A stretch of DNA of 64,000 bases from Bartonella taylorii 8TBB (GTDB lineage: Bacteria; Pseudomonadota; Alphaproteobacteria; Rhizobiales; Rhizobiaceae), in the NCBI RefSeq assembly GCF_902825155.1, contig NZ_CADEAG010000002.1, forward strand, positions 62,001 through 126,000, written 5' to 3'. Shown one piece after another: positions 1 to 64,000 of this stretch; position 1 is the stretch's first letter; each line of letters begins with the position of its first letter. Made by a program: the position numbers and the translations under genes. The notes beneath the pieces are model-generated. The model did not search any database, was not told the origin of the DNA, and was given only the letters and a program-made list of their open reading frames with translations.

Positions 1-1
1 A

Positions 2-88
2 CGCGCACAGCTTTTGGAGATGCGGGAAAAGAAGGCAAAAGTCGATGATGATTGTGTTTTAATTCAATCTAACTCAATGACTGGATGA
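2..88 (+). CDS. C-terminal end of an unidentified protein, cut by the window edge
   Basis: An open frame runs from the left edge to a TGA and gives 28 residues ending in NSMTGW. It is rich in Lys, Glu and Asp, which suggests a coiled or basic tail, but it is too short to assign. A strong hairpin terminator follows about 57 bases later, which supports this being a real gene end. It converges on sciP. I cannot name the product; a small gene of the ctrA/sciP neighbourhood is possible but is only a guess. Confidence 0.45.
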   Translation, partial: RAQLLEMREKKAKVDDDCVLIQSNSMTG

Positions 89-144
89 TAAAAGTTTTTA
101 TTTGGAAATCAATACGTTAAGATGTTTATGTTCTGAAAAGATAA

Positions 145-182
145 AAAAACAGCCAAACTCTTATTGAGTTTGGCTGTTTTAA
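145..182. terminator. Bidirectional Rho-independent terminator
   Basis: A near-perfect inverted repeat has a 15-base arm ending in GCCAAACTC, a five-base loop (TTATT) and the matching arm GAGTTTGGC. It is flanked by an A-run on the left and a T-run on the right. It lies between the gene end at 88 (+) and the end of sciP at 223 (-), so it probably serves both convergent genes. Confidence 0.85.
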
Positions 183-222
183 AAATATTTTTAAGCCTTT
201 ATCAGATCATTACCAATGGCAA

Positions 223-498
223 TTAATGCCTGTAATGTTGAATTCTGGTGGTTCGTAATCCAGCTAAACCGTGTTCATCGATCAAACTTTGCCATGAAAG
301 AAATTCTTCTACGGTTAAAGTATAGCGTTGACACGCTTCATCAAGACTTAATAATCCACCTCTGACAGCCGCAACAACTTCAGCTTTGCGACGGATTACC
401 CAACGCCGTGTTGTTTTTGGCGGTAGATCGGCCATTGTCAGTGGGCCTCCATCTGGCCCAATAACATATTTCATTTGTGTTTTTATCAAAGTAGTCAT
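223..498 (-). CDS. sciP: CtrA inhibitor SciP (DUF1153 family)
   Basis: This 91-residue protein matches the SciP/DUF1153 family over nearly its whole length. Diagnostic stretches are KYVIGPDGGPLTMADLPP near residue 10, RRWVIRRKAEVVAAV at about 31-45, and the helix-turn-helix-like region SLDEACQRYTLTVEEFLSW at about 51-69. In Caulobacter and its relatives SciP binds the master cell-cycle regulator CtrA and blocks transcription from CtrA-activated promoters. The length is normal for the family. The ATG at 498 is preceded by AGAGG at good spacing. The gene stands alone, divergent from mnmA and convergent with the partial gene at the left edge. That the CtrA-inhibitor role holds here is inferred from family membership. 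Confidence 0.93.
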   Translation of the reverse strand: MTTLIKTQMKYVIGPDGGPLTMADLPPKTTRRWVIRRKAEVVAAVRGGLLSLDEACQRYTLTVEEFLSWQSLIDEHGLAGLRTTRIQHYRH

Positions 499-864
499 TA
501 TATCCTCTACCTTTAGTCAAGGACTCGATTCGTTTGTAAAACTTGAAATTTAAAAAAGAGCTAAACGCGTTGAAAAAAAATTAACAAAATGGGTAAGCGC
601 GTAAAATATGATGCAAAACAAAGTGCATAGAATAATATTTTGCAATATTTTTGTCTGATTTTTTAAAAAGAGCAAAAAGGATTTGCATTGTGCCTTATTT
701 CTATCACTCTTTTTTGTTTGCAGCCGCTTTTAAGGAAATGATGCTATTGGTTGTGGAAAGGATAAAAAAACAATATAAAAGGACAATGAATAGCATAAAA
801 AGCAATGAACTAGCACGTATAAGGGCATTAACGAACGGGTGTCTATTAAATAGAGAATGAATAC
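499..864. other. Intergenic region between sciP and mnmA
   Basis: This AT-rich spacer between two divergent genes must carry both promoters. A TTG-started frame of 69 codons at 651-860 has no family resemblance and no ribosome site, so I do not call it. I see no RNA gene or terminator here. Confidence 0.5.
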
Positions 865-2073
865 ATGTTTTTGAATAGTCTTGATTTGCCAGGATCACCT
901 GAGAATTCTCGCATTGTTGTAGCAATGTCGGGGGGAGTTGATTCATCGGTTGTTGCAGGTCTCTTAAAAAAGGAGGGATATGATGTCATTGGCATTACGT
1001 TGCAACTTTATGATCATGGTGCTGCAACACATCGGGTGGGGTCGTGTTGTGCTGGGCAAGATATCGAAGATGCGCGTCGCGTAGCGGAGACACTGGGGAT
1101 ACCTTACTATGTTCTTGATTATGAAGAGCGATTTCGCGAAGCTGTGATTAATCCTTTTGCAGAAAGTTATGCACATGGAGAAACGCCCATACCTTGCGTG
1201 GCCTGCAATCAAACTGTCAAGTTTGCTGATTTATTAGCAACTGCGCGTGAGTTGGGGGCAGATGCTTTGGCAACAGGGCATTATATTCGCTCGCGTCCCC
1301 ATGGAGTACATCGGGCGCTCTTTCGTCCTCTCGATGCTGATCGCGATCAGAGTTATTTTCTTTTTGCAACGACACAAGAGCAGATTGATTATCTGCGTTT
1401 TCCACTTGGTGATCTTCCGAAAGCACGTGTTCGTGAAATAGCAGCAGAAATGGGTTTTGTTGTTGCCAATAAGCATGACAGCCAAGATATTTGTTTTGTT
1501 CCGCAAGGAAAATATTCTGATGTTATCACAAAATTACGTCCAGAAGCAGCTAATCCTGGGGTTATTGTGCATATTGATGGACAGATTTTAGGAAAACATT
1601 CGGGAATTGTTAATTATACTGTTGGTCAGCGTCGTGGTATTGGTGTTGCAACGGGTGAAGCGCTTTATGTGATTTATCTCGATGTAGAAAATGCGCGTGT
1701 TATTGTTGGACCACGTGAAATGCTGGAAACACATAAGCTTTTTTTGCGTGACGTAAATTGGCTTGGTGATGAGCAATTAGATAATTTCCCTTCTGATGGT
1801 ATTGAGGTAGCTGTAAAAGTTCGTTCAACACGTCCGCCCCATCTTGCTCGCGTATATTATCAGGACGGTATTTTTTCCGTTGAATTGTTGGAACGTGAAA
1901 ACGGTGTGGCGCCAGGGCAAGCTTGTGTTCTTTATGATGGAAATGGTGATGGAGCACGTGTTCTTGGAGGTGGTTTTGTTACTCATTCAGAACGTGATGC
2001 CGGTGCTGAAGTGATGTTGAAGCGCGTTTTGTGTAATCTGGAAACAAAAGCTACTGTTTCTTCCAAAATTTAA
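865..2073 (+). CDS. mnmA: tRNA-specific 2-thiouridylase MnmA
   Basis: MnmA adenylates and thiolates U34 of the wobble position in tRNA-Lys, -Glu and -Gln, taking sulfur from a persulfide relay in the cytoplasm. The PP-loop SGGVDSS lies at residues 22-28. The two catalytic cysteines fall in the expected contexts: CVACN near residue 111 and [10 protein letters not shown] near residue 210. The C-terminal part has the usual [12 protein letters not shown] stretch and the final beta-barrel with GQACVLYDG. At 402 residues it is slightly longer than the family norm because of a short N-terminal lead before the PP-loop. The start is ATG 865. The gene appears to be monocistronic, and the next gene points toward it. 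Confidence 0.96.
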
Positions 2074-2144
2074 ACAACCGTTTCTTATAAATAAAAGTGG
2101 TATCTTCATCGGATATTTTTTATAAATTAAAATATTATCAATCT

Positions 2145-2960
2145 TTAATAGAGTTTATAAGAATCGCTAAAATGGGCGAGGGCAATACCTGATGCTGTGG
2201 CTACATTGAGGCTGTCGAAGCCATGAGCCATTGGAATACGTAAGGTGTCTGATTTTTGTAGTACATGGCTTGGTAAGCCATCCCCTTCTGTTCCCAAAAT
2301 AAGGGCTGTCCTTTTTGTTATTTTTGCTTGTTTTAGAGTGCATGGGCTAGAGGGAGAAAGCGCATAAAGATGAAAGTCTACATCGTGTAAAGCTGTTATA
2401 ATGTTATTAATATCGGCGCCTTGTGTATAGGGTATCTTGAGAGTTGCACCAGCAGAAACTCTGATTGATTTGCGGTAAAGTGGATCGCATGAGGTTTTGT
2501 CAACGATAATGCCATTACTGGCAAAGGCAGCTGCATTACGAAAAATAGCACCCATATTATCGTGATTAGAGATGCCACATAAAACTAGAATCAAGGCTTT
2601 TTCTGGAAGATCTTGTAAAAAATTTTGTAATGATAGTAGCGTTTTGCGTTTACCGATACCGAGCACACCACGATGAACATGGAATCCAGCAATATTATCC
2701 ATGACTTTTTGTGGAACGCAATAAATGGGGCATGTTGGCTGTGTTTCTCTTAAAAGGGGCATAAGTCCAGGAAGACGTTCTGTCACAATAAGCAGAGAGA
2801 GAGCAGAAAATTCTTTTGAATGCAGCAATGCCGACAATGTTACTTTGCCTTCAGCAATAAATTGATGTTGCCGTCCAACAAGATCTTTTTCACGGATATT
2901 GTGATAGTCTCTCAAACGTGGATCATCAGTTTCGTAGATTGTGGTGATGTTCAAATACAT
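2145..2960 (-). CDS. TrmH/SpoU-family RNA 2'-O-methyltransferase
   Basis: This 271-residue protein has the SPOUT (knotted) methyltransferase fold. An N-terminal substrate-binding region (residues 1-100) is followed by the three SpoU motifs: the NHDNMGAIFRNAAAF motif near residue 130, LILGTEGDGLPSHVL near 220, and IPMAHGFDSLNVATASGIAL near the C-terminus. Such enzymes methylate the ribose 2'-OH of tRNA or rRNA using S-adenosylmethionine. The exact substrate cannot be told from sequence. The gene converges on mnmA with a 71-base gap. The ATG at 2960 lacks a clear Shine-Dalgarno sequence, but the N-terminal residues YLNITTI and RLRDYHNIREKDLV look like the natural family start. Confidence 0.9.
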   Translation of the reverse strand: MYLNITTIYETDDPRLRDYHNIREKDLVGRQHQFIAEGKVTLSALLHSKEFSALSLLIVTERLPGLMPLLRETQPTCPIYCVPQKVMDNIAGFHVHRGVLGIGKRKTLLSLQNFLQDLPEKALILVLCGISNHDNMGAIFRNAAAFASNGIIVDKTSCDPLYRKSIRVSAGATLKIPYTQGADINNIITALHDVDFHLYALSPSSPCTLKQAKITKRTALILGTEGDGLPSHVLQKSDTLRIPMAHGFDSLNVATASGIALAHFSDSYKLY

Positions 2961-3072
2961 ATGGAGCTTTTAATGTTCTTTTTTCTAAATTGCCAGATGT
3001 TAAATATTTGCTTTATTTTTGAAGAGTTAAGACGAAAAACAACATTATTTTAAACCTAAAGTAGAATTTATG

Positions 3073-3101
3073 TTGACATAACACAACCATTAGTATACAT
3101 A
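3073..3101 (+). promoter_or_regulatory. Sigma-70-type promoter for the sRNA candidate
   Basis: A perfect TTGACA (3073-3078) is followed after 17 bases by TACATA (3096-3101), with an overlapping TATACA two bases earlier. A start near 3108 would lead straight into the hairpins of the RNA candidate. No protein start follows within 500 bases. Confidence 0.6.
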
Positions 3102-3107
3102 GAAAAT

Positions 3108-3240
3108 ACCGAGGGCGGTACAATGTATTTTGTTTTCGCATCGGGTGCAGGGTTTTAGGTCCCCGCTATTTCCTGAGCTCTGCATACCCTTAATTCCTAA
3201 GGGAAAAGAATCTGGGTCCCCAATGCCCAGATTCTTTTTT
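3108..3240 (+). ncRNA. Candidate structured small RNA, family unassigned
   Basis: A stretch of about 130 bases lies between a strong promoter and a strong terminator and has no open frame. It shows a 5' hairpin (TACCG/CGGTA, 3107-3120). A long arm pairs GGGTGCAGGG (3143-3152) with CTCTGCATACCC (3178-3189) with one 2-base bulge. A third hairpin, CCCTTA/TAAGGG (3187-3203), competes with the base of the long arm. The terminator hairpin closes the molecule. The GC content is well above that of the flanks, as is usual for structured RNA in AT-rich genomes. It lacks the features I would expect of SRP RNA or of the tmRNA tag. A 6S-like RNA or a cis-acting leader cannot be excluded, but the downstream gene starts 445 bases beyond the terminator. 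Confidence 0.6.
3204..3240 (+). terminator. Rho-independent terminator of the sRNA candidate
   Basis: A 13-base-pair perfect stem (AAAAGAATCTGGG with CCCAGATTCTTTT) surrounds a 9-base loop and ends in a T-run. Confidence 0.85.
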
Positions 3241-3685
3241 GGGGTATCCTTTTTTCGTCGCTGAAAATAGTTTTTAAGTTGTTTTAGCAGTCATATTTTT
3301 TGATAGAGTTGAAGTGTAAGGTTGCAACAGAATGTTAAGCGATCTTTTTACGCTGTGCGCAATTATATTAATTTGTTGAATGGCTTTATGATTATAAAAA
3401 AGATTGAATGATGATGTTTGAGAGTGATGCATTTGAGAAAAAATAACAAGTGATTTCTCTTAAGAGCTGTTGGTTTGAATCATATCCGTGTTACTCCTAT
3501 TCATTGTATTATACTGAGTATAAGTAGAGAGCAGTTGTTATAATAACAATGGTGCGCTGTGAGAGTCATTGATTGTATTATGAAATTTCTGTGATATTGG
3601 AGAAATATTGGCGATATGTCAAAAATATCATAGGGTATATGGTTAAAAGTGTTATTTCTTATAACCTGAAGAAAAGGGTGTGGTT
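3241..3685. other. Intergenic region without recognisable genes
   Basis: This AT-rich stretch lies between the sRNA terminator and the cation transporter gene. I see no open frame with family resemblance, no RNA and no clear repeat. The promoter of the transporter gene should lie in its right part. Confidence 0.5.
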
Positions 3686-4594
3686 ATGGATGTAAAAATC
3701 AATATACAAAGCTTAACCTTATACTCTATTTTCGTTGCTTGTATCGTTTTTGCTTTGAAATATTGGGCATATTACATTACTGATTCCGTTGCACTTTATT
3801 CTGATGCTTTAGAATCGATCGTAAATATACTTGCTGCATTAGCAGCGTGGTGGGCTGTTAAAATCAGTCTGAAGCCTGCGGATCATGATCATCCTTTTGG
3901 ACATCATAAGGCGGAATACTTTTCTGCAATTCTTGAAGGAATCCTGATCATTATTGCGGCAATTATTATTTTAAGAGAAGCATGGATGGCTCTTTCAACC
4001 GTTAAATTATTGCAGAAGCCTGGAATATGGCTCGTTATTCATCTTGTTGCAAGTGTTATAAATTACATGTGGGGCTGGGTTCTGATGCGGCAGGGGAAAA
4101 TTCATCGATCACCAGCTCTTAAAGCTGATGGAATGCATTTCATGACAGATGTTTTTACGTCACTTGCCATTTTAATTGGTTTGGTTGCTGGTTTTGTGGG
4201 TGGATGGAGTGTCTTGGACCCGATTTTAGCGATAATTGTTGGGGTTAATATTCTTTTACAAGGCTGGAAGGTGATTAGGAGTGCGGTTCAAGGGTTAATG
4301 GATGTTGGAGTTGAATTGAATGAAAATATGCGCATTCGGGAGCTTATTTCTGCAAATGCGCATGGTGCACTTGAAGTCCATGATTTGCTTACGCGTGTTG
4401 CTGGTAGAGTTACTTTTATAGAGTTTCATTTGGTTGTTCCAGCTGCAATGTCGGTAGGAGAAGCACATCAGATTTGCGATAAAATTGAAGGGGTTCTTCA
4501 AAAAGAGTTTGATAATGTGCGTATTTCTATTCATGTTGAGCCTGAAAATGAAGCTAAGTTACCCTTGGGCACGACGGTGGTTCCTTTTATATAA
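3686..4594 (+). CDS. Cation diffusion facilitator (CDF) family metal transporter
   Basis: The product is about 302 residues: an N-terminal domain of six membrane helices and a cytoplasmic C-terminal domain. CDF exporters move Zn2+, Fe2+ or Mn2+ out of the cytoplasm in exchange for protons. Family hallmarks are SDALES in helix 2 (near residue 38), the loop DHDHPFGHHKAEYFS (near 69), and LKADGMHFMTDVFTS in helix 5 (near 150), whose HxxxD residues belong to the transport site. The C-terminal domain has the usual VHDLLTR and IHVEPE stretches. A GTG at 3680 is possible, but GAAAAGGG sits seven bases before ATG 3686, so I choose the latter. The metal is not predictable from sequence alone; the iron/zinc FieF-like branch is most similar by eye. 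Confidence 0.9.
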   Translation: MDVKINIQSLTLYSIFVACIVFALKYWAYYITDSVALYSDALESIVNILAALAAWWAVKISLKPADHDHPFGHHKAEYFSAILEGILIIIAAIIILREAWMALSTVKLLQKPGIWLVIHLVASVINYMWGWVLMRQGKIHRSPALKADGMHFMTDVFTSLAILIGLVAGFVGGWSVLDPILAIIVGVNILLQGWKVIRSAVQGLMDVGVELNENMRIRELISANAHGALEVHDLLTRVAGRVTFIEFHLVVPAAMSVGEAHQICDKIEGVLQKEFDNVRISIHVEPENEAKLPLGTTVVPFI

Positions 4595-4824
4595 AAAGAT
4601 TTTCCCCAATTATCTGTAGAAGCGTAAACATTGTTTTTTAGGATAGTGATATAAAGCTTGATGATACACACTCGAGAGGAACTAATCTGTAATCAGAGAT
4701 GGTTAAAAACTTTCTTCTTTTAGGGTGAAGAAGAGGCAAAATTATTATTTAAAGGAATATGAATTAAAAGATATTTTCGTTTTTTGCTTGTTTTTACAAC
4801 TTTTGGGCTATTCTTATAGATTGT

Positions 4825-5727
4825 TTAAAGATTAATTATTTCAGTACACGCTATTTCATTTTTTTGATTGATAAGATTATAGCGTTGCAGCTGACAGTTC
4901 CAGCGATGGTGAAAGCGCTCAATGGAAAATAAATTGAAACCTGCGGGTGGTTTTTTGTCACCAAAAGCCTGTGATGCGGAAGCAACACCAACAATAGGAA
5001 TTTTTCCTATTGTTCCTTCAATGACCTTTAGTGTGGGTAAATGGGTATGACCGTGAAGAACAAGTTCACAGCCATGATGTTTTATAACATCTAGAAAACG
5101 CTCGATGCCCCATAATTTTTTATGCCAAGAGGTTGCATGATGAAAGGGAGGATGATGTATCATGACGACACGAAACAGATCGCGTGCTGCTGCTTCGTTT
5201 AAAAGTTGTGATAAAGCTTTCGCTTGCATTTTACCAAAATAACCAAAAGCTTGAAAAGGTGGTGTAGCGATGGCTGAGCAAGCGCCTATAATGGCAATAT
5301 TCTTGCGAATGCGCATATAAGGAAAGGGAAGGGAAGGTTTTTGAGGGGGATCACTTGAGATCCAAGGTTGAAAGAGAGTACAGGCTTTCAGAAATGCTCC
5401 ACGGACATAGGCGTCATGATTGCCAAATGTTAAAGAAATATTTTGAGGCTGTCCTTGGTTAAGCAACCAATTATGTGCTTGTTCAAATTCTTTGTCGAGA
5501 GCAAGATTGACAAGATCACCAGAGATTACAAGATGATCAGGATTTGTCTTGTTTAAGGTATCCATTAAAGATTCTAGGACATTGGTTGCCATTTGGCTCT
5601 TACGTTTTCTTTGCCAATTAAGATAGCCAGTAAGGCGTTTGCCAAAAAGTTCAAATAGGGAAGGTTGCGGCAAAGGTGAAAGATGCACATCCGATATATG
5701 AGCAAGATAAAACATAAGCGTTAGCAT
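4825..5727 (-). CDS. Calcineurin-like metallophosphoesterase
   Basis: This 300-residue protein has the classical two-metal phosphoesterase motifs in order: DVHLS near residue 14, ISGDLVN near 69, FGNHDAY near 101, MIHHPPFH near 190, and LHGHTHLP near 226. The family cleaves phosphomonoesters or phosphodiesters, including cyclic nucleotides, nucleotides and lipid precursors. The substrate is not predictable here. No signal peptide is evident. An in-frame ATG at 5715 (starting MFYLAHISDVH) is an equally good start, because motif I begins at once after it. The gene stands alone between the cation transporter and the MoxR operon. Confidence 0.88.
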   Translation of the reverse strand: MLTLMFYLAHISDVHLSPLPQPSLFELFGKRLTGYLNWQRKRKSQMATNVLESLMDTLNKTNPDHLVISGDLVNLALDKEFEQAHNWLLNQGQPQNISLTFGNHDAYVRGAFLKACTLFQPWISSDPPQKPSLPFPYMRIRKNIAIIGACSAIATPPFQAFGYFGKMQAKALSQLLNEAAARDLFRVVMIHHPPFHHATSWHKKLWGIERFLDVIKHHGCELVLHGHTHLPTLKVIEGTIGKIPIVGVASASQAFGDKKPPAGFNLFSIERFHHRWNCQLQRYNLINQKNEIACTEIINL

Positions 5728-5979
5728 AACGTTGAAAACGATTTAGGCAATAAAAAAATTATAAAACAACCCAGTGCTTTTGGGAGGAAAGAGAGGATTG
5801 TGAAATAAAAAAATAGTTTGTTGTGACTGTAAGAAAAACCTTTGGAGAATTTATGCTTCATTGGTTTTTGGATGATAAAAAGGGAGTATGATACTCTGCG
5901 TTATTATTTAACTCATCGGTGTATATTTTTTTGTAGGATGCATTGCATTTTTAGATTGCTGCATAAATTCTCAAGTTTT

Positions 5980-8076
5980 TTAACGGCTTTCACGATACCA
6001 CATGCTGTTTAATAGTAAAAGACAAGCAAGGAGTGCAAAGAAACCGGAAAAGATCGAAAAATGAAAAGTATTGATTAAACGGGTCTGTGTTGCTTCTTTC
6101 AGAATAATTGAATGAGAAGAAAGAGATGTTGGGCTTTTTGGGGATTGAATTACCTTGAGAGGAGGAAGATGAATGCTTCCTCTTTCTTTGTTGTATAAAC
6201 GCGTGATATGTCCGCCAGTGTGTTTACTGATAGGGGCTAATTTTTCTTCCGTTGAAATTAAGTCAAACAATTCGAGATTATCAAATATCCCTACAGAAGA
6301 AAGCGCTGTTAGATTGCCATTTTTGATGGTAAAAATCCCTGTTTCATTCGTATTAATAGTTGCTGTAAAGACACCTTCTTGTTCTTTTGTAAGGATAATA
6401 TTTTCTTTTTTTCCAGAAGGAAAAGTTATTTCGGCTGGCTCTGGGTGATCTTTGAGCGTTTGGCGGTGAATCATTAAACGATGTTGGTCGCTGGTGGTAC
6501 TTAACTTTTCTTCTTCAAGTTCTGGTTCTTTCATAAGCCAATGGGCAATTCGGCGATAAAGAGCTGCATAAGGTCCTCCTCCTTCAAAGCCTCTTGCCCA
6601 CAGCCAACTTTCGTCGGAGAGTAACATGCCTACACGTCCTTTACCAACATGGGAAAGAAGTAAAAGTGGTTGTTCATCAGCTCCTTTCATGAGAGAAGTG
6701 CCTTTGTGTCTGTTTTGAATGGCAATTTGTCGCATCCATTGCCCCCACTGAGAGGCTGGATCAGTGGGTGTTGCAAGCCCTCTTGTGACAGGATGACGTT
6801 CACCGTCTTTAGTTAATTGGGGGCGAAAAGGTTTTTGAATAATAACACCATTTGGTAGTGCGGGCAGGATGCTTATTAAAGGTGTTTTCGCAAGCGAGTT
6901 TTGTTGAGTAAATTCAGGCCCTGTTACCATTAGCAACGCGCCACCCTTTTGTACATATTGCGCGATATAATCATAATAGATTAATGGAAGAACAGCAGAA
7001 TGTTGGTAGCCGTCAAGGATGATGAGATCAAAATTCCCGATCTCTTCAACAAAGAGTTTTCTTGTAGGAAAGACTACAAGTGATAATTGGCTCAATGGCG
7101 TATTATCTGCTTTGTTCGGAGGACGCAAAATAGTAAAATGAACAAGATCAATATTGGAATCACCTTTCAAAAGATCACGCCATGTCCGTTCACCATTGTA
7201 AGGTGCTCCTGAAATAAGGAGGACACGCAAATTTTCTCTGATTCCTTCAATAATAGTTATGGCACGGTTGTTTTCAAAGCTTAATTCACCTTTGTGCGCA
7301 TTAGTAGTAACTTGGATGATGTTTTTTTCAGCATGAAGAAGAGTGATTTCAGTTTGAAAAATAATACCAGGAGTTACAGTATAATGGCCAACTTCTTGTC
7401 CATTGATACTTATAGTAATGTCTGCTTGCGTTGGTAGAGATTCTTTGGGTTTTCCTTTATCTTCTACCAAGATGGAGAGCATTTGTGGTTTGTTAATAAG
7501 GGCAAAGCGGGGAGGAGAAATAAATTTGATTTGGCGGTCAAATTCATCTGATCTTCCTGTTATAAGGGCATTGACAGGTGCTTTATGGTGAAGTTCTGAG
7601 AGAGGCGGAATGTCATGGACTTGCCCATCAGTGATGAAGATTGTACCTGCATAACGAGATGGTGGGACATCAGATAGCGCTTGTGTTAAGGCATTAAACA
7701 AATTTGTTGAGTGGGCATATTGATTATCAGCAAGTTTTCCAGCCTCAATAAATCGTGGTTCAAATTGCGGATAATGCGCCAATGCATTGGTTAATTGCGC
7801 GCGTGCTGTGTCACTATCACTTGTGCGTGTGCCAAATGTTTGGCTTTTGCTGCGATCAATGACAATGCCTACAGTGCTTTTAACTGGTTCACGTTGCTCT
7901 TTTATGATCATGGGATTAAGCAGAGCAAGAATCAATGAGAACAATGCCATCAGCCGCAATAAAGAGCCTTGGCGTTGTGTAACAAAGCCAATAATGACGA
8001 ACACGGTAGATAATCCACTTAAGAGGAGAATCCAAGAGAGTGGTAAAAAAGGCTGAAAAGTGATGAATGCTATCAT
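5980..8076 (-). CDS. Large membrane-anchored VWA-like protein of the MoxR operon
   Basis: The product is 698 residues. Two N-terminal membrane helices (about 8-30 and 37-58) precede a periplasmic or cytoplasmic body, and a last helix lies near residues 665-690. A degenerate von Willebrand A-like start is visible as VGIVIDRSKSQ near residue 88, with a DxSxS metal-site pattern. A class I glutamine-amidotransferase-like (DJ-1/ThuA-like) region surrounds FDLIILDGYQHSAVLP and GGALLMVTGPEF at about 340-400. This arrangement is typical of the last gene of alphaproteobacterial MoxR-DUF58-DUF4159 operons. Its ATG overlaps the upstream stop by four bases (ATGA), so the genes are translationally coupled. 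No enzymatic role is established for the family. By analogy with BatA/B-type aerotolerance operons it may assemble or stabilise envelope complexes; that is inference. Confidence 0.8.
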   Translation of the reverse strand: MIAFITFQPFLPLSWILLLSGLSTVFVIIGFVTQRQGSLLRLMALFSLILALLNPMIIKEQREPVKSTVGIVIDRSKSQTFGTRTSDSDTARAQLTNALAHYPQFEPRFIEAGKLADNQYAHSTNLFNALTQALSDVPPSRYAGTIFITDGQVHDIPPLSELHHKAPVNALITGRSDEFDRQIKFISPPRFALINKPQMLSILVEDKGKPKESLPTQADITISINGQEVGHYTVTPGIIFQTEITLLHAEKNIIQVTTNAHKGELSFENNRAITIIEGIRENLRVLLISGAPYNGERTWRDLLKGDSNIDLVHFTILRPPNKADNTPLSQLSLVVFPTRKLFVEEIGNFDLIILDGYQHSAVLPLIYYDYIAQYVQKGGALLMVTGPEFTQQNSLAKTPLISILPALPNGVIIQKPFRPQLTKDGERHPVTRGLATPTDPASQWGQWMRQIAIQNRHKGTSLMKGADEQPLLLLSHVGKGRVGMLLSDESWLWARGFEGGGPYAALYRRIAHWLMKEPELEEEKLSTTSDQHRLMIHRQTLKDHPEPAEITFPSGKKENIILTKEQEGVFTATINTNETGIFTIKNGNLTALSSVGIFDNLELFDLISTEEKLAPISKHTGGHITRLYNKERGSIHLPPLKVIQSPKSPTSLSSHSIILKEATQTRLINTFHFSIFSGFFALLACLLLLNSMWYRESR

Positions 8077-10880
8077 TGCCTTCTTTCTCTTTTAAAGCGT
8101 TCTAAGAGTGCTGGAACATGAACTTGGTCAGCTTTATAGTTTCCTGTAAGCACATAGATAACAATGTTTAATCCTGCACGAAATGCCCATAGGCGTTGCA
8201 TTGGATCATTAGGAATAAGTGGGTATTTCCACATGCCTTTTTCATTTAGTGCCCAAGCACCAGAAAAGTTATTCGCGGTGATCAGAAGGGAACTTACATT
8301 ATCACCGGTGGCAAGAGAACTTTTGTTTTTTTTATTTGTTGATGATGTTTCAACCCACAAAGGTGAGCCACGATAGAGGCCAGGGAAATCAGGCATAATA
8401 TAAAAAGAGCGCGCAATAACATGATCGGTCGATGCTGGTTCAATGGTTGGAATGTTCAATCCCTTTAAGATGGTTCGTAATCTTTGTGTAGCAGGGGTGG
8501 CCGCTCCTTCAAGATTAAGGTTGGTATTTATCTGATCACGCGTGTCAAATAAAATGGTGCCTCCGTGTTTCATGAAGTTATTTATTTTTTCAAGGCTTTT
8601 TGAAGTTGGTACAGGACTGTTAGCATCAATTGGCCAGTAAATGAGAGGGTAGAAGGAGAGCTCATCTTTATCGAGATCAAGTGCTATCACAGAGCTTGGC
8701 GAGAGCATTGTACGTTCTGCAATAAATTTGCTTAAGGCTTCTAGACCACTTTTACTCGTTGTATCAATTTCATGATTATTCGTTATCACGTAAGCAAGAT
8801 GTGTAGCACCAGCTGCTTGTATTATGATTTCATTATGATTTTCTGTACCTTGTGCATGAACTGTTGGATCATGGGAAAATAAGGTGATGAGACCTATTGT
8901 AAGAGGGAGGAAAAGAAGCATATTGCGCTGCCGGTTGAGAAAAAAAGCGCCTCCCATCCATAACATGAGAAAATTGTCAAAGGTAAATAATAAGAGAGCT
9001 AATCCTAAAAGTGGGCCAGTAAGATGTTTTTCTTTAGTATCGTAAGATAAAGGACTTTTGCTTAAAGAGGATGGTAATGATGATTGCTTTATCAAGTGTG
9101 ATGCATGATTTAAGAGATTGAGTGCATAAAAATTATTTTTAACGCCATAGAGTCCAGGTGGGGTATGATAGGAAGGAAGGGGCGGATCTTGGGCATCAAG
9201 GACTAGTGGAACAACATGGGAAGGAGGTCTTTGTAATTGCCCGTCGGCACTCACTGTTCGCCAAGGATTTTGTATTGCTGTTCCTTTTTTTATGTGTGTT
9301 GGGTTTGTGTTTTCATAGGCACTCAATGTGATCAGTTTTTGCAACATTTGTGCAAAAAAGCCAGAAAGTGGAAGATTTGACCATGTGGGATCGGGAGCGA
9401 TATGAATAAGAATGAGCGTTCCTTTGCCGCGACGCGTTGCTGTAATAAGAGGTGTTCCATCAGAAAGACTGAGCCATGTTTTTTCAAAAAGATCTGAGCT
9501 TGGTTCTGCTAAGATTTGGCGTGTGACAGTGACATCTTCTGGAAAAGGGAGATCGAAGAAGAAGCTATTTTTTGCAAAAGGCGCAAGTTTTTGCGGTTTG
9601 GTCCAAGACATAATACTTCCAAGAGAACGTTTACCAGGACGCAGTGGTACCGGTAGTAGGCTATCATAGTGTTCTGCACTACTCAGATTCTCTCCTGCAA
9701 AGCGAATGAGTGTTCCTCCTTTATTTACGAAGTTAGACAGCTTTTTTTCTGCTTCTTTTGATATGTTCACAATATCCCCCATAATGAAAACAGAAGGATT
9801 TTGTTTAAGTAAGTGATCAATATCAGCTGAAAGTTCTCTTCCATCGGCTGTTATAAGCTGTGTATCGCTTTGTAATGCTTTGATAATGTAGTAAAATGGA
9901 GAGAGTAAAGGCTGTACCATTTCATTAGTACTTGGTGAAAGGAGAGCAACACGGTTCACTCTATTGTGGCTGCCTACTAAGAAGGTAGCAGCAGCATGCG
10001 CTTGGTTATTGATTTTCATCCAAGCAATATCATTGTGGAGTTCAAGTGGTACATTAAAAGGAACAAGCGTTGTTGTTTCTCCCTCAGGAAAGTTTGTTGT
10101 AAATTGTCCGAGCAATTGATTGTTTGCATCGTAAAGGCTTAGCGTGGCTGGAGTTTTGCCATGTGTCGTTGGACGGATGACGCGTGCTACCATGTTTCCA
10201 TTGTTATTTTCTATGGCCGCTATGCCAATTAAATCAGAAATATCAGCTGAGTACCATAAGAATGTTTTGGGTTTTAATTGTTCAATAAGAGCGAAAGTTT
10301 GATCACCGTCACTTATTTGTAATCCATCACTTAAGTAAGCAATATCAAGAGGGTCGCCTTTGGTTATTTCAATGAGTTTTTTTAGCGCTGGCATACGATT
10401 GACGGCCCAAGGGCGGGGCTGCAAATGCATTAAATGTTGTTTTATGGCTTGCGCGGGCAGGGGGCCTATATGGGAGGTATCATCTTCAGCAGTTGCAAGT
10501 AAATAAATATCTTTTTGGTGTTTTTCTGCTTGTGCAAGGAGAGTTTTGGCAACAGAAATGCGTTTTTCCCATTCTTTCGCTGACGCCCATCCATTGTCGA
10601 TAATGAGTGCAAGGGGATGAGACCCAGAGAATGTAATTGGCTTTTGATTCCAAGTGGGTTGTGCCGAAGCGATAATAATGAGTGCTGCTATGGTTAACCG
10701 TAATAACAGTAACCACCAAGGTGTATGGTTTGCGGTTTCTTGCTGATCCGTTGGTTTTGGTAGAAAGCGCAAAGGAGGAAAGAGCTCTTTACGCGGGGAT
10801 GGAGGTGTTATCCGCAACAACCACCAAATGACTGGTAGGGATAAAAGTCCTAGTAACAGCAGAGGAGCAGCAAAACTCAA
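8073..10880 (-). CDS. DUF4159-domain membrane protein with BatA-like N-terminus
   Basis: The protein is 935 residues long. It begins with the double-transmembrane BatA-type N-terminal domain (SFAAPLLLLGLLSLPVIWWLLR, then LLLLRLTIAALIIIASAQP near residue 60). A VWA-like segment follows with a degraded metal site (LIIDNGWAS near 90). Further membrane helices lie at about 630-680. The C-terminal DUF4159 domain (about 695-930) includes FYPLIYWPIDA, GGTILFDTRD and the end stretch GLNIVIYVLTGNYKADQVH. It is the third gene of the operon and overlaps both neighbours by four bases. The loss of the VWA metal-site residues is typical of this branch and suggests a scaffold rather than a metal-dependent adhesion role. 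Biochemical function is unknown. Confidence 0.85.
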   Translation of the reverse strand: MSFAAPLLLLGLLSLPVIWWLLRITPPSPRKELFPPLRFLPKPTDQQETANHTPWWLLLLRLTIAALIIIASAQPTWNQKPITFSGSHPLALIIDNGWASAKEWEKRISVAKTLLAQAEKHQKDIYLLATAEDDTSHIGPLPAQAIKQHLMHLQPRPWAVNRMPALKKLIEITKGDPLDIAYLSDGLQISDGDQTFALIEQLKPKTFLWYSADISDLIGIAAIENNNGNMVARVIRPTTHGKTPATLSLYDANNQLLGQFTTNFPEGETTTLVPFNVPLELHNDIAWMKINNQAHAAATFLVGSHNRVNRVALLSPSTNEMVQPLLSPFYYIIKALQSDTQLITADGRELSADIDHLLKQNPSVFIMGDIVNISKEAEKKLSNFVNKGGTLIRFAGENLSSAEHYDSLLPVPLRPGKRSLGSIMSWTKPQKLAPFAKNSFFFDLPFPEDVTVTRQILAEPSSDLFEKTWLSLSDGTPLITATRRGKGTLILIHIAPDPTWSNLPLSGFFAQMLQKLITLSAYENTNPTHIKKGTAIQNPWRTVSADGQLQRPPSHVVPLVLDAQDPPLPSYHTPPGLYGVKNNFYALNLLNHASHLIKQSSLPSSLSKSPLSYDTKEKHLTGPLLGLALLLFTFDNFLMLWMGGAFFLNRQRNMLLFLPLTIGLITLFSHDPTVHAQGTENHNEIIIQAAGATHLAYVITNNHEIDTTSKSGLEALSKFIAERTMLSPSSVIALDLDKDELSFYPLIYWPIDANSPVPTSKSLEKINNFMKHGGTILFDTRDQINTNLNLEGAATPATQRLRTILKGLNIPTIEPASTDHVIARSFYIMPDFPGLYRGSPLWVETSSTNKKNKSSLATGDNVSSLLITANNFSGAWALNEKGMWKYPLIPNDPMQRLWAFRAGLNIVIYVLTGNYKADQVHVPALLERFKRERRQ

Positions 10881-11788
10881 AGCAACCTCCTGCTATGAGA
10901 TGAAGAGCCCCCCATTTTGTTTGCAAGATGCAAAATGGTTTCTTTGAAGGGCTGGTTTGTTGTACTCACGTGATAGGACCATCCTTGGCGTGAGCAAAAA
11001 TTTGCTAATTCTTGTCGCCTTGCTTGATACAGTTTGCAATAGTGCTTACGAAGGTTCTCTGCTTTTCCGAAAATATGCTTTTCTTTTGTTTCAGGATCAG
11101 AAAATTCTGTGCGACCCTTGTAGGGAAAGTTTTCTTCTGCGGGATCGGCAATTTCAATTAAATGAGCAGTGACCTGTTTTGTGGATAAAATGGTTAAATG
11201 TTGGATGATTTTTTCAGGATGATCAAGAAAGTCGCTTATTATGATAGCATGTGAAAAACGTGTAATCGTTGAAAAGTTTGGAAATGGATTTTCACTTTGA
11301 TGATTTGCCAAAGCTAATGCCATCCGTTCTAGTACATTGGATGCCATTGTAGGGGGCATTAAGTTAGGGATAGCAATACGTTCACCGCTTTGTGCTAGAA
11401 GTGATGCTAATGCAAGGGTAAGAATAATGGCATGATCACCCTTAGAGATTTTGGAAAAGCGCGAACAGTAATGCATAGATGGACTTTGATCAGGCCAAAG
11501 CCACACTGTCTGTGTCATTTGCCATTCGTGTTCGCGTAGGTAAGTATGTTCATCACGTGCTGAGCGGCGCCAGTCAATGCGTGTAATGGATTCCCCCTCA
11601 ACATAAGGGCGAAATTGCCAAAAATTTTCTCCGTTGCCGCGTTTACGTTGCCCGTGCCATCCAGATATCAGTGTTTTAGCGATTTGACGTGCTTGTAGAA
11701 GAAAATATGGCATCTTCGCAGCATCTTCATGCAGTTTAACCGCAAGGGACATTGGAGACTGTTTTGAAACTTTTTTACCAATAGCCAT
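10877..11788 (-). CDS. DUF58 domain protein (VWA-like, MoxR partner)
   Basis: The 303-residue protein carries the DUF58 signature RPYVEGESITRIDWRRSARDEHTYLREHE at about residues 62-90. A VWA-like domain follows in which VWLWPDQSPSMHY (near 105) keeps the DxSxS metal-site pattern. DUF58 proteins nearly always sit next to a MoxR AAA+ ATPase and are thought to be clients or adaptors of that chaperone. No membrane segment is apparent, unlike the two downstream genes. Its start codon shares one base with the moxR stop (TGATG), and its end overlaps the next gene by four bases. All four genes are therefore probably one transcript. Confidence 0.9.
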   Translation of the reverse strand: MAIGKKVSKQSPMSLAVKLHEDAAKMPYFLLQARQIAKTLISGWHGQRKRGNGENFWQFRPYVEGESITRIDWRRSARDEHTYLREHEWQMTQTVWLWPDQSPSMHYCSRFSKISKGDHAIILTLALASLLAQSGERIAIPNLMPPTMASNVLERMALALANHQSENPFPNFSTITRFSHAIIISDFLDHPEKIIQHLTILSTKQVTAHLIEIADPAEENFPYKGRTEFSDPETKEKHIFGKAENLRKHYCKLYQARRQELANFCSRQGWSYHVSTTNQPFKETILHLANKMGGSSSHSRRLL

Positions 11789-12819
11789 CAGAGGGCGTCT
11801 TTCACGAGATCATTGATAACATCTTTTACTGTTATATTTTCAGCATGTGCGGAAAAATTGAGTGCCATGCGGTGTTGTAATACGGGGTGGGCTAATGCTT
11901 CAACATCATCAAGTGAAGGAGCTAAACGCCCATGATAAAGAGCACGGGCGCGGACACAAAGTGAAAGTGCTTGCGATGCTCGAGGACCAGGTCCCCAAGC
12001 AATATAAGCATTTGCAAGAGTGTTATCTTTATGGGGGCGGGCTGAACGGACGATCTTTAAAATGGCTTCTATAATATTTTCTGAGAGTGGCATTTTACGA
12101 ACGATCTTTTGAATCTTTTGCAGTTTTTGCGTTGACAAAATCGGTTTTGCTTTTTTGTTTTTCTCTCTCGTTGTTTCTAAAATAATACGTCGTTCTGTGG
12201 TTAGGTCAGGATAGTCAATGTCAATTTGCATTAAAAAGCGATCCAGTTGTGCTTCAGGAAGTGGGTAGGTTCCTTCCTGCTCAAAAGGATTTTGGGTTGC
12301 AAGTACATGAAAAGGTTGTGGTAAATCATAACGGTTACCAGCGACAGTGACATGATATTCTTGCATGGCTTGTAAAAGAGCTGATTGTGTGCGAGGAGAG
12401 GCGCGATTAATTTCATCAGCCATGAGAAGTTGAGTGAAAATAGGGCCTTGAGCATAGCGGAAGGAACGTTTACCATTTTCATCTGAATCCATAATTTCAG
12501 AACCGATAATGTCTGATGGCATCAAATCGGGGGTAAATTGAATGCGTTTTTCATCAAGTCCTAATACCGTTCCCAAAGTTTCAACAAGACGCGTTTTAGC
12601 AAGTCCTGGAGCACCGACGAGAAGGGTGTGTCCACCAGCGAAAATAGCTATTAAAGCGTATTCAATCACATGATTTTGTCCAAAAATAACTTTATCAATT
12701 TCTTGTTGTAAAATATCCAATTCTTTGTGTGCTGTATCAATATCATTAATAACTTCTTGGGCTTCATGATTGATATTAGCCTCTTTAAGAGAATTGGATG
12801 ATATATCAGGTTGACTCAT
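11788..12819 (-). CDS. MoxR-family AAA+ ATPase
   Basis: This is the first gene of the four-gene operon and encodes 343 residues. The AAA_3 core has Walker A GAPGLAKT near residue 68, the pre-sensor loop FTPDLMPSDIIGSEI near 95, Walker B LLMADEINRASPRTQSALLQAMQE near 131, and sensor 1 VLATQNPFEQEGTYPLPEAQLDRF near 171. A C-terminal AAA-lid domain follows. MoxR ATPases act as chaperones that mature or remodel VWA-domain partners, here presumably the DUF58 and DUF4159 proteins encoded next. AAGGAAG precedes the ATG. The gene is divergent from the CCA-adding enzyme gene, with 246 bases between for both promoters. Confidence 0.93.
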   Translation of the reverse strand: MSQPDISSNSLKEANINHEAQEVINDIDTAHKELDILQQEIDKVIFGQNHVIEYALIAIFAGGHTLLVGAPGLAKTRLVETLGTVLGLDEKRIQFTPDLMPSDIIGSEIMDSDENGKRSFRYAQGPIFTQLLMADEINRASPRTQSALLQAMQEYHVTVAGNRYDLPQPFHVLATQNPFEQEGTYPLPEAQLDRFLMQIDIDYPDLTTERRIILETTREKNKKAKPILSTQKLQKIQKIVRKMPLSENIIEAILKIVRSARPHKDNTLANAYIAWGPGPRASQALSLCVRARALYHGRLAPSLDDVEALAHPVLQHRMALNFSAHAENITVKDVINDLVKDAL

Positions 12820-13065
12820 ATTTCTTCCTTAAGGCATCTGTTGCAAAATCACTGATTTTTTCTGCATGATAATGAATATTTTATAATTTGTAACAGAAAA
12901 TAAGAAGAAAAGAAGTGTAATATGTTGTTTTTTTATATTTGCACATACACAGAGTAATCTATTTGGAACAAATAGATGTGTTGTATAAAGGATAGCTTAG
13001 AAATATTGTTCTTATGAAGATATCTGGTTAAGACAATGAGGACAATTTTTTGAAAGGTTTAAAGG

Positions 13066-14319
13066 GTGAGTATAAGACAAAGTTTTAAACAGGTTAAGTG
13101 GTTGCAGCATAGTGACGTCCAAACACTTCTTCGTATTTTATCTTTGGAGGGTGAAGAGGCGCGTGTTGTGGGGGGGGCAGTGCGCAATCAGTTGTTAGGG
13201 CAGCCTATTAGTGATATTGATATTGCGACAACCTGTTTGCCACAACAGGTTATAGTGCGGGTAGAAGAAGCAGGATTTAAAGCTATTCCTACAGGCGTTG
13301 CGTTTGGTACAGTGACTGTGGTTTCTCAGTCGTGTTCTTACGAAATAACAACACTTCGCTCTGATATTGAAACGGATGGTCGTCATGCAAAAGTGGTATT
13401 CGGTCGCGATTGGCAAAAAGATGCTGAACGGCGGGATTTTACGATTAATGCGCTTTATTGTGATGCTGCTGGGCAGCTTTATGATGATGTGGGAGGTTTG
13501 GATGATATTGCCAGCCGCACGGTGCGTTTTATTGGTATTGCAGAAAATCGTATTCGCGAAGATTATTTACGTATTTTGCGTTTTTTTCGCTTTTTTGCTT
13601 GGTATGGAGCAGGAAGACCTGATGTGCAGGGGTTGAAAGCATGTGTTTATTTAAAAGATGGTCTGCAAAAACTTTCAGCTGAGCGTATTTGGGGAGAAAT
13701 GAAAAAGCTTCTCGCTGCTTCAGATCCGACACGTGCTCTTTTATGGATGCGTCAAAGTGGAATTTTAACACGCATTCTCCCTGAAACAGAAAAATGGGGA
13801 ATTGATGAAATTCATTCATTGGTGAAAGCAGAACAGGCTTTTGGTTGGAAGATCGATCCGTTGTTACGGCTGGAAAGTCTTCTTCCTCCTGATCCCGCAC
13901 GTCTTCATGAAATGGCGCATCGCTTGCGTTTTTCTCATAAAGAAACAATGCGGTTAAAGGAATGGGCAGAGTTAAAAACGATTAGTCAAAATTGTTCAGA
14001 TGGTGTTGTGCAAAAATTAATTTATTTTCATGGTCGTCAGCCGGTTTTAGATCAGTTATCTTTATCTGTGGCAGTAGCACATACTGATACTTTTGGGGGA
14101 AATGGGACTTCGCAAAAAGCAGAAGATTATATTAGACTTTACCAGCTTGCACAAAAATGGCAGATTCCGACGTTTCCTGTTAAAGGAGGGGATTTGATAA
14201 AAAAAGGTTTTTGTAAAGGAGTCCTTTTAGGAAAAAAGCTCAAAGAGCTAGAAGTGATATGGATTGAAAGCGGATTTTTAATGGATCGTCATGCATTATT
14301 AGAAAAAATTAATTTGTAA
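13066..14319 (+). CDS. cca: CCA tRNA nucleotidyltransferase / poly(A) polymerase family protein
   Basis: The 417-residue class II nucleotidyltransferase should add or repair the CCA end of tRNAs, using ATP and CTP without a nucleic-acid template. The catalytic head has GGAVRNQLLG and SDIDIAT (the two catalytic aspartates) near residues 35-55. RRDFTINALY follows near 122 and YDDVGGLDDI near 140. The RNA-binding neck motif RIREDYLRILRFFRF is near 165. Start GTG 13066 has GAAAGG eight bases before it. In related genomes this gene often sits beside the MoxR operon, as it does here, although divergently. A pure poly(A) polymerase cannot be ruled out by motif reading, but an organism needs one CCA enzyme and I see no rival in this window. 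Confidence 0.9.
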   Translation: MSIRQSFKQVKWLQHSDVQTLLRILSLEGEEARVVGGAVRNQLLGQPISDIDIATTCLPQQVIVRVEEAGFKAIPTGVAFGTVTVVSQSCSYEITTLRSDIETDGRHAKVVFGRDWQKDAERRDFTINALYCDAAGQLYDDVGGLDDIASRTVRFIGIAENRIREDYLRILRFFRFFAWYGAGRPDVQGLKACVYLKDGLQKLSAERIWGEMKKLLAASDPTRALLWMRQSGILTRILPETEKWGIDEIHSLVKAEQAFGWKIDPLLRLESLLPPDPARLHEMAHRLRFSHKETMRLKEWAELKTISQNCSDGVVQKLIYFHGRQPVLDQLSLSVAVAHTDTFGGNGTSQKAEDYIRLYQLAQKWQIPTFPVKGGDLIKKGFCKGVLLGKKLKELEVIWIESGFLMDRHALLEKINL

Positions 14320-14644
14320 TATGAATTTTTATAAAGACGCTTTTGTTATTTTTTAATATTAGGTTTGTTTGTAGTTGCTTGATTATTGATAGCGGAAATA
14401 GTGCAATGAAGGTTATACACACTCTGATTTTCATGTAGTTCTATGCAGTTTTCCCCTGATGATTTGTGAAGGTGTTTTGGAGGATTATACCAGAAGTATA
14501 ATTGAAGATTATCAAATTTTAAGGGTATTGTAAGTCTTCGGAAAATGTGGCGATTTCGTTTTTTTGAAAGCTATGGGATATGTACAATACACGAGGCGTT
14601 TTTATCAATCTATTGAATCCCTTAATGAGATTTTTGTATTTTCT
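14320..14644. other. Intergenic region between convergent cca and trmL
   Basis: AT-rich sequence without an open frame that I can support. I see no convincing terminator hairpin here, although both flanking genes end in it. Confidence 0.5.
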
Positions 14645-15121
14645 TTATGAAGTTTCTCTTTTTTCATTATAACCAATTTGGCGAAGCGCTTCTCCTGTTG
14701 TTATAGCGACGCTCATTGCAAGATTGAGAGAACGTGCGTGTGGTTGCATGGGAATTTTCAGCGCATAGTCAACGGCTTTATGAATATAATCAGGAACTCC
14801 GGCCGATTCACGACCAAAAAGTAAAACGTCGTTTTTCTGATAGCATACCTGCGTATAGCATGTTTTTGCCTTTGTACTTAAAAGTAAAAGACGGCGGTTA
14901 AAGTGTCTCATGGTTTTTATAAAATGTTGCCAATCAATGTGTCGCTCTAATGAGGCGTATTCAAGATAATCCAACCCTGCTCGTTTGAGGTTGCGATCTG
15001 ACAGATTAAAGCCTGCGGGTTCAATAATGTGCACATGTAAACCAAAACAGGCGCTAAGACGCAAAATCGTTCCAGTATTGCCAGCAATATCGGGTTGAAA
15101 AAGAGCAATGTGAAGTGTCAT
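14645..15121 (-). CDS. trmL: tRNA (cytidine/uridine-34 2'-O)-methyltransferase TrmL
   Basis: This 158-residue SPOUT enzyme methylates the ribose of the wobble base in tRNA-Leu isoacceptors. The whole short protein is the catalytic domain. Motif 1, FQPDIAGNTGTILRLSAC, lies near residue 8. GRESAGVPDYIH lies near 107. Motif 3, with MQPHARSLNLAMSVAI, lies near 127. The length and the absence of an N-terminal extension fit TrmL/YibK rather than TrmH. It is divergent from petABC, a familiar neighbour pair in this order. No clear ribosome site precedes the ATG at 15121. Confidence 0.92.
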   Translation of the reverse strand: MTLHIALFQPDIAGNTGTILRLSACFGLHVHIIEPAGFNLSDRNLKRAGLDYLEYASLERHIDWQHFIKTMRHFNRRLLLLSTKAKTCYTQVCYQKNDVLLFGRESAGVPDYIHKAVDYALKIPMQPHARSLNLAMSVAITTGEALRQIGYNEKRETS

Positions 15122-15938
15122 ATTCTATGTAGTATGATTTTTCCTTCGTGTTTGTAAAGAAGCTCTGTATCTTACTTAAAAAAATATAATTGAGAAGCAT
15201 GTGGTTTTTCTGTTTATCTGTTATTCACTTTAGATTTCAAGGAAAGCTATGCATCTAGATTTGTTGTGAGATGAGCAAAGCATGAGCAGTGAAAGATGAT
15301 TATGGTTAATGCGTTCCAATACAGATTTGGATGATTACAAAAATATGTCCTATCAAAGAATGTTCAGGTTTATTTTTCTCGCAACATTTTATTGCATAAG
15401 CTTGGTACTTATCAGTGTGAGAATTCGATTAACAATAAAGATAGTTCGTGGGGTCATACCAGTTATCAAATAAGCTTTATGATTTCGATGAGGTGATAAA
15501 GCAGATTAAACGCAGAATTTCGATATTGTTGGTAGAAGCAATAGTAGAATATTTAGTGAGTTGAAAATCAAAAGAGTTTTGAGGTTTCGCAGTAAATAGG
15601 TTAGCTGTAGCAGGTAATATATCTGATAATATTTCTTTATAGAGCTTGAGGATGTTGAAGTTGCGTCTACGATTGAAACAAGAAAATTATAATTTCCAAA
15701 TGTAGGATTTTAAAAATAAAAGAGTGTTGAAGATAGCAAATATGGGGGATGTTGGTGCTCAATTATTGGTTGAAATTGCGTTTAGTTAAGGAAAGACAAA
15801 AGAGGACAAATCATACAAATGGTAAAAAGTTTTTTAGAGATATTTTTATGGTTTAGGAGATTGAATGATCAGGGATTGTGTAATGGGGAAGGGTATGGTA
15901 AAAAATTTTTTAGGGGATAGGATCCTTTAGTTAAGGTA
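15122..15938. other. Long non-coding spacer between trmL and petA, probably decayed sequence
   Basis: More than 800 bases lie between divergent genes without an intact open frame. Short coding-like runs remain on the + strand, for example near 15648-15680 and 15735-15786, where a frame ends with GAQLLVEIAFS. They are too short and broken to name. The petABC promoter must lie near the right end. I read the rest as the residue of a lost gene, with low certainty. Confidence 0.4.
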
Positions 15939-16487
15939 ATGAGTGAGCAGACAAGACGCGATTTTCTGTTTTTGGTAACAGGTGTTACAGGGGCAGTTGG
16001 AATTGGTGCAGTTGTATGGCCTTTTATCTGTCAAATGCGCCCTGATGAGGCTGTTTTGGCATCTTCTTCTGTTGAGGTTGATCTTTCTGGTATTGAAGAG
16101 GGTATGTCGGTGACAGTCAGGTGGCGTGGACAGCCTGTTGTTATTCGCAACCGTACAGCGAAAGAAATTGCTGAAGCTCGTGCTACCACATTGGATATTC
16201 TTAGAGATCGTAAGGCGCGTAACCCTAATCTTGAAGGTGAAGAAGAAGCGACGGATTTCGCGCGTTCTGCGGGCGAGGGGCGTGAGAATTGGCTTATTCT
16301 CATTAATCTTTGTACGCATTTAGGCTGTGTAACACTTGGACAATCAGGTAAATTTGGGGGATGGTTGTGTCCATGTCATGGTGCTGTTTATGATACAGCT
16401 GGAAGAGTGCGCTCAGGGCCAGCACCCTATAATTTAGCCATTCCGCCTTATCAATTTCTTTCTGATACTTTGCTGAAAATAGGATAA
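15939..16487 (+). CDS. petA: Ubiquinol-cytochrome c reductase Rieske iron-sulfur subunit
   Basis: This 182-residue subunit of respiratory complex III passes electrons from ubiquinol to cytochrome c1. A twin-arginine motif TRRDFLF (residues 5-11) and one membrane helix (about 12-30) export and anchor the folded protein. The 2Fe-2S ligands lie in CTHLGC (near 125) and CPCHGA (near 145), each contributing one Cys and one His, followed by the SGPAPYNL loop. AAGG precedes the ATG. It is the first gene of petABC; petB follows within five bases. Confidence 0.97.
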   Translation: MSEQTRRDFLFLVTGVTGAVGIGAVVWPFICQMRPDEAVLASSSVEVDLSGIEEGMSVTVRWRGQPVVIRNRTAKEIAEARATTLDILRDRKARNPNLEGEEEATDFARSAGEGRENWLILINLCTHLGCVTLGQSGKFGGWLCPCHGAVYDTAGRVRSGPAPYNLAIPPYQFLSDTLLKIG

Positions 16488-16491
16488 AGTG

Positions 16492-17748
16492 ATGACAAAA
16501 TTTCCTTCTTATTTTCCTAAAAGTGCTCTTGCCCGTTGGTTTGATAAGCGCTTACCTCTTCCTCGACTTTTTTATAATGTATTTATCATTTTTCCTGTTC
16601 CACGTAATCTTAATTATTTTTATACATTTGGCGGTATTTTGACCGTTATGCTTTTATCACAGCTTTTAACCGGTATTGTATTAGCACTGCATTATGTGCC
16701 AGATATTCATTTAGCTTTTGAAACTGGTGAACGTTTTAGGCGTGAAGGGCAGTTTGGTTGGCTTTTTCGTCCATGGCATTGTGTAGGATCTTCGTTCTTT
16801 TTTATTGCTGTTTATATCCATTTAGCACGTAGTCTTTATTATGGTTCTTATAAAAATATGCGAGAAATGGTTTGGATCACGGGCATTTGCATTTATATCA
16901 TCATGATGGCAATAGCATTTTTTGGTTATGTGCTGGTTTGGGGGATGATGTCTGTTTCAGCAGCTTCAGTGGTTGCAGGCCTTTTAAAAGCTATTCCTTT
17001 AGTGGGGATGTGGTTGCATGAAACATTTCTTGGTGGTTATAGCGTAGGACAACCAACCTTGAACCGTTTTTATGTTTTTCATTATTTATTGTCATTTGTT
17101 CTACTTTTTTTTGTGGGGCTACATATTTTTGCACTCCACCAAGTTGGGCAGGGTAATCCAACCGGCCTTGCAATACAATCAGATAAAGAAACTGTTCCTT
17201 TTGCGTCCTATGCCCTTATCAAAGATATTTTTGCCATTACTGTTTTTTTGATCTTTTTTGCTTGGTTTTTGTTTTATATGCCTGATTATATGGGACAGGC
17301 TGAAAATTATAGCGTTGCTGATCCTTTAAAGGCGCCTCTTCGTGTGGTGCCGGAGTGGTATTTTTTGCCTTTTTATTCGATGCTGCGTGCTATAACGTTT
17401 AATATTGGTGCTCTTTCATCAACTTTTGTGGGTGTTGTTCTCTTAGCTGGTTCGGTTTTCGTTTTAATTTTTGTTCCATGGTTAGATCGCTCTAAAATAT
17501 GTTCCGCAAGGTATCGACCTGTTTATAAAATTTTCTTTTGGGCGTTAATTGTCGATGTTATTTTTCTTGGTTGGCTTGGTTCACAAGAGATCAGTGACAG
17601 CACTCTTTTATGGACGCAATTGGCTACGGCGTATTATTTTATATTCTTTTTGATTATTTTACCGATCCTGCCCTCTTTTGAAAAGAGTGCTTCTCTTCCT
17701 TCTTCAATTACTGAAGATATGAAACAGAAAAAAAATATACTATGGTAA
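16492..17748 (+). CDS. petB: Cytochrome b subunit of the bc1 complex
   Basis: About 418 residues form eight membrane helices that hold two b-type hemes and both quinone sites. Heme-ligand histidines are seen in RPWHCVGSSFFF and IHLARS (near residue 95-110) and in HYLLSF with LHIFALHQVG (near 195-215). The Qo-site PEWY tetrapeptide is present in VPEWYFLPFYSML (near 283). A GTG three bases upstream (16489) could also start translation, but AGGA is better spaced for ATG 16492. The end overlaps petC, consistent with translational coupling. It is normal-length cytochrome b, not a b-c1 fusion. Confidence 0.96.
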   Translation: MTKFPSYFPKSALARWFDKRLPLPRLFYNVFIIFPVPRNLNYFYTFGGILTVMLLSQLLTGIVLALHYVPDIHLAFETGERFRREGQFGWLFRPWHCVGSSFFFIAVYIHLARSLYYGSYKNMREMVWITGICIYIIMMAIAFFGYVLVWGMMSVSAASVVAGLLKAIPLVGMWLHETFLGGYSVGQPTLNRFYVFHYLLSFVLLFFVGLHIFALHQVGQGNPTGLAIQSDKETVPFASYALIKDIFAITVFLIFFAWFLFYMPDYMGQAENYSVADPLKAPLRVVPEWYFLPFYSMLRAITFNIGALSSTFVGVVLLAGSVFVLIFVPWLDRSKICSARYRPVYKIFFWALIVDVIFLGWLGSQEISDSTLLWTQLATAYYFIFFLIILPILPSFEKSASLPSSITEDMKQKKNILW

Positions 17749-18620
17749 ATGTTTTTATTGGATTGATTTTTATAACAGTGATGAGTTTTTCTTTTCACAG
17801 TGTTGCTGGTAGTATCTCTGATACAAAGAAGGAGTTTATTTCTTTCCCCTTGCGCTCTCCTAAAAAACAGGAATGGAGCTTTTCAAGGCCATTCGGGGTT
17901 TATGATAAAGCGCAATTGCGGCGTGGATTAAAAATTTATAAACAGGTTTGTTCTAGTTGCCATGGGCTAAAATATGTGGCTTTTCGCGATTTAAAGGCGC
18001 TTGGCTATGATCAGGAACAGATTAAGGCTTTTGCGGGGCAATATGAAGTGAGTGATGGCCCTAATCGAGAAGGGAAATTTTTTAAACGCGCAGGTGTTGC
18101 AACAGACACTTTTCCTTCTCCCTTTGCGAATGAAGAAGAAGCAAGGTTTATTCATAACGGCGCTTATCCTCCCGATTTATCACTGATGGCACGTGCACGT
18201 GCCGTATCTTTGCCATTTCCTGCTGTTATTTCTGACATATTGACTCATTATAACACTGCCGGTTCAGATTATATTACTGCTCTTTTAACAGGATATCAGA
18301 AAGCACCAGAGAATACAGAAATTGCTGATGGTTATTGGTATAATCCTTATTTTATTAGTAGTGATTCTTTAACTATGGCGCCTCCTTTGAGTGATGGAGT
18401 TGTTGCTTATGAGGATGGCACTCCCGAAACAGTTGAACATTATGCACGTGATGTTTCTGCTTTTTTGATGTGGGCTGCTGATCCCCACATGGAGATTCGT
18501 AAAAAAACTGGTTTTTGTGTTATTTTATTTCTTATCATTTTTGCATGGCTTGTTTATATTTTAAAATCCCGTATTTGGCAGGGTTTAGAAGAAAAATTGG
18601 AGGAGAAGACAAAAGACTGA
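17742..18620 (+). CDS. petC: Cytochrome c1 subunit of the bc1 complex
   Basis: The 292-residue protein starts with an export signal (about residues 1-23, ending near SVAG). It carries one covalently bound heme at CSSCH (near 71). The axial Met is expected in LTMAPPLSDG (near 210). A single C-terminal membrane anchor (about 253-275) is followed by a charged tail. Electrons pass from the Rieske protein through this heme to a soluble or membrane cytochrome c. The ATG lies inside the end of petB. It is the last gene of the operon. Confidence 0.96.
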   Translation: MVNVFIGLIFITVMSFSFHSVAGSISDTKKEFISFPLRSPKKQEWSFSRPFGVYDKAQLRRGLKIYKQVCSSCHGLKYVAFRDLKALGYDQEQIKAFAGQYEVSDGPNREGKFFKRAGVATDTFPSPFANEEEARFIHNGAYPPDLSLMARARAVSLPFPAVISDILTHYNTAGSDYITALLTGYQKAPENTEIADGYWYNPYFISSDSLTMAPPLSDGVVAYEDGTPETVEHYARDVSAFLMWAADPHMEIRKKTGFCVILFLIIFAWLVYILKSRIWQGLEEKLEEKTKD

Positions 18621-18732
18621 AAAAGAGAAAAGCTTAGGGCTTCTGGTCTTGAAAGGAGTATAGGGAACAAATCTGAGCGTGATGCATTGAGACTTTGTTA
18701 AGTAAAAGCAAAGTAAAAACGGAGATGTTAAA

Positions 18733-19173
18733 ATGAAAAAAATTGCCTATACTACTCTTATGTCAGTTTTGATGGCTTCTAGTACTTATGCTCAGTCTTT
18801 CCCAGTACCTTCTACACCTGAAATGATTTCTTCGACGGGTGTCGTACAGGTTGGTTCAGATATGTCTGTGCGTTATGTTACACCTTTAGCAACTGATTTT
18901 GTTGCTTCAAGCCTTATTGGTGCAAATGTATACAATATAGAAGATGAAAATATTGGTGAAGTAAAAGATATTATTCTGCGTGAAAATAACATTGCGGGAT
19001 TTGTTATTGCAGTTGGTGGTTTCCTTGGTATAGGGGAGAGTTATGTTGTCGTTTCTCCAGAAACAATCCAGATGACAAACGATTATGGCAAGTGGAAACT
19101 TATTACGAATGCAACAAAAGATTCCCTAAAGGAAGCTCCTACATTTAAATATGAAGGACATTGGGCACGCTAA
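18733..19173 (+). CDS. Secreted PRC-barrel domain protein
   Basis: The 146-residue product has a clear signal peptide (MKKIAYTTLMSVLMASSTYA, cleaved near residue 20). A PRC-barrel follows from about residue 55, recognisable by SLIGANVYNIEDENIGEVKDI, by IAGFVIAVGGFLGIGESYVVV and by the end of the strand pattern. PRC-barrels bind other proteins or RNA; secreted versions are common in this order and have no fixed role. GGAG lies at good distance from the ATG. The gene is separated from petC by 112 bases and has its own terminator, so it is probably a separate transcript. Confidence 0.88.
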   Translation: MKKIAYTTLMSVLMASSTYAQSFPVPSTPEMISSTGVVQVGSDMSVRYVTPLATDFVASSLIGANVYNIEDENIGEVKDIILRENNIAGFVIAVGGFLGIGESYVVVSPETIQMTNDYGKWKLITNATKDSLKEAPTFKYEGHWAR

Positions 19174-19200
19174 TTTCGTATTTTCATTTTCTATGACTAG

Positions 19201-19236
19201 AACAGTTGCTATCATATATATGGTGGCACTGTTTTT
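19201..19236 (+). terminator. Rho-independent terminator after the PRC-barrel gene
   Basis: AACAGT and ACTGTT arms enclose a further paired segment (GCTATCA with TGGTGGC, using G-U pairs) and a T-run follows at once. It lies 28 bases after the stop codon. Confidence 0.75.
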
Positions 19237-19237
19237 T

Positions 19238-19955
19238 CGTAGGGCCTTTTTGAAGGTTTTGCAAGAATTTTATGCAAGAAGCTATTTTCTTTTTTAAGAT
19301 ATGAAAGGCAAATCTATATTAAAATTTAATGATTGTGATGAGATCAAAGAATTCTTTAACGGTTTTGTTTTTTTGGGAAAAAAATACTTTGAATGTTTAA
19401 CAGCGCTAAAAAATGCCTCAAACAGAGTTCTTAATTCTTAAAGAGAGGTAGTGATGAAAATCCTATCCCTTATATTCATTTGTGCATCCTCATCTTTTAA
19501 AAGATTCACAAAACAAGATGTTCTTTATATTGGATAACTTATTTATGAAGATAATTCATCGTTATGCACCTTGAGTGAGAGTCTTGAAGACAGGGATATT
19601 CTCTCATTTCATCCTCTCTTTTGATGAAGCAGAAAAATCATTCTCTTGTCTTTCACCAAGAGGAAATAACGTGTAGATAAAAGCCGTTTAAGAAAGGAAT
19701 AGAAATGCCTCACATGAATTATCTTAATGCAAGAATAGTTGCATCATTTGGAGTTTGCAAAAAAAAATGACGCCAGCTTATACCCGTCACAGATAGTACT
19801 ATGAAATAGGGTTAAGGGTAAAACGAGAGATATTTCTTTAAGGCAAGTGCGTGAATGAATAATATAATAATGTGCCATTCTTCGTAAGGGGTATTCTCCA
19901 TTAAAAAAACACTTTGTTGTTTGCTTCATAAATGTAAAATAAGACGAAATCGGTA
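19238..19955. other. Intergenic region with one possible tiny secreted-peptide remnant
   Basis: About 700 bases separate the PRC gene from the end of ychF. A 27-codon frame at 19454-19537 (starting MKILSLIFICASSS) has an AGAGAGG site before its ATG and looks like a signal peptide whose mature part is gone. I treat it as a remnant rather than a gene. Nothing else is recognisable. Confidence 0.4.
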
Positions 19956-21059
19956 TTAGGTGTTATGTTTAAATAATATAATATCGCCGTCTTGCACAAC
20001 GTATTCTTTGCCTTCATCGCGGGCTTTGCCTGCTTCTTTTGCGCCATTTTCTCCACCTAGAGCAATATAATCATCGTAGCTGATGGTTTGAGCACGAATA
20101 AAGCCACGTTCAAAATCTGAGTGAATTACGCCAGCTGCTTGGGGTGCTTTCGTGCCACGCGTAATTGTCCAAGCTCGTGTTTCTTTAGGACCACAGGTGA
20201 AATAAGTAATGAGGTTAAGCAAATGATAACCAGCGCGAATGAGGCGATTGAGACTCGGTTCGAAGAGTTCTAGGGCATTAAGATACTCTGAGGCTTCTGC
20301 ATCATTAAGTTGGGTAATTTCAGCTTCGATGGAAGCAGAAATGATAATGCTTTGAGCGTTTTGCTCTGTTGCCATTTTCTCAACCGTTTGGGTAAAGCTA
20401 TTTCCATGAGCGGCGTCATTTTCACTTACATTGCACACATAAAGTACAGGTTTGGAAGTTAAAAGATTCAAACTTTCAAGGATGCGGCGTTCATCGGAAG
20501 AGATATTTTTAAGTAATAACCGGACGGGACTTCCTTTCTGCAGCAAGTTTAATGCTGCTTCCATAACGGGAAGAATTATTAGAGCTTCTTTATCTTTTCC
20601 GGTTGCACGTTTACGGATTTGTACGATTCTCCGCTCAAGACTTTCAAGATCCGCGAGCATGAGTTCCGTTTCAACAGTTGTGGCATCAGAAACGGGATCA
20701 ATGCGTCCTTCTACATGGGTAATATCTTCATCTTGAAAACAGCGTAAAACGTGGATAATGGCATCGACTTCGCGAATATTGGCTAAAAATTTATTACCTA
20801 AACCTTCACCTTTTGAAGCGCCACGTACAAGTCCGGCAATATCAACGAAACTGATGCGTGTGGGAATGATTTCTTTTGAACCAGCGATAGAGGCAATTTT
20901 TTCCATTCGCAAATCTGGAACTGCAACTTCGCCCGTGTTGGGCTCGATCGTACAAAAAGGATAATTGGCAGCTTGTGCTGTCGCTGTTTTTGTTAATGCA
21001 TTAAAAAGGGTTGATTTACCAACATTGGGTAATCCCACAATACCGCATTTAAAACCCAT
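19956..21059 (-). CDS. ychF: Ribosome-binding ATPase/GTPase YchF
   Basis: The 367-residue OBG-family protein hydrolyses ATP in preference to GTP and binds ribosomes; it is linked to oxidative-stress responses. G1 is GLPNVGKST (residues 8-16), G3 is [16 protein letters not shown] (near 73), and the usual G4 base-recognition motif is changed, as in all YchF proteins. The C-terminal TGS domain includes [17 protein letters not shown] (near 280) and the conserved [20 protein letters not shown] ending. In many bacteria ychF follows rplY and pth; here those two lie about 1.1 kb upstream on the same strand, with an L,D-transpeptidase gene in opposite orientation between them. Confidence 0.96.
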
Positions 21060-21321
21060 GAATGTCTTTCTTTTCTATTGATTTTATGGTCAAGATAAAA
21101 CTTTTTAGAAAGTTCTATAGCATATTTTGAGAAGAGTCATAGTCTCCTGTTGCTGTAGATAAAAAAAAAGTCTATGTCGATAAACGAATCTGTTTTTTTG
21201 CCATATTCTAAATACTCCCTATCTTATATCAGTAAGAGAATTCAGAATTAACGTTAACAATGTGCTAAGTTTTTCATAGTATGCAAATCTACATAAAAAA
21301 TTAATTGGAGAAAATATAAGA

Positions 21322-22071
21322 GTGTTATCTCGTCTTGCCTTTTTAATTGCAGTACCTTTGGCTTTGGTTGGATGTGCTACGCGTCAGTCGGATATGTCGT
21401 TTGTTTCTTCTCAACAAGTTCGATACATCCCAGCAGAGATGCAGGCTTTGTACGGCCCTGTAACAAATGAGCCTTATTTATTGCCTGCTGTTGATCTTTC
21501 GACAATTGAGCCAAAATTTTGGCGTCAAAAAGTAATTTATTATACGTCTTATCCACCTGGTACATTGGTTATAGATACGCAGGAGCGTTTTCTTTACCTT
21601 ATTGGTGAAAATGGGCAAGCTTTGCGTTACGGTATCGGGGTTGGTAAAGAAGGGTTGGCGTTTGAAGGTGAGGGGGTTGTGCAGCGCAAACGCCGATGGC
21701 CAAATTGGGCTCCTACAGCGGCAATGATGGCTCGAGAACCAGAACGTTATGGTCATTTGGGGAAAGGAATGCCACCGGGTCCTGATAATCCATTGGGGGC
21801 ACGAGCACTTTATCTTTTCAAAAATGGACAAGATACACTTTTCCGCATTCACGGTTCACACGAGTCGTGGTCAATTGGCCATGCTATTTCAAGCGGGTGT
21901 ATACGTTTGCTCAATCAAGATATTATTGATCTTTATGATCGTGTTCCCACTGGTTCGCGTGTAGTGGTGTTGCAAAATGGTGAGAGTAGATCTCGTGTTT
22001 TAAGTCAACAATCAAAAGTTTACGATCCATTACAGTCAACAATCAATCCAAATTCAAGTGAAATTTTTTAA
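21322..22071 (+). CDS. L,D-transpeptidase lipoprotein (YkuD domain)
   Basis: The 249-residue protein starts with a lipoprotein signal whose lipobox LVGC places the lipidated Cys near residue 18. The YkuD catalytic domain (about 80-215) contains IRIHGSHE-type and SSGCIRL motifs, seen as FRIHGSHESWSIGHAISSGCIRLLNQD at about 176-202, with the catalytic Cys and its His. Such enzymes make 3-3 cross-links in peptidoglycan or attach proteins to it. The short tail after the domain is polar. Translation starts at GTG 21322, with GGAG eleven bases upstream. The gene lies opposite to ychF, rplY and pth and looks like an insertion into that conserved series. Confidence 0.93.
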   Translation: MLSRLAFLIAVPLALVGCATRQSDMSFVSSQQVRYIPAEMQALYGPVTNEPYLLPAVDLSTIEPKFWRQKVIYYTSYPPGTLVIDTQERFLYLIGENGQALRYGIGVGKEGLAFEGEGVVQRKRRWPNWAPTAAMMAREPERYGHLGKGMPPGPDNPLGARALYLFKNGQDTLFRIHGSHESWSIGHAISSGCIRLLNQDIIDLYDRVPTGSRVVVLQNGESRSRVLSQQSKVYDPLQSTINPNSSEIF

Positions 22072-22193
22072 TTCCAAGGAGGATAAGCTTATTTAGTGTT
22101 ATTCGATCATTTTGGGCTTTCTGCTAATGAGCTCTCTCAAAAAAGTGCTATGCGCAAGAATTGTACTAAGTAGTATTGATTATGTTTTATGTT

Positions 22194-22793
22194 CTAGCGA
22201 AATGGGTTGTTATTGTGAAGATCTTTGTTTTTCATTGTTTGTGAAATTTCGTTCATAAAGAGGACTTTGTTACCTTTTATGAGAGAAGCAATGCTTTTTG
22301 CGATTGCCTCTAAAAGAGGAGGGAGCCATTCTTGGTCAGATTTTGTAAAATTTCCTAAAACATGCTGATGAACAAGTTCTTTGGTTCCAGGGTGCCCGAT
22401 TCCTAATCGTACACGGCAGTAATCATTCCCGCAATGGGCATCAATAGACTTTATACCATTATGTCCATTATTTCCTCCACCAACTTTTACACGTACTTTT
22501 CCTGGCGGTAAATCTAGCTCATCACAAATGATGATCAAATTCTTCAAATCTAATTTATAAAATCGTAAGGCTTCACCAATAGCTTGGCCAGAAAGATTCA
22601 TGAATGTTTGAGGTTTTATAAGAAAAGTTTTTTCACCATTTATGAGACCGTTGGCAATTTCGGCTTGAAATTTTTTTGACCATGGAGAAAAAGAAAAAGA
22701 TTGGTAAATAGCATCAACAGCCATGAATCCGATATTATGGCGGTTATTTTTGTATTGTGAACCAGGATTGCCAAGGCCAGCAATAAGCCACAT
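22194..22793 (-). CDS. pth: Peptidyl-tRNA hydrolase
   Basis: This 199-residue enzyme recycles tRNA by cleaving peptidyl-tRNA released prematurely from ribosomes. Conserved active-site residues are in [18 protein letters not shown] (near residues 6-23, including the catalytic His), in [11 protein letters not shown] (near 60), in [16 protein letters not shown] (near 93) and in RLGIGHPG (near 130). A GTG two codons earlier (22799) is possible, but AAGG is six bases before ATG 22793. The polar C-terminal tail is variable in the family. The gene follows rplY on the same strand across a hairpin. Confidence 0.96.
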
Positions 22794-22842
22794 GTGCACC
22801 TTCAGTAAAGTGTGAGCGGTTAATAAATGTCTAAAAAGTTAA

Positions 22843-22860
22843 GGCGGGAAAATTCCCGCC
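22843..22860 (-). terminator. Terminator or attenuator hairpin between rplY and pth
   Basis: A perfect GGCGGGAA/TTCCCGCC stem sits 12 bases after the rplY stop. On the minus strand it is followed within a few bases by a T-rich run. It probably reduces readthrough from rplY into pth. Confidence 0.75.
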
Positions 22861-22872
22861 TGCTAAAACTTA

Positions 22873-23499
22873 TCAAGTTTCTTTGTTGTTCTCGTCATTT
22901 TCTTGTTCGGAAGGTTCATCACTGACATCCATGCCAGCAGGAGCTGCGATGGTTGCAATAGTAAAGTCCCGGTCTTGGATGACTGGAGTAACATCTTTTG
23001 GCAGTTGCACTGCTGAAATATGGATAGAATCACCAATAGAGTAGCTGGAGAGATCAATCTCAATTGCTTCAGGGATAGCATTTGCTGGAGCGATACATTC
23101 AATTTCGTGTCGAACAATATTGAGGACGCCTCCTTTTTTAAGTCCAGGAGCTGTGTCTTCATTGAGGAAGTGTACAGGAATATTCACTTCCACAACAGAT
23201 TTTGCTGAAATACGCAGGAAATCTACATGTAAGGGAAAGTCACGCACGGGGTCCAATTGGTAATCTTTTGGTAAAACCGTAACTTTTTGTTTGCCAATTG
23301 CAATAGTTGCAACAGTGGTACGAAAACCACCGGCGTGAATTTTGTGGAAAATTTCTTTATAGGGAACTGCGATTGCCAAAGGAGGCTGTTTTTCACCATA
23401 AATGACAGCAGGAATGAGACCGTTGCGGCGAAGTTCACGGGAGGACCCCTTACCAACCCGCTCGCGTATCTCGGCCTTAAGAGTGTAGCTTTTGCTCAT
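22873..23499 (-). CDS. rplY: 50S ribosomal protein L25 / general stress protein Ctc
   Basis: The 208-residue form carries both parts of the long L25 (Ctc) type. The N-terminal 5S-rRNA-binding L25 domain (about 1-95) has the [24 protein letters not shown] stretch near residue 12. The C-terminal beta domain (about 96-190) includes [22 protein letters not shown] and [17 protein letters not shown]. The tail is acidic (EQENDENN), as is usual in alphaproteobacteria. It is the first gene before pth. Confidence 0.96.
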
Positions 23500-23785
23500 G
23501 ATTTAAGTCCTTTTACATGATTGGAGATCCATCAAAAACCAACAACAGTTTTTGCATGAATATGAAGATATGCACTGCCAAGCAGCGATTGCTCCATTCT
23601 GCGTTGCCTCCAAGGGTGTCTACGCAGAAGTTTTTCTATAATTCAAACTATTCACAGATGCAAGAGTTGTGGGAAAAATCGATGATTTCTATCGTTTAGA
23701 GAGAGGAAATGTTACAAGCATAGTTTAGATGGAGAATAAATAACTTCACTTGCTGATATATTCAAAATCAAATACTGGAGATGCT

Positions 23786-25285
23786 ATGAAGGTTGAGATT
23801 GCCTTGGGTGAGATGGCAGAATGTCGTGCTTTGTGTAAATCTGTACCGGCTTTTGTTGATTTAGAAGAATTATTGGCGACGCGTCTTCTTGTGCAAGGCA
23901 ATTCCGGTTCAGGAAAATCACATCTTCTTCGCCGCCTTCTTGAACAAAGCGCTTCATGGGTACAACATTGCGTGATTGATCCAGAGGGTGATTTTGTCAC
24001 TTTAGCAGATAAATTTGGTCATGTTATTGTTGAGGCTCAATGCAGTGAACTAGAATTGACACGTATTGCTCAACGCATTCGTCAACATCGGGTTTCGGTG
24101 GTGTTCAATCTTGAAGGTTTGGATACTGAACAACAGATGCGCGCTGTGGGGGCTTTTCTTGGTGCATTGTTTGATGTGGAACGTGATTATTGGTATCCCA
24201 TGCTCGTTGTTGTTGATGAAGCACAATTATTTGCTCCAGCTGCGGCAGGAGAAGTTTCTGATGAAGCGCGTAAAATTTCACTGAGTGCTATGACTAATCT
24301 TATGTGTAGAGGGCGCAAACGTGGTCTTGCGGGTGTCATTGCTACACAGCGTTTGGCTAAACTTGCCAAAAACGTAGCTGCTGAAGCCTCAAATTTTTTA
24401 ATAGGGCGAACTTTTTTAGATATTGATATGGTGCGTGCTGCTGATCTTTTGGGAATGGAGCGTCGCCAAGCGGAAATGTTCAGAGACCTTGAGCGCGGTC
24501 ATTTTATAGCTTTAGGCCCCGCTTTATCAAGGCGTTCCTTACCAATTATTATTGGTCCTGTTGAAACATTGGCACGTTCTTCTAGCCCAAAATTAATGCC
24601 GCTTCCAACAGAGCGGATTGATGTAAAAGAGCTTGTTTTTACTGCTTCACCGGAGGAAATTTTAATTCCATTTAAACAATCACGAGAGTTGGTAAAAGAA
24701 AAATCAATTCATGAGATGTTAGAAGAGGCTGTGCATAAAAAACAAGAGTTATTAGAAGAAGAACCAGACTTATTTCCTGAACTGTCTATTGTTGATCGTG
24801 ATAACCAAGCAGAACGTGTTATTCGGGAAATTCTTGATGATCCCGAGGCTTCTTATCGTTCAACCGCGGTGCTTTATCAAGATTTTTTGGTTCGTTGCCG
24901 TATTCATGGTCACTCAGGAGATTTTTTAAACCTTTCGCAATTTCGGCGTAAATTAGCTATTGCTCAGGCTTGTGTTGACGAAAAAATCGCTATTAGTGAA
25001 AGCTGGAAACGCGTTTTACATCTATCGGAAAGTTTGGAAGACGATGTCCAAGGTGTTTTTTTGAATGTAGCACAAGCCGCTTTAAGCGGACAACCATGCC
25101 CATCAGATGCATTTTTGGCACGTCTTTATGGAACCCATTCTTTAAGTCGTGCACGTCGACTTTTAACCTACTTTGAAGAGCGTGGACTTATTGTCATTCA
25201 TACACATTTGAGTGGTCAACGTATTATAGCTTTCCCTGAGCTTGGTGTAGAAACAGCACTAGGAGATCCCAAGGCACCAGTTTAA
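23786..25285 (+). CDS. HerA-like / DUF87 ATP-binding protein
   Basis: About 499 residues. Walker A is GNSGSGKS (near residue 37). DPEGDF follows near 67, and Walker [11 protein letters not shown] lies near 139. A further conserved region [16 protein letters not shown] near 172 is typical of HerA/FtsK-type hexameric motor ATPases. The C-terminal 150 residues look helical, with a winged-helix-like piece near the end ([26 protein letters not shown]). No NurA nuclease partner is adjacent, so a DNA-end-processing role is only inferred. A TTG at 23750 would extend it by 12 residues, but GGAG lies five bases before ATG 23786. Its stop overlaps the prs stop by four bases, tail to tail. Confidence 0.85.
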
Positions 25286-26214
25286 CCAAATAAGCTTGAA
25301 ACAGATTGTTCAGCTGCTGTTCTTGCAATTGCTTCTCCAATTAAGTCGGCAATTGGCAGAACACGAATATTATGTGCCTTTTCAATTACTTGTGTTGGCA
25401 TAATTGAATCTGTAATAACCAATTCTTTCATTTCTGAATTTGTAATGCGTTCGATAGCATTCCCAGAAAGAACACCGTGTGTGATGTAAGCGGTGACGCT
25501 ATTGGCACCGTGTTTAAGGAGAGCACTTGCTGCATTGCATAGCGTTCCACCTGAATCAACAATATCATCGAGCAAAAGACAATCTTTTCCAGATACATCT
25601 CCAATGATATTCATAACCTCTGATTCACCAGCACGTTCACGACGTTTATCAACAATAGCTAGCAAACTGTTTAAGCGCTTGGCAAGTGAGCGCGCGCGCA
25701 CCACTCCACCGACATCAGGTGAAACAACAATTACATTTTCAAGGGGGTAATGGATCTTGACATCGCGAGAAATAACAGGAACCGCATAGAGATTATCCGT
25801 TGGAATATCAAAAAAACCTTGAATTTGTCCTGCATGAAGATCCAATGTTAAAACACGATGGGCTCCTGCTTCAGTAATCAGATTGGCAACAAGTTTTGCT
25901 GAAATGGGGGTCCTTGGTCCAGGTTTACGGTCTTGGCGAGCGTAACCAAAATAGGGTATAACAGCTGTGATACGACGCGCTGAAGAACGGCGAAGAGCAT
26001 CAATCATGATGAGCAATTCCATCAAATGATCGTTTGCAGGATAGGAGGTGGATTGCAAAACAAACACATCTTGTCCGCGGACATTTTCATGTAATTCTAC
26101 GAAAATTTCTTGATCAGCAAAGCGCTTCACAGTTGCTTTACCTAATGGGATGTTTAAATAACTTGTAACATCTTCAGCTAAACGTGGATTAGAATTTCCG
26201 CAGAAAAGTTTCAT
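25282..26214 (-). CDS. prs: Ribose-phosphate pyrophosphokinase (PRPP synthetase)
   Basis: The 310-residue class I enzyme transfers pyrophosphate from ATP to ribose 5-phosphate, giving PRPP for purine, pyrimidine, histidine, tryptophan and NAD synthesis. Signatures are [15 protein letters not shown] at the N-terminus, the ATP-site stretch [20 protein letters not shown] (near 93), [14 protein letters not shown] (near 130) and the PRPP-binding loop [13 protein letters not shown] (near 218). AGAGG precedes the ATG. It is a single-gene transcript by position. Confidence 0.97.
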
Positions 26215-26686
26215 GGTAGAACCTCTGAATAATCACAGTAGAGTGCGACAACGCCTTTTAACTTCTTGTCACCAGATTGCAAGGAAACAATTACGAAAGC
26301 ATTACAATTTTATCTATCATTATTAAAGAGGGATGCATTTTGTTTTTTCTTTTTCCAAGATTTTTGTTATTTTTAGAGCAATGTTTTCTATCCATGGAGA
26401 AAAAGATACATATTGATTAAGCTTTTTTTACTTTCTTTATAAAAGAATAGCTTCAATATGAGCGGTTTCTTATGTGTGAAATGGACCAAGGGAAGCCGCT
26501 GTTAAAAAGAATTTCTCTTAAACTTAATCATCACAATCCAATATTGAAAATAATAATAGCCAAAACATTCACATTTTGTACGTTAATGAATTATTAAAAA
26601 AAGCACAGTGTAAGAGGTCTTATTGTTTTATTTAAGTAGAAATTTTATTTTGTAGTTTTGGTCTTCTCTTTTGCAAAAAGGTTTTA
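26215..26686. other. Intergenic region between pgeF and prs
   Basis: AT-rich spacer between two genes on the minus strand. It presumably holds the prs promoter at its left side. I see no open frame, RNA or repeat that I can support. Confidence 0.5.
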
Positions 26687-27469
26687 TTATTTCAGCATAA
26701 TAGCAGAAATTTGCCGTCCATAATCAGGTTCGTTGCGGTGTGTTGCACGACGATAGGAGAAAAAGTGCTGTTCATCTTGGTAGGTGCAAAGCTCCACACA
26801 AGAAGCATGAACTCCTGCTTCTTGTAGTTGATTCATAATGAATGCCCATAGGTTGAAGTGAAAGTGATTTACTTTATCTGTTTTTAAAAAATATTTTTGG
26901 AACTTATTCTGGCAATCAATAAATTGCTTGTAAAACTCGCTTGTTACTTCGTAGTGGCAAGGACCAATACAAGGTCCAAGGACTGCTGTTATTGATTGTC
27001 TTTTGGCTCCTTGTTCTTCCATAACAGAAATTGTTTTTTCTATAATTCCATTTAAGCTTCCTCGCCAGCCAGCGTGTGCTGCAGCGATGACACCTGCTTT
27101 GGGATCAGCAAACAGAACTGGTCCACAATCTGCTGTGAGAATGCCGATTATGAGTTCTGGCATGGTTGTAACAAGAGCATCAGCTTTAGGAGGCTCATCA
27201 ACAAAAGCTTGATTAACCACTACAATTTCACAAGAATGTATTTGATTGACAGTGATTAAACTTTGTACTTCAACATCAAAATAATCAGCGATTAAAATGC
27301 GGTTTTGTGCAATATTTTTAGGGTGATCATTTGAACTTTGTCCAACATTAAGGCTTTGATAAAGGCTTTTAGAAACCCCACCTTGACGTGTAAAAAAACC
27401 ATGCCTTATCCCATACGGGTGTAAAGCAGAAAGATCTTTTGCAAGGATGGGATGAAGCACAGGATTCAT
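26687..27469 (-). CDS. pgeF: Peptidoglycan editing factor PgeF / multicopper-like purine phosphorylase family
   Basis: The 260-residue protein belongs to the YfiH/DUF152 (LACC1) family, whose members act as purine nucleoside phosphorylase/deaminases and, in E. coli, prevent wrongly built muropeptides. The metal-site residues are in VNQIHSCEIV (near residue 77), in ILTADCGPVLFADPKAGVIAAAHAGWRGSLNGI (near 110-143) and in GPCIGPCHYEV (near 165). AAGGAAC precedes the start. The gene follows the lgt and MidA-like genes on the same strand with a 101-base gap, so they may be cotranscribed. Historical annotations call this polyphenol oxidase. Confidence 0.93.
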   Translation of the reverse strand: MNPVLHPILAKDLSALHPYGIRHGFFTRQGGVSKSLYQSLNVGQSSNDHPKNIAQNRILIADYFDVEVQSLITVNQIHSCEIVVVNQAFVDEPPKADALVTTMPELIIGILTADCGPVLFADPKAGVIAAAHAGWRGSLNGIIEKTISVMEEQGAKRQSITAVLGPCIGPCHYEVTSEFYKQFIDCQNKFQKYFLKTDKVNHFHFNLWAFIMNQLQEAGVHASCVELCTYQDEQHFFSYRRATHRNEPDYGRQISAIMLK

Positions 27470-27570
27470 AAAAGTTCCTTATGTGGATGGTTATTTTTCA
27501 AGTGAGAATGGTGTGTGAGATGTTTATATTTGTCAATGCGTATTATTACTGGGCGTACTATTGTTGGTAG

Positions 27571-28650
27571 TCACAATCTAGGTGGCAATGGTATGTTTTT
27601 ATCACTCACATATAAGACTTTAAACAATTTACCCATTTGATCTGGGCCGGCTAATCGTTCGATATCTTGGTGAATTTTGTTTTGCACTGTAACACTTTTG
27701 CCGACTCCAAGCTGTGCTGCGCGTTCCAGCAGTCCCATTTTTAAAAGGAAATCTCCTTGTTGTAGAATTTCAGCAAAGCAGCCTTGTTCAAGGGCGACTT
27801 TTTTTAAAAAGAAAAAACAAACATGTGATGTTAAATCATGTTCACCGGGAGCATCAAAAATATCACGAAATTTATGTTTTGAGATTGCTTGCAGCGTATC
27901 ACCAAATGCAAGATCAGAAGCTCCATAATCAATAAGTAAAGCAGAACCTTTCATTTGTATCAAATGGTTACTGATTTGTTGCATTAATTGATGCCGTGAG
28001 GGTGCATGTTCAAAAATTGTTCCATCAGGTATTTCAGAACAGTAGGATTGTAAGCAAGAAGAAGGAAGTTTTCTTGGGGCAGCAATAAATATGAAGTTTC
28101 CATCTTGATTGATTGTAATGCGACGTTCTTTCCATTCTCCTTTGACTTTAATATATTGGTTGATGGGGAGTGTATCGAAGAACTCATTGGCAATTAAGAA
28201 GAGAGGTTTTGAAGGGATTTTATCAAAACTTTCAATATTGTAGATTTGTTTTTTATAAGGTAAAAGACGTTTCTTTTGTTCTTTTGCAAGCTGTTTACTT
28301 ATTTCAATAAGAAAAATTTCAGCAGCATTAAATGCTGTGGTGGATAATTTTTGAATGGTGCGCAAAATATCATCCATCAAAGTTCCACGTCCTGGACCTA
28401 TTTCGGCGAGGATGAAAGGATTGGGACAACCTTGAGCTTTCCAGTTTGCAAGAGTCCAAATGCCAATCATCTCTCCAAATAACTGGCTTATTTCAGGTGC
28501 TGTAATGAAATCACCAGCTCTCCCAAAGGGTGTTTGTGTTTGATAGTAGCCAAACTGGGGGTCTGTGAGTGCTAATGTCATATATTGACTGACAGTGATT
28601 GGCCCATTAAGCGCGATAATTTCCTTAATTTTTTCTTTGAGAGTAGCCAT
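27571..28650 (-). CDS. MidA/NDUFAF7-family SAM-dependent methyltransferase
   Basis: About 359 residues. The protein resembles the mitochondrial complex I assembly methyltransferase NDUFAF7. Diagnostic stretches are ISVSQYM-like [12 protein letters not shown] (near 17), [24 protein letters not shown] (near 42), the SAM loop [16 protein letters not shown] (near 87), and [15 protein letters not shown] (near 151). The frame is open upstream to 28791, but that extension lies inside lgt. ATG 28650 gives the natural start [12 protein letters not shown] and a 26-base overlap with lgt. Pairing with lgt is common in this order. In bacteria the methylation target is not established; a role in NADH dehydrogenase assembly is inferred from the eukaryotic relative. 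Confidence 0.9.
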
Positions 28651-29503
28651 TTTCTGTAGATTTGTGTTTGAAGGCTCGGAAAAGGAGATAAAATCCCAAA
28701 ACAAGCATGGGAAGAGATAAAGCCATGCCATAGGTAAACCCCATAGAATGGAAAAGGGTAGAAAACCATTCTGGATCTTCTTGAGGTGCACGGTAAATCT
28801 CTGAAATACTGCGTGCTATTGCATAGCCTATGATGAATATTCCTGATACGGCACCAGGGCGTTTTAATGCTTTGAAAGCAAAAATAAGAATAAATAAGAT
28901 GATGAAGAGAAGAAATCCTTCCATAAACGCTTCATAAAGTTGGCTTGGATGGCGTGGTAAATAGTAAGGATCTAAGGGAAAGCAAACAGCCCAAGGGTAT
29001 GTGGTAATATTACCCCATAGTTCTTGGTTAATGAAGTTGCATATTCGTACAATGCCAATACCAATAGGGGCACCTGCCGCAATTATATCAAACATTGCTT
29101 GTATGCTGATATTGTTTTTACGAGCAAACCAGATCATTGCAATGATGATGGCAACAAGCCCACCATGAAACGACATTCCTCCATCCCATACTGCGATAAT
29201 GGCGTTTGGATGGCTAAAATAATAAATGGGATCCCATACAAGCACTTGTCCTAAGCGGCCACCAACAACGACGCTGATAGCAGACCAGACAACAAAATCT
29301 CCAATCGTCTGGTTGTCCATGGGAGGCTGATTTGCATGCCATAGGGATTGTTTTTTTAATAGTTTTTGTGCATACCACCAAGCAAAAAGAATGCCCACCA
29401 CGTACCCAAATCCGTACCAATGAAGAGCTACAGGACCTAAGTGGATAATTACGGGGTCGAGAAAAGATGGAAAAGCAATGGCTGGACAAGAAAGACTGTT
29501 CAT
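28625..29503 (-). CDS. lgt: Prolipoprotein diacylglyceryl transferase
   Basis: Lgt moves a diacylglyceryl group from phosphatidylglycerol to the lipobox Cys of prolipoproteins, the first step of lipoprotein maturation. The 292-residue protein has seven membrane helices. Conserved motifs are [15 protein letters not shown] (near 27), [10 protein letters not shown] (near 85), the DGGMSFHGG region (near 110), the signature [15 protein letters not shown] (near 150) and [10 protein letters not shown] (near 180). It would process, among others, the L,D-transpeptidase and DUF1460 lipoproteins of this window. It is first in a probable unit with the MidA-like gene. Confidence 0.96.
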
Positions 29504-29766
29504 GAGTTAAGCATTTTACATTATATGAAGTTACATGGTGGACAGAAATGACAGATGAATACACAATGGTCAAGTCAGAAGGGTAATAGGTTTTCACTAG
29601 TTTATATGTGGTAAAAGAAGTGTAAAAAGACTTAAAAAAAATTTCAGAGAAAAATCTGCATGGTAAGATAAAATCTATCGGATAAAAGGAACAAATGCAG
29701 TATCTAAATGTTATGAAAATGCGTTATAGTGCGTGTGTCAATAATTAAAATGTAAGGAAAAACATT

Positions 29767-30024
29767 ATGCGTAATGGATCAAACCGTATTCTTGATGAAT
29801 TGGCAAAATTAGCAACGGATGCCGCTGATGTTGTGCAAGGTATACGACGTGAAGCTGGAACAGCTTTTCGTTTTCAGGCTGAAAAGATAGCCAACAAACT
29901 TGATCTTGTTTCACGTGAAGAATTTGAAACGTTTAAGGAGATGGTGCTGAAAGCACATGCCGACAATGCTGATTTGAAAGGGCGCCTCGATGATTTGGAA
30001 AAAGCGCAAACCCGAAAAAAGTAA
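29767..30024 (+). CDS. BMFP-domain protein, UbiK-like accessory factor
   Basis: The 85-residue protein is nearly all coiled coil and matches the YqiC/BMFP family, called UbiK in E. coli, where it helps the aerobic ubiquinone synthesis complex in the cytosol or at the membrane face. The pattern DELAKLATDAADVVQGIRRE, then LVSREEFETFKEMVLKA, then a C-terminal coiled coil LKGRLDDLEKA is characteristic. AAGGA precedes the ATG. It lies next to lgt (divergent) and the YbjN gene, a common arrangement in this order. Older work assigns membrane-fusogenic activity to the family; the role in ubiquinone synthesis here is inferred. Confidence 0.88.
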   Translation: MRNGSNRILDELAKLATDAADVVQGIRREAGTAFRFQAEKIANKLDLVSREEFETFKEMVLKAHADNADLKGRLDDLEKAQTRKK

Positions 30025-30394
30025 AGTAGTTTTTATAAAAAATAGAGTTTTAGAAAAAATATCCCCAATTTTTCAATAGAATGTATGAAACTAAAAAATG
30101 CTTAATCCTGAGTCTGTTAGAGCAGATTATCTATTTGTTTCTTGTAAAAAAACACTTTTTTGAATGTGGGGGACTGGTACTATGAAATTGTATCAATACA
30201 CTGAAAAAGCTTGATGATTCGTTTTATTGTTATCAGGCTGCCGCAGGAAGCATTATTGGGTTCTGTGGGGTGTGTGCTGTCGATGTTTTTAATGTGTATT
30301 TGTTTGGTGTAAAGGCTTTGATTGTAGCAAAATGTTGTTACAGTTTTTAGGCTGATTATGTTCTGTTGACAATGTTTTAATATGATTGAGGATT
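30025..30394. other. Intergenic region between the UbiK-like and YbjN genes
   Basis: About 370 bases of AT-rich sequence without a supported gene, RNA or repeat. A promoter for the YbjN gene may lie in its right half. Confidence 0.45.
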
Positions 30395-30898
30395 ATGATG
30401 AGGCTTGCATTTTGCACCACAGAAAGAGAAGAGCATCCTGTTGACTTTATCGAACAGATTGCTTGTAAATATGATTGGTCGTTTGAACGGGACGCACAAG
30501 ATGAAATTAGTGTTTGTGTGGAAGGAAAAAGGGCAAATTATCACCTTGCTTTTTCATGGATGGAAGAGCAGGAAGCTCTTCATTTGGCTTGTGCATTTGA
30601 TCTTTCTATTGAAAACGCTCGTATGGCAGAAATGCATCGCTTATTGTTAGCAATTAATGAAAAATTATTGCTGGGACATTTTGATTATTGGCAAGGGAAT
30701 CATTCGGTTATTTATCGACAAGGACTTCTTCTGGCTGGTGGAGTACATCCATCTCATGTACAGGTTGAAACATTGTTAATAAATGCTCTTAAAGTCTGTG
30801 AAAGCTATTATGTTGCATTTCAGATGGTCGCTTGGTGTGGGGAAAGCGCTTGCAAGGCACTGCAATATACTTTGTTTGAAACTGTAGGGAATGCCTAA
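30395..30898 (+). CDS. YbjN-domain protein
   Basis: The product is about 167 residues with the alpha/beta fold of the YbjN family, related to type III secretion chaperones in shape. Recognisable stretches are PVDFIEQIACKYDW (near 16), the central HLALAFSWMEEQEALHLACAFDL-like strands (near 45-65), MAEMHRLLLAINEKLLLGHFDYW (near 73) and the end VAWCGESACKALQYTLFETVGNA. Function is unknown. GAGG at 30388 is close to ATG 30395 and better spaced for ATG 30398. In related genomes the proline synthesis gene proC often follows; here it is replaced by the two-component system on the other strand. Confidence 0.82.
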   Translation: MMRLAFCTTEREEHPVDFIEQIACKYDWSFERDAQDEISVCVEGKRANYHLAFSWMEEQEALHLACAFDLSIENARMAEMHRLLLAINEKLLLGHFDYWQGNHSVIYRQGLLLAGGVHPSHVQVETLLINALKVCESYYVAFQMVAWCGESACKALQYTLFETVGNA

Positions 30899-30949
30899 AT
30901 CTTCAAGTTTATTTAGCTTTTTTTCTTATAGATGATTTATGAAATATTG

Positions 30950-32305
30950 CTAAAGGGGGACATCAATAATAGCGCGCAAGCCCCCTAGAGGGCTATCGTC
31001 CAATTTAATATTGCCTCCATGGCTACGTGCTATATCTTGAGCAATAGAAAGGCCAAGTCCTGTTCCACTCGCATCTTGATTTCGTGCTTTATCAAGTCTA
31101 AAGAATGGCTTAAAGACTTCTGAGCGCATATTTTTATGAATACCAGGTCCATCATCGTCAATAGTTATGATGAAAGATTCTTGTTGGGATATTGCTGTTA
31201 GTTTGACAGTATTGGCGTAACAAAATGCGTTTGACACAAGATTGCTGATGAGACGCGTGAAGGCACTTGGGCGTACTTGTATTTGTGTAGGGCCTTCAAT
31301 GATGTAGGAAAATTTACGTTTGTGAAGATGCGCATCGGTAGAGAATTTTTGCATAAGAGCATTTAAATCAAAGGTTTTGACACATTCACTTCCTTCACCA
31401 CGTGCAAAAGCAAGGTAATCTTCTAACATATTTTGCATGTCGCTTACATCTTGCTCAAGTGGCTTACTATCAAAGTCAGTATTTGCTAACGCTAGCTGAA
31501 GTTTAAAACGGGTGAGAATGGTTCTTAAATCATGGCTTACACCCGAAAGCATCATGGTGCGTTGTTCGATTTGCCGTTCAATACGTTCACGCATGCGTAA
31601 AAAAGCAAAGCCAGCACGACGGACTTCATCAGCTCCTTGTGGTTGAAACCCTTCTGGTAAAGGACGACCGCGTCCAAAACTTTCTGCTGCTTCAGCCAAT
31701 TGTTGAATTGGTTTGATTTGGTTACGCAGGAAGTAAATCGCTATCAATAATAAAACAAGAGCTGTTCCTACCATCCAGCTTAAAAAAATAGCGGTATTGG
31801 AAGCGTAGGCTTGGCTGCGTGGTGCAAAAACACGCAAGATGCTGTGACCAAGGTGAATACGAATTTCGACAAGATCAGAATCTCCTACGGTATCAATCCA
31901 GAAGGGGCGGTTAATTTGGCGAGTAATTTCTTCACTTAGAAAATAATCAAGAATTGCAAAAAATGGTTTCGGTCCTGGGGGGGGAAGGGGGGATGGGGGG
32001 AGGATAGAAATGTTTAATCCCATACGTTGTTGTGCAATGCGCTTGATATCTTCATAGTTATCTTGTTGCTGATATGTTTCAATGATATCGATAATGGCTG
32101 AGATATCGTGGACAACAGCGGTTGAAAGACGCTCGGTTACCATTTGCCAATGACGTTCCATAAAAACGTAAGCAATCACTGTTTGCAAGAGTACCATAGG
32201 AGCAATAATAATGATCAAAGAGCGGGCATAAAGCCGTTTAGGCATCTTCTTTGTTAACCATCCGACGATTTTTTTTGAGGTTTCAATCATTGCGTGTCTA
32301 TTCAA
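30950..32305 (-). CDS. EnvZ-type sensor histidine kinase
   Basis: The 451-residue kinase has a membrane helix near 25-48, a periplasmic sensor region to about 165, a second helix near 175-195, and a HAMP domain to about 245. The phospho-acceptor H-box is SGVSHDLRTILTRFKLQ (near residue 255). The ATP-binding domain contains the N-box NLVSNAFCYA (near 350), DDDGPGIHKN (near 375) and GTGLGLSIAQDIARSHGG (near 410). It should autophosphorylate and pass phosphate to the response regulator encoded just upstream, whose stop overlaps its start by eight bases. Unusual is a Pro-rich stretch PPSPLPPPGPKP at about 103-114 in the sensor domain, encoded by long G-runs. A free copy of the catalytic half lies at 35070-35690. 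Confidence 0.93.
   Translation of the reverse strand: MNRHAMIETSKKIVGWLTKKMPKRLYARSLIIIIAPMVLLQTVIAYVFMERHWQMVTERLSTAVVHDISAIIDIIETYQQQDNYEDIKRIAQQRMGLNISILPPSPLPPPGPKPFFAILDYFLSEEITRQINRPFWIDTVGDSDLVEIRIHLGHSILRVFAPRSQAYASNTAIFLSWMVGTALVLLLIAIYFLRNQIKPIQQLAEAAESFGRGRPLPEGFQPQGADEVRRAGFAFLRMRERIERQIEQRTMMLSGVSHDLRTILTRFKLQLALANTDFDSKPLEQDVSDMQNMLEDYLAFARGEGSECVKTFDLNALMQKFSTDAHLHKRKFSYIIEGPTQIQVRPSAFTRLISNLVSNAFCYANTVKLTAISQQESFIITIDDDGPGIHKNMRSEVFKPFFRLDKARNQDASGTGLGLSIAQDIARSHGGNIKLDDSPLGGLRAIIDVPL
31977..32000. repeat. Clustered homopolymeric G-tracts inside the kinase gene
   Basis: On the + strand there are runs of 8 G (31977-31984), 6 G (31987-31992) and 6 G (31995-32000), separated by two bases each. 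They are very unusual in this AT-rich sequence and lie in the sensor-domain part of the kinase gene. Single-base slippage in any of them would frameshift the kinase before its catalytic domains. Confidence 0.9.
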
Positions 32306-33002
32306 TTGAGAGTTTATAACCTATTCCTCGCACGGTCTGGAGCCATATCGGGAGAGCTGGATTTTTTTCGATTTTACGACGGAGACGATTGATCTGTACG
32401 TCAATGGCACGTTCACCGGTATTGTTATCGTCTGTTGTAAATTTATGACGTGGAATGATATCACCTGCATTTTCTGCGAAAAGAACCATCATTTTTTGTT
32501 CTTTATCTGTCAGTTTAATCACTTCTCCCCCTTTTTTTAGCTCGCGCCGTGCAATTGAAAAGATATATGGTCCAAAAACGATCTGCTCGATTTTAGGTTG
32601 GTTTAGTAGAAAACCACGTCGTAAAATAGCATTAATGCGAAGTAAAAGCTCACGAGGATCAAACGGTTTAGCAAGATAGTCATCAGCGCCTGCTTCTAAG
32701 CCATGGATACGGTGGTCTGTTTCCGATAAAGCTGTAAGCATGAGGATAGGAACATCTTTTGTTTGTCGCAGTGAGTAGGTGAGATCGATGCCGTTTTCAC
32801 CGGGCATCATGACATCAACTATAAGAAGGTCAAAATCTAAGCATGCGAGTTGTCGTTTTGCTTCATCGGCATTGGCTGAGACTGAAACGCGAAAACCATT
32901 TTTAATGAGGAATTGAAATAAAAGATTGCGAATACGGGTGTCGTCATCAATCACAAGAAGGTGAGGTGCATCGTCACACAAAACTTCAACATGATCGGTC
33001 AT
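32298..33002 (-). CDS. OmpR-family response regulator
   Basis: The protein is 234 residues from ATG 33002 (MTDHVEV); a TTG at 33020 would add six. The receiver domain has the acidic pocket LLVIDDDTRIR, the phospho-acceptor Asp in LLIVDVMMPGENGIDL (near 58), the Thr of LMLTALSE (near 88) and the Lys of YLAKPFDP (near 110). A winged-helix DNA-binding domain follows from about 135, with the typical GERAIDVQINRLRRKIE and VRGIGYKL motifs. It overlaps the kinase gene by eight bases, so the two form one operon. Its regulon is not deducible from this window. Confidence 0.94.
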   Translation of the reverse strand: MTDHVEVLCDDAPHLLVIDDDTRIRNLLFQFLIKNGFRVSVSANADEAKRQLACLDFDLLIVDVMMPGENGIDLTYSLRQTKDVPILMLTALSETDHRIHGLEAGADDYLAKPFDPRELLLRINAILRRGFLLNQPKIEQIVFGPYIFSIARRELKKGGEVIKLTDKEQKMMVLFAENAGDIIPRHKFTTDDNNTGERAIDVQINRLRRKIEKNPALPIWLQTVRGIGYKLSIE

Positions 33003-33147
33003 TCTTAAAAACCTTGACAAAAATTTAGTTTACACAAAACTTAAGTTTACATAAGTTATATAAAGCTGTCGAGCAGTCTATTTTTTATAAAAGGGGAGGA
33101 AATGTGCCTTGTAAGCTTGGAAGAATTTTATTTTTGAAAAGGGCATC

Positions 33148-33798
33148 ATGAATAATTTTAGTACACATATTATTCCAGTTACACCTTTTCAACAAAATTG
33201 CACCCTGCTTTTTGATAATGAACAAAAAGTAGGGGTTTTGGTTGACCCCGGTGGTGATTGGCTTCGCGTTCAAGAAGTGATCCAGAAAAGGGGTGTTACC
33301 GTTGAAGCTATTTGGATAACACATGGTCATTTTGATCATGTAGGAGCGGCAATGCAAGCGAAAGAGGCGCTTAATGTTAAAATCATTGGTTCTCATCGTG
33401 ATGACAAGCCCCTGATGGATGTTGTGAGTGAAAGCGCAAAAAGTTACGGCATTAGAGATGCATGCATTTGTATCCCTGACCAATGGTTAGAAGATGGTGA
33501 GTGTGTTCATTTTGCTGGACATGAGTTTAGGGTTTTGCATACACCGGGACACTCCCCTGGTCATGTCATTTATTTCAATGAAAAAGAACGCTTCGCTTTA
33601 TTGGGTGATGTCCTTTTTCGTGGTTCTATTGGACGTACGGATTTTCCATTCTGTTCTCATGAAGAATTGATGAGATCTCTTAAGGAAAAAGTTTTGCCCT
33701 TAGGTGATGACGTTTGTTTTATTTGTGGGCATGGTCCAGGAAGTCGCATAGGCTATGAGCGCCAAAACAACCCTTTTCTTCAAATGGTTAGCATATAA
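33148..33798 (+). CDS. MBL-fold metallo-hydrolase (glyoxalase II-like)
   Basis: The 216-residue protein has all metal ligands of the hydrolase branch: THGHFDHVGA (HxHxDH, near residue 55-62), HTPGHSPGHV (near 131), GDVLFRGSIGRTDFP (near 152) and ICGHGPGS (near 192). Such enzymes hydrolyse thioesters or related small metabolites; the exact substrate is open. A GAAAAGGG site precedes the ATG. It is divergent from the response-regulator gene and convergent with the BA14K gene. A truncated second copy without the HxHxDH motif lies at 35706-36020. Confidence 0.92.
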   Translation: MNNFSTHIIPVTPFQQNCTLLFDNEQKVGVLVDPGGDWLRVQEVIQKRGVTVEAIWITHGHFDHVGAAMQAKEALNVKIIGSHRDDKPLMDVVSESAKSYGIRDACICIPDQWLEDGECVHFAGHEFRVLHTPGHSPGHVIYFNEKERFALLGDVLFRGSIGRTDFPFCSHEELMRSLKEKVLPLGDDVCFICGHGPGSRIGYERQNNPFLQMVSI

Positions 33799-33799
33799 A

Positions 33800-33829
33800 C
33801 ACAAAAAACGCTCTAGAGCATTTTTTGTG
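33800..33829. terminator. Bidirectional terminator, first unit
   Basis: CACAAAAAA and TTTTTTGTG arms with an inner GCTC/GAGC pair surround a two-base loop. One A-C mismatch interrupts the stem, whereas the second copy at 36022 is perfect. It separates the convergent MBL and BA14K genes. Confidence 0.8.
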
Positions 33830-33864
33830 CCATTTAAGATTTCTTTTGCAAACTGTTACAGAAA

Positions 33865-34500
33865 CTAATTTATTGGAGCATAACAAAAGTGTTCCAAACC
33901 ATTCCGGTCTCGAAAAGTGCCTGTTTTAGGGTTGAACGAACGGTATTTTTTCTTGCAATAGTTAAGCCAATTAGGTGCCGACGATTGCTGGAGTGGCTCA
34001 TATTCCACCGTTTGCGGAGCTTCATAAATTATCTGTTCTTGTGGAACCTGTTGATATACAACTTGATGCTGTGGTGCTATTTGATAAACAATTTGTGGTT
34101 GTTCTGGTTTTTTTAAAATTTTGCCGAGAAGTGCACCTGCTGCAAGAGCAAGAATGCCCATTGCTAAAGCTTCTCCTGAGTTATTTATATTAATACTACT
34201 GTGTTTTGTCTTTTTGCGCTCGACATAATGATATGTCTTGTGTTCAAAATGATGATGTTGTTGTGCTCCCCATTGATGGCTGACATAATGACGCTTGTGG
34301 GGATTATCAAAAGAGTGATGTTCACTATGAGAAAAATGGGAGCTAAAATTGTGAGACGGTAAACCAGCCTCCCTCCTTATTTCTCTTATCGTATCATAGT
34401 TATGATACCATGCCATATCCGCAAGCGTTGCATTTAGCGGCATAAAAACGGTTACAGTTGACATTGCTGACAATACCGCTAGCTTGATCACTCTTTTCAT
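33865..34500 (-). CDS. BA14K-family secreted protein, first copy
   Basis: The 211-residue protein has a signal peptide (about 1-27, ending near LNATLA). A His-rich middle follows (HSEHHSFDNPHKRHYVSHQW and QQHHHFEHKTYHYVER). A short hydrophobic segment ALAMGILALAAGALLG lies near 113-128, with a PQ-rich linker behind it. The C-terminal BA14K motif CKKKYRSFNPKTGTFRDRNG ends with a second Cys. BA14K proteins of Brucella are immunoreactive envelope proteins with reported lectin-like activity; the role here is inferred. The paralogue at 36086 keeps both ends but has a different centre. MBL and BA14K genes share a terminator between them. Confidence 0.9.
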   Translation of the reverse strand: MKRVIKLAVLSAMSTVTVFMPLNATLADMAWYHNYDTIREIRREAGLPSHNFSSHFSHSEHHSFDNPHKRHYVSHQWGAQQHHHFEHKTYHYVERKKTKHSSININNSGEALAMGILALAAGALLGKILKKPEQPQIVYQIAPQHQVVYQQVPQEQIIYEAPQTVEYEPLQQSSAPNWLNYCKKKYRSFNPKTGTFRDRNGLEHFCYAPIN

Positions 34501-35081
34501 AATGATGCTCCTTATGTAAATTCGTATTTTTCACATCCTACACGTTTCAAACTGAATAGAGCCTGAACAATTTTGGACTTTATTGTGACAAAAAATAAAA
34601 ATTCATTTAGTTAAACCTATTGCCAATACAATAAAATAAAATCATGACAGAATTTTGATTTCAATTAATGTACTCTTCTTAAGGTTAATTAAGCAGCGTG
34701 TATTGAGAGCAGCAGATTTTTACTATTGGTTATAAATTCTTTATTTATGAGTGCTTTATTTATTGCTTGATACAATATGAATTGAACAATGGGTGTATGA
34801 ATAAAAGTTAGCATTTTTTATCATAAGCTTATGGTGCTATGATAAAATCTTATTTTACTTTATTTGTGTGATAGAATACAGTCCTGTTTGACTACTCTCT
34901 TGTGAGGCTATTGAGTTCGATATTAGATTATAACTGTATAAAATAATATATTGCGGGAACTTTTTTTGATATATGGGAAACATTCTCTTTAATTTTTTTG
35001 TGCTCGTTTAGGTTTTAGAAGTGTTTTTGGCGTGTTTTGATAGTTTTAGGGATTTTTTTATAATGTGGTTTAACAAGGAAA
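34501..35081. other. Spacer behind the first BA14K gene, repeated at 36767-37352
   Basis: This AT-rich non-coding stretch contains the promoter of the BA14K gene on the minus strand. It is repeated downstream with scattered substitutions. I see no open frame or RNA that I can support. Confidence 0.6.
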
Positions 35082-35690
35082 ATTGCTAAAGGGGACATCA
35101 ATAATAGCGCGCAAGCCCCCTAGAGGGCTATCGTCCAATTTAATATTGCCTCCATGGCTACGTGCTATATCTTGAGCAATAGAAAGGCCAAGTCCTGTTC
35201 CACTCGCATCTTGATTTCGTGCTTTATCAAGTCTAAAGAATGGCTTAAAGACTTCTGAGCGCATATTTTTATGAATACCAGGTCCATCATCGTCAATAGT
35301 TATGATGAAAGATTCTTGTTGGGATATTGCTGTTAGTTTGACAGTATTGGCGTAACAAAATGCGTTTGACACAAGATTGCTGATGAGACGCGTGAAGGCA
35401 CTTGGGCGTACTTGTATTTGTGTAGGGCCTTCAATGATGTAGGAAAATTTACGTTTGTGAAGATGCGCATCGGTAGAGAATTTTTGCATAAGAGCATTTA
35501 AATCAAAGGTTTTGACACATTCACTTCCTTCACCACGTGCAAAAGCAAGGTAATCTTCTAACATATTTTGCATGTCGCTTACATCTTGCTCAAGTGGCTT
35601 ACTATCAAAGTCAGTATTTGCTAACGCTAGCTGAAGTTTAAAACGGGTGAGAATGGTTCTTAAATCATGGCTTACACCCGAAAGCATCAT
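35070..35690 (-). pseudogene. Truncated histidine kinase copy (catalytic half only)
   Basis: The frame encodes the last 200 or so residues of the kinase at 30950: the H-box SGVSHDLRTIL at its start, the N-box and the GTGLGLS loop, but no sensor, membrane or HAMP part. It begins with the internal pair MM of the parent. One G missing from a G-run near the end shifts the frame, so the tail reads DVPFSNFPC instead of DVPL. The sequence otherwise looks identical to the parent over about 620 bases. I call it a pseudogene because the N-terminal half and the operon promoter are gone, but the frame is open, and a soluble kinase or phosphatase fragment could in principle be made. Confidence 0.75.
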
Positions 35691-35705
35691 GGTGCGTTGT
35701 TCGAT

Positions 35706-36020
35706 ATGGTTAGAAGATGGTGAGTGTGTGCATTTTGCTGGACATGAGTTTAGGGTTTTTCACACACTGGGACACTTCCCTAGTCATGTCATTTATTTCA
35801 ATGAAAAAGAACGCTTCGCTTTATTGGGTGATGTCCTTTTTCGTGGTTCTATTGGACGTACGGATTTTCCATTCTGTTCTCATGAAGAATTGGTGAGATC
35901 TCTTAAGGAAAAAGTTTTGCCCTTAGGTGATGACGTTTGTTTTATTTGTGGGCATGGTTCAGGAAGTTGCATAGGCTATGAGTGCCAAAACAACCTTTTT
36001 TTCAAATGGTTAGCATATAA
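35706..36020 (+). pseudogene. Truncated MBL hydrolase copy (C-terminal half)
   Basis: This copy corresponds to residues from about 112 onward of the hydrolase at 33148. The HxHxDH metal motif is absent. The remaining HTPGHSPG motif is changed to HTLGHFPS, and GPGSR to GSGSC. A one-base loss in the T-rich run near the end shifts the reading frame, so the original stop is missed. The piece is therefore non-functional and has been drifting. It forms part of a chimeric 141-codon frame (35647-36072) whose first 20 residues come from the antisense strand of the kinase fragment. Confidence 0.88.
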
Positions 36021-36021
36021 A

Positions 36022-36051
36022 CACAAAAAACGCTCTGGAGCGTTTTTTGTG
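36022..36051. terminator. Bidirectional terminator, second unit
   Basis: A perfect 14-base-pair stem (ending CGCTC/GAGCG) has A-rich and T-rich outer ends. It is the counterpart of the hairpin at 33800. Confidence 0.85.
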
Positions 36052-36085
36052 CTATTTAAGATTTTTTGGTAGGACGGAACAGAAA

Positions 36086-36766
36086 TTAATTTATTGGAGC
36101 ATAACAAAAGTGTTCCAAACCATTCCGGTCTCGAAAAGTGCCTGTTTTAGGATTGAACGAACGGTATTTTTTCTTGCAATAGTTAAGCCAATTAGATACC
36201 GACGATTGCTGGTGTGGCCCATATTCCACCGTTTGCGGAGCTTCATAAATTATCTGTTCTTGTGGAACCTGTTGATATACAATTTGATATTGTGGTACTA
36301 TTTGATAAACAATTTGTGGCTGTTCTGGTTTTTTTAAAATTGTACTAGGAGTCGTATCTGCTTTTGTCTTTTCGCGCTCGACGTAGTGATATGTCTTGTT
36401 TTCAACATGTTGATGATGGTGATGGTGATGGTGATGGTGATGGTGATGATGTTGTTGCTGCTGTTGTTGTTGTTGCTGTTTCTTGCTTTTGTCTTTGTCA
36501 CTAGAACACCCGTGGAAATCATCAATAAACTTTTGAAAATCATCAGAAAAAAAGCCGCGGTTTCTATCAGAACAATGGGAACGAGACAAACTAGAACGCC
36601 AGATATCATCAATTTTCTTATCAATTTCCCTTGTCGCATCATCTATTTCTTTCGTGATAGGGTGAGTAAGATCCCATATTATATCCGCAAGCGTTGCATT
36701 TAGCGGCATAAAAACGGTTAGAGTTGACATTGCTGACAATACCGCTAGCTTGATCACCTTTTTCAT
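36086..36766 (-). CDS. BA14K-family secreted protein, second copy with Gln/His tract
   Basis: The 226-residue paralogue of the BA14K protein at 33865 keeps the signal peptide and the C-terminal motif CKKKYRSFNPKTGTFRDRNG unchanged. The region after the signal differs strongly (ITKEIDDATREIDKKIDDIW and a Cys-containing stretch HCSDRNRGF). A run of about nine Gln and then about thirteen His follows near residues 97-118. The small hydrophobic segment of the first copy is gone. The His run could bind metal; that is inference. Both open frame and conserved ends suggest the gene is still functional. It originates from the tandem duplication. Confidence 0.85.
   Translation of the reverse strand: MKKVIKLAVLSAMSTLTVFMPLNATLADIIWDLTHPITKEIDDATREIDKKIDDIWRSSLSRSHCSDRNRGFFSDDFQKFIDDFHGCSSDKDKSKKQQQQQQQQQHHHHHHHHHHHHHQHVENKTYHYVEREKTKADTTPSTILKKPEQPQIVYQIVPQYQIVYQQVPQEQIIYEAPQTVEYGPHQQSSVSNWLNYCKKKYRSFNPKTGTFRDRNGLEHFCYAPIN
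36413..36478. repeat. Triplet/hexamer microsatellite encoding His and Gln runs
   Basis: The plus strand shows alternating ATG and GTG triplets (36413-36451) followed by TTG and CTG triplets (36452-36478). On the minus strand these are CAT/CAC (His) and CAA/CAG (Gln). The unit length is a multiple of three, so slippage would change tract length without a frameshift. The first BA14K copy has only the seed QQHHH at the same place. Confidence 0.9.
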
Positions 36767-37526
36767 AATGATGCTCCTTGTGTAAATTCGTATTTTTCAC
36801 ATCCTACACGTGTCAAACTGAATAGAGCCTGAACAATTTTGGACTTTATTATGACAAAAAAAATAAAAATTCATTTAGTTAAAGCTATTGCTAATACGAT
36901 AAAATAAAATCATGACAGAATTTTGATTTCAATTAATGTACTCTTCTTAAGGTTAATTAAGCAGCTTGTACTGAGAGCAGCAGATTTTTACTATTGGTTA
37001 TAAATTCTTTATTTATGAGTACTTTTTTATTGCTTGATACAATATGAATTGAACAATAGGTGTATGAATAAAAGTTAGCGTTTTTTATAATAGGCTTATG
37101 GTGCTATGATAAAACCTTATTTTACTTTATTTGTGTGATAGAATACAGTCCTGTTTGACTACTCTCTTATGAGGCTAAATATTGAGTTCGATATCAGATT
37201 ATAACTGTATAAAATAATATATTGCGGGAACTTTTTTTGATATATGAGAGACATTCTCTTTAATTTTTTTGTGCTCGTTTAGGTTTTAGAAGTATTTTTG
37301 GCGCTTTTTGATAGTTTTAGGGATTTTTTTATAACGTTGTTTAACAAGAAAAATTGCTTAAAAAGTCAATAATTTTAAGAGTTTTTTGTAAAATGTTCTT
37401 TCTTATGTTGTTTTAAACAAATTGGAGCATCCTTAATGTTTGAGGTTATCTATTTTTAGGGCAATATTTGTTGCTTTTCATTTTTAGTTATTTTTTTAGA
37501 AGAGCAAAAGATTATTTTTGGTGATT
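36767..37526. other. Spacer between the second BA14K gene and uvrB
   Basis: Bases up to 37352 repeat 34501-35081 with scattered changes. The remaining 170 bases are unique AT-rich sequence at the end of uvrB. No open frame or RNA is supported. Confidence 0.6.
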
Positions 37527-39854
37527 TTAATTTTTTCGCTCCTTTGTTGGACGCGTTTTTTTTCGTTTTATGGTCGCTTGGTTAGGGGTGCTTTTACGAG
37601 ATTTTCCTTTTCTATTTTCCAAAATACCAGTATCCATGGTTGGTCCCATGTGATCAAGGTCTGGTTTGGAGAAAAGACTTGATTGTAATATCGGGTCATG
37701 GCTGGATTGTTCTCTATGATGTGTTAAGGGATTCTCCGCGATTTCTAGTTCTATCTTTTGTAATTGTTTGATTTCATCGCGAAGTCGTGCTGCCTCTTCA
37801 AAGTCAAGATCAGCAGCTGCTTCATGCATTGATTTTTCAAGGGATTTAATGTGGAGTGTTAAATTGTTGCCAACCATATTGTTTTGCCTGATAAAATCAG
37901 GAATATTTGTGGAAGTATGGTTGTTTTCGCCTCCTGAATTGAGAATATCATTGATATTTTTTTTGATACTGGTTGGTGTGATATGGTGCTCTTCATTGTA
38001 AGCTATTTGTTTTTGTCGACGTCTTTGTGTCTCCTGTAAGGCGCGTTCTATGGAACCTGTGATTGTATCTGCGTAAAGGATAACGCGGCCATCTACATTG
38101 CGTGCAGCGCGTCCAATTGTTTGTACGAGCGAAGTTTCAGAGCGCAAAAACCCCTCTTTATCGGCATCTAGAATAGCAACAAAACCGCATTCTGGAATAT
38201 CTAAACCTTCCCGAAGTAAGTTAATACCGATGAGAACATCAAAGGTGCCAAGCCGAAGATCACGTAGAATTTCAATACGTTCTAACGTATCAATGTCAGA
38301 ATGCATATAGCGTACGCGAATGCCTTGTTCATGGAGATATTCTGTCAAATCTTCGGCCATACGCTTGGTTAGGACAGTTACTAAGGTACGGTAGCCTTTT
38401 TGAATTGTTTTACGAATTTCGTTCACAACATCATCGACTTGGCTGGAGGCTGGGCGAATTTCTGTTGCTGGATCAATCAATCCTGTTGGGCGAATAATTT
38501 GTTCAGCAAAAATGCCGTGAGCTTGTTCTATTTCCCAGCGTCCAGGCGTTGCAGAGACAGCAATAGTTTGTGGGCGCATGGCATCCCATTCTTCAAAGCG
38601 TAAGGGACGATTGTCCATACAGGAAGGGAGACGAAATCCATATTCTGCTAAGGTTGCTTTTCTTCGAAAATCACCTCGGTACATGCCACCAATTTGGGGA
38701 ATAGTGACATGGCTTTCATCGATAAAAACGAGAGCATTGTTTGGAATATATTCAAACAAGGTTGGAGGTGGTTCACCGGGTTTACGCCCTGTTAAATAGC
38801 GTGAATAATTTTCAATTCCGGCGCATGAGCCGGTTGTTTCTAACATTTCCAAATCAAAAATTGTACGCTGTTCTAAACGTTGTGCCTCTAAAAGACGTCC
38901 CGCGGCATTTAATTCGGCAAGGCGTTGCACCAGTTCCATTTTGATGGACTTCATTGCCTGATTTAATGTTGGGCGTGGTGTTACGTAGTGTGAATTGGCA
39001 TAAATTTTAATTGATTGAAGATCACCTGTTTTTTGGCCTGTGAGGGGATCAAACTCAGTAATTGTTTCTACTTCATTGCCAAAAAGAGAAATACGCCAAG
39101 CACGATCTTCAAGGTGGGCAGGAAAAATTTCAATTATATCTCCTCGGACACGAAAGGAACCACGAATAAAGTTGATATTTTGTCGACGATAGTGTTGAGC
39201 AACTAAATCAGTGAGTAATTGTCGTTGATTGAGTTTGTCACCTTTTTTTATTTCAAAGGTCATGGCAGTATAGGTTTCTACTGAACCAATTCCGTAGATA
39301 CAGGATACAGATGCAACAATAATGACATCATCACGTTCAAGTACAGCACGTGTTGCAGCATGGCGCATACGGTCGATTTGTTCATTGATAGAAGATTCTT
39401 TTTCAATATAAGTGTCAGAGCGCGCAACATAGGCTTCTGGCTGATAATAGTCATAATAAGAAACAAAATATTCGACGGCATTGTGGGGAAAAAAGCTTTT
39501 AAATTCTCCGTAAAGCTGTGCTGCTAAAGTTTTATTTGGTGCTAAGATCAAAGCTGGACGTTGTGTCTTTTCAATGATTTTGGCCATTGTATAGGTTTTT
39601 CCTGAACCGGTAACACCCAAAAGCACTTGTGTACGCTCATCCTTTTCTATCCCTTCAATCAGAGTTTTGATTGCTTGGGGTTGATCCCCGGCAGGTTCAA
39701 AAGATGTTTCGAGTTGAAATGGAATGCCACCTTCAGATTTTTCAGGACGAGCAGGGCGGTGGGGTGTCCATAATACGCCATTCTTAAAAAGGGGATTGCC
39801 TGACGCAATCAGGGCAGAAAGAGCTTCTACTGTTGCTGTGACACCGTTTTTCAT
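37527..39854 (-). CDS. uvrB: Excinuclease ABC subunit UvrB
   Basis: The 775-residue damage-verifying helicase of nucleotide excision repair works with UvrA and UvrC. After a roughly 45-residue N-terminal extension typical of alphaproteobacteria come Walker [13 protein letters not shown] (near residue 80), the beta-hairpin region [10 protein letters not shown] (near 132) and IDESHVT (near 376). The helicase motifs GLDIPE and QTIGRAARN follow (near 555-590). The C-terminal UVR domain that contacts UvrC has [23 protein letters not shown] (near 675). A basic Lys/Arg-rich tail ([21 protein letters not shown]) ends the protein. GGATG precedes the ATG. It is a single gene on the minus strand. Confidence 0.97.
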
Positions 39855-40130
39855 TATTGCATCCTTTTTGATATAAAAAAGTGCTTGTGGTTTTAAACGA
39901 AATACTCAATTTTACAATTTAATCGCGATAACGACAAAACGTTAATTAGCAGTTTTTTTCGGTTTATTGTATGTTTCATAGGATATTTGATAGGTTTGGG
40001 ATATGAGACTAATTCTTTAAGGAGGTTCTTTGGGTTTTTAGAGGTGTGGTGACATTTGTAGTCGTTCATCTACACTATCTCATTTGCGCCATGCTGTTGA
40101 CAGGGCGTTTATTTATAATATTTACTGTGG

Positions 40131-40454
40131 CTACCGTGGATAATGACTGTATGTATTGTAATTTGTTACTGGAAGAGTTGTGTATGTTTGATAAAGATCA
40201 TTTCCATTTTTAAATGAGAGGTAACGAGATGATACCCAACCTGTTTGGGTGTTATATCTGATGTTGCACCAGTTCCTTTTACATGTTTGGACAAATACCA
40301 ACTTTCCTGCGGGGATTAAGCCGCGAAGCGTATATTGAATGCTTGGTCCCGTTCTAAGATTAAGGTTGTTTGTGGTAAAGGCATCTGCAGCTCCGGATAC
40401 CGTTGAGGTTAGAGAGAGAGAGCCAAAAACAAAAAAAATTACGAGCTTTTTCAT
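40131..40454 (-). CDS. Secreted bacterial SH3 (SH3b) domain protein
   Basis: The 107-residue protein has a signal peptide (about 1-22, ending SGA). One SH3b domain follows, recognised by LNLRTGPSIQYTLRGLIPAGKLV (near 31-52), CKRNWCNIRYNTQTGWVSSRYLSF (near 58-81) and two Cys likely to pair in the periplasm. Such domains bind peptidoglycan or proteins in the envelope. The Tyr/Thr-rich tail is unassigned. The gene is divergent from greA. Function beyond cell-envelope binding is not deducible. Confidence 0.85.
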   Translation of the reverse strand: MKKLVIFFVFGSLSLTSTVSGAADAFTTNNLNLRTGPSIQYTLRGLIPAGKLVFVQTCKRNWCNIRYNTQTGWVSSRYLSFKNGNDLYQTYTTLPVTNYNTYSHYPR

Positions 40455-40656
40455 TTTTTGTAGAGGCTTCCTTTAGAGATTTTCTTTTCTCTTCATATGA
40501 GATCTCTTCCGTTAGGTTATGATAAAACAGAAAAAAATACAATTATTTCTTCTTTAGAATTCTCATGGTTGGAATGCGGTTTGGCATTTTAAACGCTAAA
40601 ATAGTAGATAGCTTAAACACAATTGGTGAATACTTTATTCCCTTTTTATTTTTATA

Positions 40657-40685
40657 TGGAAAACGGGGATACTGTACTATATAAT
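40657..40685 (+). promoter_or_regulatory. Probable greA promoter
   Basis: A perfect TATAAT (40680-40685) lies about 95 bases before the greA ATG. The -35 box is weak (TGGAAA at 40657). A start near 40692 would run directly into the hairpin at 40705. Confidence 0.5.
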
Positions 40686-40704
40686 GAGTGAGGATTATGG
40701 TTTT

Positions 40705-40738
40705 CGGATTCCAAAAGTGATTTTGGAGGCCGTTTTTT
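40705..40738 (+). terminator. Leader terminator (attenuator) upstream of greA
   Basis: CGG..TCCAAAA pairs with TTTTGGA..CCG around a GTGA loop and is followed at once by TTTTTT. No gene upstream runs in this direction, because the SH3 gene is divergent. The hairpin can only act on transcripts from the greA promoter itself. It lies 42 bases before the greA start. Confidence 0.72.
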
Positions 40739-40780
40739 GTGTTTTTATTAAACCTTCCGTGTAATAGAAAGGGACGGATT

Positions 40781-41254
40781 ATGGAAAAAGTTCCGATGAC
40801 TACAGCTGGTTTTGAAAGTCTTAAAGAAGAGTTACGTTGGCGCCAACAACAGGAACGTCGGCGAATTATTGAAGCAATTTCCGAAGCACGTGCACATGGT
40901 GATCTATCAGAAAATGCTGAATATCACGCTGCTAAAGAGGCACAAAGTCATAATGAGGGGCGTATAAATGAGCTTGAAGACTATATTGCACGGGCGGAAG
41001 TTATTAATGTCTCACGCCTTTCAGGTGACAAAATTAAGTTTGGAGCCACTATCAAGCTTTTGGACGAAGATACTGAAGAGAAAAAGGTTTATCAGATCGT
41101 TGGTGATCAAGAGGCTGATGTCAAAACTGGTAAAATCTCTATTTCATCCCCTATTGCGCGTGCACTCATTGGCAAGCAAGAAGGTGATGTGATTGAGGTG
41201 AATGCACCAGGCGGTTCGCATAATTACGAAATTATTAAGGTTCAGTACATCTAA
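40781..41254 (+). CDS. greA: Transcription elongation factor GreA
   Basis: The 157-residue factor rescues backtracked RNA polymerase by stimulating cleavage of the transcript 3' end. The N-terminal antiparallel coiled coil (about 1-75) has [17 protein letters not shown] and the tip acidic residues in [16 protein letters not shown] (near 40). The C-terminal FKBP-like domain (about 80-157) includes [30 protein letters not shown]. The frame is open 14 codons upstream, but AAAGGGACGG sits before ATG 40781, which gives the standard length. The glycosyltransferase gene follows six bases later and is likely cotranscribed. Expression may be controlled by the leader hairpin at 40705. Confidence 0.96.
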
Positions 41255-41260
41255 TTTGTT

Positions 41261-42319
41261 ATGCATGTATCTTTGGAAGAAACGGAGATTATTGCTCCTC
41301 ACTTTAAAAAGCGCTTATCAGGAGTGACCTCTACAGTTATCCAACTCGTTCCATTGCAGCGAGAACAGGGTATGCATATATCCACTTTTGGATTTGGGTT
41401 ACCGCGAGATTTACCGTTTCTTTCCTTTAGTGACCTTTTTGGACTTTGGAAAAGTCCAAAGGGGAGGCCGTTTCGTATTTGGCATGCTCGGCGCAATATT
41501 GAGATGCTTTGCGGAGTATTTCTTCGGGATGTTTTGCGAATGAAGCTTAAACTCATTTTTACTTCGGCATCTCGACGCAAACACAAACCTTTTACCAAAT
41601 GGTTGCTTCGTCGTATGGATAAGGTTATTGCTACCAGTGCATGTACGGGGACTTATCTAGAAGTGCCTCATCAAGTTATTATGCATGGGGTGGATGTTAG
41701 GCGTTTTTCACCACCGGAGACTGTTGATGATTTTTTCCCAGCAGCAGGGTTTCTAGGAAAATATGCGGTGGGGTGTTTTGGGCGTGTGCGCTACGCAAAG
41801 GGAACTGATCTGTTTGTGGATGCAATGATAACATTATTGCCCCACTATCCTGAGTGGACAGCGCTTATCGCTGGTCGAACTACAGAGCAACATTATAGTT
41901 TTGAAAAAAAATTACGTCAGAAGATTGCTGAGGCCGGTTTGAGCGATCGCATTATTTTTCTTGGTGAGAGGCTTGATATACCTCTGTGGTATCGTCGTCT
42001 GTCACTTTATGTGACTCCTTCTCGTTTGGAAGGTTTTGGTTTGACACCATTGGAGGCAATGGCATCACAGACAGCTGTCGTGACCAGCGATGTGGGAATT
42101 TTTAAAGAATTGGTGGTAGAGGGAACAGGAACGGTTGTGAAAGCAGGAGATGGAGCAGCTTTAACAGCAGCGATTGAACCTTATTTTACTGATTTAGAAA
42201 AAACAATGCTAGCAGGGCAAAGAGCTTTAGCCCATGTTCGTGCCAACTTTCCTTTGGAAAAGGAAGCAGCAGCAATTGGGAGCGTTTACGAGGAAATGTT
42301 TGTGGAAAAAACACTTTGA
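41261..42319 (+). CDS. lpcC: LPS core mannosyltransferase LpcC-type (GT4 family)
   Basis: The 352-residue protein is a GT-B glycosyltransferase of family 4. It resembles rhizobial LpcC, which adds mannose to the Kdo of the LPS core, and its Brucella counterpart. Characteristic stretches are VEIIAP-like ETEIIAPHFKKRLSGVTST near the N-terminus, IWHARRNIEMLCGV (near 74), ASRRKHKPFTKWLLRRMDKVIATSA (near 105), CFGRVRYAKGTDLFVDAM (near 170) and the donor-site ExxE-type region SRLEGFGLTPLEAMAS (near 258). It directly follows greA, an order seen in rhizobial lps clusters. Acceptor and sugar are inferred from the family. Confidence 0.87.
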   Translation: MHVSLEETEIIAPHFKKRLSGVTSTVIQLVPLQREQGMHISTFGFGLPRDLPFLSFSDLFGLWKSPKGRPFRIWHARRNIEMLCGVFLRDVLRMKLKLIFTSASRRKHKPFTKWLLRRMDKVIATSACTGTYLEVPHQVIMHGVDVRRFSPPETVDDFFPAAGFLGKYAVGCFGRVRYAKGTDLFVDAMITLLPHYPEWTALIAGRTTEQHYSFEKKLRQKIAEAGLSDRIIFLGERLDIPLWYRRLSLYVTPSRLEGFGLTPLEAMASQTAVVTSDVGIFKELVVEGTGTVVKAGDGAALTAAIEPYFTDLEKTMLAGQRALAHVRANFPLEKEAAAIGSVYEEMFVEKTL

Positions 42320-42984
42320 ATATATTGGAAATCTTCTTGGCAAGAGGAGAAAGTGTGCCATCTTTAAAGGTCTCCACAAATAAATATTTCAAGTGAATGG
42401 CTTAATAATGCAAATGTTATTTCGTAGAATTTAGCACCTTTTTAAGGTGATGTAACGATAAGCTGTCAAAATCTTTGATAGAAAAGCTAAAATTTTATAT
42501 TTTTAGAGTGATATAAATACAGGGAAGGGATGATCGTTTCTTATTCAGGTAATGCTTTTTGAGAATATAGCGTGGTATTCTTTCTATAAAGACTGGACTG
42601 TTAAAGCTGTTCGTGTTGCTTCAGTAGTGGAAGTGATTGTGTATTTTGCAATAATAAAAGTATGACAGGCGTATTGTAATAGAAAAAAATATTTTTACTA
42701 GAAGTCCTCTATGTTTTTCTTAATTAAAGACTGTTGATAAGGTATATTGAAATATTACATGAAGCCTTTCTTTGATGAGGAAGGTGCACAAAGCAAGAAT
42801 GTTGTAAGATCTCGTCTGACGTGAAGGATCTGATACGGGAGAGTTCTTGGTGTTTTGCATCCATTTTAAACAGTTAATGTGCCTAAAAAGAGAGGTGTAG
42901 GTTCCTACTTTAGGGACTATTTTGTTAGTTATGTGTAGTGTTTATATTGTCAATTTCTTATCACTTGGAATTAAATGCTATGCA
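42320..42984. other. Intergenic region between lpcC and trkH
   Basis: A 665-base spacer without a supported gene. A short frame near 42552-42665 (37 codons) has no family resemblance. The region is probably decayed; rhizobial relatives often have further LPS genes at this place. No RNA structure stands out. Confidence 0.4.
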
Positions 42985-44391
42985 TTAAAATTGTTCACGC
43001 CAGAAAGCGGGGATAAAAAGTACGAATATGGTTATAATTTCAAGGCGCCCAGCGAGCATGAGAAAACTCAAAATCCATAGGGCATTATCATTAATTGTAG
43101 AGAAATTGCCAGCAGGACCAATAATATCTCCAAAACCTGGGCCAATATTTGAAAGAGCTGTTAAGACCCCCGTAAAAGCAGAAGTAAAGTCAAGACCAGT
43201 TGTAAGCAAAAGTGCAGTGCCGATAAGAAGACAAAACATATAAAGACATACAAAAAATAAAACTGCTTTGGCAACATCATTCGAGATGTTTGAATGGTCG
43301 TAGCGCGCTTTTACAATGACATTAGGAAAAAGAAGTTTTTCTATATTTGTTTGTGTAATACGCCAAAGGATAATTAAGCGATTAATTTTCATTCCACCAG
43401 AGGTAGAACCAGCACATCCACCTGTAAAAGAAACAATGAAGAAAATTCCAAGCGCAAACGGCCCCCAAAGTTGATAATCTTCTGCGCTATAGCCAGTTGT
43501 GCTAATGATGGATGAAAGATGAAAAATGACATCAAGAAAAATTAAATGGAAAGCGCGATGATCATGAAATCGTAGCCATGCTGCTAAAGCAAAGCTGAAG
43601 AGAAAAACAATATAGAAAAAAACGATCACTTGTGGATCAATGAAGCGTTTGGAGTGGCCAGGAAGCACTAATTTAACATAAAGCACGAAGGGTAGTGCGG
43701 AGAGCAACATAAAGATTGTTGAAATAATCAAGATGGCTGGTTTATCAGAGAAGTAGCCAAAAGAGGCGTCGTGAGTTGAAAATCCAGCTGTTGCTATCGT
43801 GCTCATTGCATGGTTGATGGCATCAAATAAGCTCATGCCCGAAGCAAAATAGGAAAGCATACAAGCAAATGTTAATCCAACATAGGCTATGATAATCCCA
43901 TTGGCAATTTGATTGATACGGGGCAATATTTTTTCAGATTTATCGGATGATTCCATATGAAAAAGTTGCACTCCCCCGACACGGAGTGAAGGCAAAAGCA
44001 ATAACGCTAAACCGATAAAGCCAATGCCTCCAATCCAGCATATGATAGAACGCCATAACAAAATACTGCGCGATAAATTGTCAAGGCCCGTGAGTACTGT
44101 AGAGCCTGTGGTGGTGATTCCAGAGACGGATTCAAAGATGGCTTCTGCTAGAGAAATTGGGAGAGGCGAAAGGTAAAGAGGTAAGGCGCCCACGATGCTT
44201 CCTGTTAGCCAAAGGCAGACAGTGAGCATAAAGCCAAGCCGTGCTGAAAAACGGCAGGTGGCGCCTCTTGTGGCTAAAAGAATCAGAGTTGCTAATACGG
44301 TAGTTATGGCGCAAGAGTAAAGAAAGGTTATCCAATTATGGTTGCTGTCGTGCAAATCTACAAAAATTGGTAGAAGCATTGCTCCTCCCAT
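42985..44391 (-). CDS. trkH: TrkH-family potassium uptake protein
   Basis: The 468-residue membrane protein of the SKT superfamily forms the K+ pore that works with cytoplasmic TrkA. All four pore loops with their selectivity glycines are visible: SGITTTGSTVL (near 90), STIATAGFSTHD (near 198), SIISTTGYSAEDY (near 291) and ALSNIGPGFGDI (near 410). The predicted ATG removes about 15 residues of the first helix. The same frame continues upstream (reading IIFQFIINVCARFALI) to a stop, and an ATT at 44436 is preceded by AGGGAAC. A non-ATG start is therefore plausible. The trkA gene is not in this window. The gene stands alone and is divergent from trxB. Confidence 0.92.
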   Translation of the reverse strand: MGGAMLLPIFVDLHDSNHNWITFLYSCAITTVLATLILLATRGATCRFSARLGFMLTVCLWLTGSIVGALPLYLSPLPISLAEAIFESVSGITTTGSTVLTGLDNLSRSILLWRSIICWIGGIGFIGLALLLLPSLRVGGVQLFHMESSDKSEKILPRINQIANGIIIAYVGLTFACMLSYFASGMSLFDAINHAMSTIATAGFSTHDASFGYFSDKPAILIISTIFMLLSALPFVLYVKLVLPGHSKRFIDPQVIVFFYIVFLFSFALAAWLRFHDHRAFHLIFLDVIFHLSSIISTTGYSAEDYQLWGPFALGIFFIVSFTGGCAGSTSGGMKINRLIILWRITQTNIEKLLFPNVIVKARYDHSNISNDVAKAVLFFVCLYMFCLLIGTALLLTTGLDFTSAFTGVLTALSNIGPGFGDIIGPAGNFSTINDNALWILSFLMLAGRLEIITIFVLFIPAFWREQF

Positions 44392-44687
44392 GATTAACGC
44401 AAAACGTGCACAAACATTGATAATAAATTGAAAAATGATCGTTCCCTATCTTTGTATCTTTTTTTATTATGGTTTTGTGCTCATAAGAATTTACGTTTTT
44501 TTCTTTATAGGGTAAAAACTGGTTTTTACATTAAGCAGGATTGGATGAATTGGCAACCAAACCTTTTCACTAAATTTGAAAAAAATACGTATACACCATA
44601 ATTGAGGTTGTTGAAAAATGTTTTTTTAATACAGCATTCCGTTATAATTTATAGAACAATTAAGTAAGGAAAAGTGAAGGGGATTCT

Positions 44688-45641
44688 ATGGCACAATCGC
44701 ATATTCGGTTGCTTATTATTGGCTCGGGTCCAGCTGGTTATACAGCGGCGATCTATGCGGCAAGAGCAATGCTCAAGCCGGTTTTAGTTACTGGCTTACA
44801 GCAGGGCGGTCAGTTGATGATTACAACTGATGTTGAAAATTATCCAGGTTTTGCTGATCCAATTCAAGGACCATGGTTGATGGAACAAATGGCAAAACAA
44901 GCCGAAAATATGGGTACAAAAATTGTCTATGATAGTATTACAAAGGCTGATTTATTGAAGTACCCTTTTATTTTATATGGAGATTCAGGAACGCAATATT
45001 GTTGCGATGCGCTGATTATTGCAACAGGAGCGCAAGCGCGTTGGCTTGGTTTGGAAAGTGAACAGACTTTTATGGGTGGCGGTGTTTCTGCCTGCGCTAC
45101 ATGTGATGGTTTCTTTTATCGTGATAAGGATGTCATTGTTGTGGGAGGTGGAAATACAGCTGTTGAAGAAGCTCTTTATTTATCCCATTTGGCAAAGAGT
45201 GTAAGCGTGGTTCATCGGCGGGGTTATTTTAGGGCAGAAAAAATTTTGCAAGATAGATTGCTTGCTTGCGATAATGTACGTGTTCTTTGGGATCATGTGG
45301 TAGAAGAAATTGTTGGTTTGCCAGCTCAGGACTCAAGGGGAGCTGTTGTAACCGGTGCACGCCTTAAAAATGTTAAAACCGGTCAAGAAATTAAGGTGAA
45401 TGCAGAGGGAATATTTATTGCCATTGGTCATGATCCTGCTGTTTCTTTGTTTGAAGGGCAACTGAAACAAAAACGAGGCGGTTATTTATGGACAGAACCA
45501 GATTCAACAGCAACAAGCATTGCTGGTGTTTTTGCTGCAGGTGATGTAACAGATGAAACATTTCGTCAAGCTGTAACAGCAGCGGGTAGGGGGTGTATGG
45601 CGGCGTTGGAGGCAGAACGTTTTTTAGATCTACAAACATGA
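44688..45641 (+). CDS. trxB: Thioredoxin-disulfide reductase
   Basis: The 317-residue flavoenzyme reduces thioredoxin with NADPH. The FAD site GSGPAGYTAAIYAARA starts near residue 12. The redox-active CATC lies near 136-139. The NADPH site VGGGNTAVEEALYLS is near 152, and the second FAD region GVFAAGDVTDETFRQAVTAAG is near 283. AGGGG precedes the ATG well. The LysR regulator gene follows after 36 bases and is probably cotranscribed, the same pair as trxB-lsrB in rhizobia. Confidence 0.97.
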   Translation: MAQSHIRLLIIGSGPAGYTAAIYAARAMLKPVLVTGLQQGGQLMITTDVENYPGFADPIQGPWLMEQMAKQAENMGTKIVYDSITKADLLKYPFILYGDSGTQYCCDALIIATGAQARWLGLESEQTFMGGGVSACATCDGFFYRDKDVIVVGGGNTAVEEALYLSHLAKSVSVVHRRGYFRAEKILQDRLLACDNVRVLWDHVVEEIVGLPAQDSRGAVVTGARLKNVKTGQEIKVNAEGIFIAIGHDPAVSLFEGQLKQKRGGYLWTEPDSTATSIAGVFAAGDVTDETFRQAVTAAGRGCMAALEAERFLDLQT

Positions 45642-45677
45642 CAATTTATTAAAAATGAAAAAATTAGAGGTAGAATT

Positions 45678-46583
45678 GTGACGTCACCGTTGGATTGGGA
45701 TAAGTTGAGGGTTTTTCATGCTGTCGCAGAAGCGGGATCTTTTACACATGCGGCACAAAAGCTTCATTTATCCCAATCAGCCATTTCACGACAGGTTTCA
45801 GCTTTAGAGAGCGATGTTGGTGTGTCCTTGTTTCAGCGTCATGCGCGGGGGTTAATCTTAACAGAGCAGGGTGAAATTCTGTATCGGACAACGCATGATG
45901 TTTTGATGAAGCTTGAAAGTGCACGCTCGCAATTAAGTGAAAGCTGTGAAAAGCCAGCAGGAAATTTACGGGTTACATCGACCTTTGGAATGGGAGCAGG
46001 ATGGCTTGTGGAGCGTATGCCAGAATTTCTTAGTCTTTATCCGGATATACGGGTTCAGCTCTTGTTTGATGATAAAGAACTCGACCTAACGATGCGTCAC
46101 GCAGACTGTGCTGTTCGTTTACAACAACCCCAGCAGCCTGATCTTATACAAAGAAAACTCTTTACAATTCATATGCATGTTTATGCTTCGAAAAGTTATA
46201 TTGCAAATCATGGAAAACCAGAAACATTGTCTGAGCTGGATGCACACCGGATTATTTCATTTGGAGAACCTGTTCCACCTTATTTGTCTGGTTTAAATTG
46301 GTTGGAAAAAGCTGGTAGAAGTGATGGTTCTTTGCGTCTTTCAGTATTACGAATCAATAATATTATTTCAATCAAGAAGGCGATTATGTGTGATCTTGGT
46401 ATCGCTGTGCTTCCCGATTATATTGTGAATAATGATGAGCGACTCGTGCGTCTTTTTCCTGAGGTTGTTGATATTCCTTCCTTTGATACTTTTTTTTGTT
46501 ACCCTTACGCTTTAAAGAATTTGGTAAAGTTGAAGGCTTTTCGAGATTATATTTTTTTAAAAGCGCGTCAGTGGTCTTTTTAA
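45678..46583 (+). CDS. lsrB: LysR-type regulator, LsrB/VtlR orthologue
   Basis: The 301-residue protein has an N-terminal winged helix-turn-helix (DKLRVFHAVAEAGSFTHAAQKL and SQSAISRQVSALESDVG, residues 8-47) and a two-lobed effector domain from about 93. Placement right behind trxB, and the overall sequence, match LsrB of Sinorhizobium and VtlR of Brucella. These control redox, envelope and virulence functions, and in Brucella a small RNA. Cys residues lie at 90, 144 and 238; conserved cysteines in rhizobial LsrB sense oxidation, so 238 in particular is worth comparing. Start is GTG 45678 with AGAGG before it. An sRNA candidate begins about 95 bases after the stop. Orthology is inferred, not proven. 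Confidence 0.85.
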   Translation: MTSPLDWDKLRVFHAVAEAGSFTHAAQKLHLSQSAISRQVSALESDVGVSLFQRHARGLILTEQGEILYRTTHDVLMKLESARSQLSESCEKPAGNLRVTSTFGMGAGWLVERMPEFLSLYPDIRVQLLFDDKELDLTMRHADCAVRLQQPQQPDLIQRKLFTIHMHVYASKSYIANHGKPETLSELDAHRIISFGEPVPPYLSGLNWLEKAGRSDGSLRLSVLRINNIISIKKAIMCDLGIAVLPDYIVNNDERLVRLFPEVVDIPSFDTFFCYPYALKNLVKLKAFRDYIFLKARQWSF

Positions 46584-46675
46584 TGATGTGATATTTTAAG
46601 CTATGTATTTATTGCATAGCAGGTACGCTTAAGTCTTTATTGTGCTTTTTCTCATAAAATGACATAAAATACCAT

Positions 46676-46795
46676 CTCTTGATTATGTTGCCTCCCATTG
46701 CATTTTCTTGAGTGTTCCCTTATGAGAATCTTTCAGATTGATTTTATCTCTGGGGGTTTTCTAAATTTGCCGAGCGTTTGTTCGGCTTTTTTTTT
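46676..46795 (+). ncRNA. AbcR-like (alpha-r15 family) small RNA candidate
   Basis: About 115 bases downstream of lsrB form a compact transcript candidate. A TAAAAT -10-like box (46665-46670) precedes it. Exposed anti-Shine-Dalgarno-like runs CCTCCC (46691) and TTCCCT (46715) follow. Then comes a small hairpin AATC/GATT (46728-46740), and finally a terminator GCCGA/TCGGC with nine T (46769-46795). In Sinorhizobium and Agrobacterium the AbcR1/AbcR2 pair lies right behind lsrB and pairs with ABC-transporter mRNAs through such C-rich loops with Hfq. I see one copy here rather than a tandem pair. Family assignment rests on synteny and motif pattern. Confidence 0.7.
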
Positions 46796-47339
46796 ATTTT
46801 TTGGAAGATCCTCTAAAAATGTAGATTTCTTAGCAAATAATAAGAAAAAACTTCCAAAAATTTTATGGGTATTCAATATTTTTCAGGCACCTCAAGGTGT
46901 GATGAGGAGCTTTGAGGAATATTAGGATTATAATAATTATTGCGGAATAGGAAAAGTTTGATTGAGAAGCATAGGATTTATAAGTGTCAAATTTTCTTTA
47001 GCAATACGAATTTAATTTGAGAAGTGTAAGCTGCATGAGTATGGAAAGGCGTTTTTTGGTGATAGTCATTTAATATGGCTATAAAATTCGAAAAGAGTGA
47101 TTTCTTGATCATAAAGTGAAAGATGCCAATAGCACGTTCCATATGAGGAAAAGAAGATAAAGATGTGTTTTATAATTATATCATTTTTTGCTTTGTTCTA
47201 AGAAAATATCTCCATGTTGTTTTATCGATACATATTTTCTGTAGAATCCATTTACTTACGCTATATTCAAATGACTGAAAATCTTTCAGATCAGCTGTTT
47301 GGCAACGAAAAATTGTAAAAACAGATGAGTTCAAGGTTT
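46796..47339. other. Intergenic region between the sRNA candidate and aatA
   Basis: AT-rich sequence without a supported gene. I looked for a second AbcR-type RNA here and found no second C-rich loop plus terminator. Both the + strand sRNA and the - strand aatA end toward it. Confidence 0.45.
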
Positions 47340-48563
<1,224 letters not shown>

Positions 48564-48816
48564 TCAAAAAGGGTCATCGCTCTTTTTAAGGGCATTTTAT
48601 AAAAGATTACATTGTGTGCAATAAAAAACTGTCGGAAAATACCTAGAAAGTTTTGTTTAAAATATGGAATTTGTATCTTTGTTTTTGAAGTTTTTACAAG
48701 GAAGGTGTTTGGAGGATTTATGGCATAAGGGGAGGGACAGAAGTATTTTTATAATTTTGCAAAATAGATAGGCAGTATTTTGTTTTATAAGGATAAATTA
48801 TGCTTCATAAAGAACA

Positions 48817-48846
48817 AAAATCCTCATCTTTGCAGGTGAGGATTTT
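48817..48846. terminator. Rho-independent terminator of the cold-shock gene
   Basis: AAAATCCTCA and TGAGGATTTT arms enclose a 10-base loop. On the minus strand it lies 25 bases after the stop and is followed by a T-rich run. Confidence 0.82.
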
Positions 48847-48870
48847 GAAATAGCATCTAAAATTTGAATA

Positions 48871-49080
48871 TCAAAGTGCGCTAAGATTACCAGCGGCAAA
48901 TTTCCCAGAACGACGATCTTGAAGAACTTCATAGGAAATTTTTTGCCCTTCATTAAGATTATTGAGACCAGAACGCTCGACAGCGGAAATATGTACGAAT
49001 ACATCTGCACTTCCATCACTAGGCTGAATGAATCCGAAACCTTTTGTTGTGTTAAACCACTTAACTGTTCCTGTAGACAT
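48871..49080 (-). CDS. cspA: Cold-shock domain protein CspA-type
   Basis: The 69-residue single OB-fold protein binds single-stranded RNA and DNA and melts mRNA structure. RNP1-like KGFGFI (residues 13-18) and RNP2-like VFVHIS (26-31) are both present after the usual start MSTGTVKWFN. The frame is open 17 codons further upstream, but AGGAAAC lies before ATG 49080 and family length supports it. A long A/T-rich leader precedes it, as is common for cold-shock genes. It has its own terminator. Which member of the Csp set it is cannot be told. Confidence 0.95.
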   Translation of the reverse strand: MSTGTVKWFNTTKGFGFIQPSDGSADVFVHISAVERSGLNNLNEGQKISYEVLQDRRSGKFAAGNLSAL

Positions 49081-49323
49081 AGGAAACTCCTTAGAATATA
49101 TAATTATATTGTGTACTGAAGCTAAAAGCATTCAATACGGTTTTAGATCGAAATTAGGTGGGAGAAGTTTCGTCGAAAGTGCAGATCGCACAGGAAAGAA
49201 AGTCACATAACCGAAAGTTCGATGAAACTCATATAAAGGTTTTTGAGATAAAATGCAAGTCTTAATTGGTATTTTTATACGAAGATAAAGAAAGGGCGGT
49301 ATATTTTGCTGCATATAAAAGTT

Positions 49324-52300
49324 TTAAGTGAAATAACTTTGCAGTGAGCGCACTTCAAGGCTACTTTTTTTGAGTGCTTCGATGGCTTCCACTACGGATT
49401 TTGCTCCAGCTATTGTTGTATAATAGGGGACTTTTTGCATAAGTGCTGCATAGCGTAGTGATTTTGAGTCTGAGATGGCACTGGCAGTACTGGTTGTATT
49501 AAAAATCAATTGAATTTGTCGATTACGAATGGCATCTTCAATATGGGGGTGCCCCTCTAGCACTTTGTTGATTTTTTTTGCTTCAACATTATGTTCAGCA
49601 AGAAATTTCTGTGTTCCACTTGTTGCTAAAACAGAAAAGCCCAGTTCAGTTAAAAGTTTTACGGGATTTAAGATACGTTTTTTGTCTTCATCTCTTACAG
49701 AAACGAACAAAGTTCCTTCTTTTGGAAGTTCAACACCAGCTCCAAGTTGGGCTTTAGCAAAAGCAAGAGCAAATTTGTAATCAAGTCCCATAACTTCACC
49801 GGTTGAACGCATTTCTGGACCAAGAAGTGTGTCGACACCTGAAAAACGAGCAAAAGGAAAAACGGCTTCTTTGACAGCGATATGTTGTTTTTGTTGTATA
49901 GAGGGTAGTCCACCATAAGCTTGAAGCGCTTTGTGGAGAGTTTCTCCTGCCATAATACGTGCGGCTATTTTGGCAATGGGACGACCAATGGTTTTTGCAA
50001 CGAATGGGACAGTACGCGAAGCACGGGGATTAACTTCTAAGACATAAATTGTTCCATCTTTAATGGCATATTGTACATTCATTAAGCCACGAACATGAAG
50101 TGCTTGTGCTAATGCTTTGGTTTGACGCTCTAATTCAGCTACTATTTTATGTGAGAGCGTATGCACTGGTAAAGAACATGCTGAATCACCAGAGTGAATA
50201 CCGGCTTCTTCAATATGTTCCATAATGCCAACGACGAGTGTTTTTTCTCCATCACATAGACAATCAACATCAACTTCAATTGCTTCTGTTAGATAGGTAT
50301 CAAATAAAAGTGGATTTTTACCAAGCAATGTGTTGATTTGTGCCGTTTTGTCGCTGGGATAGCGAGATTTAATATCTTCTGGAATCAGTTCAGGTACACT
50401 TTCAAGCAAATAATTTTGCAAGCCGCGCTCATCGCGGATAATTTGCATAGCACGTCCTCCTAAAACATAAGAAGGGCGCACAACCAATGGAAAGCCTAGT
50501 TCATGGGCGATGAGGCGTGCTTGTTCGATTGAATGGGCAATACCGTTTTTAGGCTGTGTGAGGTTAAGTTTGAACAACAATTTTTGAAAACGGTCTCTGT
50601 CTTCTGCCAAATCGATGGAATCAGGTGAAGTGCCTAAGATAGGGATATTATGTTTTTCTAGTGCGCTTGCTAATTTTAATGGTGTTTGTCCACCAAATTG
50701 GACAATGGCCCCAACCAATTCGCCTTTTTTCTGTTCTGTTTCTAAAACAGCGAGTACATCTTCTGTCGTTAAAGATTCAAAATAAAGACGATTAGAAGTA
50801 TCATAGTCTGTTGAGACAGTTTCAGGATTACAGTTAATCATAATCGCTTCGAAACCTGCATCACGTAGCGCAAAAGCAGCGTGGCAGCAACAATAGTCAA
50901 ATTCAATGCCTTGTCCGATGCGGTTTGGTCCCCCGCCTAAAATAGCAATTTTTTTGCGGTCAGAAACTTGTGCTTCTGAGTGTTCTACACCTGCAAAGGG
51001 AACTTCATAGGTTGAATACATATACACGGTAGGTGAAGAAAATTCAGCTGCGCAAGTGTCAATTCGTTTGAAAACGTGCTTAACATTAAGCGTTTTGCGC
51101 AAAGCAGCTATATTATCGGGCTCTTGTCCTGTAAGGGTGGCTAAACGTGCATCCGAAAAACCCATAGCTTTTAACATGCGTAGATTGTCTGCATCTTGGG
51201 GCAAACCATGGGTGCGGATGCGCTGTTCCATTTCAATAATTGAGGCTATTTGTTCTAGAAACCATGGATCAATTTTGCTGATTTGATGAATTTCATTTAA
51301 AGGCAAGCCTGTCCGCATTGCTTGGGCAATGTAACGTAGACGATCAGGACTTGGTATTGCAATGGCGGAGCGTATGGAACTCTTTTCATCACCTTCAGCA
51401 TGTTCAGGGATCACAATTTCATCAAGACCGGTAAGACCCGTTTCAAGTCCACGGAGCGCTTTTTGCAGTGATTCTTGAAAGGTGCGACCGATTGCCATCA
51501 CTTCTCCTACAGATTTCATCGCAGTTGTTAAGACAGATGATGAACCAGGAAATTTTTCGAAGGCAAAACGAGGAATTTTGGTAACAATATAGTCAATAGA
51601 AGGTTCGAATGATGCTGGTGTTGCACCACCAGTAATATCATTTTTTAATTCATCAAGTGTGTAGCCAACTGCTAGCTTAGCTGCTACCTTGGCAATTGGA
51701 AAACCTGTTGCTTTTGAGGCAAGCGCTGAAGAGCGGGAAACACGCGGGTTCATTTCAATGACGATGAGGCGGCCATTTTCAGGGTTAACAGCAAACTGTA
51801 CATTTGATCCACCGGTTTCAACACCAATTTCACGCAATACGGCAATTGAAGCATTGCGCATACATTGATATTCTTTATCTGTTAAAGTGAGGGCAGGCGC
51901 TACGGTGATTGAATCGCCAGTGTGAATTCCCATAGGGTCAATGTTTTCAATAGAACAAACAATGATACAGTTATCGTTCTTATCGCGAACGACTTCCATC
52001 TCATATTCTTTCCATCCTAAAACACTTTCTTCAATCAAAACCTCTGTTGTAGGCGAAGCCTCAAGTCCGCGTTCAATGATTTCATAAAATTCAGAACGGT
52101 TGTAAGCGATTCCTCCACCGGTACCGCCAAGGGTGAATGAAGGACGGATAATAGCTGGAAGACCAATAACATCAAGAGCTTGAACCGCTTTTGCTGTTGC
52201 ATGTGCGATATAATGTTGTTTGCGGTCGGCTTCTGTGTGTCGCCAATTGCGTTCAAGTTCTTCTAGTGCTTGGTCAAGCGCATCACCAGAAAATTTCGCT

Positions 52301-52809
52301 TTAAGTTCATCGCGCATTTTTGCATGCTGCTGGCGATTTTCTTCTTTGAGTTCCGTTGCATTGGCTAACATAGAACGTGGTGTTTCTAAACCAATTTTTG
52401 CCATTGCCTTGCGAAATAGGGCTCGATCTTCCGCTTTATCAATAGCATCTGCGTTTGCACCTATCATTTCAACATGGTAGCGGTCTAAAATTCCCATACG
52501 CTTTAATGATAAAGCAGTATTGAGTGCAGTTTGACCTCCCATAGTTGGTAAAAGGGCGTCAGGACGTTCACGAGCAATAATTTGTGCAACTATTTCAGGA
52601 GTAATGGGCTCAATATAAGTCGCATCAGCTAAATCTGGATCTGTCATAATGGTGGCGGGATTGGAATTCACTAAAATTATTCGATAACCTTCTTCTTTTA
52701 GAGCTTTGCAAGCTTGTGTGCCTGAATAGTCAAATTCACACGCCTGACCGATAACAATGGGTCCTGCTCCAATGATAAGAATAGATTTTATATCTGTGCG
52801 TTTTGGCAT
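49324..52809 (-). CDS. carB: Carbamoyl-phosphate synthase large subunit
   Basis: The 1161-residue subunit makes carbamoyl phosphate from ammonia (supplied by CarA), bicarbonate and two ATP, for pyrimidines and arginine. The two ATP-grasp halves are clear: [20 protein letters not shown] (near 14) with [15 protein letters not shown] (near 220), and [20 protein letters not shown] (near 627) with [13 protein letters not shown] (near 777). A C-terminal MGS-like allosteric domain starts near 1020 ([15 protein letters not shown]). An insertion rich in charged residues near 165-215 is usual for alphaproteobacteria. AGGGAAAAACC precedes the ATG. CarA is 3.3 kb upstream on the same strand, separated by two other genes and a pseudogene. 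Confidence 0.97.
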
Positions 52810-53018
52810 GGTTTTTCCCTATGACAAATATCCGTGCGCGATTGAGGCAGACAGAATTAAATTTTGCGGTTAAAATAATTTTATAGGTTAAGTGACAAAG
52901 AAAGTAAGCACAAAAATGCCTTTTCCATGTTTTTTTTATTGATTAAAAATCAATGTCTTTTTTTTGCTGATCGACTTTAATATGAGTACGAGAGTGTGAT
53001 CTTAATAAGGAGACAATA

Positions 53019-53315
53019 ATGTGTCGAAAAGTCAGAATTTTGAAGACTATCATGCTTGATTAAGTATAAGCAGTTATTTGCAAGAAAAAGGAACGTCATG
53101 AAATAAAACGAGGCTTTTTATGTGCGGTGATGAGTATAACAACTTTATCATTATTTGGTATTGTAAGTCAATTTTATGATCTCCAATTATAATGGAAAAA
53201 AGTAATTATTGATATTAAGTTGGCGGTTTTCTCAATATACGAAGCTAGACTAGAATTATCTGATATTGCGATTAAAATCGTAAACAAAAACATTGTATTT
53301 GCACAGATTGCATGA
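53019..53315 (+). pseudogene. Degraded 99-codon gene with three in-frame stops
   Basis: AAGGAG sits at ideal distance before ATG 53019, and one frame runs 98 sense positions to TGA, interrupted by stop codons at positions 15, 17 and 57 or so. The translation includes RHEIKRGFLCAVMSITTLSLFG-like and KLAVFSIYEARLELSDIAIKIVN-like pieces, so a small protein with one membrane helix is likely. I do not recognise the family. It lies between carB and the DUF1460 gene, inside a 590-base spacer otherwise empty. Confidence 0.5.
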
Positions 53316-53399
53316 ATTTGAATATTTATCTTGATGACTTAAGTGCTGATTTGAATCCATGTTTGGTAGTATGAGGGACATTTCTATCCCCCATATATT

Positions 53400-54251
53400 T
53401 TATTGGAGAGCTCTTAAAACAATGATTCCTGGTGTTTTCGTGACGTAATCCATAAAAGGTGAATCTACTACTTTTTCATTTTCTTTTCGTGAAGAAGCAT
53501 TTCGTAACATTGGGCCATTGTCTGTCATGATAAAGAAACCTACATGGGTTACATCCAATCCAGCAAGTTTGGTATAAATACCAATGAAATCACCAGTTTG
53601 TAAACGGCTTATAACCTCTTCATTAATAAAGTTACTTGGAATATACGTTATATTGCGTTTAACAATTGGTAGCCCAGGAAGGTAATTTCCACTATTAGCT
53701 TTTTTATTGAGATACTTTTCAGTGCTTACTGTATTAGGGCTTAGCTGTGCGGTTATGTCATCGGCTTGTTTATATTCTCTATAAGCCCAATCAGTGAAAA
53801 AGTGCTTCCGGTTCAAAAAGCTAACATTCCCATCAACATAACGTGTTTTTATGACATTATTTATGAATTCTGTTTGCGATGTTGATTTCCGTAATGCTTC
53901 AACATAGTCTAGATAAGTGAAGCAATCTAAACCTCTAAAATCGATTATCAGTTTTTCTGGTATATTTTCTGTGCCATGTAACATATTCGCTTTGTAAGGT
54001 GTTCCTAAAAAAGCTTCAGATAGCACGCTGATCATTTCTCCTCTCTCATGATTATTAACCTTCGAACGTTTTTCAAGAAGAGTATTCAGTTTATTTAAGG
54101 TATATGCATCTAGATTTACTTCTAATGTTTGTTGTATTTCCGTTTTGTGTGCTGGAGTATCCTTGTTTACGCTAGAATCTTGGATATCACATCCTGTACC
54201 CAAAACTGAGATTAACATTAATTGGAATATTCTTCGCATTTTATTCACCAT
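53400..54251 (-). CDS. DUF1460 lipoprotein, NlpC/P60-like amidase family
   Basis: The 283-residue protein has a lipoprotein signal with lipobox GTGC (Cys near 21). The DUF1460 domain shows the catalytic-type Cys in FRGLDCFTYLDYVEAL (near 109), the region NVSFLNRKHFFTDWAYRE (near 143) and the His in GLDVTHVGFFIM (near 237). The family belongs to the papain-like NlpC/P60 fold and is thought to cut peptide bonds of peptidoglycan; enterobacterial relatives are well known. It is scattered in alphaproteobacteria, and the gene is low in GC and bordered by an extreme AT-rich stretch, so acquisition by transfer is plausible. No clear ribosome site is seen; MRRIFQL (54239) is an alternative start. Confidence 0.82.
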   Translation of the reverse strand: MVNKMRRIFQLMLISVLGTGCDIQDSSVNKDTPAHKTEIQQTLEVNLDAYTLNKLNTLLEKRSKVNNHERGEMISVLSEAFLGTPYKANMLHGTENIPEKLIIDFRGLDCFTYLDYVEALRKSTSQTEFINNVIKTRYVDGNVSFLNRKHFFTDWAYREYKQADDITAQLSPNTVSTEKYLNKKANSGNYLPGLPIVKRNITYIPSNFINEEVISRLQTGDFIGIYTKLAGLDVTHVGFFIMTDNGPMLRNASSRKENEKVVDSPFMDYVTKTPGIIVLRALQ

Positions 54252-54729
54252 TTTTATATTAAGAATTAATCAATAAGTAATCACTAAAAATGATATTTTA
54301 CTATTATAATAAGATTAGTATTGCGTTTACAATAACATATAACACTTTATATATAAATATACATAGATATTTTATTGTATAATAACTATATTTGTTTATA
54401 AATTTTGTATTTATATTTTAAATATTATTACTTTTATATTAATTATCCTATAATCATTTGTGTATATTTTATAATATATCTATATTAATAATATTATAAT
54501 AAGTATATTATTAATAGTAATTTTTCATTATATTCACCAAGTCATTTTTGAAAATGGTGAGGATAATTTACAAAAATGCATGCAGTGTTACGTATCAGAT
54601 AAAGTAAAAATTTGTAATATTTTTTGGTTTTTTCTAAATTTTTTACTTTAACCATAGTTTTTATGAAAATAATGCTATCTAGCGATTTTTAACAAGAGGT
54701 AGAGTTCAGAAGATAGTGGGGAACACAAT
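54252..54729. other. Extremely AT-rich spacer
   Basis: The stretch at about 54260-54540 is almost only A and T, with many TATA and TTAT repeats. It is far more AT-rich than any other region of the window. No coding frame or RNA is supported. Promoters of the divergent DUF1460 and MFS genes must lie at its ends. Such DNA would be curved and easily melted, and could attract nucleoid proteins; that is inference. Confidence 0.75.
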
Positions 54730-55959
54730 ATGCATGCTATCAATGATAAAACACTTAATCCAAAGCTTATTCGCCGTGGACTTCTTTTAGTTTTCATTAC
54801 TTTGTTATTGGATATTGTTGGTACCACAATCATTAATCCTATTTTGCCTGAATATTTTGCTCTGTTGATGGGAGATGATATTAGGAAATCTTCTATTGAA
54901 GGAGGGAAATTACTGGCAGCTTATTCAGCCATGCAATTTCTGTTTGCTCCTGCTATTGGAAATCTTTCTGATCGTTATGGACGTCGTCCTATTTTGCTTA
55001 TCTCTCTTATCAGTTTTATGATTGGTCATTTCATATGCGCTATAGCGTGGAGCTATCCTATATTGTTTATTGGACGTCTTTTATCAGGGGTGAGCGGTGC
55101 TGGTTTAGCAGTTTGTATGGCTTATATCGCTGATATATCCGATGATAAAACGCGAACGCGCAACTTCGGTTTGTTAGGAATTGCATCCGGATTAGGGTTT
55201 ATTTTAGGTTCGTTTATAGGCGGTTTTTTAGGACAATTCGGCCCGCGTACTCCATTTTATTTTTCTGCTGGTTTTTCACTTATTATTTTTATTTTTGTGT
55301 GGGCTATGCTTCCAGAAACTCTTCCCATACAAAATAGGCGCTGTTTTAATATTAAGCGTGCAAATCCTTTGGGAGCTCTTTGGGAACTCAGACAATATCC
55401 GATGGTTCTTTGGGTGCTACTGGTCTTTTTTCTTTATTGGTTTGCAGAATCTGTATGGCCAAGCATTTGGGCATTCATTGCTAAAGAACGCTATGGTTGG
55501 AATTCCTTGTCTATTGGATTGTCGTATAGTGTTTTTGGGGTAGGACAGATTATTGTTGTAGCTCTCTTTCTGCCCTATTTATCTAAACGATGGAGTAACT
55601 GGTGTATTGTGATGGTGGGGCTCCTTTTTGCATTGGTTGGTGAGCTTGGATACGCATTTGCAACACAAGGGTGGATGGTTTATGTGGTGTTTGTGTGTAC
55701 AATGTGTGAGTATCTGGTTCAAGCCCCTATGCGTGCTATTGCCTCGGCACAGGTACCGCCAAATGTACAAGGAGAATTGCAGGGAGCAATGACATCTGTT
55801 ATCTCATTGGGCTTAATATTTGGATCCATTTTTTATATGCTTCTCTTCGAGCGATTTACACAGAAAGGTATGGCATTTTATTTTTCTGGTGCGCCTTTTT
55901 TGGGAAGTTTCTGTATGCTTATCGTTACGATGATAGTTTTTGCTTTACGAGTACGCTAA
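54730..55959 (+). CDS. MFS transporter, TetA-like drug:H+ antiporter family
   Basis: The 409-residue protein has twelve predicted membrane helices. Motif A, GNLSDRYGRRPILL, follows helix 2 (near residues 77-90), and motif C-type glycines lie in GIASGLGFILGSFIGGFLG (near 150), as in drug exporters related to TetA. The first helix has LLLDIVGTTIINPILPEYF, also typical of this group. A GGGGAA site precedes the ATG. The substrate cannot be predicted; tetracycline resistance should not be assumed. It interrupts carB and carA on the opposite strand. Confidence 0.9.
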   Translation: MHAINDKTLNPKLIRRGLLLVFITLLLDIVGTTIINPILPEYFALLMGDDIRKSSIEGGKLLAAYSAMQFLFAPAIGNLSDRYGRRPILLISLISFMIGHFICAIAWSYPILFIGRLLSGVSGAGLAVCMAYIADISDDKTRTRNFGLLGIASGLGFILGSFIGGFLGQFGPRTPFYFSAGFSLIIFIFVWAMLPETLPIQNRRCFNIKRANPLGALWELRQYPMVLWVLLVFFLYWFAESVWPSIWAFIAKERYGWNSLSIGLSYSVFGVGQIIVVALFLPYLSKRWSNWCIVMVGLLFALVGELGYAFATQGWMVYVVFVCTMCEYLVQAPMRAIASAQVPPNVQGELQGAMTSVISLGLIFGSIFYMLLFERFTQKGMAFYFSGAPFLGSFCMLIVTMIVFALRVR

Positions 55960-56124
55960 TCATCTTAAAATGATAACTGGTCAGAATTTTTTTGCTAAGA
56001 AATTCAAAAGGCAAAACTGAATTCTATAAGTAAATTGAGCTGCTTTCTTGCTGAAAAGCGATATGTTTGTGCATAGAAAAAGGGTAAAATTTGAGGGAAG
56101 ATAACCAAAAGAAAAGCATTTTAA

Positions 56125-57321
56125 TTACGCTATTTTTTTATAGTTCATAATAAGTTCGCTGAAATGTTGAAAGAGGTAGTGGCTGTCTTGTGGCCCAGGG
56201 GAAGCTTCAGGGTGATATTGAACAGAAAAAATTGGTTTTCCAATGATACGGATACCACAGTTTGAACCATCAAAAAGGGAGATATGTGTTTCTTGAACGT
56301 GGTTTGGTAAAGATGTAGCGTCTACGGCAAAACCATGGTTCATTGATACAATTTCGACTTTCCCTGTGTTAAGATCTTTAACAGGATGGTTGGCACCATG
56401 ATGACCTTGGTGCATTTTTACGGTTTTTGCGCCCATAGTAAGAGCAAGAAGTTGATGACCGAGACATATACCAAAAATTGGTAAATTATGATCAATCAAT
56501 GTTTTGATAGTTGTACTAGCATATTGGGCTGTAGCGGCTGGATCCCCAGGTCCATTAGAAAGAAAAATACCATCAGGGTGCATTGCTAGAATTTCTTCTG
56601 CATTCGTGTGTGCGGGCACAACAGTAATGTGTGCATCCTGTGTAGCCATAAGACGAAGAATGTTACGCTTAATGCCATAGTCGATTGCAATGATATGAAG
56701 ATTATGTACACTGTTTTCACTATATCCTTTATTCCATACCCATGGTTTTTCATTCCATTGCCTTAATGATTGAGATGTAACCTCTTTCGTAAGGTCGAGA
56801 TTGAGAAGACCGAGCCATTTTTGTGCGCGCTTCTTCAAAGAAGGGATATCGAAATTCCCTTGAGGATCATGCGCAATGATGGCATTTTGTGCACCTTTTT
56901 CACGGATAAGAATGGTTAGCGCACGCGTATCAATACCACAAAGTGCAATAATTTTACGTGCTTTGAGCCATTGATTAAGGTTTTCATTTGCACGGTAATT
57001 AGAGGGATTTGTAATGTCTGCTTTGAAAATAGCTCCAACAGCACCATGACAGTTTAGGGGCGTGAGATCTTCAATATCTTCGCTGTTTGTACCTACATTT
57101 CCTATATGAGGAAAAGTAAAATTAATGATTTGTTGCGTATATGATGGATCTGTAAGAATTTCTTCATAGCCTGTTATGGCGGTATTGAAACATACTTCCG
57201 CCTCAGCAATACCCGTAGCACCTGCTCCTTTACCTTCAATAACTGTTCCATCAGCTAATACTAAGAGGGCTGTAGGTTTGCTTACACTCCATGGTTCGCA
57301 AGATGGGGTAGATTGTGTCAT
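56125..57321 (-). CDS. carA: Carbamoyl-phosphate synthase small subunit
   Basis: The 398-residue glutamine amidotransferase hydrolyses glutamine and channels ammonia to CarB. The N-terminal CPSase domain has LADGTVIEGKGAGATG (near 24), CFNTAITGYEEILTDPSY (near 48) and IDTRALTILIREKG (near 130). The class I amidotransferase domain has FLSNGPGDPA (near 252), the nucleophile in FGICLGHQLLAL (near 281), HGFAVD (near 325) and VQYHPEASPGP (near 365) with the catalytic His and Glu. The frame continues 20 codons upstream, but MTQSTPS (ATG 57321) gives the usual start. A wrecked yqeY gene lies divergently behind it. Confidence 0.96.
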   Translation of the reverse strand: MTQSTPSCEPWSVSKPTALLVLADGTVIEGKGAGATGIAEAEVCFNTAITGYEEILTDPSYTQQIINFTFPHIGNVGTNSEDIEDLTPLNCHGAVGAIFKADITNPSNYRANENLNQWLKARKIIALCGIDTRALTILIREKGAQNAIIAHDPQGNFDIPSLKKRAQKWLGLLNLDLTKEVTSQSLRQWNEKPWVWNKGYSENSVHNLHIIAIDYGIKRNILRLMATQDAHITVVPAHTNAEEILAMHPDGIFLSNGPGDPAATAQYASTTIKTLIDHNLPIFGICLGHQLLALTMGAKTVKMHQGHHGANHPVKDLNTGKVEIVSMNHGFAVDATSLPNHVQETHISLFDGSNCGIRIIGKPIFSVQYHPEASPGPQDSHYLFQHFSELIMNYKKIA

Positions 57322-57583
57322 AGTGTGTGCCCACAATGTTATTTTCTGAAAGGTATCATGACTAACGTTACACAAAAGCACAACTATAACAGATGCTGTG
57401 TATATTGTTCTTACAATGTTTCGCTTAAGGTGGAGAGTATAGGTCTATTCCATGAAGAGGTAAAGTCCTGTTTTTGGATTTTCCAAGATCTAGTGTCATT
57501 ATTTTGTATCGTGCATAGCAAGATGTGTAAAGATTGGTTAAAAACCGTCTTTCTGTCTGAACAAATTCAAATTGAGTAAATCT

Positions 57584-58032
57584 ATGTTGTGTGCTCAAAT
57601 TGATATGGTCCTCAAAACTACTTTAAAGGTGCAGGATAGCACGCGTTTTTCTATACTTTGTTTAATGTATGTGCCATTAGAGAGCGTGATATTCTTATCT
57701 CATGATGAAGAGAAACTAGAAGTGTATGATCATCAGATACAGTCTATTTTCACTAGAATACTTCAACAGCGTGAGGAGCCAACGCGTGTTTATAAAGAAT
57801 CTGGTTGTTTAGCACTGATAGAGGAATAGGTGGAAATGGAAGTCATTCGTGAACTTCTTTCTTTATCAGATTGATGAGGGGAAGTTGAATAGGCGCTTTT
57901 TGAAGTTTTGAAACAAATAAAAGCTGAAAGTTTCCCTGATATCAGTACGATTATGACATGGTTTAAGGAACTTTATACGGGGCAAATGAATTTTCTAAAG
58001 TTTGCAGTAGTCTTCGTGAAAAATTAAGATAA
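57584..58032 (+). pseudogene. yqeY (GatB/YqeY-domain) pseudogene
   Basis: The frame from ATG 57584 reads MLCAQIDMVLKTTLKVQD and ILQQREEPTRVYKESGCLALIEE, matching the start and centre of the 150-residue YqeY family. It then continues in the same frame through at least four stop codons (VEMEVIRELLSLSD, then KQIKAESFPDISTIMTWFKELYTGQMNF). One base shift later the true family end CSSLREKLR and a stop at 58032 appear. The gene lies beside carA, where rhizobial relatives keep an intact yqeY. It is clearly inactivated by several stops and a frameshift. Confidence 0.85.
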
Positions 58033-58506
58033 ATCGTATTAATTTGCCAAGGGTATCTGAAAGTTATTTTTTACCAGCAGCTCGTCCAGTGTACAGAGAG
58101 TATGAAGACAATGTTGATAGTACGCTTATTTCATAAAAGTTAGCACGAAAGAATACTTCTTTGAAATAAACAAGATAGTATTTTAATTCCTTTCTAAAAA
58201 AGATTTATAGCTTTCAATCCAGACAAGCGTTGAGAAAAAATAAGGTGGTTTAAAAAGCTGCCTTAAAATTTTTCTAGGAGCGTGTCGTTGCCCTTTTTGA
58301 TGTTCTAACGCATTTATTTTATTGAGTGTTATTGTCTTTTCAAGAGTGATTATTATTCTACAGGAAATTTAAATGCAGATGATTTTTTTCAGGAGCGCAT
58401 CTTACAAAAAGTATCTCGAAAAGAAAGTTTCATTTGTAATACGCTGTTGAGATAAGCTTGAAAACTTTATTCTGTTACCTAAAAAATATATATAAAAATC
58501 AATTTT
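58033..58506. other. Intergenic region behind the yqeY pseudogene
   Basis: AT-rich sequence between the pseudogene and the end of ubiC. Relatives often have dnaG here; I looked for its zinc-finger start and found none. No RNA or repeat is supported. Confidence 0.45.
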
Positions 58507-59058
58507 TTACTCATGTAGAAGAAGTATAGCTTTTTCCGTTTGTGCGGGGTTTGTTGTGTAAAGCGGTGAAGCTGTTAAAAATAGCTCGGTTAGCAACAAT
58601 GGTTTTCCTGTTAATCGCAATCGGGAACGGCGTGCCCACAGTGCACCTTGTTGGCCCATATGAATGTAATCGCGGGTTAATTTGCCACTGTTAAATAAAT
58701 AGTGTCCCAATGGTACAGTGCCCAAATGCATGAGTGCTTGATTGTGTTCGAATAGGGTTTCTTGCGGGATTACAGTGCGCCCAAGAAGCCAAGGCTGATT
58801 ATCTCCCATCAGTATGACTTCGCGTAGCCAATAACGTGCACTCTTTGGAAGATGCTCTGCTTCTTCTTGCAATTTGTCATGTGTAATGAAACATTCACGT
58901 TGTGGTTCGACACGTATGCAAGTACAATGATTTTGCAATCTGAGTGTCATCGAGCCCGATTCCATGAGCCAATCACGAACGTTTTCTGGTATGGAAGGAT
59001 CTTGATCAGAGAGCCACTTCAGAGGTGGCAAGATAGAATATCTAGGATCATACGTCAT
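58507..59058 (-). CDS. ubiC: Chorismate lyase UbiC
   Basis: The 183-residue enzyme splits chorismate into pyruvate and 4-hydroxybenzoate, the ring precursor of ubiquinone, in the cytoplasm. Conserved parts are SGSMTLRLQ (near 35), [26 protein letters not shown] (near 72-97, with the active-site Arg), [11 protein letters not shown] (near 111), and the strongly conserved [21 protein letters not shown] (near 141-161, with the active-site Glu). It looks closer to the gammaproteobacterial enzyme than alphaproteobacterial gene content would lead one to expect. TGGAG lies four bases before ATG 59058; an upstream ATG at 59070 is less likely. Transfer is an inference. Confidence 0.93.
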
Positions 59059-60190
59059 TTTACTCCACATCTAAAATCGCATTCCATACACTGTGCTGGG
59101 TGATACAAATAGATGTCTTTATTGTAGTGCAGAAATGCAAAGGCAGCAAGATTTTAAATAAGAGCGTGTACAGAGAAAATTTACTGTAGGGGTATTTAAG
59201 GAATGATATGCAGAAATATATCATGGGTTGATTTTTCATCAGAAAAGATAAAAATCATTAGAAGGTAAAATCATGTACTACGATTTAAATCAAGCTTTTT
59301 CATACAATGTGTTATGGAATTTTCTTGATAGTAATGGGAGGTGGGAGAAAGCGTTTAGTGCCTTAAAATTCGTTTGTAGTGCATATAAAAAGAGATGAAG
59401 AATTCATGTATGTGAGAAGGACTAAAAAAGAAATATAAGGAGTAGGAGAGGGCTTATTTAATAGTTTGGAAAATGAAGGGGGCTCAAACCATTTGAATTT
59501 AGATGTAAAGGTAATAAAACTATTTATAATTCAGAAATGCACTTAAATAATTTAGAAAATTTTTAATTAATAAACAACGAGAAAAAGATACCGAAAGAAA
59601 AAGTGGAGTATTATTTTTATAGCGTTTATTTTTTATCTGTTACGTATACTAGTAACATGCTTTTCTCATTTATAAAGTTCAAAAGGGTTATTTGATTTTT
59701 CTGGTAAAGTCCTCTTATTAGTGAAGCGCATAAGAGTTAAATGCTGTACGATAGAGTTTGTGATGAGCGTTATATTCTTTGTAATAGCATGCAGTAGTTG
59801 TGTTGGTATTACAGGAGAATAAGCAAAATTTTATTGGGGCTGGACTCTTCTATTTCTTACTGGAATTTTGAATATAGATATGGTGTCGAAGCAATCAGAT
59901 ATTAAAAACAACGATATTTGAGTGGGGATCGTAAAAAATAAGCCAGTATTACACTAAAATAACGCCGCCATCTTTGCAGGTATAAATAGACTATAGCACA
60001 CTGGTAGGAGATGGTAAGTTTAAAGACCTTTGTTGTTTTTTAGTTTAATGCTGCAATGATGGAGATGCAAAAAATCGCAATTTAAGCACCTAACCACCAC
60101 CTCACCACTGTTTATAATTTTTAATTATGGTGGAAATATTTTAACAACTCTACTTGGCACCAAAGGTACCTTAAAAAATGAATAAGTCCC
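59059..60190. other. Long non-coding region between ubiC and the GlsB-family gene
   Basis: More than 1.1 kb without an intact gene. One + strand frame near 59724-59920 reads KRIRVKCCTIEFVMSVIFF-like and KFYWGWTLLFLTGIL pieces with a single internal stop, suggesting a decayed membrane protein; I cannot name it. The rest is AT-rich and structureless to my reading. Confidence 0.4.
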
Positions 60191-60442
60191 CTAAGATCTA
60201 ATTTTTCGCCCTATCCATATAAGAATGCAAGCTCCTATAAAACCTGAAATCAGATAGCCAAGCCAACCAGCAAAGCTCACGCCTAAGAGGCCAAAAAGAA
60301 AGCTGGCCAATGCGGCTCCAATGATTCCTAAAATAATGTTTAGAAGCACCCCTGTTTGGCTTTTCATAAGATATTGTGCAGCCAAACCTGCAAGGCCGCC
60401 GATGATAATAGCTGCAATCCAGCCGATGTTTGCGTCTTCCAT
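60191..60442 (-). CDS. GlsB/YeaQ/YmgE-family stress-response membrane protein
   Basis: The 83-residue protein is almost all membrane: three helices rich in small residues (WIAAIIIGGLAGLAAQYL, then GVLLNIILGIIGAALASFLFGLLG, then the last helix SGFIGACILIWIGRKI). This is the full transglycosylase-associated (GlsB) domain with its G-x-x-x-G repeats. The function is unknown, though members are induced by stress. AAGGAG stands before the ATG. A fragment of a second copy lies upstream at 60903-60950. Confidence 0.92.
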   Translation of the reverse strand: MEDANIGWIAAIIIGGLAGLAAQYLMKSQTGVLLNIILGIIGAALASFLFGLLGVSFAGWLGYLISGFIGACILIWIGRKIRS

Positions 60443-61082
60443 GATACTCTCCTTTGCCTGAATCTAAACTGTTATTTCTAACTAGAGTAAGCTTCGTAAA
60501 GGTCAAGGCTCGTTTTCTGCTCGAGTGGAGGATATTGCTGGTAAAATTTTGTTACAACTTTTACGTCACTGGTTTTTAACTAACGTGAATATCCTATGTG
60601 TGAACTATTATATCCATAAAACTATAAATACACATAACCCCTTCTGTATATCAAAAATCATTGAAGTTAGCAACTATTTTATGTAAGAAAAAATAATATA
60701 TATGAAAGTACTTTTATAGCATTAAAAGTATATTTATCAGAATATTTGTTGCAAACTTCTATAAAAATCTTTGAAAAAACTAAAGTTATGTAAATAATAT
60801 AGCAAGTAAACTTGCCAATATGATATCTATCTTGCTTGCTATGATATTAAAAAATGCTTTTTCTTAACTTTTTGCAAAATGTTTGTGTAAATTGAATCTA
60901 TAGGATATTGCTATAGCCATTGCAATCCAACCGGTATTTGCATTTATCATGGTATACTTCTTACTTTGATAATACTGTAGTGTGGTACACGTTTTACAAG
61001 GGCATTTGATTTGACCAAGATATCTGAATATTTAAGATCTCATGGTCGATGTGGTTCGTCCATTAATCAAGTTTTCTTCAGG
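60443..61082. other. Intergenic region containing a GlsB gene fragment
   Basis: AT-rich spacer whose only recognisable content is the remnant at 60903-60950. The promoter of the GlsB-family gene lies near its left edge. Confidence 0.5.
60903..60950 (-). pseudogene. N-terminal fragment of a second GlsB-family gene
   Basis: The minus strand from ATG 60950 reads MINANTGWIAMAIAIS, close to the start MEDANIGWIAAIIIGG of the intact gene 0.5 kb away. The upstream bases also resemble each other. After 16 codons the similarity ends. It is the stump of a tandem duplicate. Confidence 0.7.
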
Positions 61083-62774
61083 TTAAGATTTGGCTGTTTG
61101 TTGTTCAGCAGGATTACGCAAGCGGGAACTTTGGAGAAGTCCCTGTGCTTCTAAAATTGGGTAGATCATTGAGGTTAAAAGGGAGTTGATTTGTTTCAAA
61201 TCGCGTACAGTATCAAGATGAAGGCTAGATGACTCTATGTTTTTGAGATTACCTTCACGAAGGCGTTTAAAATGTTTTAAACTCATCTCTTTTTCTAAAT
61301 TCCGGAGCTGATCTTTTTTCTGCACTAATAAGTGCGCAGTGTGTGTATCACGCGAGACAAGAACATTAAATGCGATATGTGCATTGGCTAGAACAATGGC
61401 GTGGAAACGAAGGAGATCACTCCATCCGTCACTGCTGAATTGTAGGCCTTTTTGTTGTTTCTTTTTAACCAGCATAAGCATATTATGAATAATGATATCT
61501 CCTGCTTGATCTAATTTTATGCATGCGCCGAGAAGTTCTTGTGTTTGAAGGGCTTCTTCATCAGACAGTTTCTGTCCAGCCAATCGTGCGAGATACAGTT
61601 TGATTGCGATATGCTTTTTGTCCAATATGGTATTCAGTTTGTTGAGCTCACGGATGATATCGGGATCGGGTTTTTCATAAAGTCCCATAATTTTTTCTAG
61701 CATGATATCCACAAGATCACAGATATGGATGACTTCGCGCCTGACATTAGAAAGTGCTAAACTTGGGCGATCAAGAACGCTATCATCAAGAGCTGTTTGA
61801 TCAGATAAATTAAGCGTTGTATCGGTTTGCGTTTTTTTTGTACTTATATAGACAATTTTCGTGGTCAGTTTTAAAATCCATTTCGAGAGCGGTATTCCAG
61901 CAAGCAGAATGAAGACATTAAAAATGATATGGGCGTTAATAACTTGAGTAGAGGCGTTATTGCCAAGCCATGTGATTGGTGGTTGAAAGGAGAGAAATAA
62001 GATAAGGACAAGGATTGAACCGGCTCCACGCATGAGTAAATTTCCCAAGGGAACGAGGCGGGTATTAGGGGAAGCGTTGCGTGTTAAAAGTGGTGCTATA
62101 AGAGAAGAGCCAAAGTTGACGCCAAGAACCATTACAACACATAGTTGAGCATGGATAAGATCATAGTTGGCGAAATTGACCAGCAAAATTATTCCTGCGA
62201 TAGATGAGTGTAAGAGGTAAGTCAATGCGGCTGCTAACAAGAAAGTGGACACGAAATCTGTTGAAAGATAACGAATGATGCTAGGCAAAATCGCGCTGTC
62301 TCGTAAAGGTTCTGTGGCTGTGCTTATCATTTGTAAAGACAAAATCAAAAGGCCAATACCGATGACAATGCGTCCTATTTGACGCCATTCACGTTTTTCA
62401 GTTGTCATGAAGATACAAGTACCAATTAAAAGACAAAGTGGTACTACGATAGTGAGGTCATAGGAGAGAATTTTGACAACTAATGCTGATCCTAATTCTC
62501 CCCCACGCACCGCCATAAGTCCTGCTAATCCAGAGACAAAACCCGATTCAACAAAAGAGCCAACAAGGAGTGTTATTGCTGTAGAGCTTTGTAAAATCAT
62601 TGCTGTAAAAAGTCCAAAACTTATAGCAAACAATGGTTTGGAAATGACGTGGCGCATTTTGTATTTAAGCTTGTCACCATAGGCGCGTTCAACCCCCGTG
62701 CGCACCATGCGTGTAGCCCAAAGAAGTAAAGAAATAGCACCTGCAAGATGAAGGAGTACCAATGAACTATTCAT
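61083..62774 (-). CDS. Na/Pi cotransporter family protein with PhoU-like C-terminus
   Basis: The 563-residue protein has two inverted Na/Pi-cotransporter repeats, each with the QSS signature: MILQSSTAITLLVGSFVESG (near 62) and LLHSSIAGIILLVNF (near 188). Eight or nine membrane helices reach to about residue 290. A cytoplasmic PhoU-like helical domain (about 340-545) follows. Such proteins import or export phosphate with Na+. A frame extension of 18 codons upstream exists, but MNSSLVLLHLAGAIS (ATG 62774) is the natural start. It lies 69 bases behind the mechanosensitive channel gene on the same strand; both are membrane proteins that may share a transcript. Confidence 0.9.
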   Translation of the reverse strand: MNSSLVLLHLAGAISLLLWATRMVRTGVERAYGDKLKYKMRHVISKPLFAISFGLFTAMILQSSTAITLLVGSFVESGFVSGLAGLMAVRGGELGSALVVKILSYDLTIVVPLCLLIGTCIFMTTEKREWRQIGRIVIGIGLLILSLQMISTATEPLRDSAILPSIIRYLSTDFVSTFLLAAALTYLLHSSIAGIILLVNFANYDLIHAQLCVVMVLGVNFGSSLIAPLLTRNASPNTRLVPLGNLLMRGAGSILVLILFLSFQPPITWLGNNASTQVINAHIIFNVFILLAGIPLSKWILKLTTKIVYISTKKTQTDTTLNLSDQTALDDSVLDRPSLALSNVRREVIHICDLVDIMLEKIMGLYEKPDPDIIRELNKLNTILDKKHIAIKLYLARLAGQKLSDEEALQTQELLGACIKLDQAGDIIIHNMLMLVKKKQQKGLQFSSDGWSDLLRFHAIVLANAHIAFNVLVSRDTHTAHLLVQKKDQLRNLEKEMSLKHFKRLREGNLKNIESSSLHLDTVRDLKQINSLLTSMIYPILEAQGLLQSSRLRNPAEQQTAKS

Positions 62775-62843
62775 GATACTTTTTCTTTCTTTGTTGTTAT
62801 GGATACGGTTGATCCAAAAATTGACCAATTGAAGTTTACCGTT

Positions 62844-64000
62844 TTACTCTGCTTTTGCTTTTAATACATGATTAAAATCATATCCGCTTGGATTTTGAAA
62901 AATCTTTAGACCAAAGCTAGGAAGAATGGAATAAAGGTGGTCAAAAATATCAGCTTGAATTTGTTCATATTCTAACCAAACGGTTGTATTGGTAAAGCAA
63001 TAGATTTCCAAGGGTAAACCATTTGGTGTAGGAGGCAATTGTCGCGCCATCAGGGTCATGTTTTGTTCGATGTTTAGATGTTGTTGTAAATAAGCGACAA
63101 CATAAGCACGGAAAGTTCCAATATTGGTTAAACGGCGGGTGTTGGCCAATACATCATGATTTTTATCTAATTGAGCGTTCCATTCATTAATTTCAGGTAT
63201 TTTTTGCGTGAAATAATTTTCTAACAAATTAAATCGAGAAAGATATTCTTTTTCTTCTTCCGTATGGAAACGAATACTTGATTGGTCAATGAAGAGGGAT
63301 CGTTTGATGCGCCTTCCACCAGATTCTTCCATTCCACGCCAATTCTTAAAAGGATCGGTCACCAGTTTACGGATAGGCACGGTAGTAATTGTTTTATCGA
63401 AATTTTGAACTTTGACGGTATGAAGTGCAATTTCAATAACATCGCCATCTGCACCAAGATTGGGTATTTCAATCCAATCACCGACACGCACCATATCGGT
63501 GGATGAAATTTGGATGCCTGCAACGAGGGAAAGCAGCGTATCTTGAAAAATCAACATAAGGACAGCGGCCATGGCACCAAGACCGGAGAAGAGAATAAGA
63601 GGCGAGCGGTCAATCAATGTGGCTACCATTAAAACTGCCGCGACAGCAAAAAGAGCAATTTTAGCGATTTGAATGTAACCTTTTATCGGTTTTAGTCGCG
63701 CTGTTGGCCGTTGTTCGTAAATGATATTAATGACATTGAGAAGAGCAGAAATTGTCAGTACAATAACAAAAATAATGAAGGCGTTAGCAACATTGCTTAT
63801 AATAGTGCTGAATGTATCAGGCAATGTTGGGATAAAATCAACACCAATTGAAAGAATACAAGCTGAAACAATATTTGCCATGTACTGAATGGCGTTTTCT
63901 ATATCGGCAGTTGTGTTCTTGGGGAGGAAAGAAGAGAGCTTTTTTGCCCCGTGAATGAATAGTTTGCGTGCTAAAAAGTTAACTAAAAGAGCAACAAAAA
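62844..64000 (-). CDS. YbdG/MscM-type mechanosensitive channel, N-terminus cut off
   Basis: The open frame runs out of the window on the right. The first ATG inside is at 63881, but the frame stays open to the edge (reading VALLVNFLARKLFIHGAKKL), so the start lies outside. The pore helix and MscS core have GLGAMAAVLMLIFQDTLLSLVAGIQI (near 100 from ATG 63881). DMVRVGDWIEIPNLGADGDVIEI and NWRGMEESGGRRIKRSL follow, and the C-terminal part has TNIGTFRAYVVAYLQQH and YCFTNTTVWLEYEQIQADIFDH. These match E. coli YbdG, a low-conductance channel that opens under hypo-osmotic stress, almost motif for motif. An incomplete codon lies at the window edge. Confidence 0.93.
   Translation of the reverse strand, partial: FVALLVNFLARKLFIHGAKKLSSFLPKNTTADIENAIQYMANIVSACILSIGVDFIPTLPDTFSTIISNVANAFIIFVIVLTISALLNVINIIYEQRPTARLKPIKGYIQIAKIALFAVAAVLMVATLIDRSPLILFSGLGAMAAVLMLIFQDTLLSLVAGIQISSTDMVRVGDWIEIPNLGADGDVIEIALHTVKVQNFDKTITTVPIRKLVTDPFKNWRGMEESGGRRIKRSLFIDQSSIRFHTEEEKEYLSRFNLLENYFTQKIPEINEWNAQLDKNHDVLANTRRLTNIGTFRAYVVAYLQQHLNIEQNMTLMARQLPPTPNGLPLEIYCFTNTTVWLEYEQIQADIFDHLYSILPSFGLKIFQNPSGYDFNHVLKAKAE

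Follow-up and report, generated by a model that had tools for sequence, protein, structure and literature searches.

Two different BA14K genes side by side in Bartonella taylorii: a pair probably built by illegitimate joining, partial gene conversion and interspecies recombination

Bartonella taylorii 8TBB carries, directly behind a block of sensor kinase, response regulator, hydrolase and BA14K genes, a shortened second copy of that block, and the question raised by this locus is how two clearly different BA14K genes came to lie between nearly identical flanks. In Brucella, lectin-like activity of BA14K has been reported. All coordinates below refer to the window, that is, the whole stretch of 64,000 nucleotides analysed (NZ_CADEAG010000002.1, positions 62,001 to 126,000).

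The two units lie between a YbjN-like gene on the left (30386-30898, forward strand; Pfam PF10722, E 1.7e-22) and uvrB on the right (37527-39854, reverse strand; NCBIfam UvrB, above cut-off). The first unit encodes an intact EnvZ-like sensor histidine kinase of 451 aa (30950-32305, reverse strand; Pfam HAMP and HATPase_c, with HisKA slightly below the cut-off), an OmpR-like response regulator of 240 aa that is present in one copy only (32298-33020, reverse strand; Response_reg and Trans_reg_C), an intact MBL-fold hydrolase of 216 aa (33148-33798, forward strand; Lactamase_B, E 9.5e-33), and BA14K gene 1 of 211 aa (33865-34500, reverse strand), followed by the upstream region of the latter (34501-35081). 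EnvZ and OmpR were the best NCBIfam matches of the kinase and the regulator, both below the NCBIfam cut-off. The second unit begins at the duplication joint ATTGCT (35082-35087) and consists of a kinase 3' remnant (35082-35705, reverse strand; a 206-aa ORF at 35070-35690), a hydrolase 3' remnant (35706-36015, forward strand, extent by tblastn, within the ORF at 35647-36072), BA14K gene 2 of 226 aa (36086-36766, reverse strand) and its upstream region (36767-37352). It is without a regulator, and its hydrolase is cut in the 5' part and ends out of frame, covering only positions 105-196 of Lactamase_B in Pfam.

BA14K is thus the sole gene intact in both units, as the initial annotation had stated and as the ORFs and Pfam bear out. 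The two proteins score 43.9 and 43.0 bits with PF07886 (Pfam cut-off 26), start signal-peptide-like by eye and carry the BA14K motif; they are probably small exported proteins. BA14K gene 2 has a poly-Q/poly-H tract and is without the Gly-rich segment of gene 1 in the alignment. Its His tract, which is shorter in the relative G065, is encoded by a 6-base repeat (36414-36448, reverse strand); a frame-shifting, phase-variable contingency locus based on this repeat was considered and rejected, because the repeat is in frame and both BA14K genes are open. A search of solved structures with BA14K gave weak matches, mostly over the Gln/His tract (best E 0.0008, among the best 60 of 281). No transposase or integrase was found among the eight ORFs scanned with Pfam, the short overlapping ORFs lying outside the scan, and neither tRNAs nor Rfam families were found in the 64-kb window at gathering scores.

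Self-BLAST reproduced, exact to the base, the repetition of 30946-35081 as 35082-37352 that had been read from the sequence. The kinase block (30942-31571 against 35079-35706) is identical in 628 of 630 columns, the remaining two being gaps (99.7%), the hydrolase block (33484-34121 against 35707-36342) in 605 of 639, and the upstream block (34416-35091 against 36682-37363) in 648 of 683. This inequality, 99.7% in the kinase block versus about 95% in the others, including the BA14K upstream regions, had been overlooked in the initial annotation. In the middle of BA14K (about 34121-34416 against 36342-36682) just 54 bases align in self-BLAST, and a looser alignment spans the segment with gaps.

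Both joints were found as described. In the second unit TTCGAT (ending at 35705) is directly joined to ATGGTTAG (from 35706), with the equivalent of 31571-33482 missing and 0 bases of microhomology. ATTGCT is present at all three edges of the duplication, of which only two are independent, because the middle edge is composed of the other two. The parents of the duplication joint, at 30946 and 37353, share exactly these 6 bases, and of 200,000 pairs of positions drawn at random from this window, 0.24% share 6 bases or more. The window therefore has the common short sequence at two parental edges and joint that defines a short-homology tandem duplication, and the proposal of such an origin stands in part. 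In the single-copy relative DB5-6 (L039) the ancestral right flank aligns with the window and carries the right-edge ATTGCT (37353-37358), but the left flank, although present, is without ATTGCT, and the joint sequence of G065 is GTTACT.

A reading in which the second unit is an artefact of the 236-contig draft assembly seems barely credible. The kinase repeat shows no substitutions between its two places, but G065 carries the same arrangement in one contig, at 93% identity, and with the kinase block set aside the two units diverge by about 5%. An artefact had been named as what would overturn the duplication; the single contig of G065 speaks against it. Only the complete match of the kinase remnant to the kinase could still be a consensus error of the assembler.

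The kinase remnant behaves differently from the DNA next to it. It shows 0 substitutions in 618 bases, versus 34 non-identical columns in the 639 of the adjoining hydrolase block (Fisher 8.6e-11), so that the homogenised tract has a sharp boundary. Between 8TBB and G065, 16 sites group the kinase sequences by species and 0 by copy. A clade of the kinase remnants of these two genomes was rejected (p-AU 9.8e-5), as was one that also included the remnant of Bartonella sp. CM31XJBT (2.5e-4), in a tree of 43 rows from which split or short matches (e.g., vinsonii, G034) were left out. Because the remnant equals the kinase of its own genome and the remnants of three genomes do not group, it has clearly, on this sequence evidence, been rewritten by gene conversion. 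Paralogs closer within than between species, with a duplication older than the split, are the pattern of concerted evolution; it was found for the kinase remnant and partly for the upstream and C-terminal DNA.

In principle the remnant itself could be the functional part that was retained, as a soluble kinase core with BA14K as the passenger. It has a 206-aa open frame with HATPase_c in the window, and the fragments of G065 and CM31XJBT are free of internal stops. However, the unconverted remnants evolve as if under little constraint, with silent to replacement changes of 11:20 versus 21:4 in intact kinases (p 3.6e-4), and the search of the BA14K pairs of the uvrB type described below gave no kinase remnant; we consider this reading most improbable. 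The changes in the window kinase itself, 7 silent and 7 replacement, are distinguishable from those of intact kinases (p 0.03 against 21:4) but not from those of remnants (p 0.51 against 11:20). Overwriting of the intact kinase by the remnant would suit this pattern, but the duplicated and unduplicated halves of this gene do not differ (7:6 versus 5:3, p 1.0; rate p 0.18), so that conversion may have run in either direction.

The BA14K cores follow another history. In the core tree (46 of 48 rows), class S (100/94.8), with the core of gene 1, and class L (100/100), with the core of gene 2, each form a single clade across species. This tree was built from 92 of 208 columns, in sequence that is gappy and rich in repeats, with four long rows outside the classes and an odd residue make-up in the second copy of G065; a first tree had omitted 8 of the 48 rows through a narrow motif, and rebuilding with all rows except G020 and G034 left the classes unchanged. 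The core copies of 8TBB and G065 held together were rejected as a clade (p-AU 1.9e-4), as were the core pairs of doshiae, CM31XJBT and vinsonii, although such AU tests are flattered by our naming of clades after inspecting alignments and quick trees.

These results bear on the idea that the duplication was an ordinary recent one, after which the second BA14K diverged fast under relaxed or diversifying selection, as proposed in the initial annotation. Flanks that are 94.7-99.7% identical, parental flanks in single-copy DB5-6, a dN/dS of 0.73 between the two paralogs and fast change of class L elsewhere (doshiae against grahamii: 8 silent and 41 replacement changes) would agree with it. However, the second core lies apart from the first copy in the tree and groups with those of B. 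grahamii, B. doshiae and others; its class is that of the one BA14K gene that B. grahamii has at the locus; and its dN/dS between 8TBB and G065 is 0.24 (0.31 for the first BA14K; few changes in both), so that a freely evolving second gene finds no support. Nor does a young duplication, for which confinement of the joint to one Bartonella clade was to be the sign: the kinase/hydrolase deletion joint (35705-35706) with S-L order is common to 8TBB, G065 and CM31XJBT, the last by lateral gain, and the near-identity of the kinase blocks reflects conversion. We regard a recent duplication with fast divergence as improbable.

The lateral gain is visible along CM31XJBT locus L035, where 4900-6640 is nearest to 8TBB or G065 in 8 of 9 windows of comparison; the one at 5300 is nearest to doshiae, and the one at 7100, outside the tract, is nearest to 8TBB. 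A clade of the kinase and the remnant of CM31XJBT was rejected by an AU test. Judging from these tracts, CM31XJBT is a recipient of class S and the kinase remnant from the lineage of 8TBB and G065. A second joint, between uvrB and hydrolase, is common to B. vinsonii subsp. vinsonii, B. doshiae and AU18XJBT, with the reverse L-S order in the first two. Homology-facilitated illegitimate recombination would bring in foreign DNA with one homologous and one illegitimate end; import tracts exist and the uvrB/hydrolase joint is illegitimate, but both of its sides look native in vinsonii. One genome per species was compared; none of the trees includes the 15 distant genomes or loci L090, L091 and L093, and the gene-order comparison covers all but 11 of the 71 genus genomes.

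Vertical descent of an S-L pair from the ancestor of the whole group, with most species losing one copy and the flanks being converted, would agree with S and L each being one clade across the six genomes that hold both. We consider it unlikely, since the order and the remnants differ between the kinase/hydrolase and the uvrB/hydrolase types, single-copy DB5-6 and G040 have cores outside both classes, and CM31XJBT, vinsonii and doshiae show import tracts.

Around the cores, the hydrolase remnants of 8TBB and G065 group (100/99.6; 48 rows), and conversion was thus confined to parts. In the upstream DNA (44 of 48 rows; G020, AU18XJBT twice and B. queenslandensis NH15 left out), a single clade of six L copies was rejected (4.8e-35), as was one of the second copies of 8TBB and G065 (p 0.02), and a clade of the two 8TBB copies was neither found nor rejected (p 0.18). 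In the C-terminal DNA (47 of 48 rows; G020 left out), AU tests rejected S (1.9e-4) and L (3.4e-4) as clades; the second copies of 8TBB and G065, two species, are identical there, the two doshiae copies stand apart, and single-copy G011 lies beside 8TBB and G065. The two vinsonii copies are ungrouped both upstream and at the C-terminus. On the basis of these trees, within-genome homogenisation of the flanks is partial.

The explanation that we favour with reasonable confidence is a heterotypic BA14K pair that arose by illegitimate joining, was moved between species by recombination and had the DNA around its cores made partly alike by conversion. The block would have been duplicated in tandem through an illegitimate joint of 6-base homology, in an ancestor that G065 shares with the species of 8TBB, and the 1.9-kb deletion would have left the passenger genes as remnants. 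As the cores, S in the first and L in the second copy, differ and are older, at least one would have come from, or been exchanged with, another lineage; the first step may have been either a same-class duplication with later core exchange or the joining of two lineages. Conversion between the direct repeats would have rewritten the surroundings of the cores, clearly in the kinase remnant of 8TBB, probably in its upstream DNA, and in the upstream DNA of B. doshiae. The cores would be too different to pair and so stay distinct, the C-terminal motif following lineage rather than class. Interspecies recombination would pass parts of the array on, as with S and the kinase remnant in CM31XJBT. Both BA14K proteins may be made and exported, and the pair may be kept because the cores do different or complementary envelope jobs. 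At least two unrelated rearrangements, kinase/hydrolase (S-L) and uvrB/hydrolase (L-S), each left a single S beside a single L, and no genome among the six that could be classed has two cores of one class. We tentatively suggest that S and L could be a balanced pair of envelope variants that species trade and reassemble, with the conserved flanks as landing pads and possibly via a gene transfer agent, which may be the carrier.

Nystedt et al. reportedly described in 2008 concerted evolution of the trw type IV secretion genes of Bartonella, in which tandem host-interaction copies are homogenised within the genome. The BA14K pair is alike in this respect and in genus; unlike trw, it keeps two core classes distinct while the flanks have become partly alike, and the conversion involves a truncated passenger gene as well. 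VirB5 alleles are reportedly shared between rodent Bartonella species (PMC3391547), so that there, as here, variable protein segments cross species by recombination, whereas the BA14K locus holds two classes side by side in one genome. In orphan immunity arrays of the Vibrio cholerae T6SS, homology-anchored incoming DNA displaces the resident gene and older variants remain adjacent, for which the authors propose a mechanism resembling homology-facilitated illegitimate recombination (PMC5361080); those are immunity genes, versus a BA14K protein plus gene conversion here. Transformation of Streptococcus pneumoniae yields merodiploids, tandem duplications with two alleles (PMC3784515), likened by arrangement and not by uptake, with about 100-900 kb between repeats versus a 4.1-kb unit and a 6-base joint in Bartonella. 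Among the simple-sequence contingency loci of Bartonella, PMC11466379 lists a BA14K homolog with an A9-10 repeat, which is named lectin-like there and counted with the candidate surface-related contingency genes; unlike it, the window repeat is of 6 bases, in frame and in a His tract, and the orthogroup may differ. A limited search of titles and abstract beginnings in the BA14K literature and that on Bartonella recombination and concerted evolution found no report of such a tandem S/L pair.

Dating duplications by flank identity would be unsafe at such loci, since part of the flank has been rewritten and the cores predate the pair. The BA14K locus would extend the list of Bartonella genes that undergo exchange between species and concerted evolution, and may serve as a testable example of two variants of a protein maintained side by side.

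Comparison of the window with itself reproduced the tandem duplication of the initial annotation to the base: the unit at 30946-35081 is followed directly by a second at 35082-37352, and an internal deletion has removed the equivalent of 31571-33482 from the latter. The gene set comprises a YbjN-like protein, an EnvZ-like kinase, an OmpR-like regulator (EnvZ and OmpR being the best NCBIfam matches, both sub-threshold), an MBL-fold hydrolase, and BA14K, and uvrB is located after the second unit. The two units match at 99.7% in the 3' part of the kinase (630 columns), 94.7% in the 3' part of the hydrolase (639 columns), and 94.9% in the block upstream of BA14K (683 columns). Both window proteins pass the Pfam cut-off for BA14K, and a third BA14K gene of Bartonella taylorii 8TBB lies elsewhere in this 2.0-Mb draft of 236 contigs, in which one contig of 242,746 bases holds the whole window.

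ATTGCT is indeed present at all three edges (30946, 35082, and 37353), and the parental edges of the duplication joint have exactly six bases in common, while at least six were shared by 0.24% of 200,000 random pairs of places in the window. In the single-copy Bartonella sp. DB5-6 (L039), the left flank is present but lacks ATTGCT, which does stand at the right edge. The kinase/hydrolase joint, with zero homology at the break as originally described, is common to 8TBB, the relative G065, and CM31XJBT, with point differences only. An assembly artefact was ruled out, because G065 carries the same arrangement in one contig (93% match to the 3.6-kb query); most simply, the arrangement predates the split between the species of 8TBB and G065. 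A second joint type, uvrB/hydrolase, is common to B. vinsonii subsp. vinsonii, B. doshiae, and AU18XJBT and sits in TCCC(A/G)TT(C/T)T, where the parents have up to nine bases in common.

The region 33865-37500 was matched in all 71 genomes searched (E ≤0.001), and gene order was established for 60 of them, the window's own genome and 59 others. An adjacent BA14K pair was present at this locus in six of the 60, namely the window, G065, CM31XJBT, vinsonii, doshiae, and G006; apart from these, AU18XJBT has a second BA14K with the uvrB/hydrolase joint on a separate contig. According to the Pfam model, the total is three BA14K genes in each of these seven genomes, at least three in 12 others of the 71, and one or two in the rest. 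A search with the kinase remnant, the truncated copy in the second unit, returned 75 loci, of which 33 were from Bartonella (77-93% identity) and the other 42 reached ≤45%. The further tandem pair of G006 (L088, 4314-5983) lies in a region self-similar at ~62% over 1,175 columns, and no kinase, hydrolase, or uvrB remnant was found between its copies. Matches to the EnvZ/OmpR-like pair beside BA14K are partial or broken in L088 and in L089 (G034), and split kinase matches also occur in loci L036, L037, L055, L061, L070, L072, L075, L076, and L079. On AU18XJBT contig C83 (L092), the uvrB/hydrolase/BA14K unit is flanked by near-identical direct repeats of ~37-44 bases (about 364-407 and 1276-1312), with a run of N at its right edge; a possible relocation of the unit is suggested by its left flank, which is similar to the DNA on the far side of uvrB in B. 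queenslandensis BqUM.

The BA14K segment that separates the signal peptide from the conserved KTYHY-like motif comes in two classes (core tree built on 46 of the 48 rows and 92 of the 208 columns, with the G006 pair outside the assignment). Class S (100/94.8) contains the first copies of 8TBB, G065, and CM31XJBT and the second of vinsonii and doshiae, together with the C83 copy of AU18XJBT. Class L (100/100) contains the second copies of the former three and the first of the latter two, together with the C86 copy of AU18XJBT and the sole BA14K that B. grahamii has at the locus. The pairs of 8TBB plus G065, doshiae, CM31XJBT, and vinsonii were each rejected as a clade (p-AU ≤1.9e-4). Thus, S and L are united by two different joints, in opposite order. 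The L protein of the window lacks the Gly-rich segment of S and carries a poly-Gln/poly-His tract; a TGATGG hexamer repeat and an adjacent Gln-coding repeat lie at 36414-36480, and G065 has a shorter His tract.

The flanks appear to have a history different from that of the cores. In the upstream DNA, both doshiae copies group (100/98.2) and a clade of the six L copies is rejected (p-AU 4.8e-35); in the C-terminal DNA, the S and L clades are rejected (1.9e-4 and 3.4e-4), and no difference separates the second copies of 8TBB and G065, although these are two species. In the C-terminal tree the doshiae copies stay apart, as the vinsonii copies do in both flanks, pointing to an only partial homogenisation within genomes.

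The kinase remnant of 8TBB has zero substitutions relative to its own kinase, the sole difference being the length of a G-run at the edge, counted as mismatch or gap, while it differs by 4.4% from the G065 remnant. Among the four kinase sequences of these two genomes, 16 sites divide by species and 0 by copy, and a clade of their remnants was rejected (p-AU 9.8e-5), as it was with CM31XJBT added (2.5e-4). In contrast, the adjoining hydrolase remnants of 8TBB and G065 group together (100/99.6). The kinase part was therefore rewritten by conversion, in one direction or the other, after the split. Remnants without recent conversion show 11 silent and 20 replacement changes, against 21 and 4 in intact kinases (p 3.6e-4), as expected of a decaying copy. 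The CM31XJBT remnant (L035, 6024-6641) has 23 private changes, strand-biased on the kinase coding strand (13 G to A and two C to T).

Nearest-row scans of the CM31XJBT locus in 200-base windows gave a nearest row 96-99% alike at 1500-4700, mostly a grahamii-group genome, while 8TBB or G065 was nearest in eight of nine windows at 4900-6640 (S core, upstream DNA, and kinase remnant); the exceptions were doshiae at window 5300 and 8TBB at 7100, outside the tract. Its own kinase and remnant were rejected as one clade (2.0e-47), and its two hydrolase parts group together (100/82.1). In vinsonii (L036), grahamii-group or doshiae rows are nearest in windows 2000-6400, from mid-kinase to the uvrB fragment; the hydrolase remnant is vinsonii-like, and so are the C-terminus and the upstream DNA in the second copy. 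A gene transfer agent described in Bartonella (PMC3610622, PMC2697382, and PMC6899734) is a possible carrier for such lateral movement.

The second BA14K had been proposed to evolve freely. Its dN/dS between 8TBB and G065 is 0.24, against 0.31 for the first and, for the hydrolase, 0.36 (each value based on 7 to 11 changes), which speaks against this proposal and gives no sign of freer evolution in the second copy. Class L is capable of fast change, since 8 silent changes and 41 replacements separate the copies of doshiae (L037, 4518-5252) and grahamii (L038, 4401-5156); the adjacent hydrolase differs by 6 and 3. This excess of replacements may reflect diversifying selection.

Most likely, an illegitimate joint would first have made the tandem array and a deletion then trimmed it, while the S and L cores would have come from different lineages, at joining or in a subsequent exchange. 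Parts of the flanks were most likely rewritten as gene conversion acted between direct repeats, and recombination between species would have moved parts of the array. Concerted evolution of trw genes is reportedly known in Bartonella. Sharing of VirB5 alleles has also been reported in the genus (PMC3391547), as have variant arrays left behind by displacement in Vibrio (PMC5361080). The BA14K locus shows the same kind of variation, to which it adds a preserved two-class pair, and we infer that this pair may have been kept for two envelope jobs.
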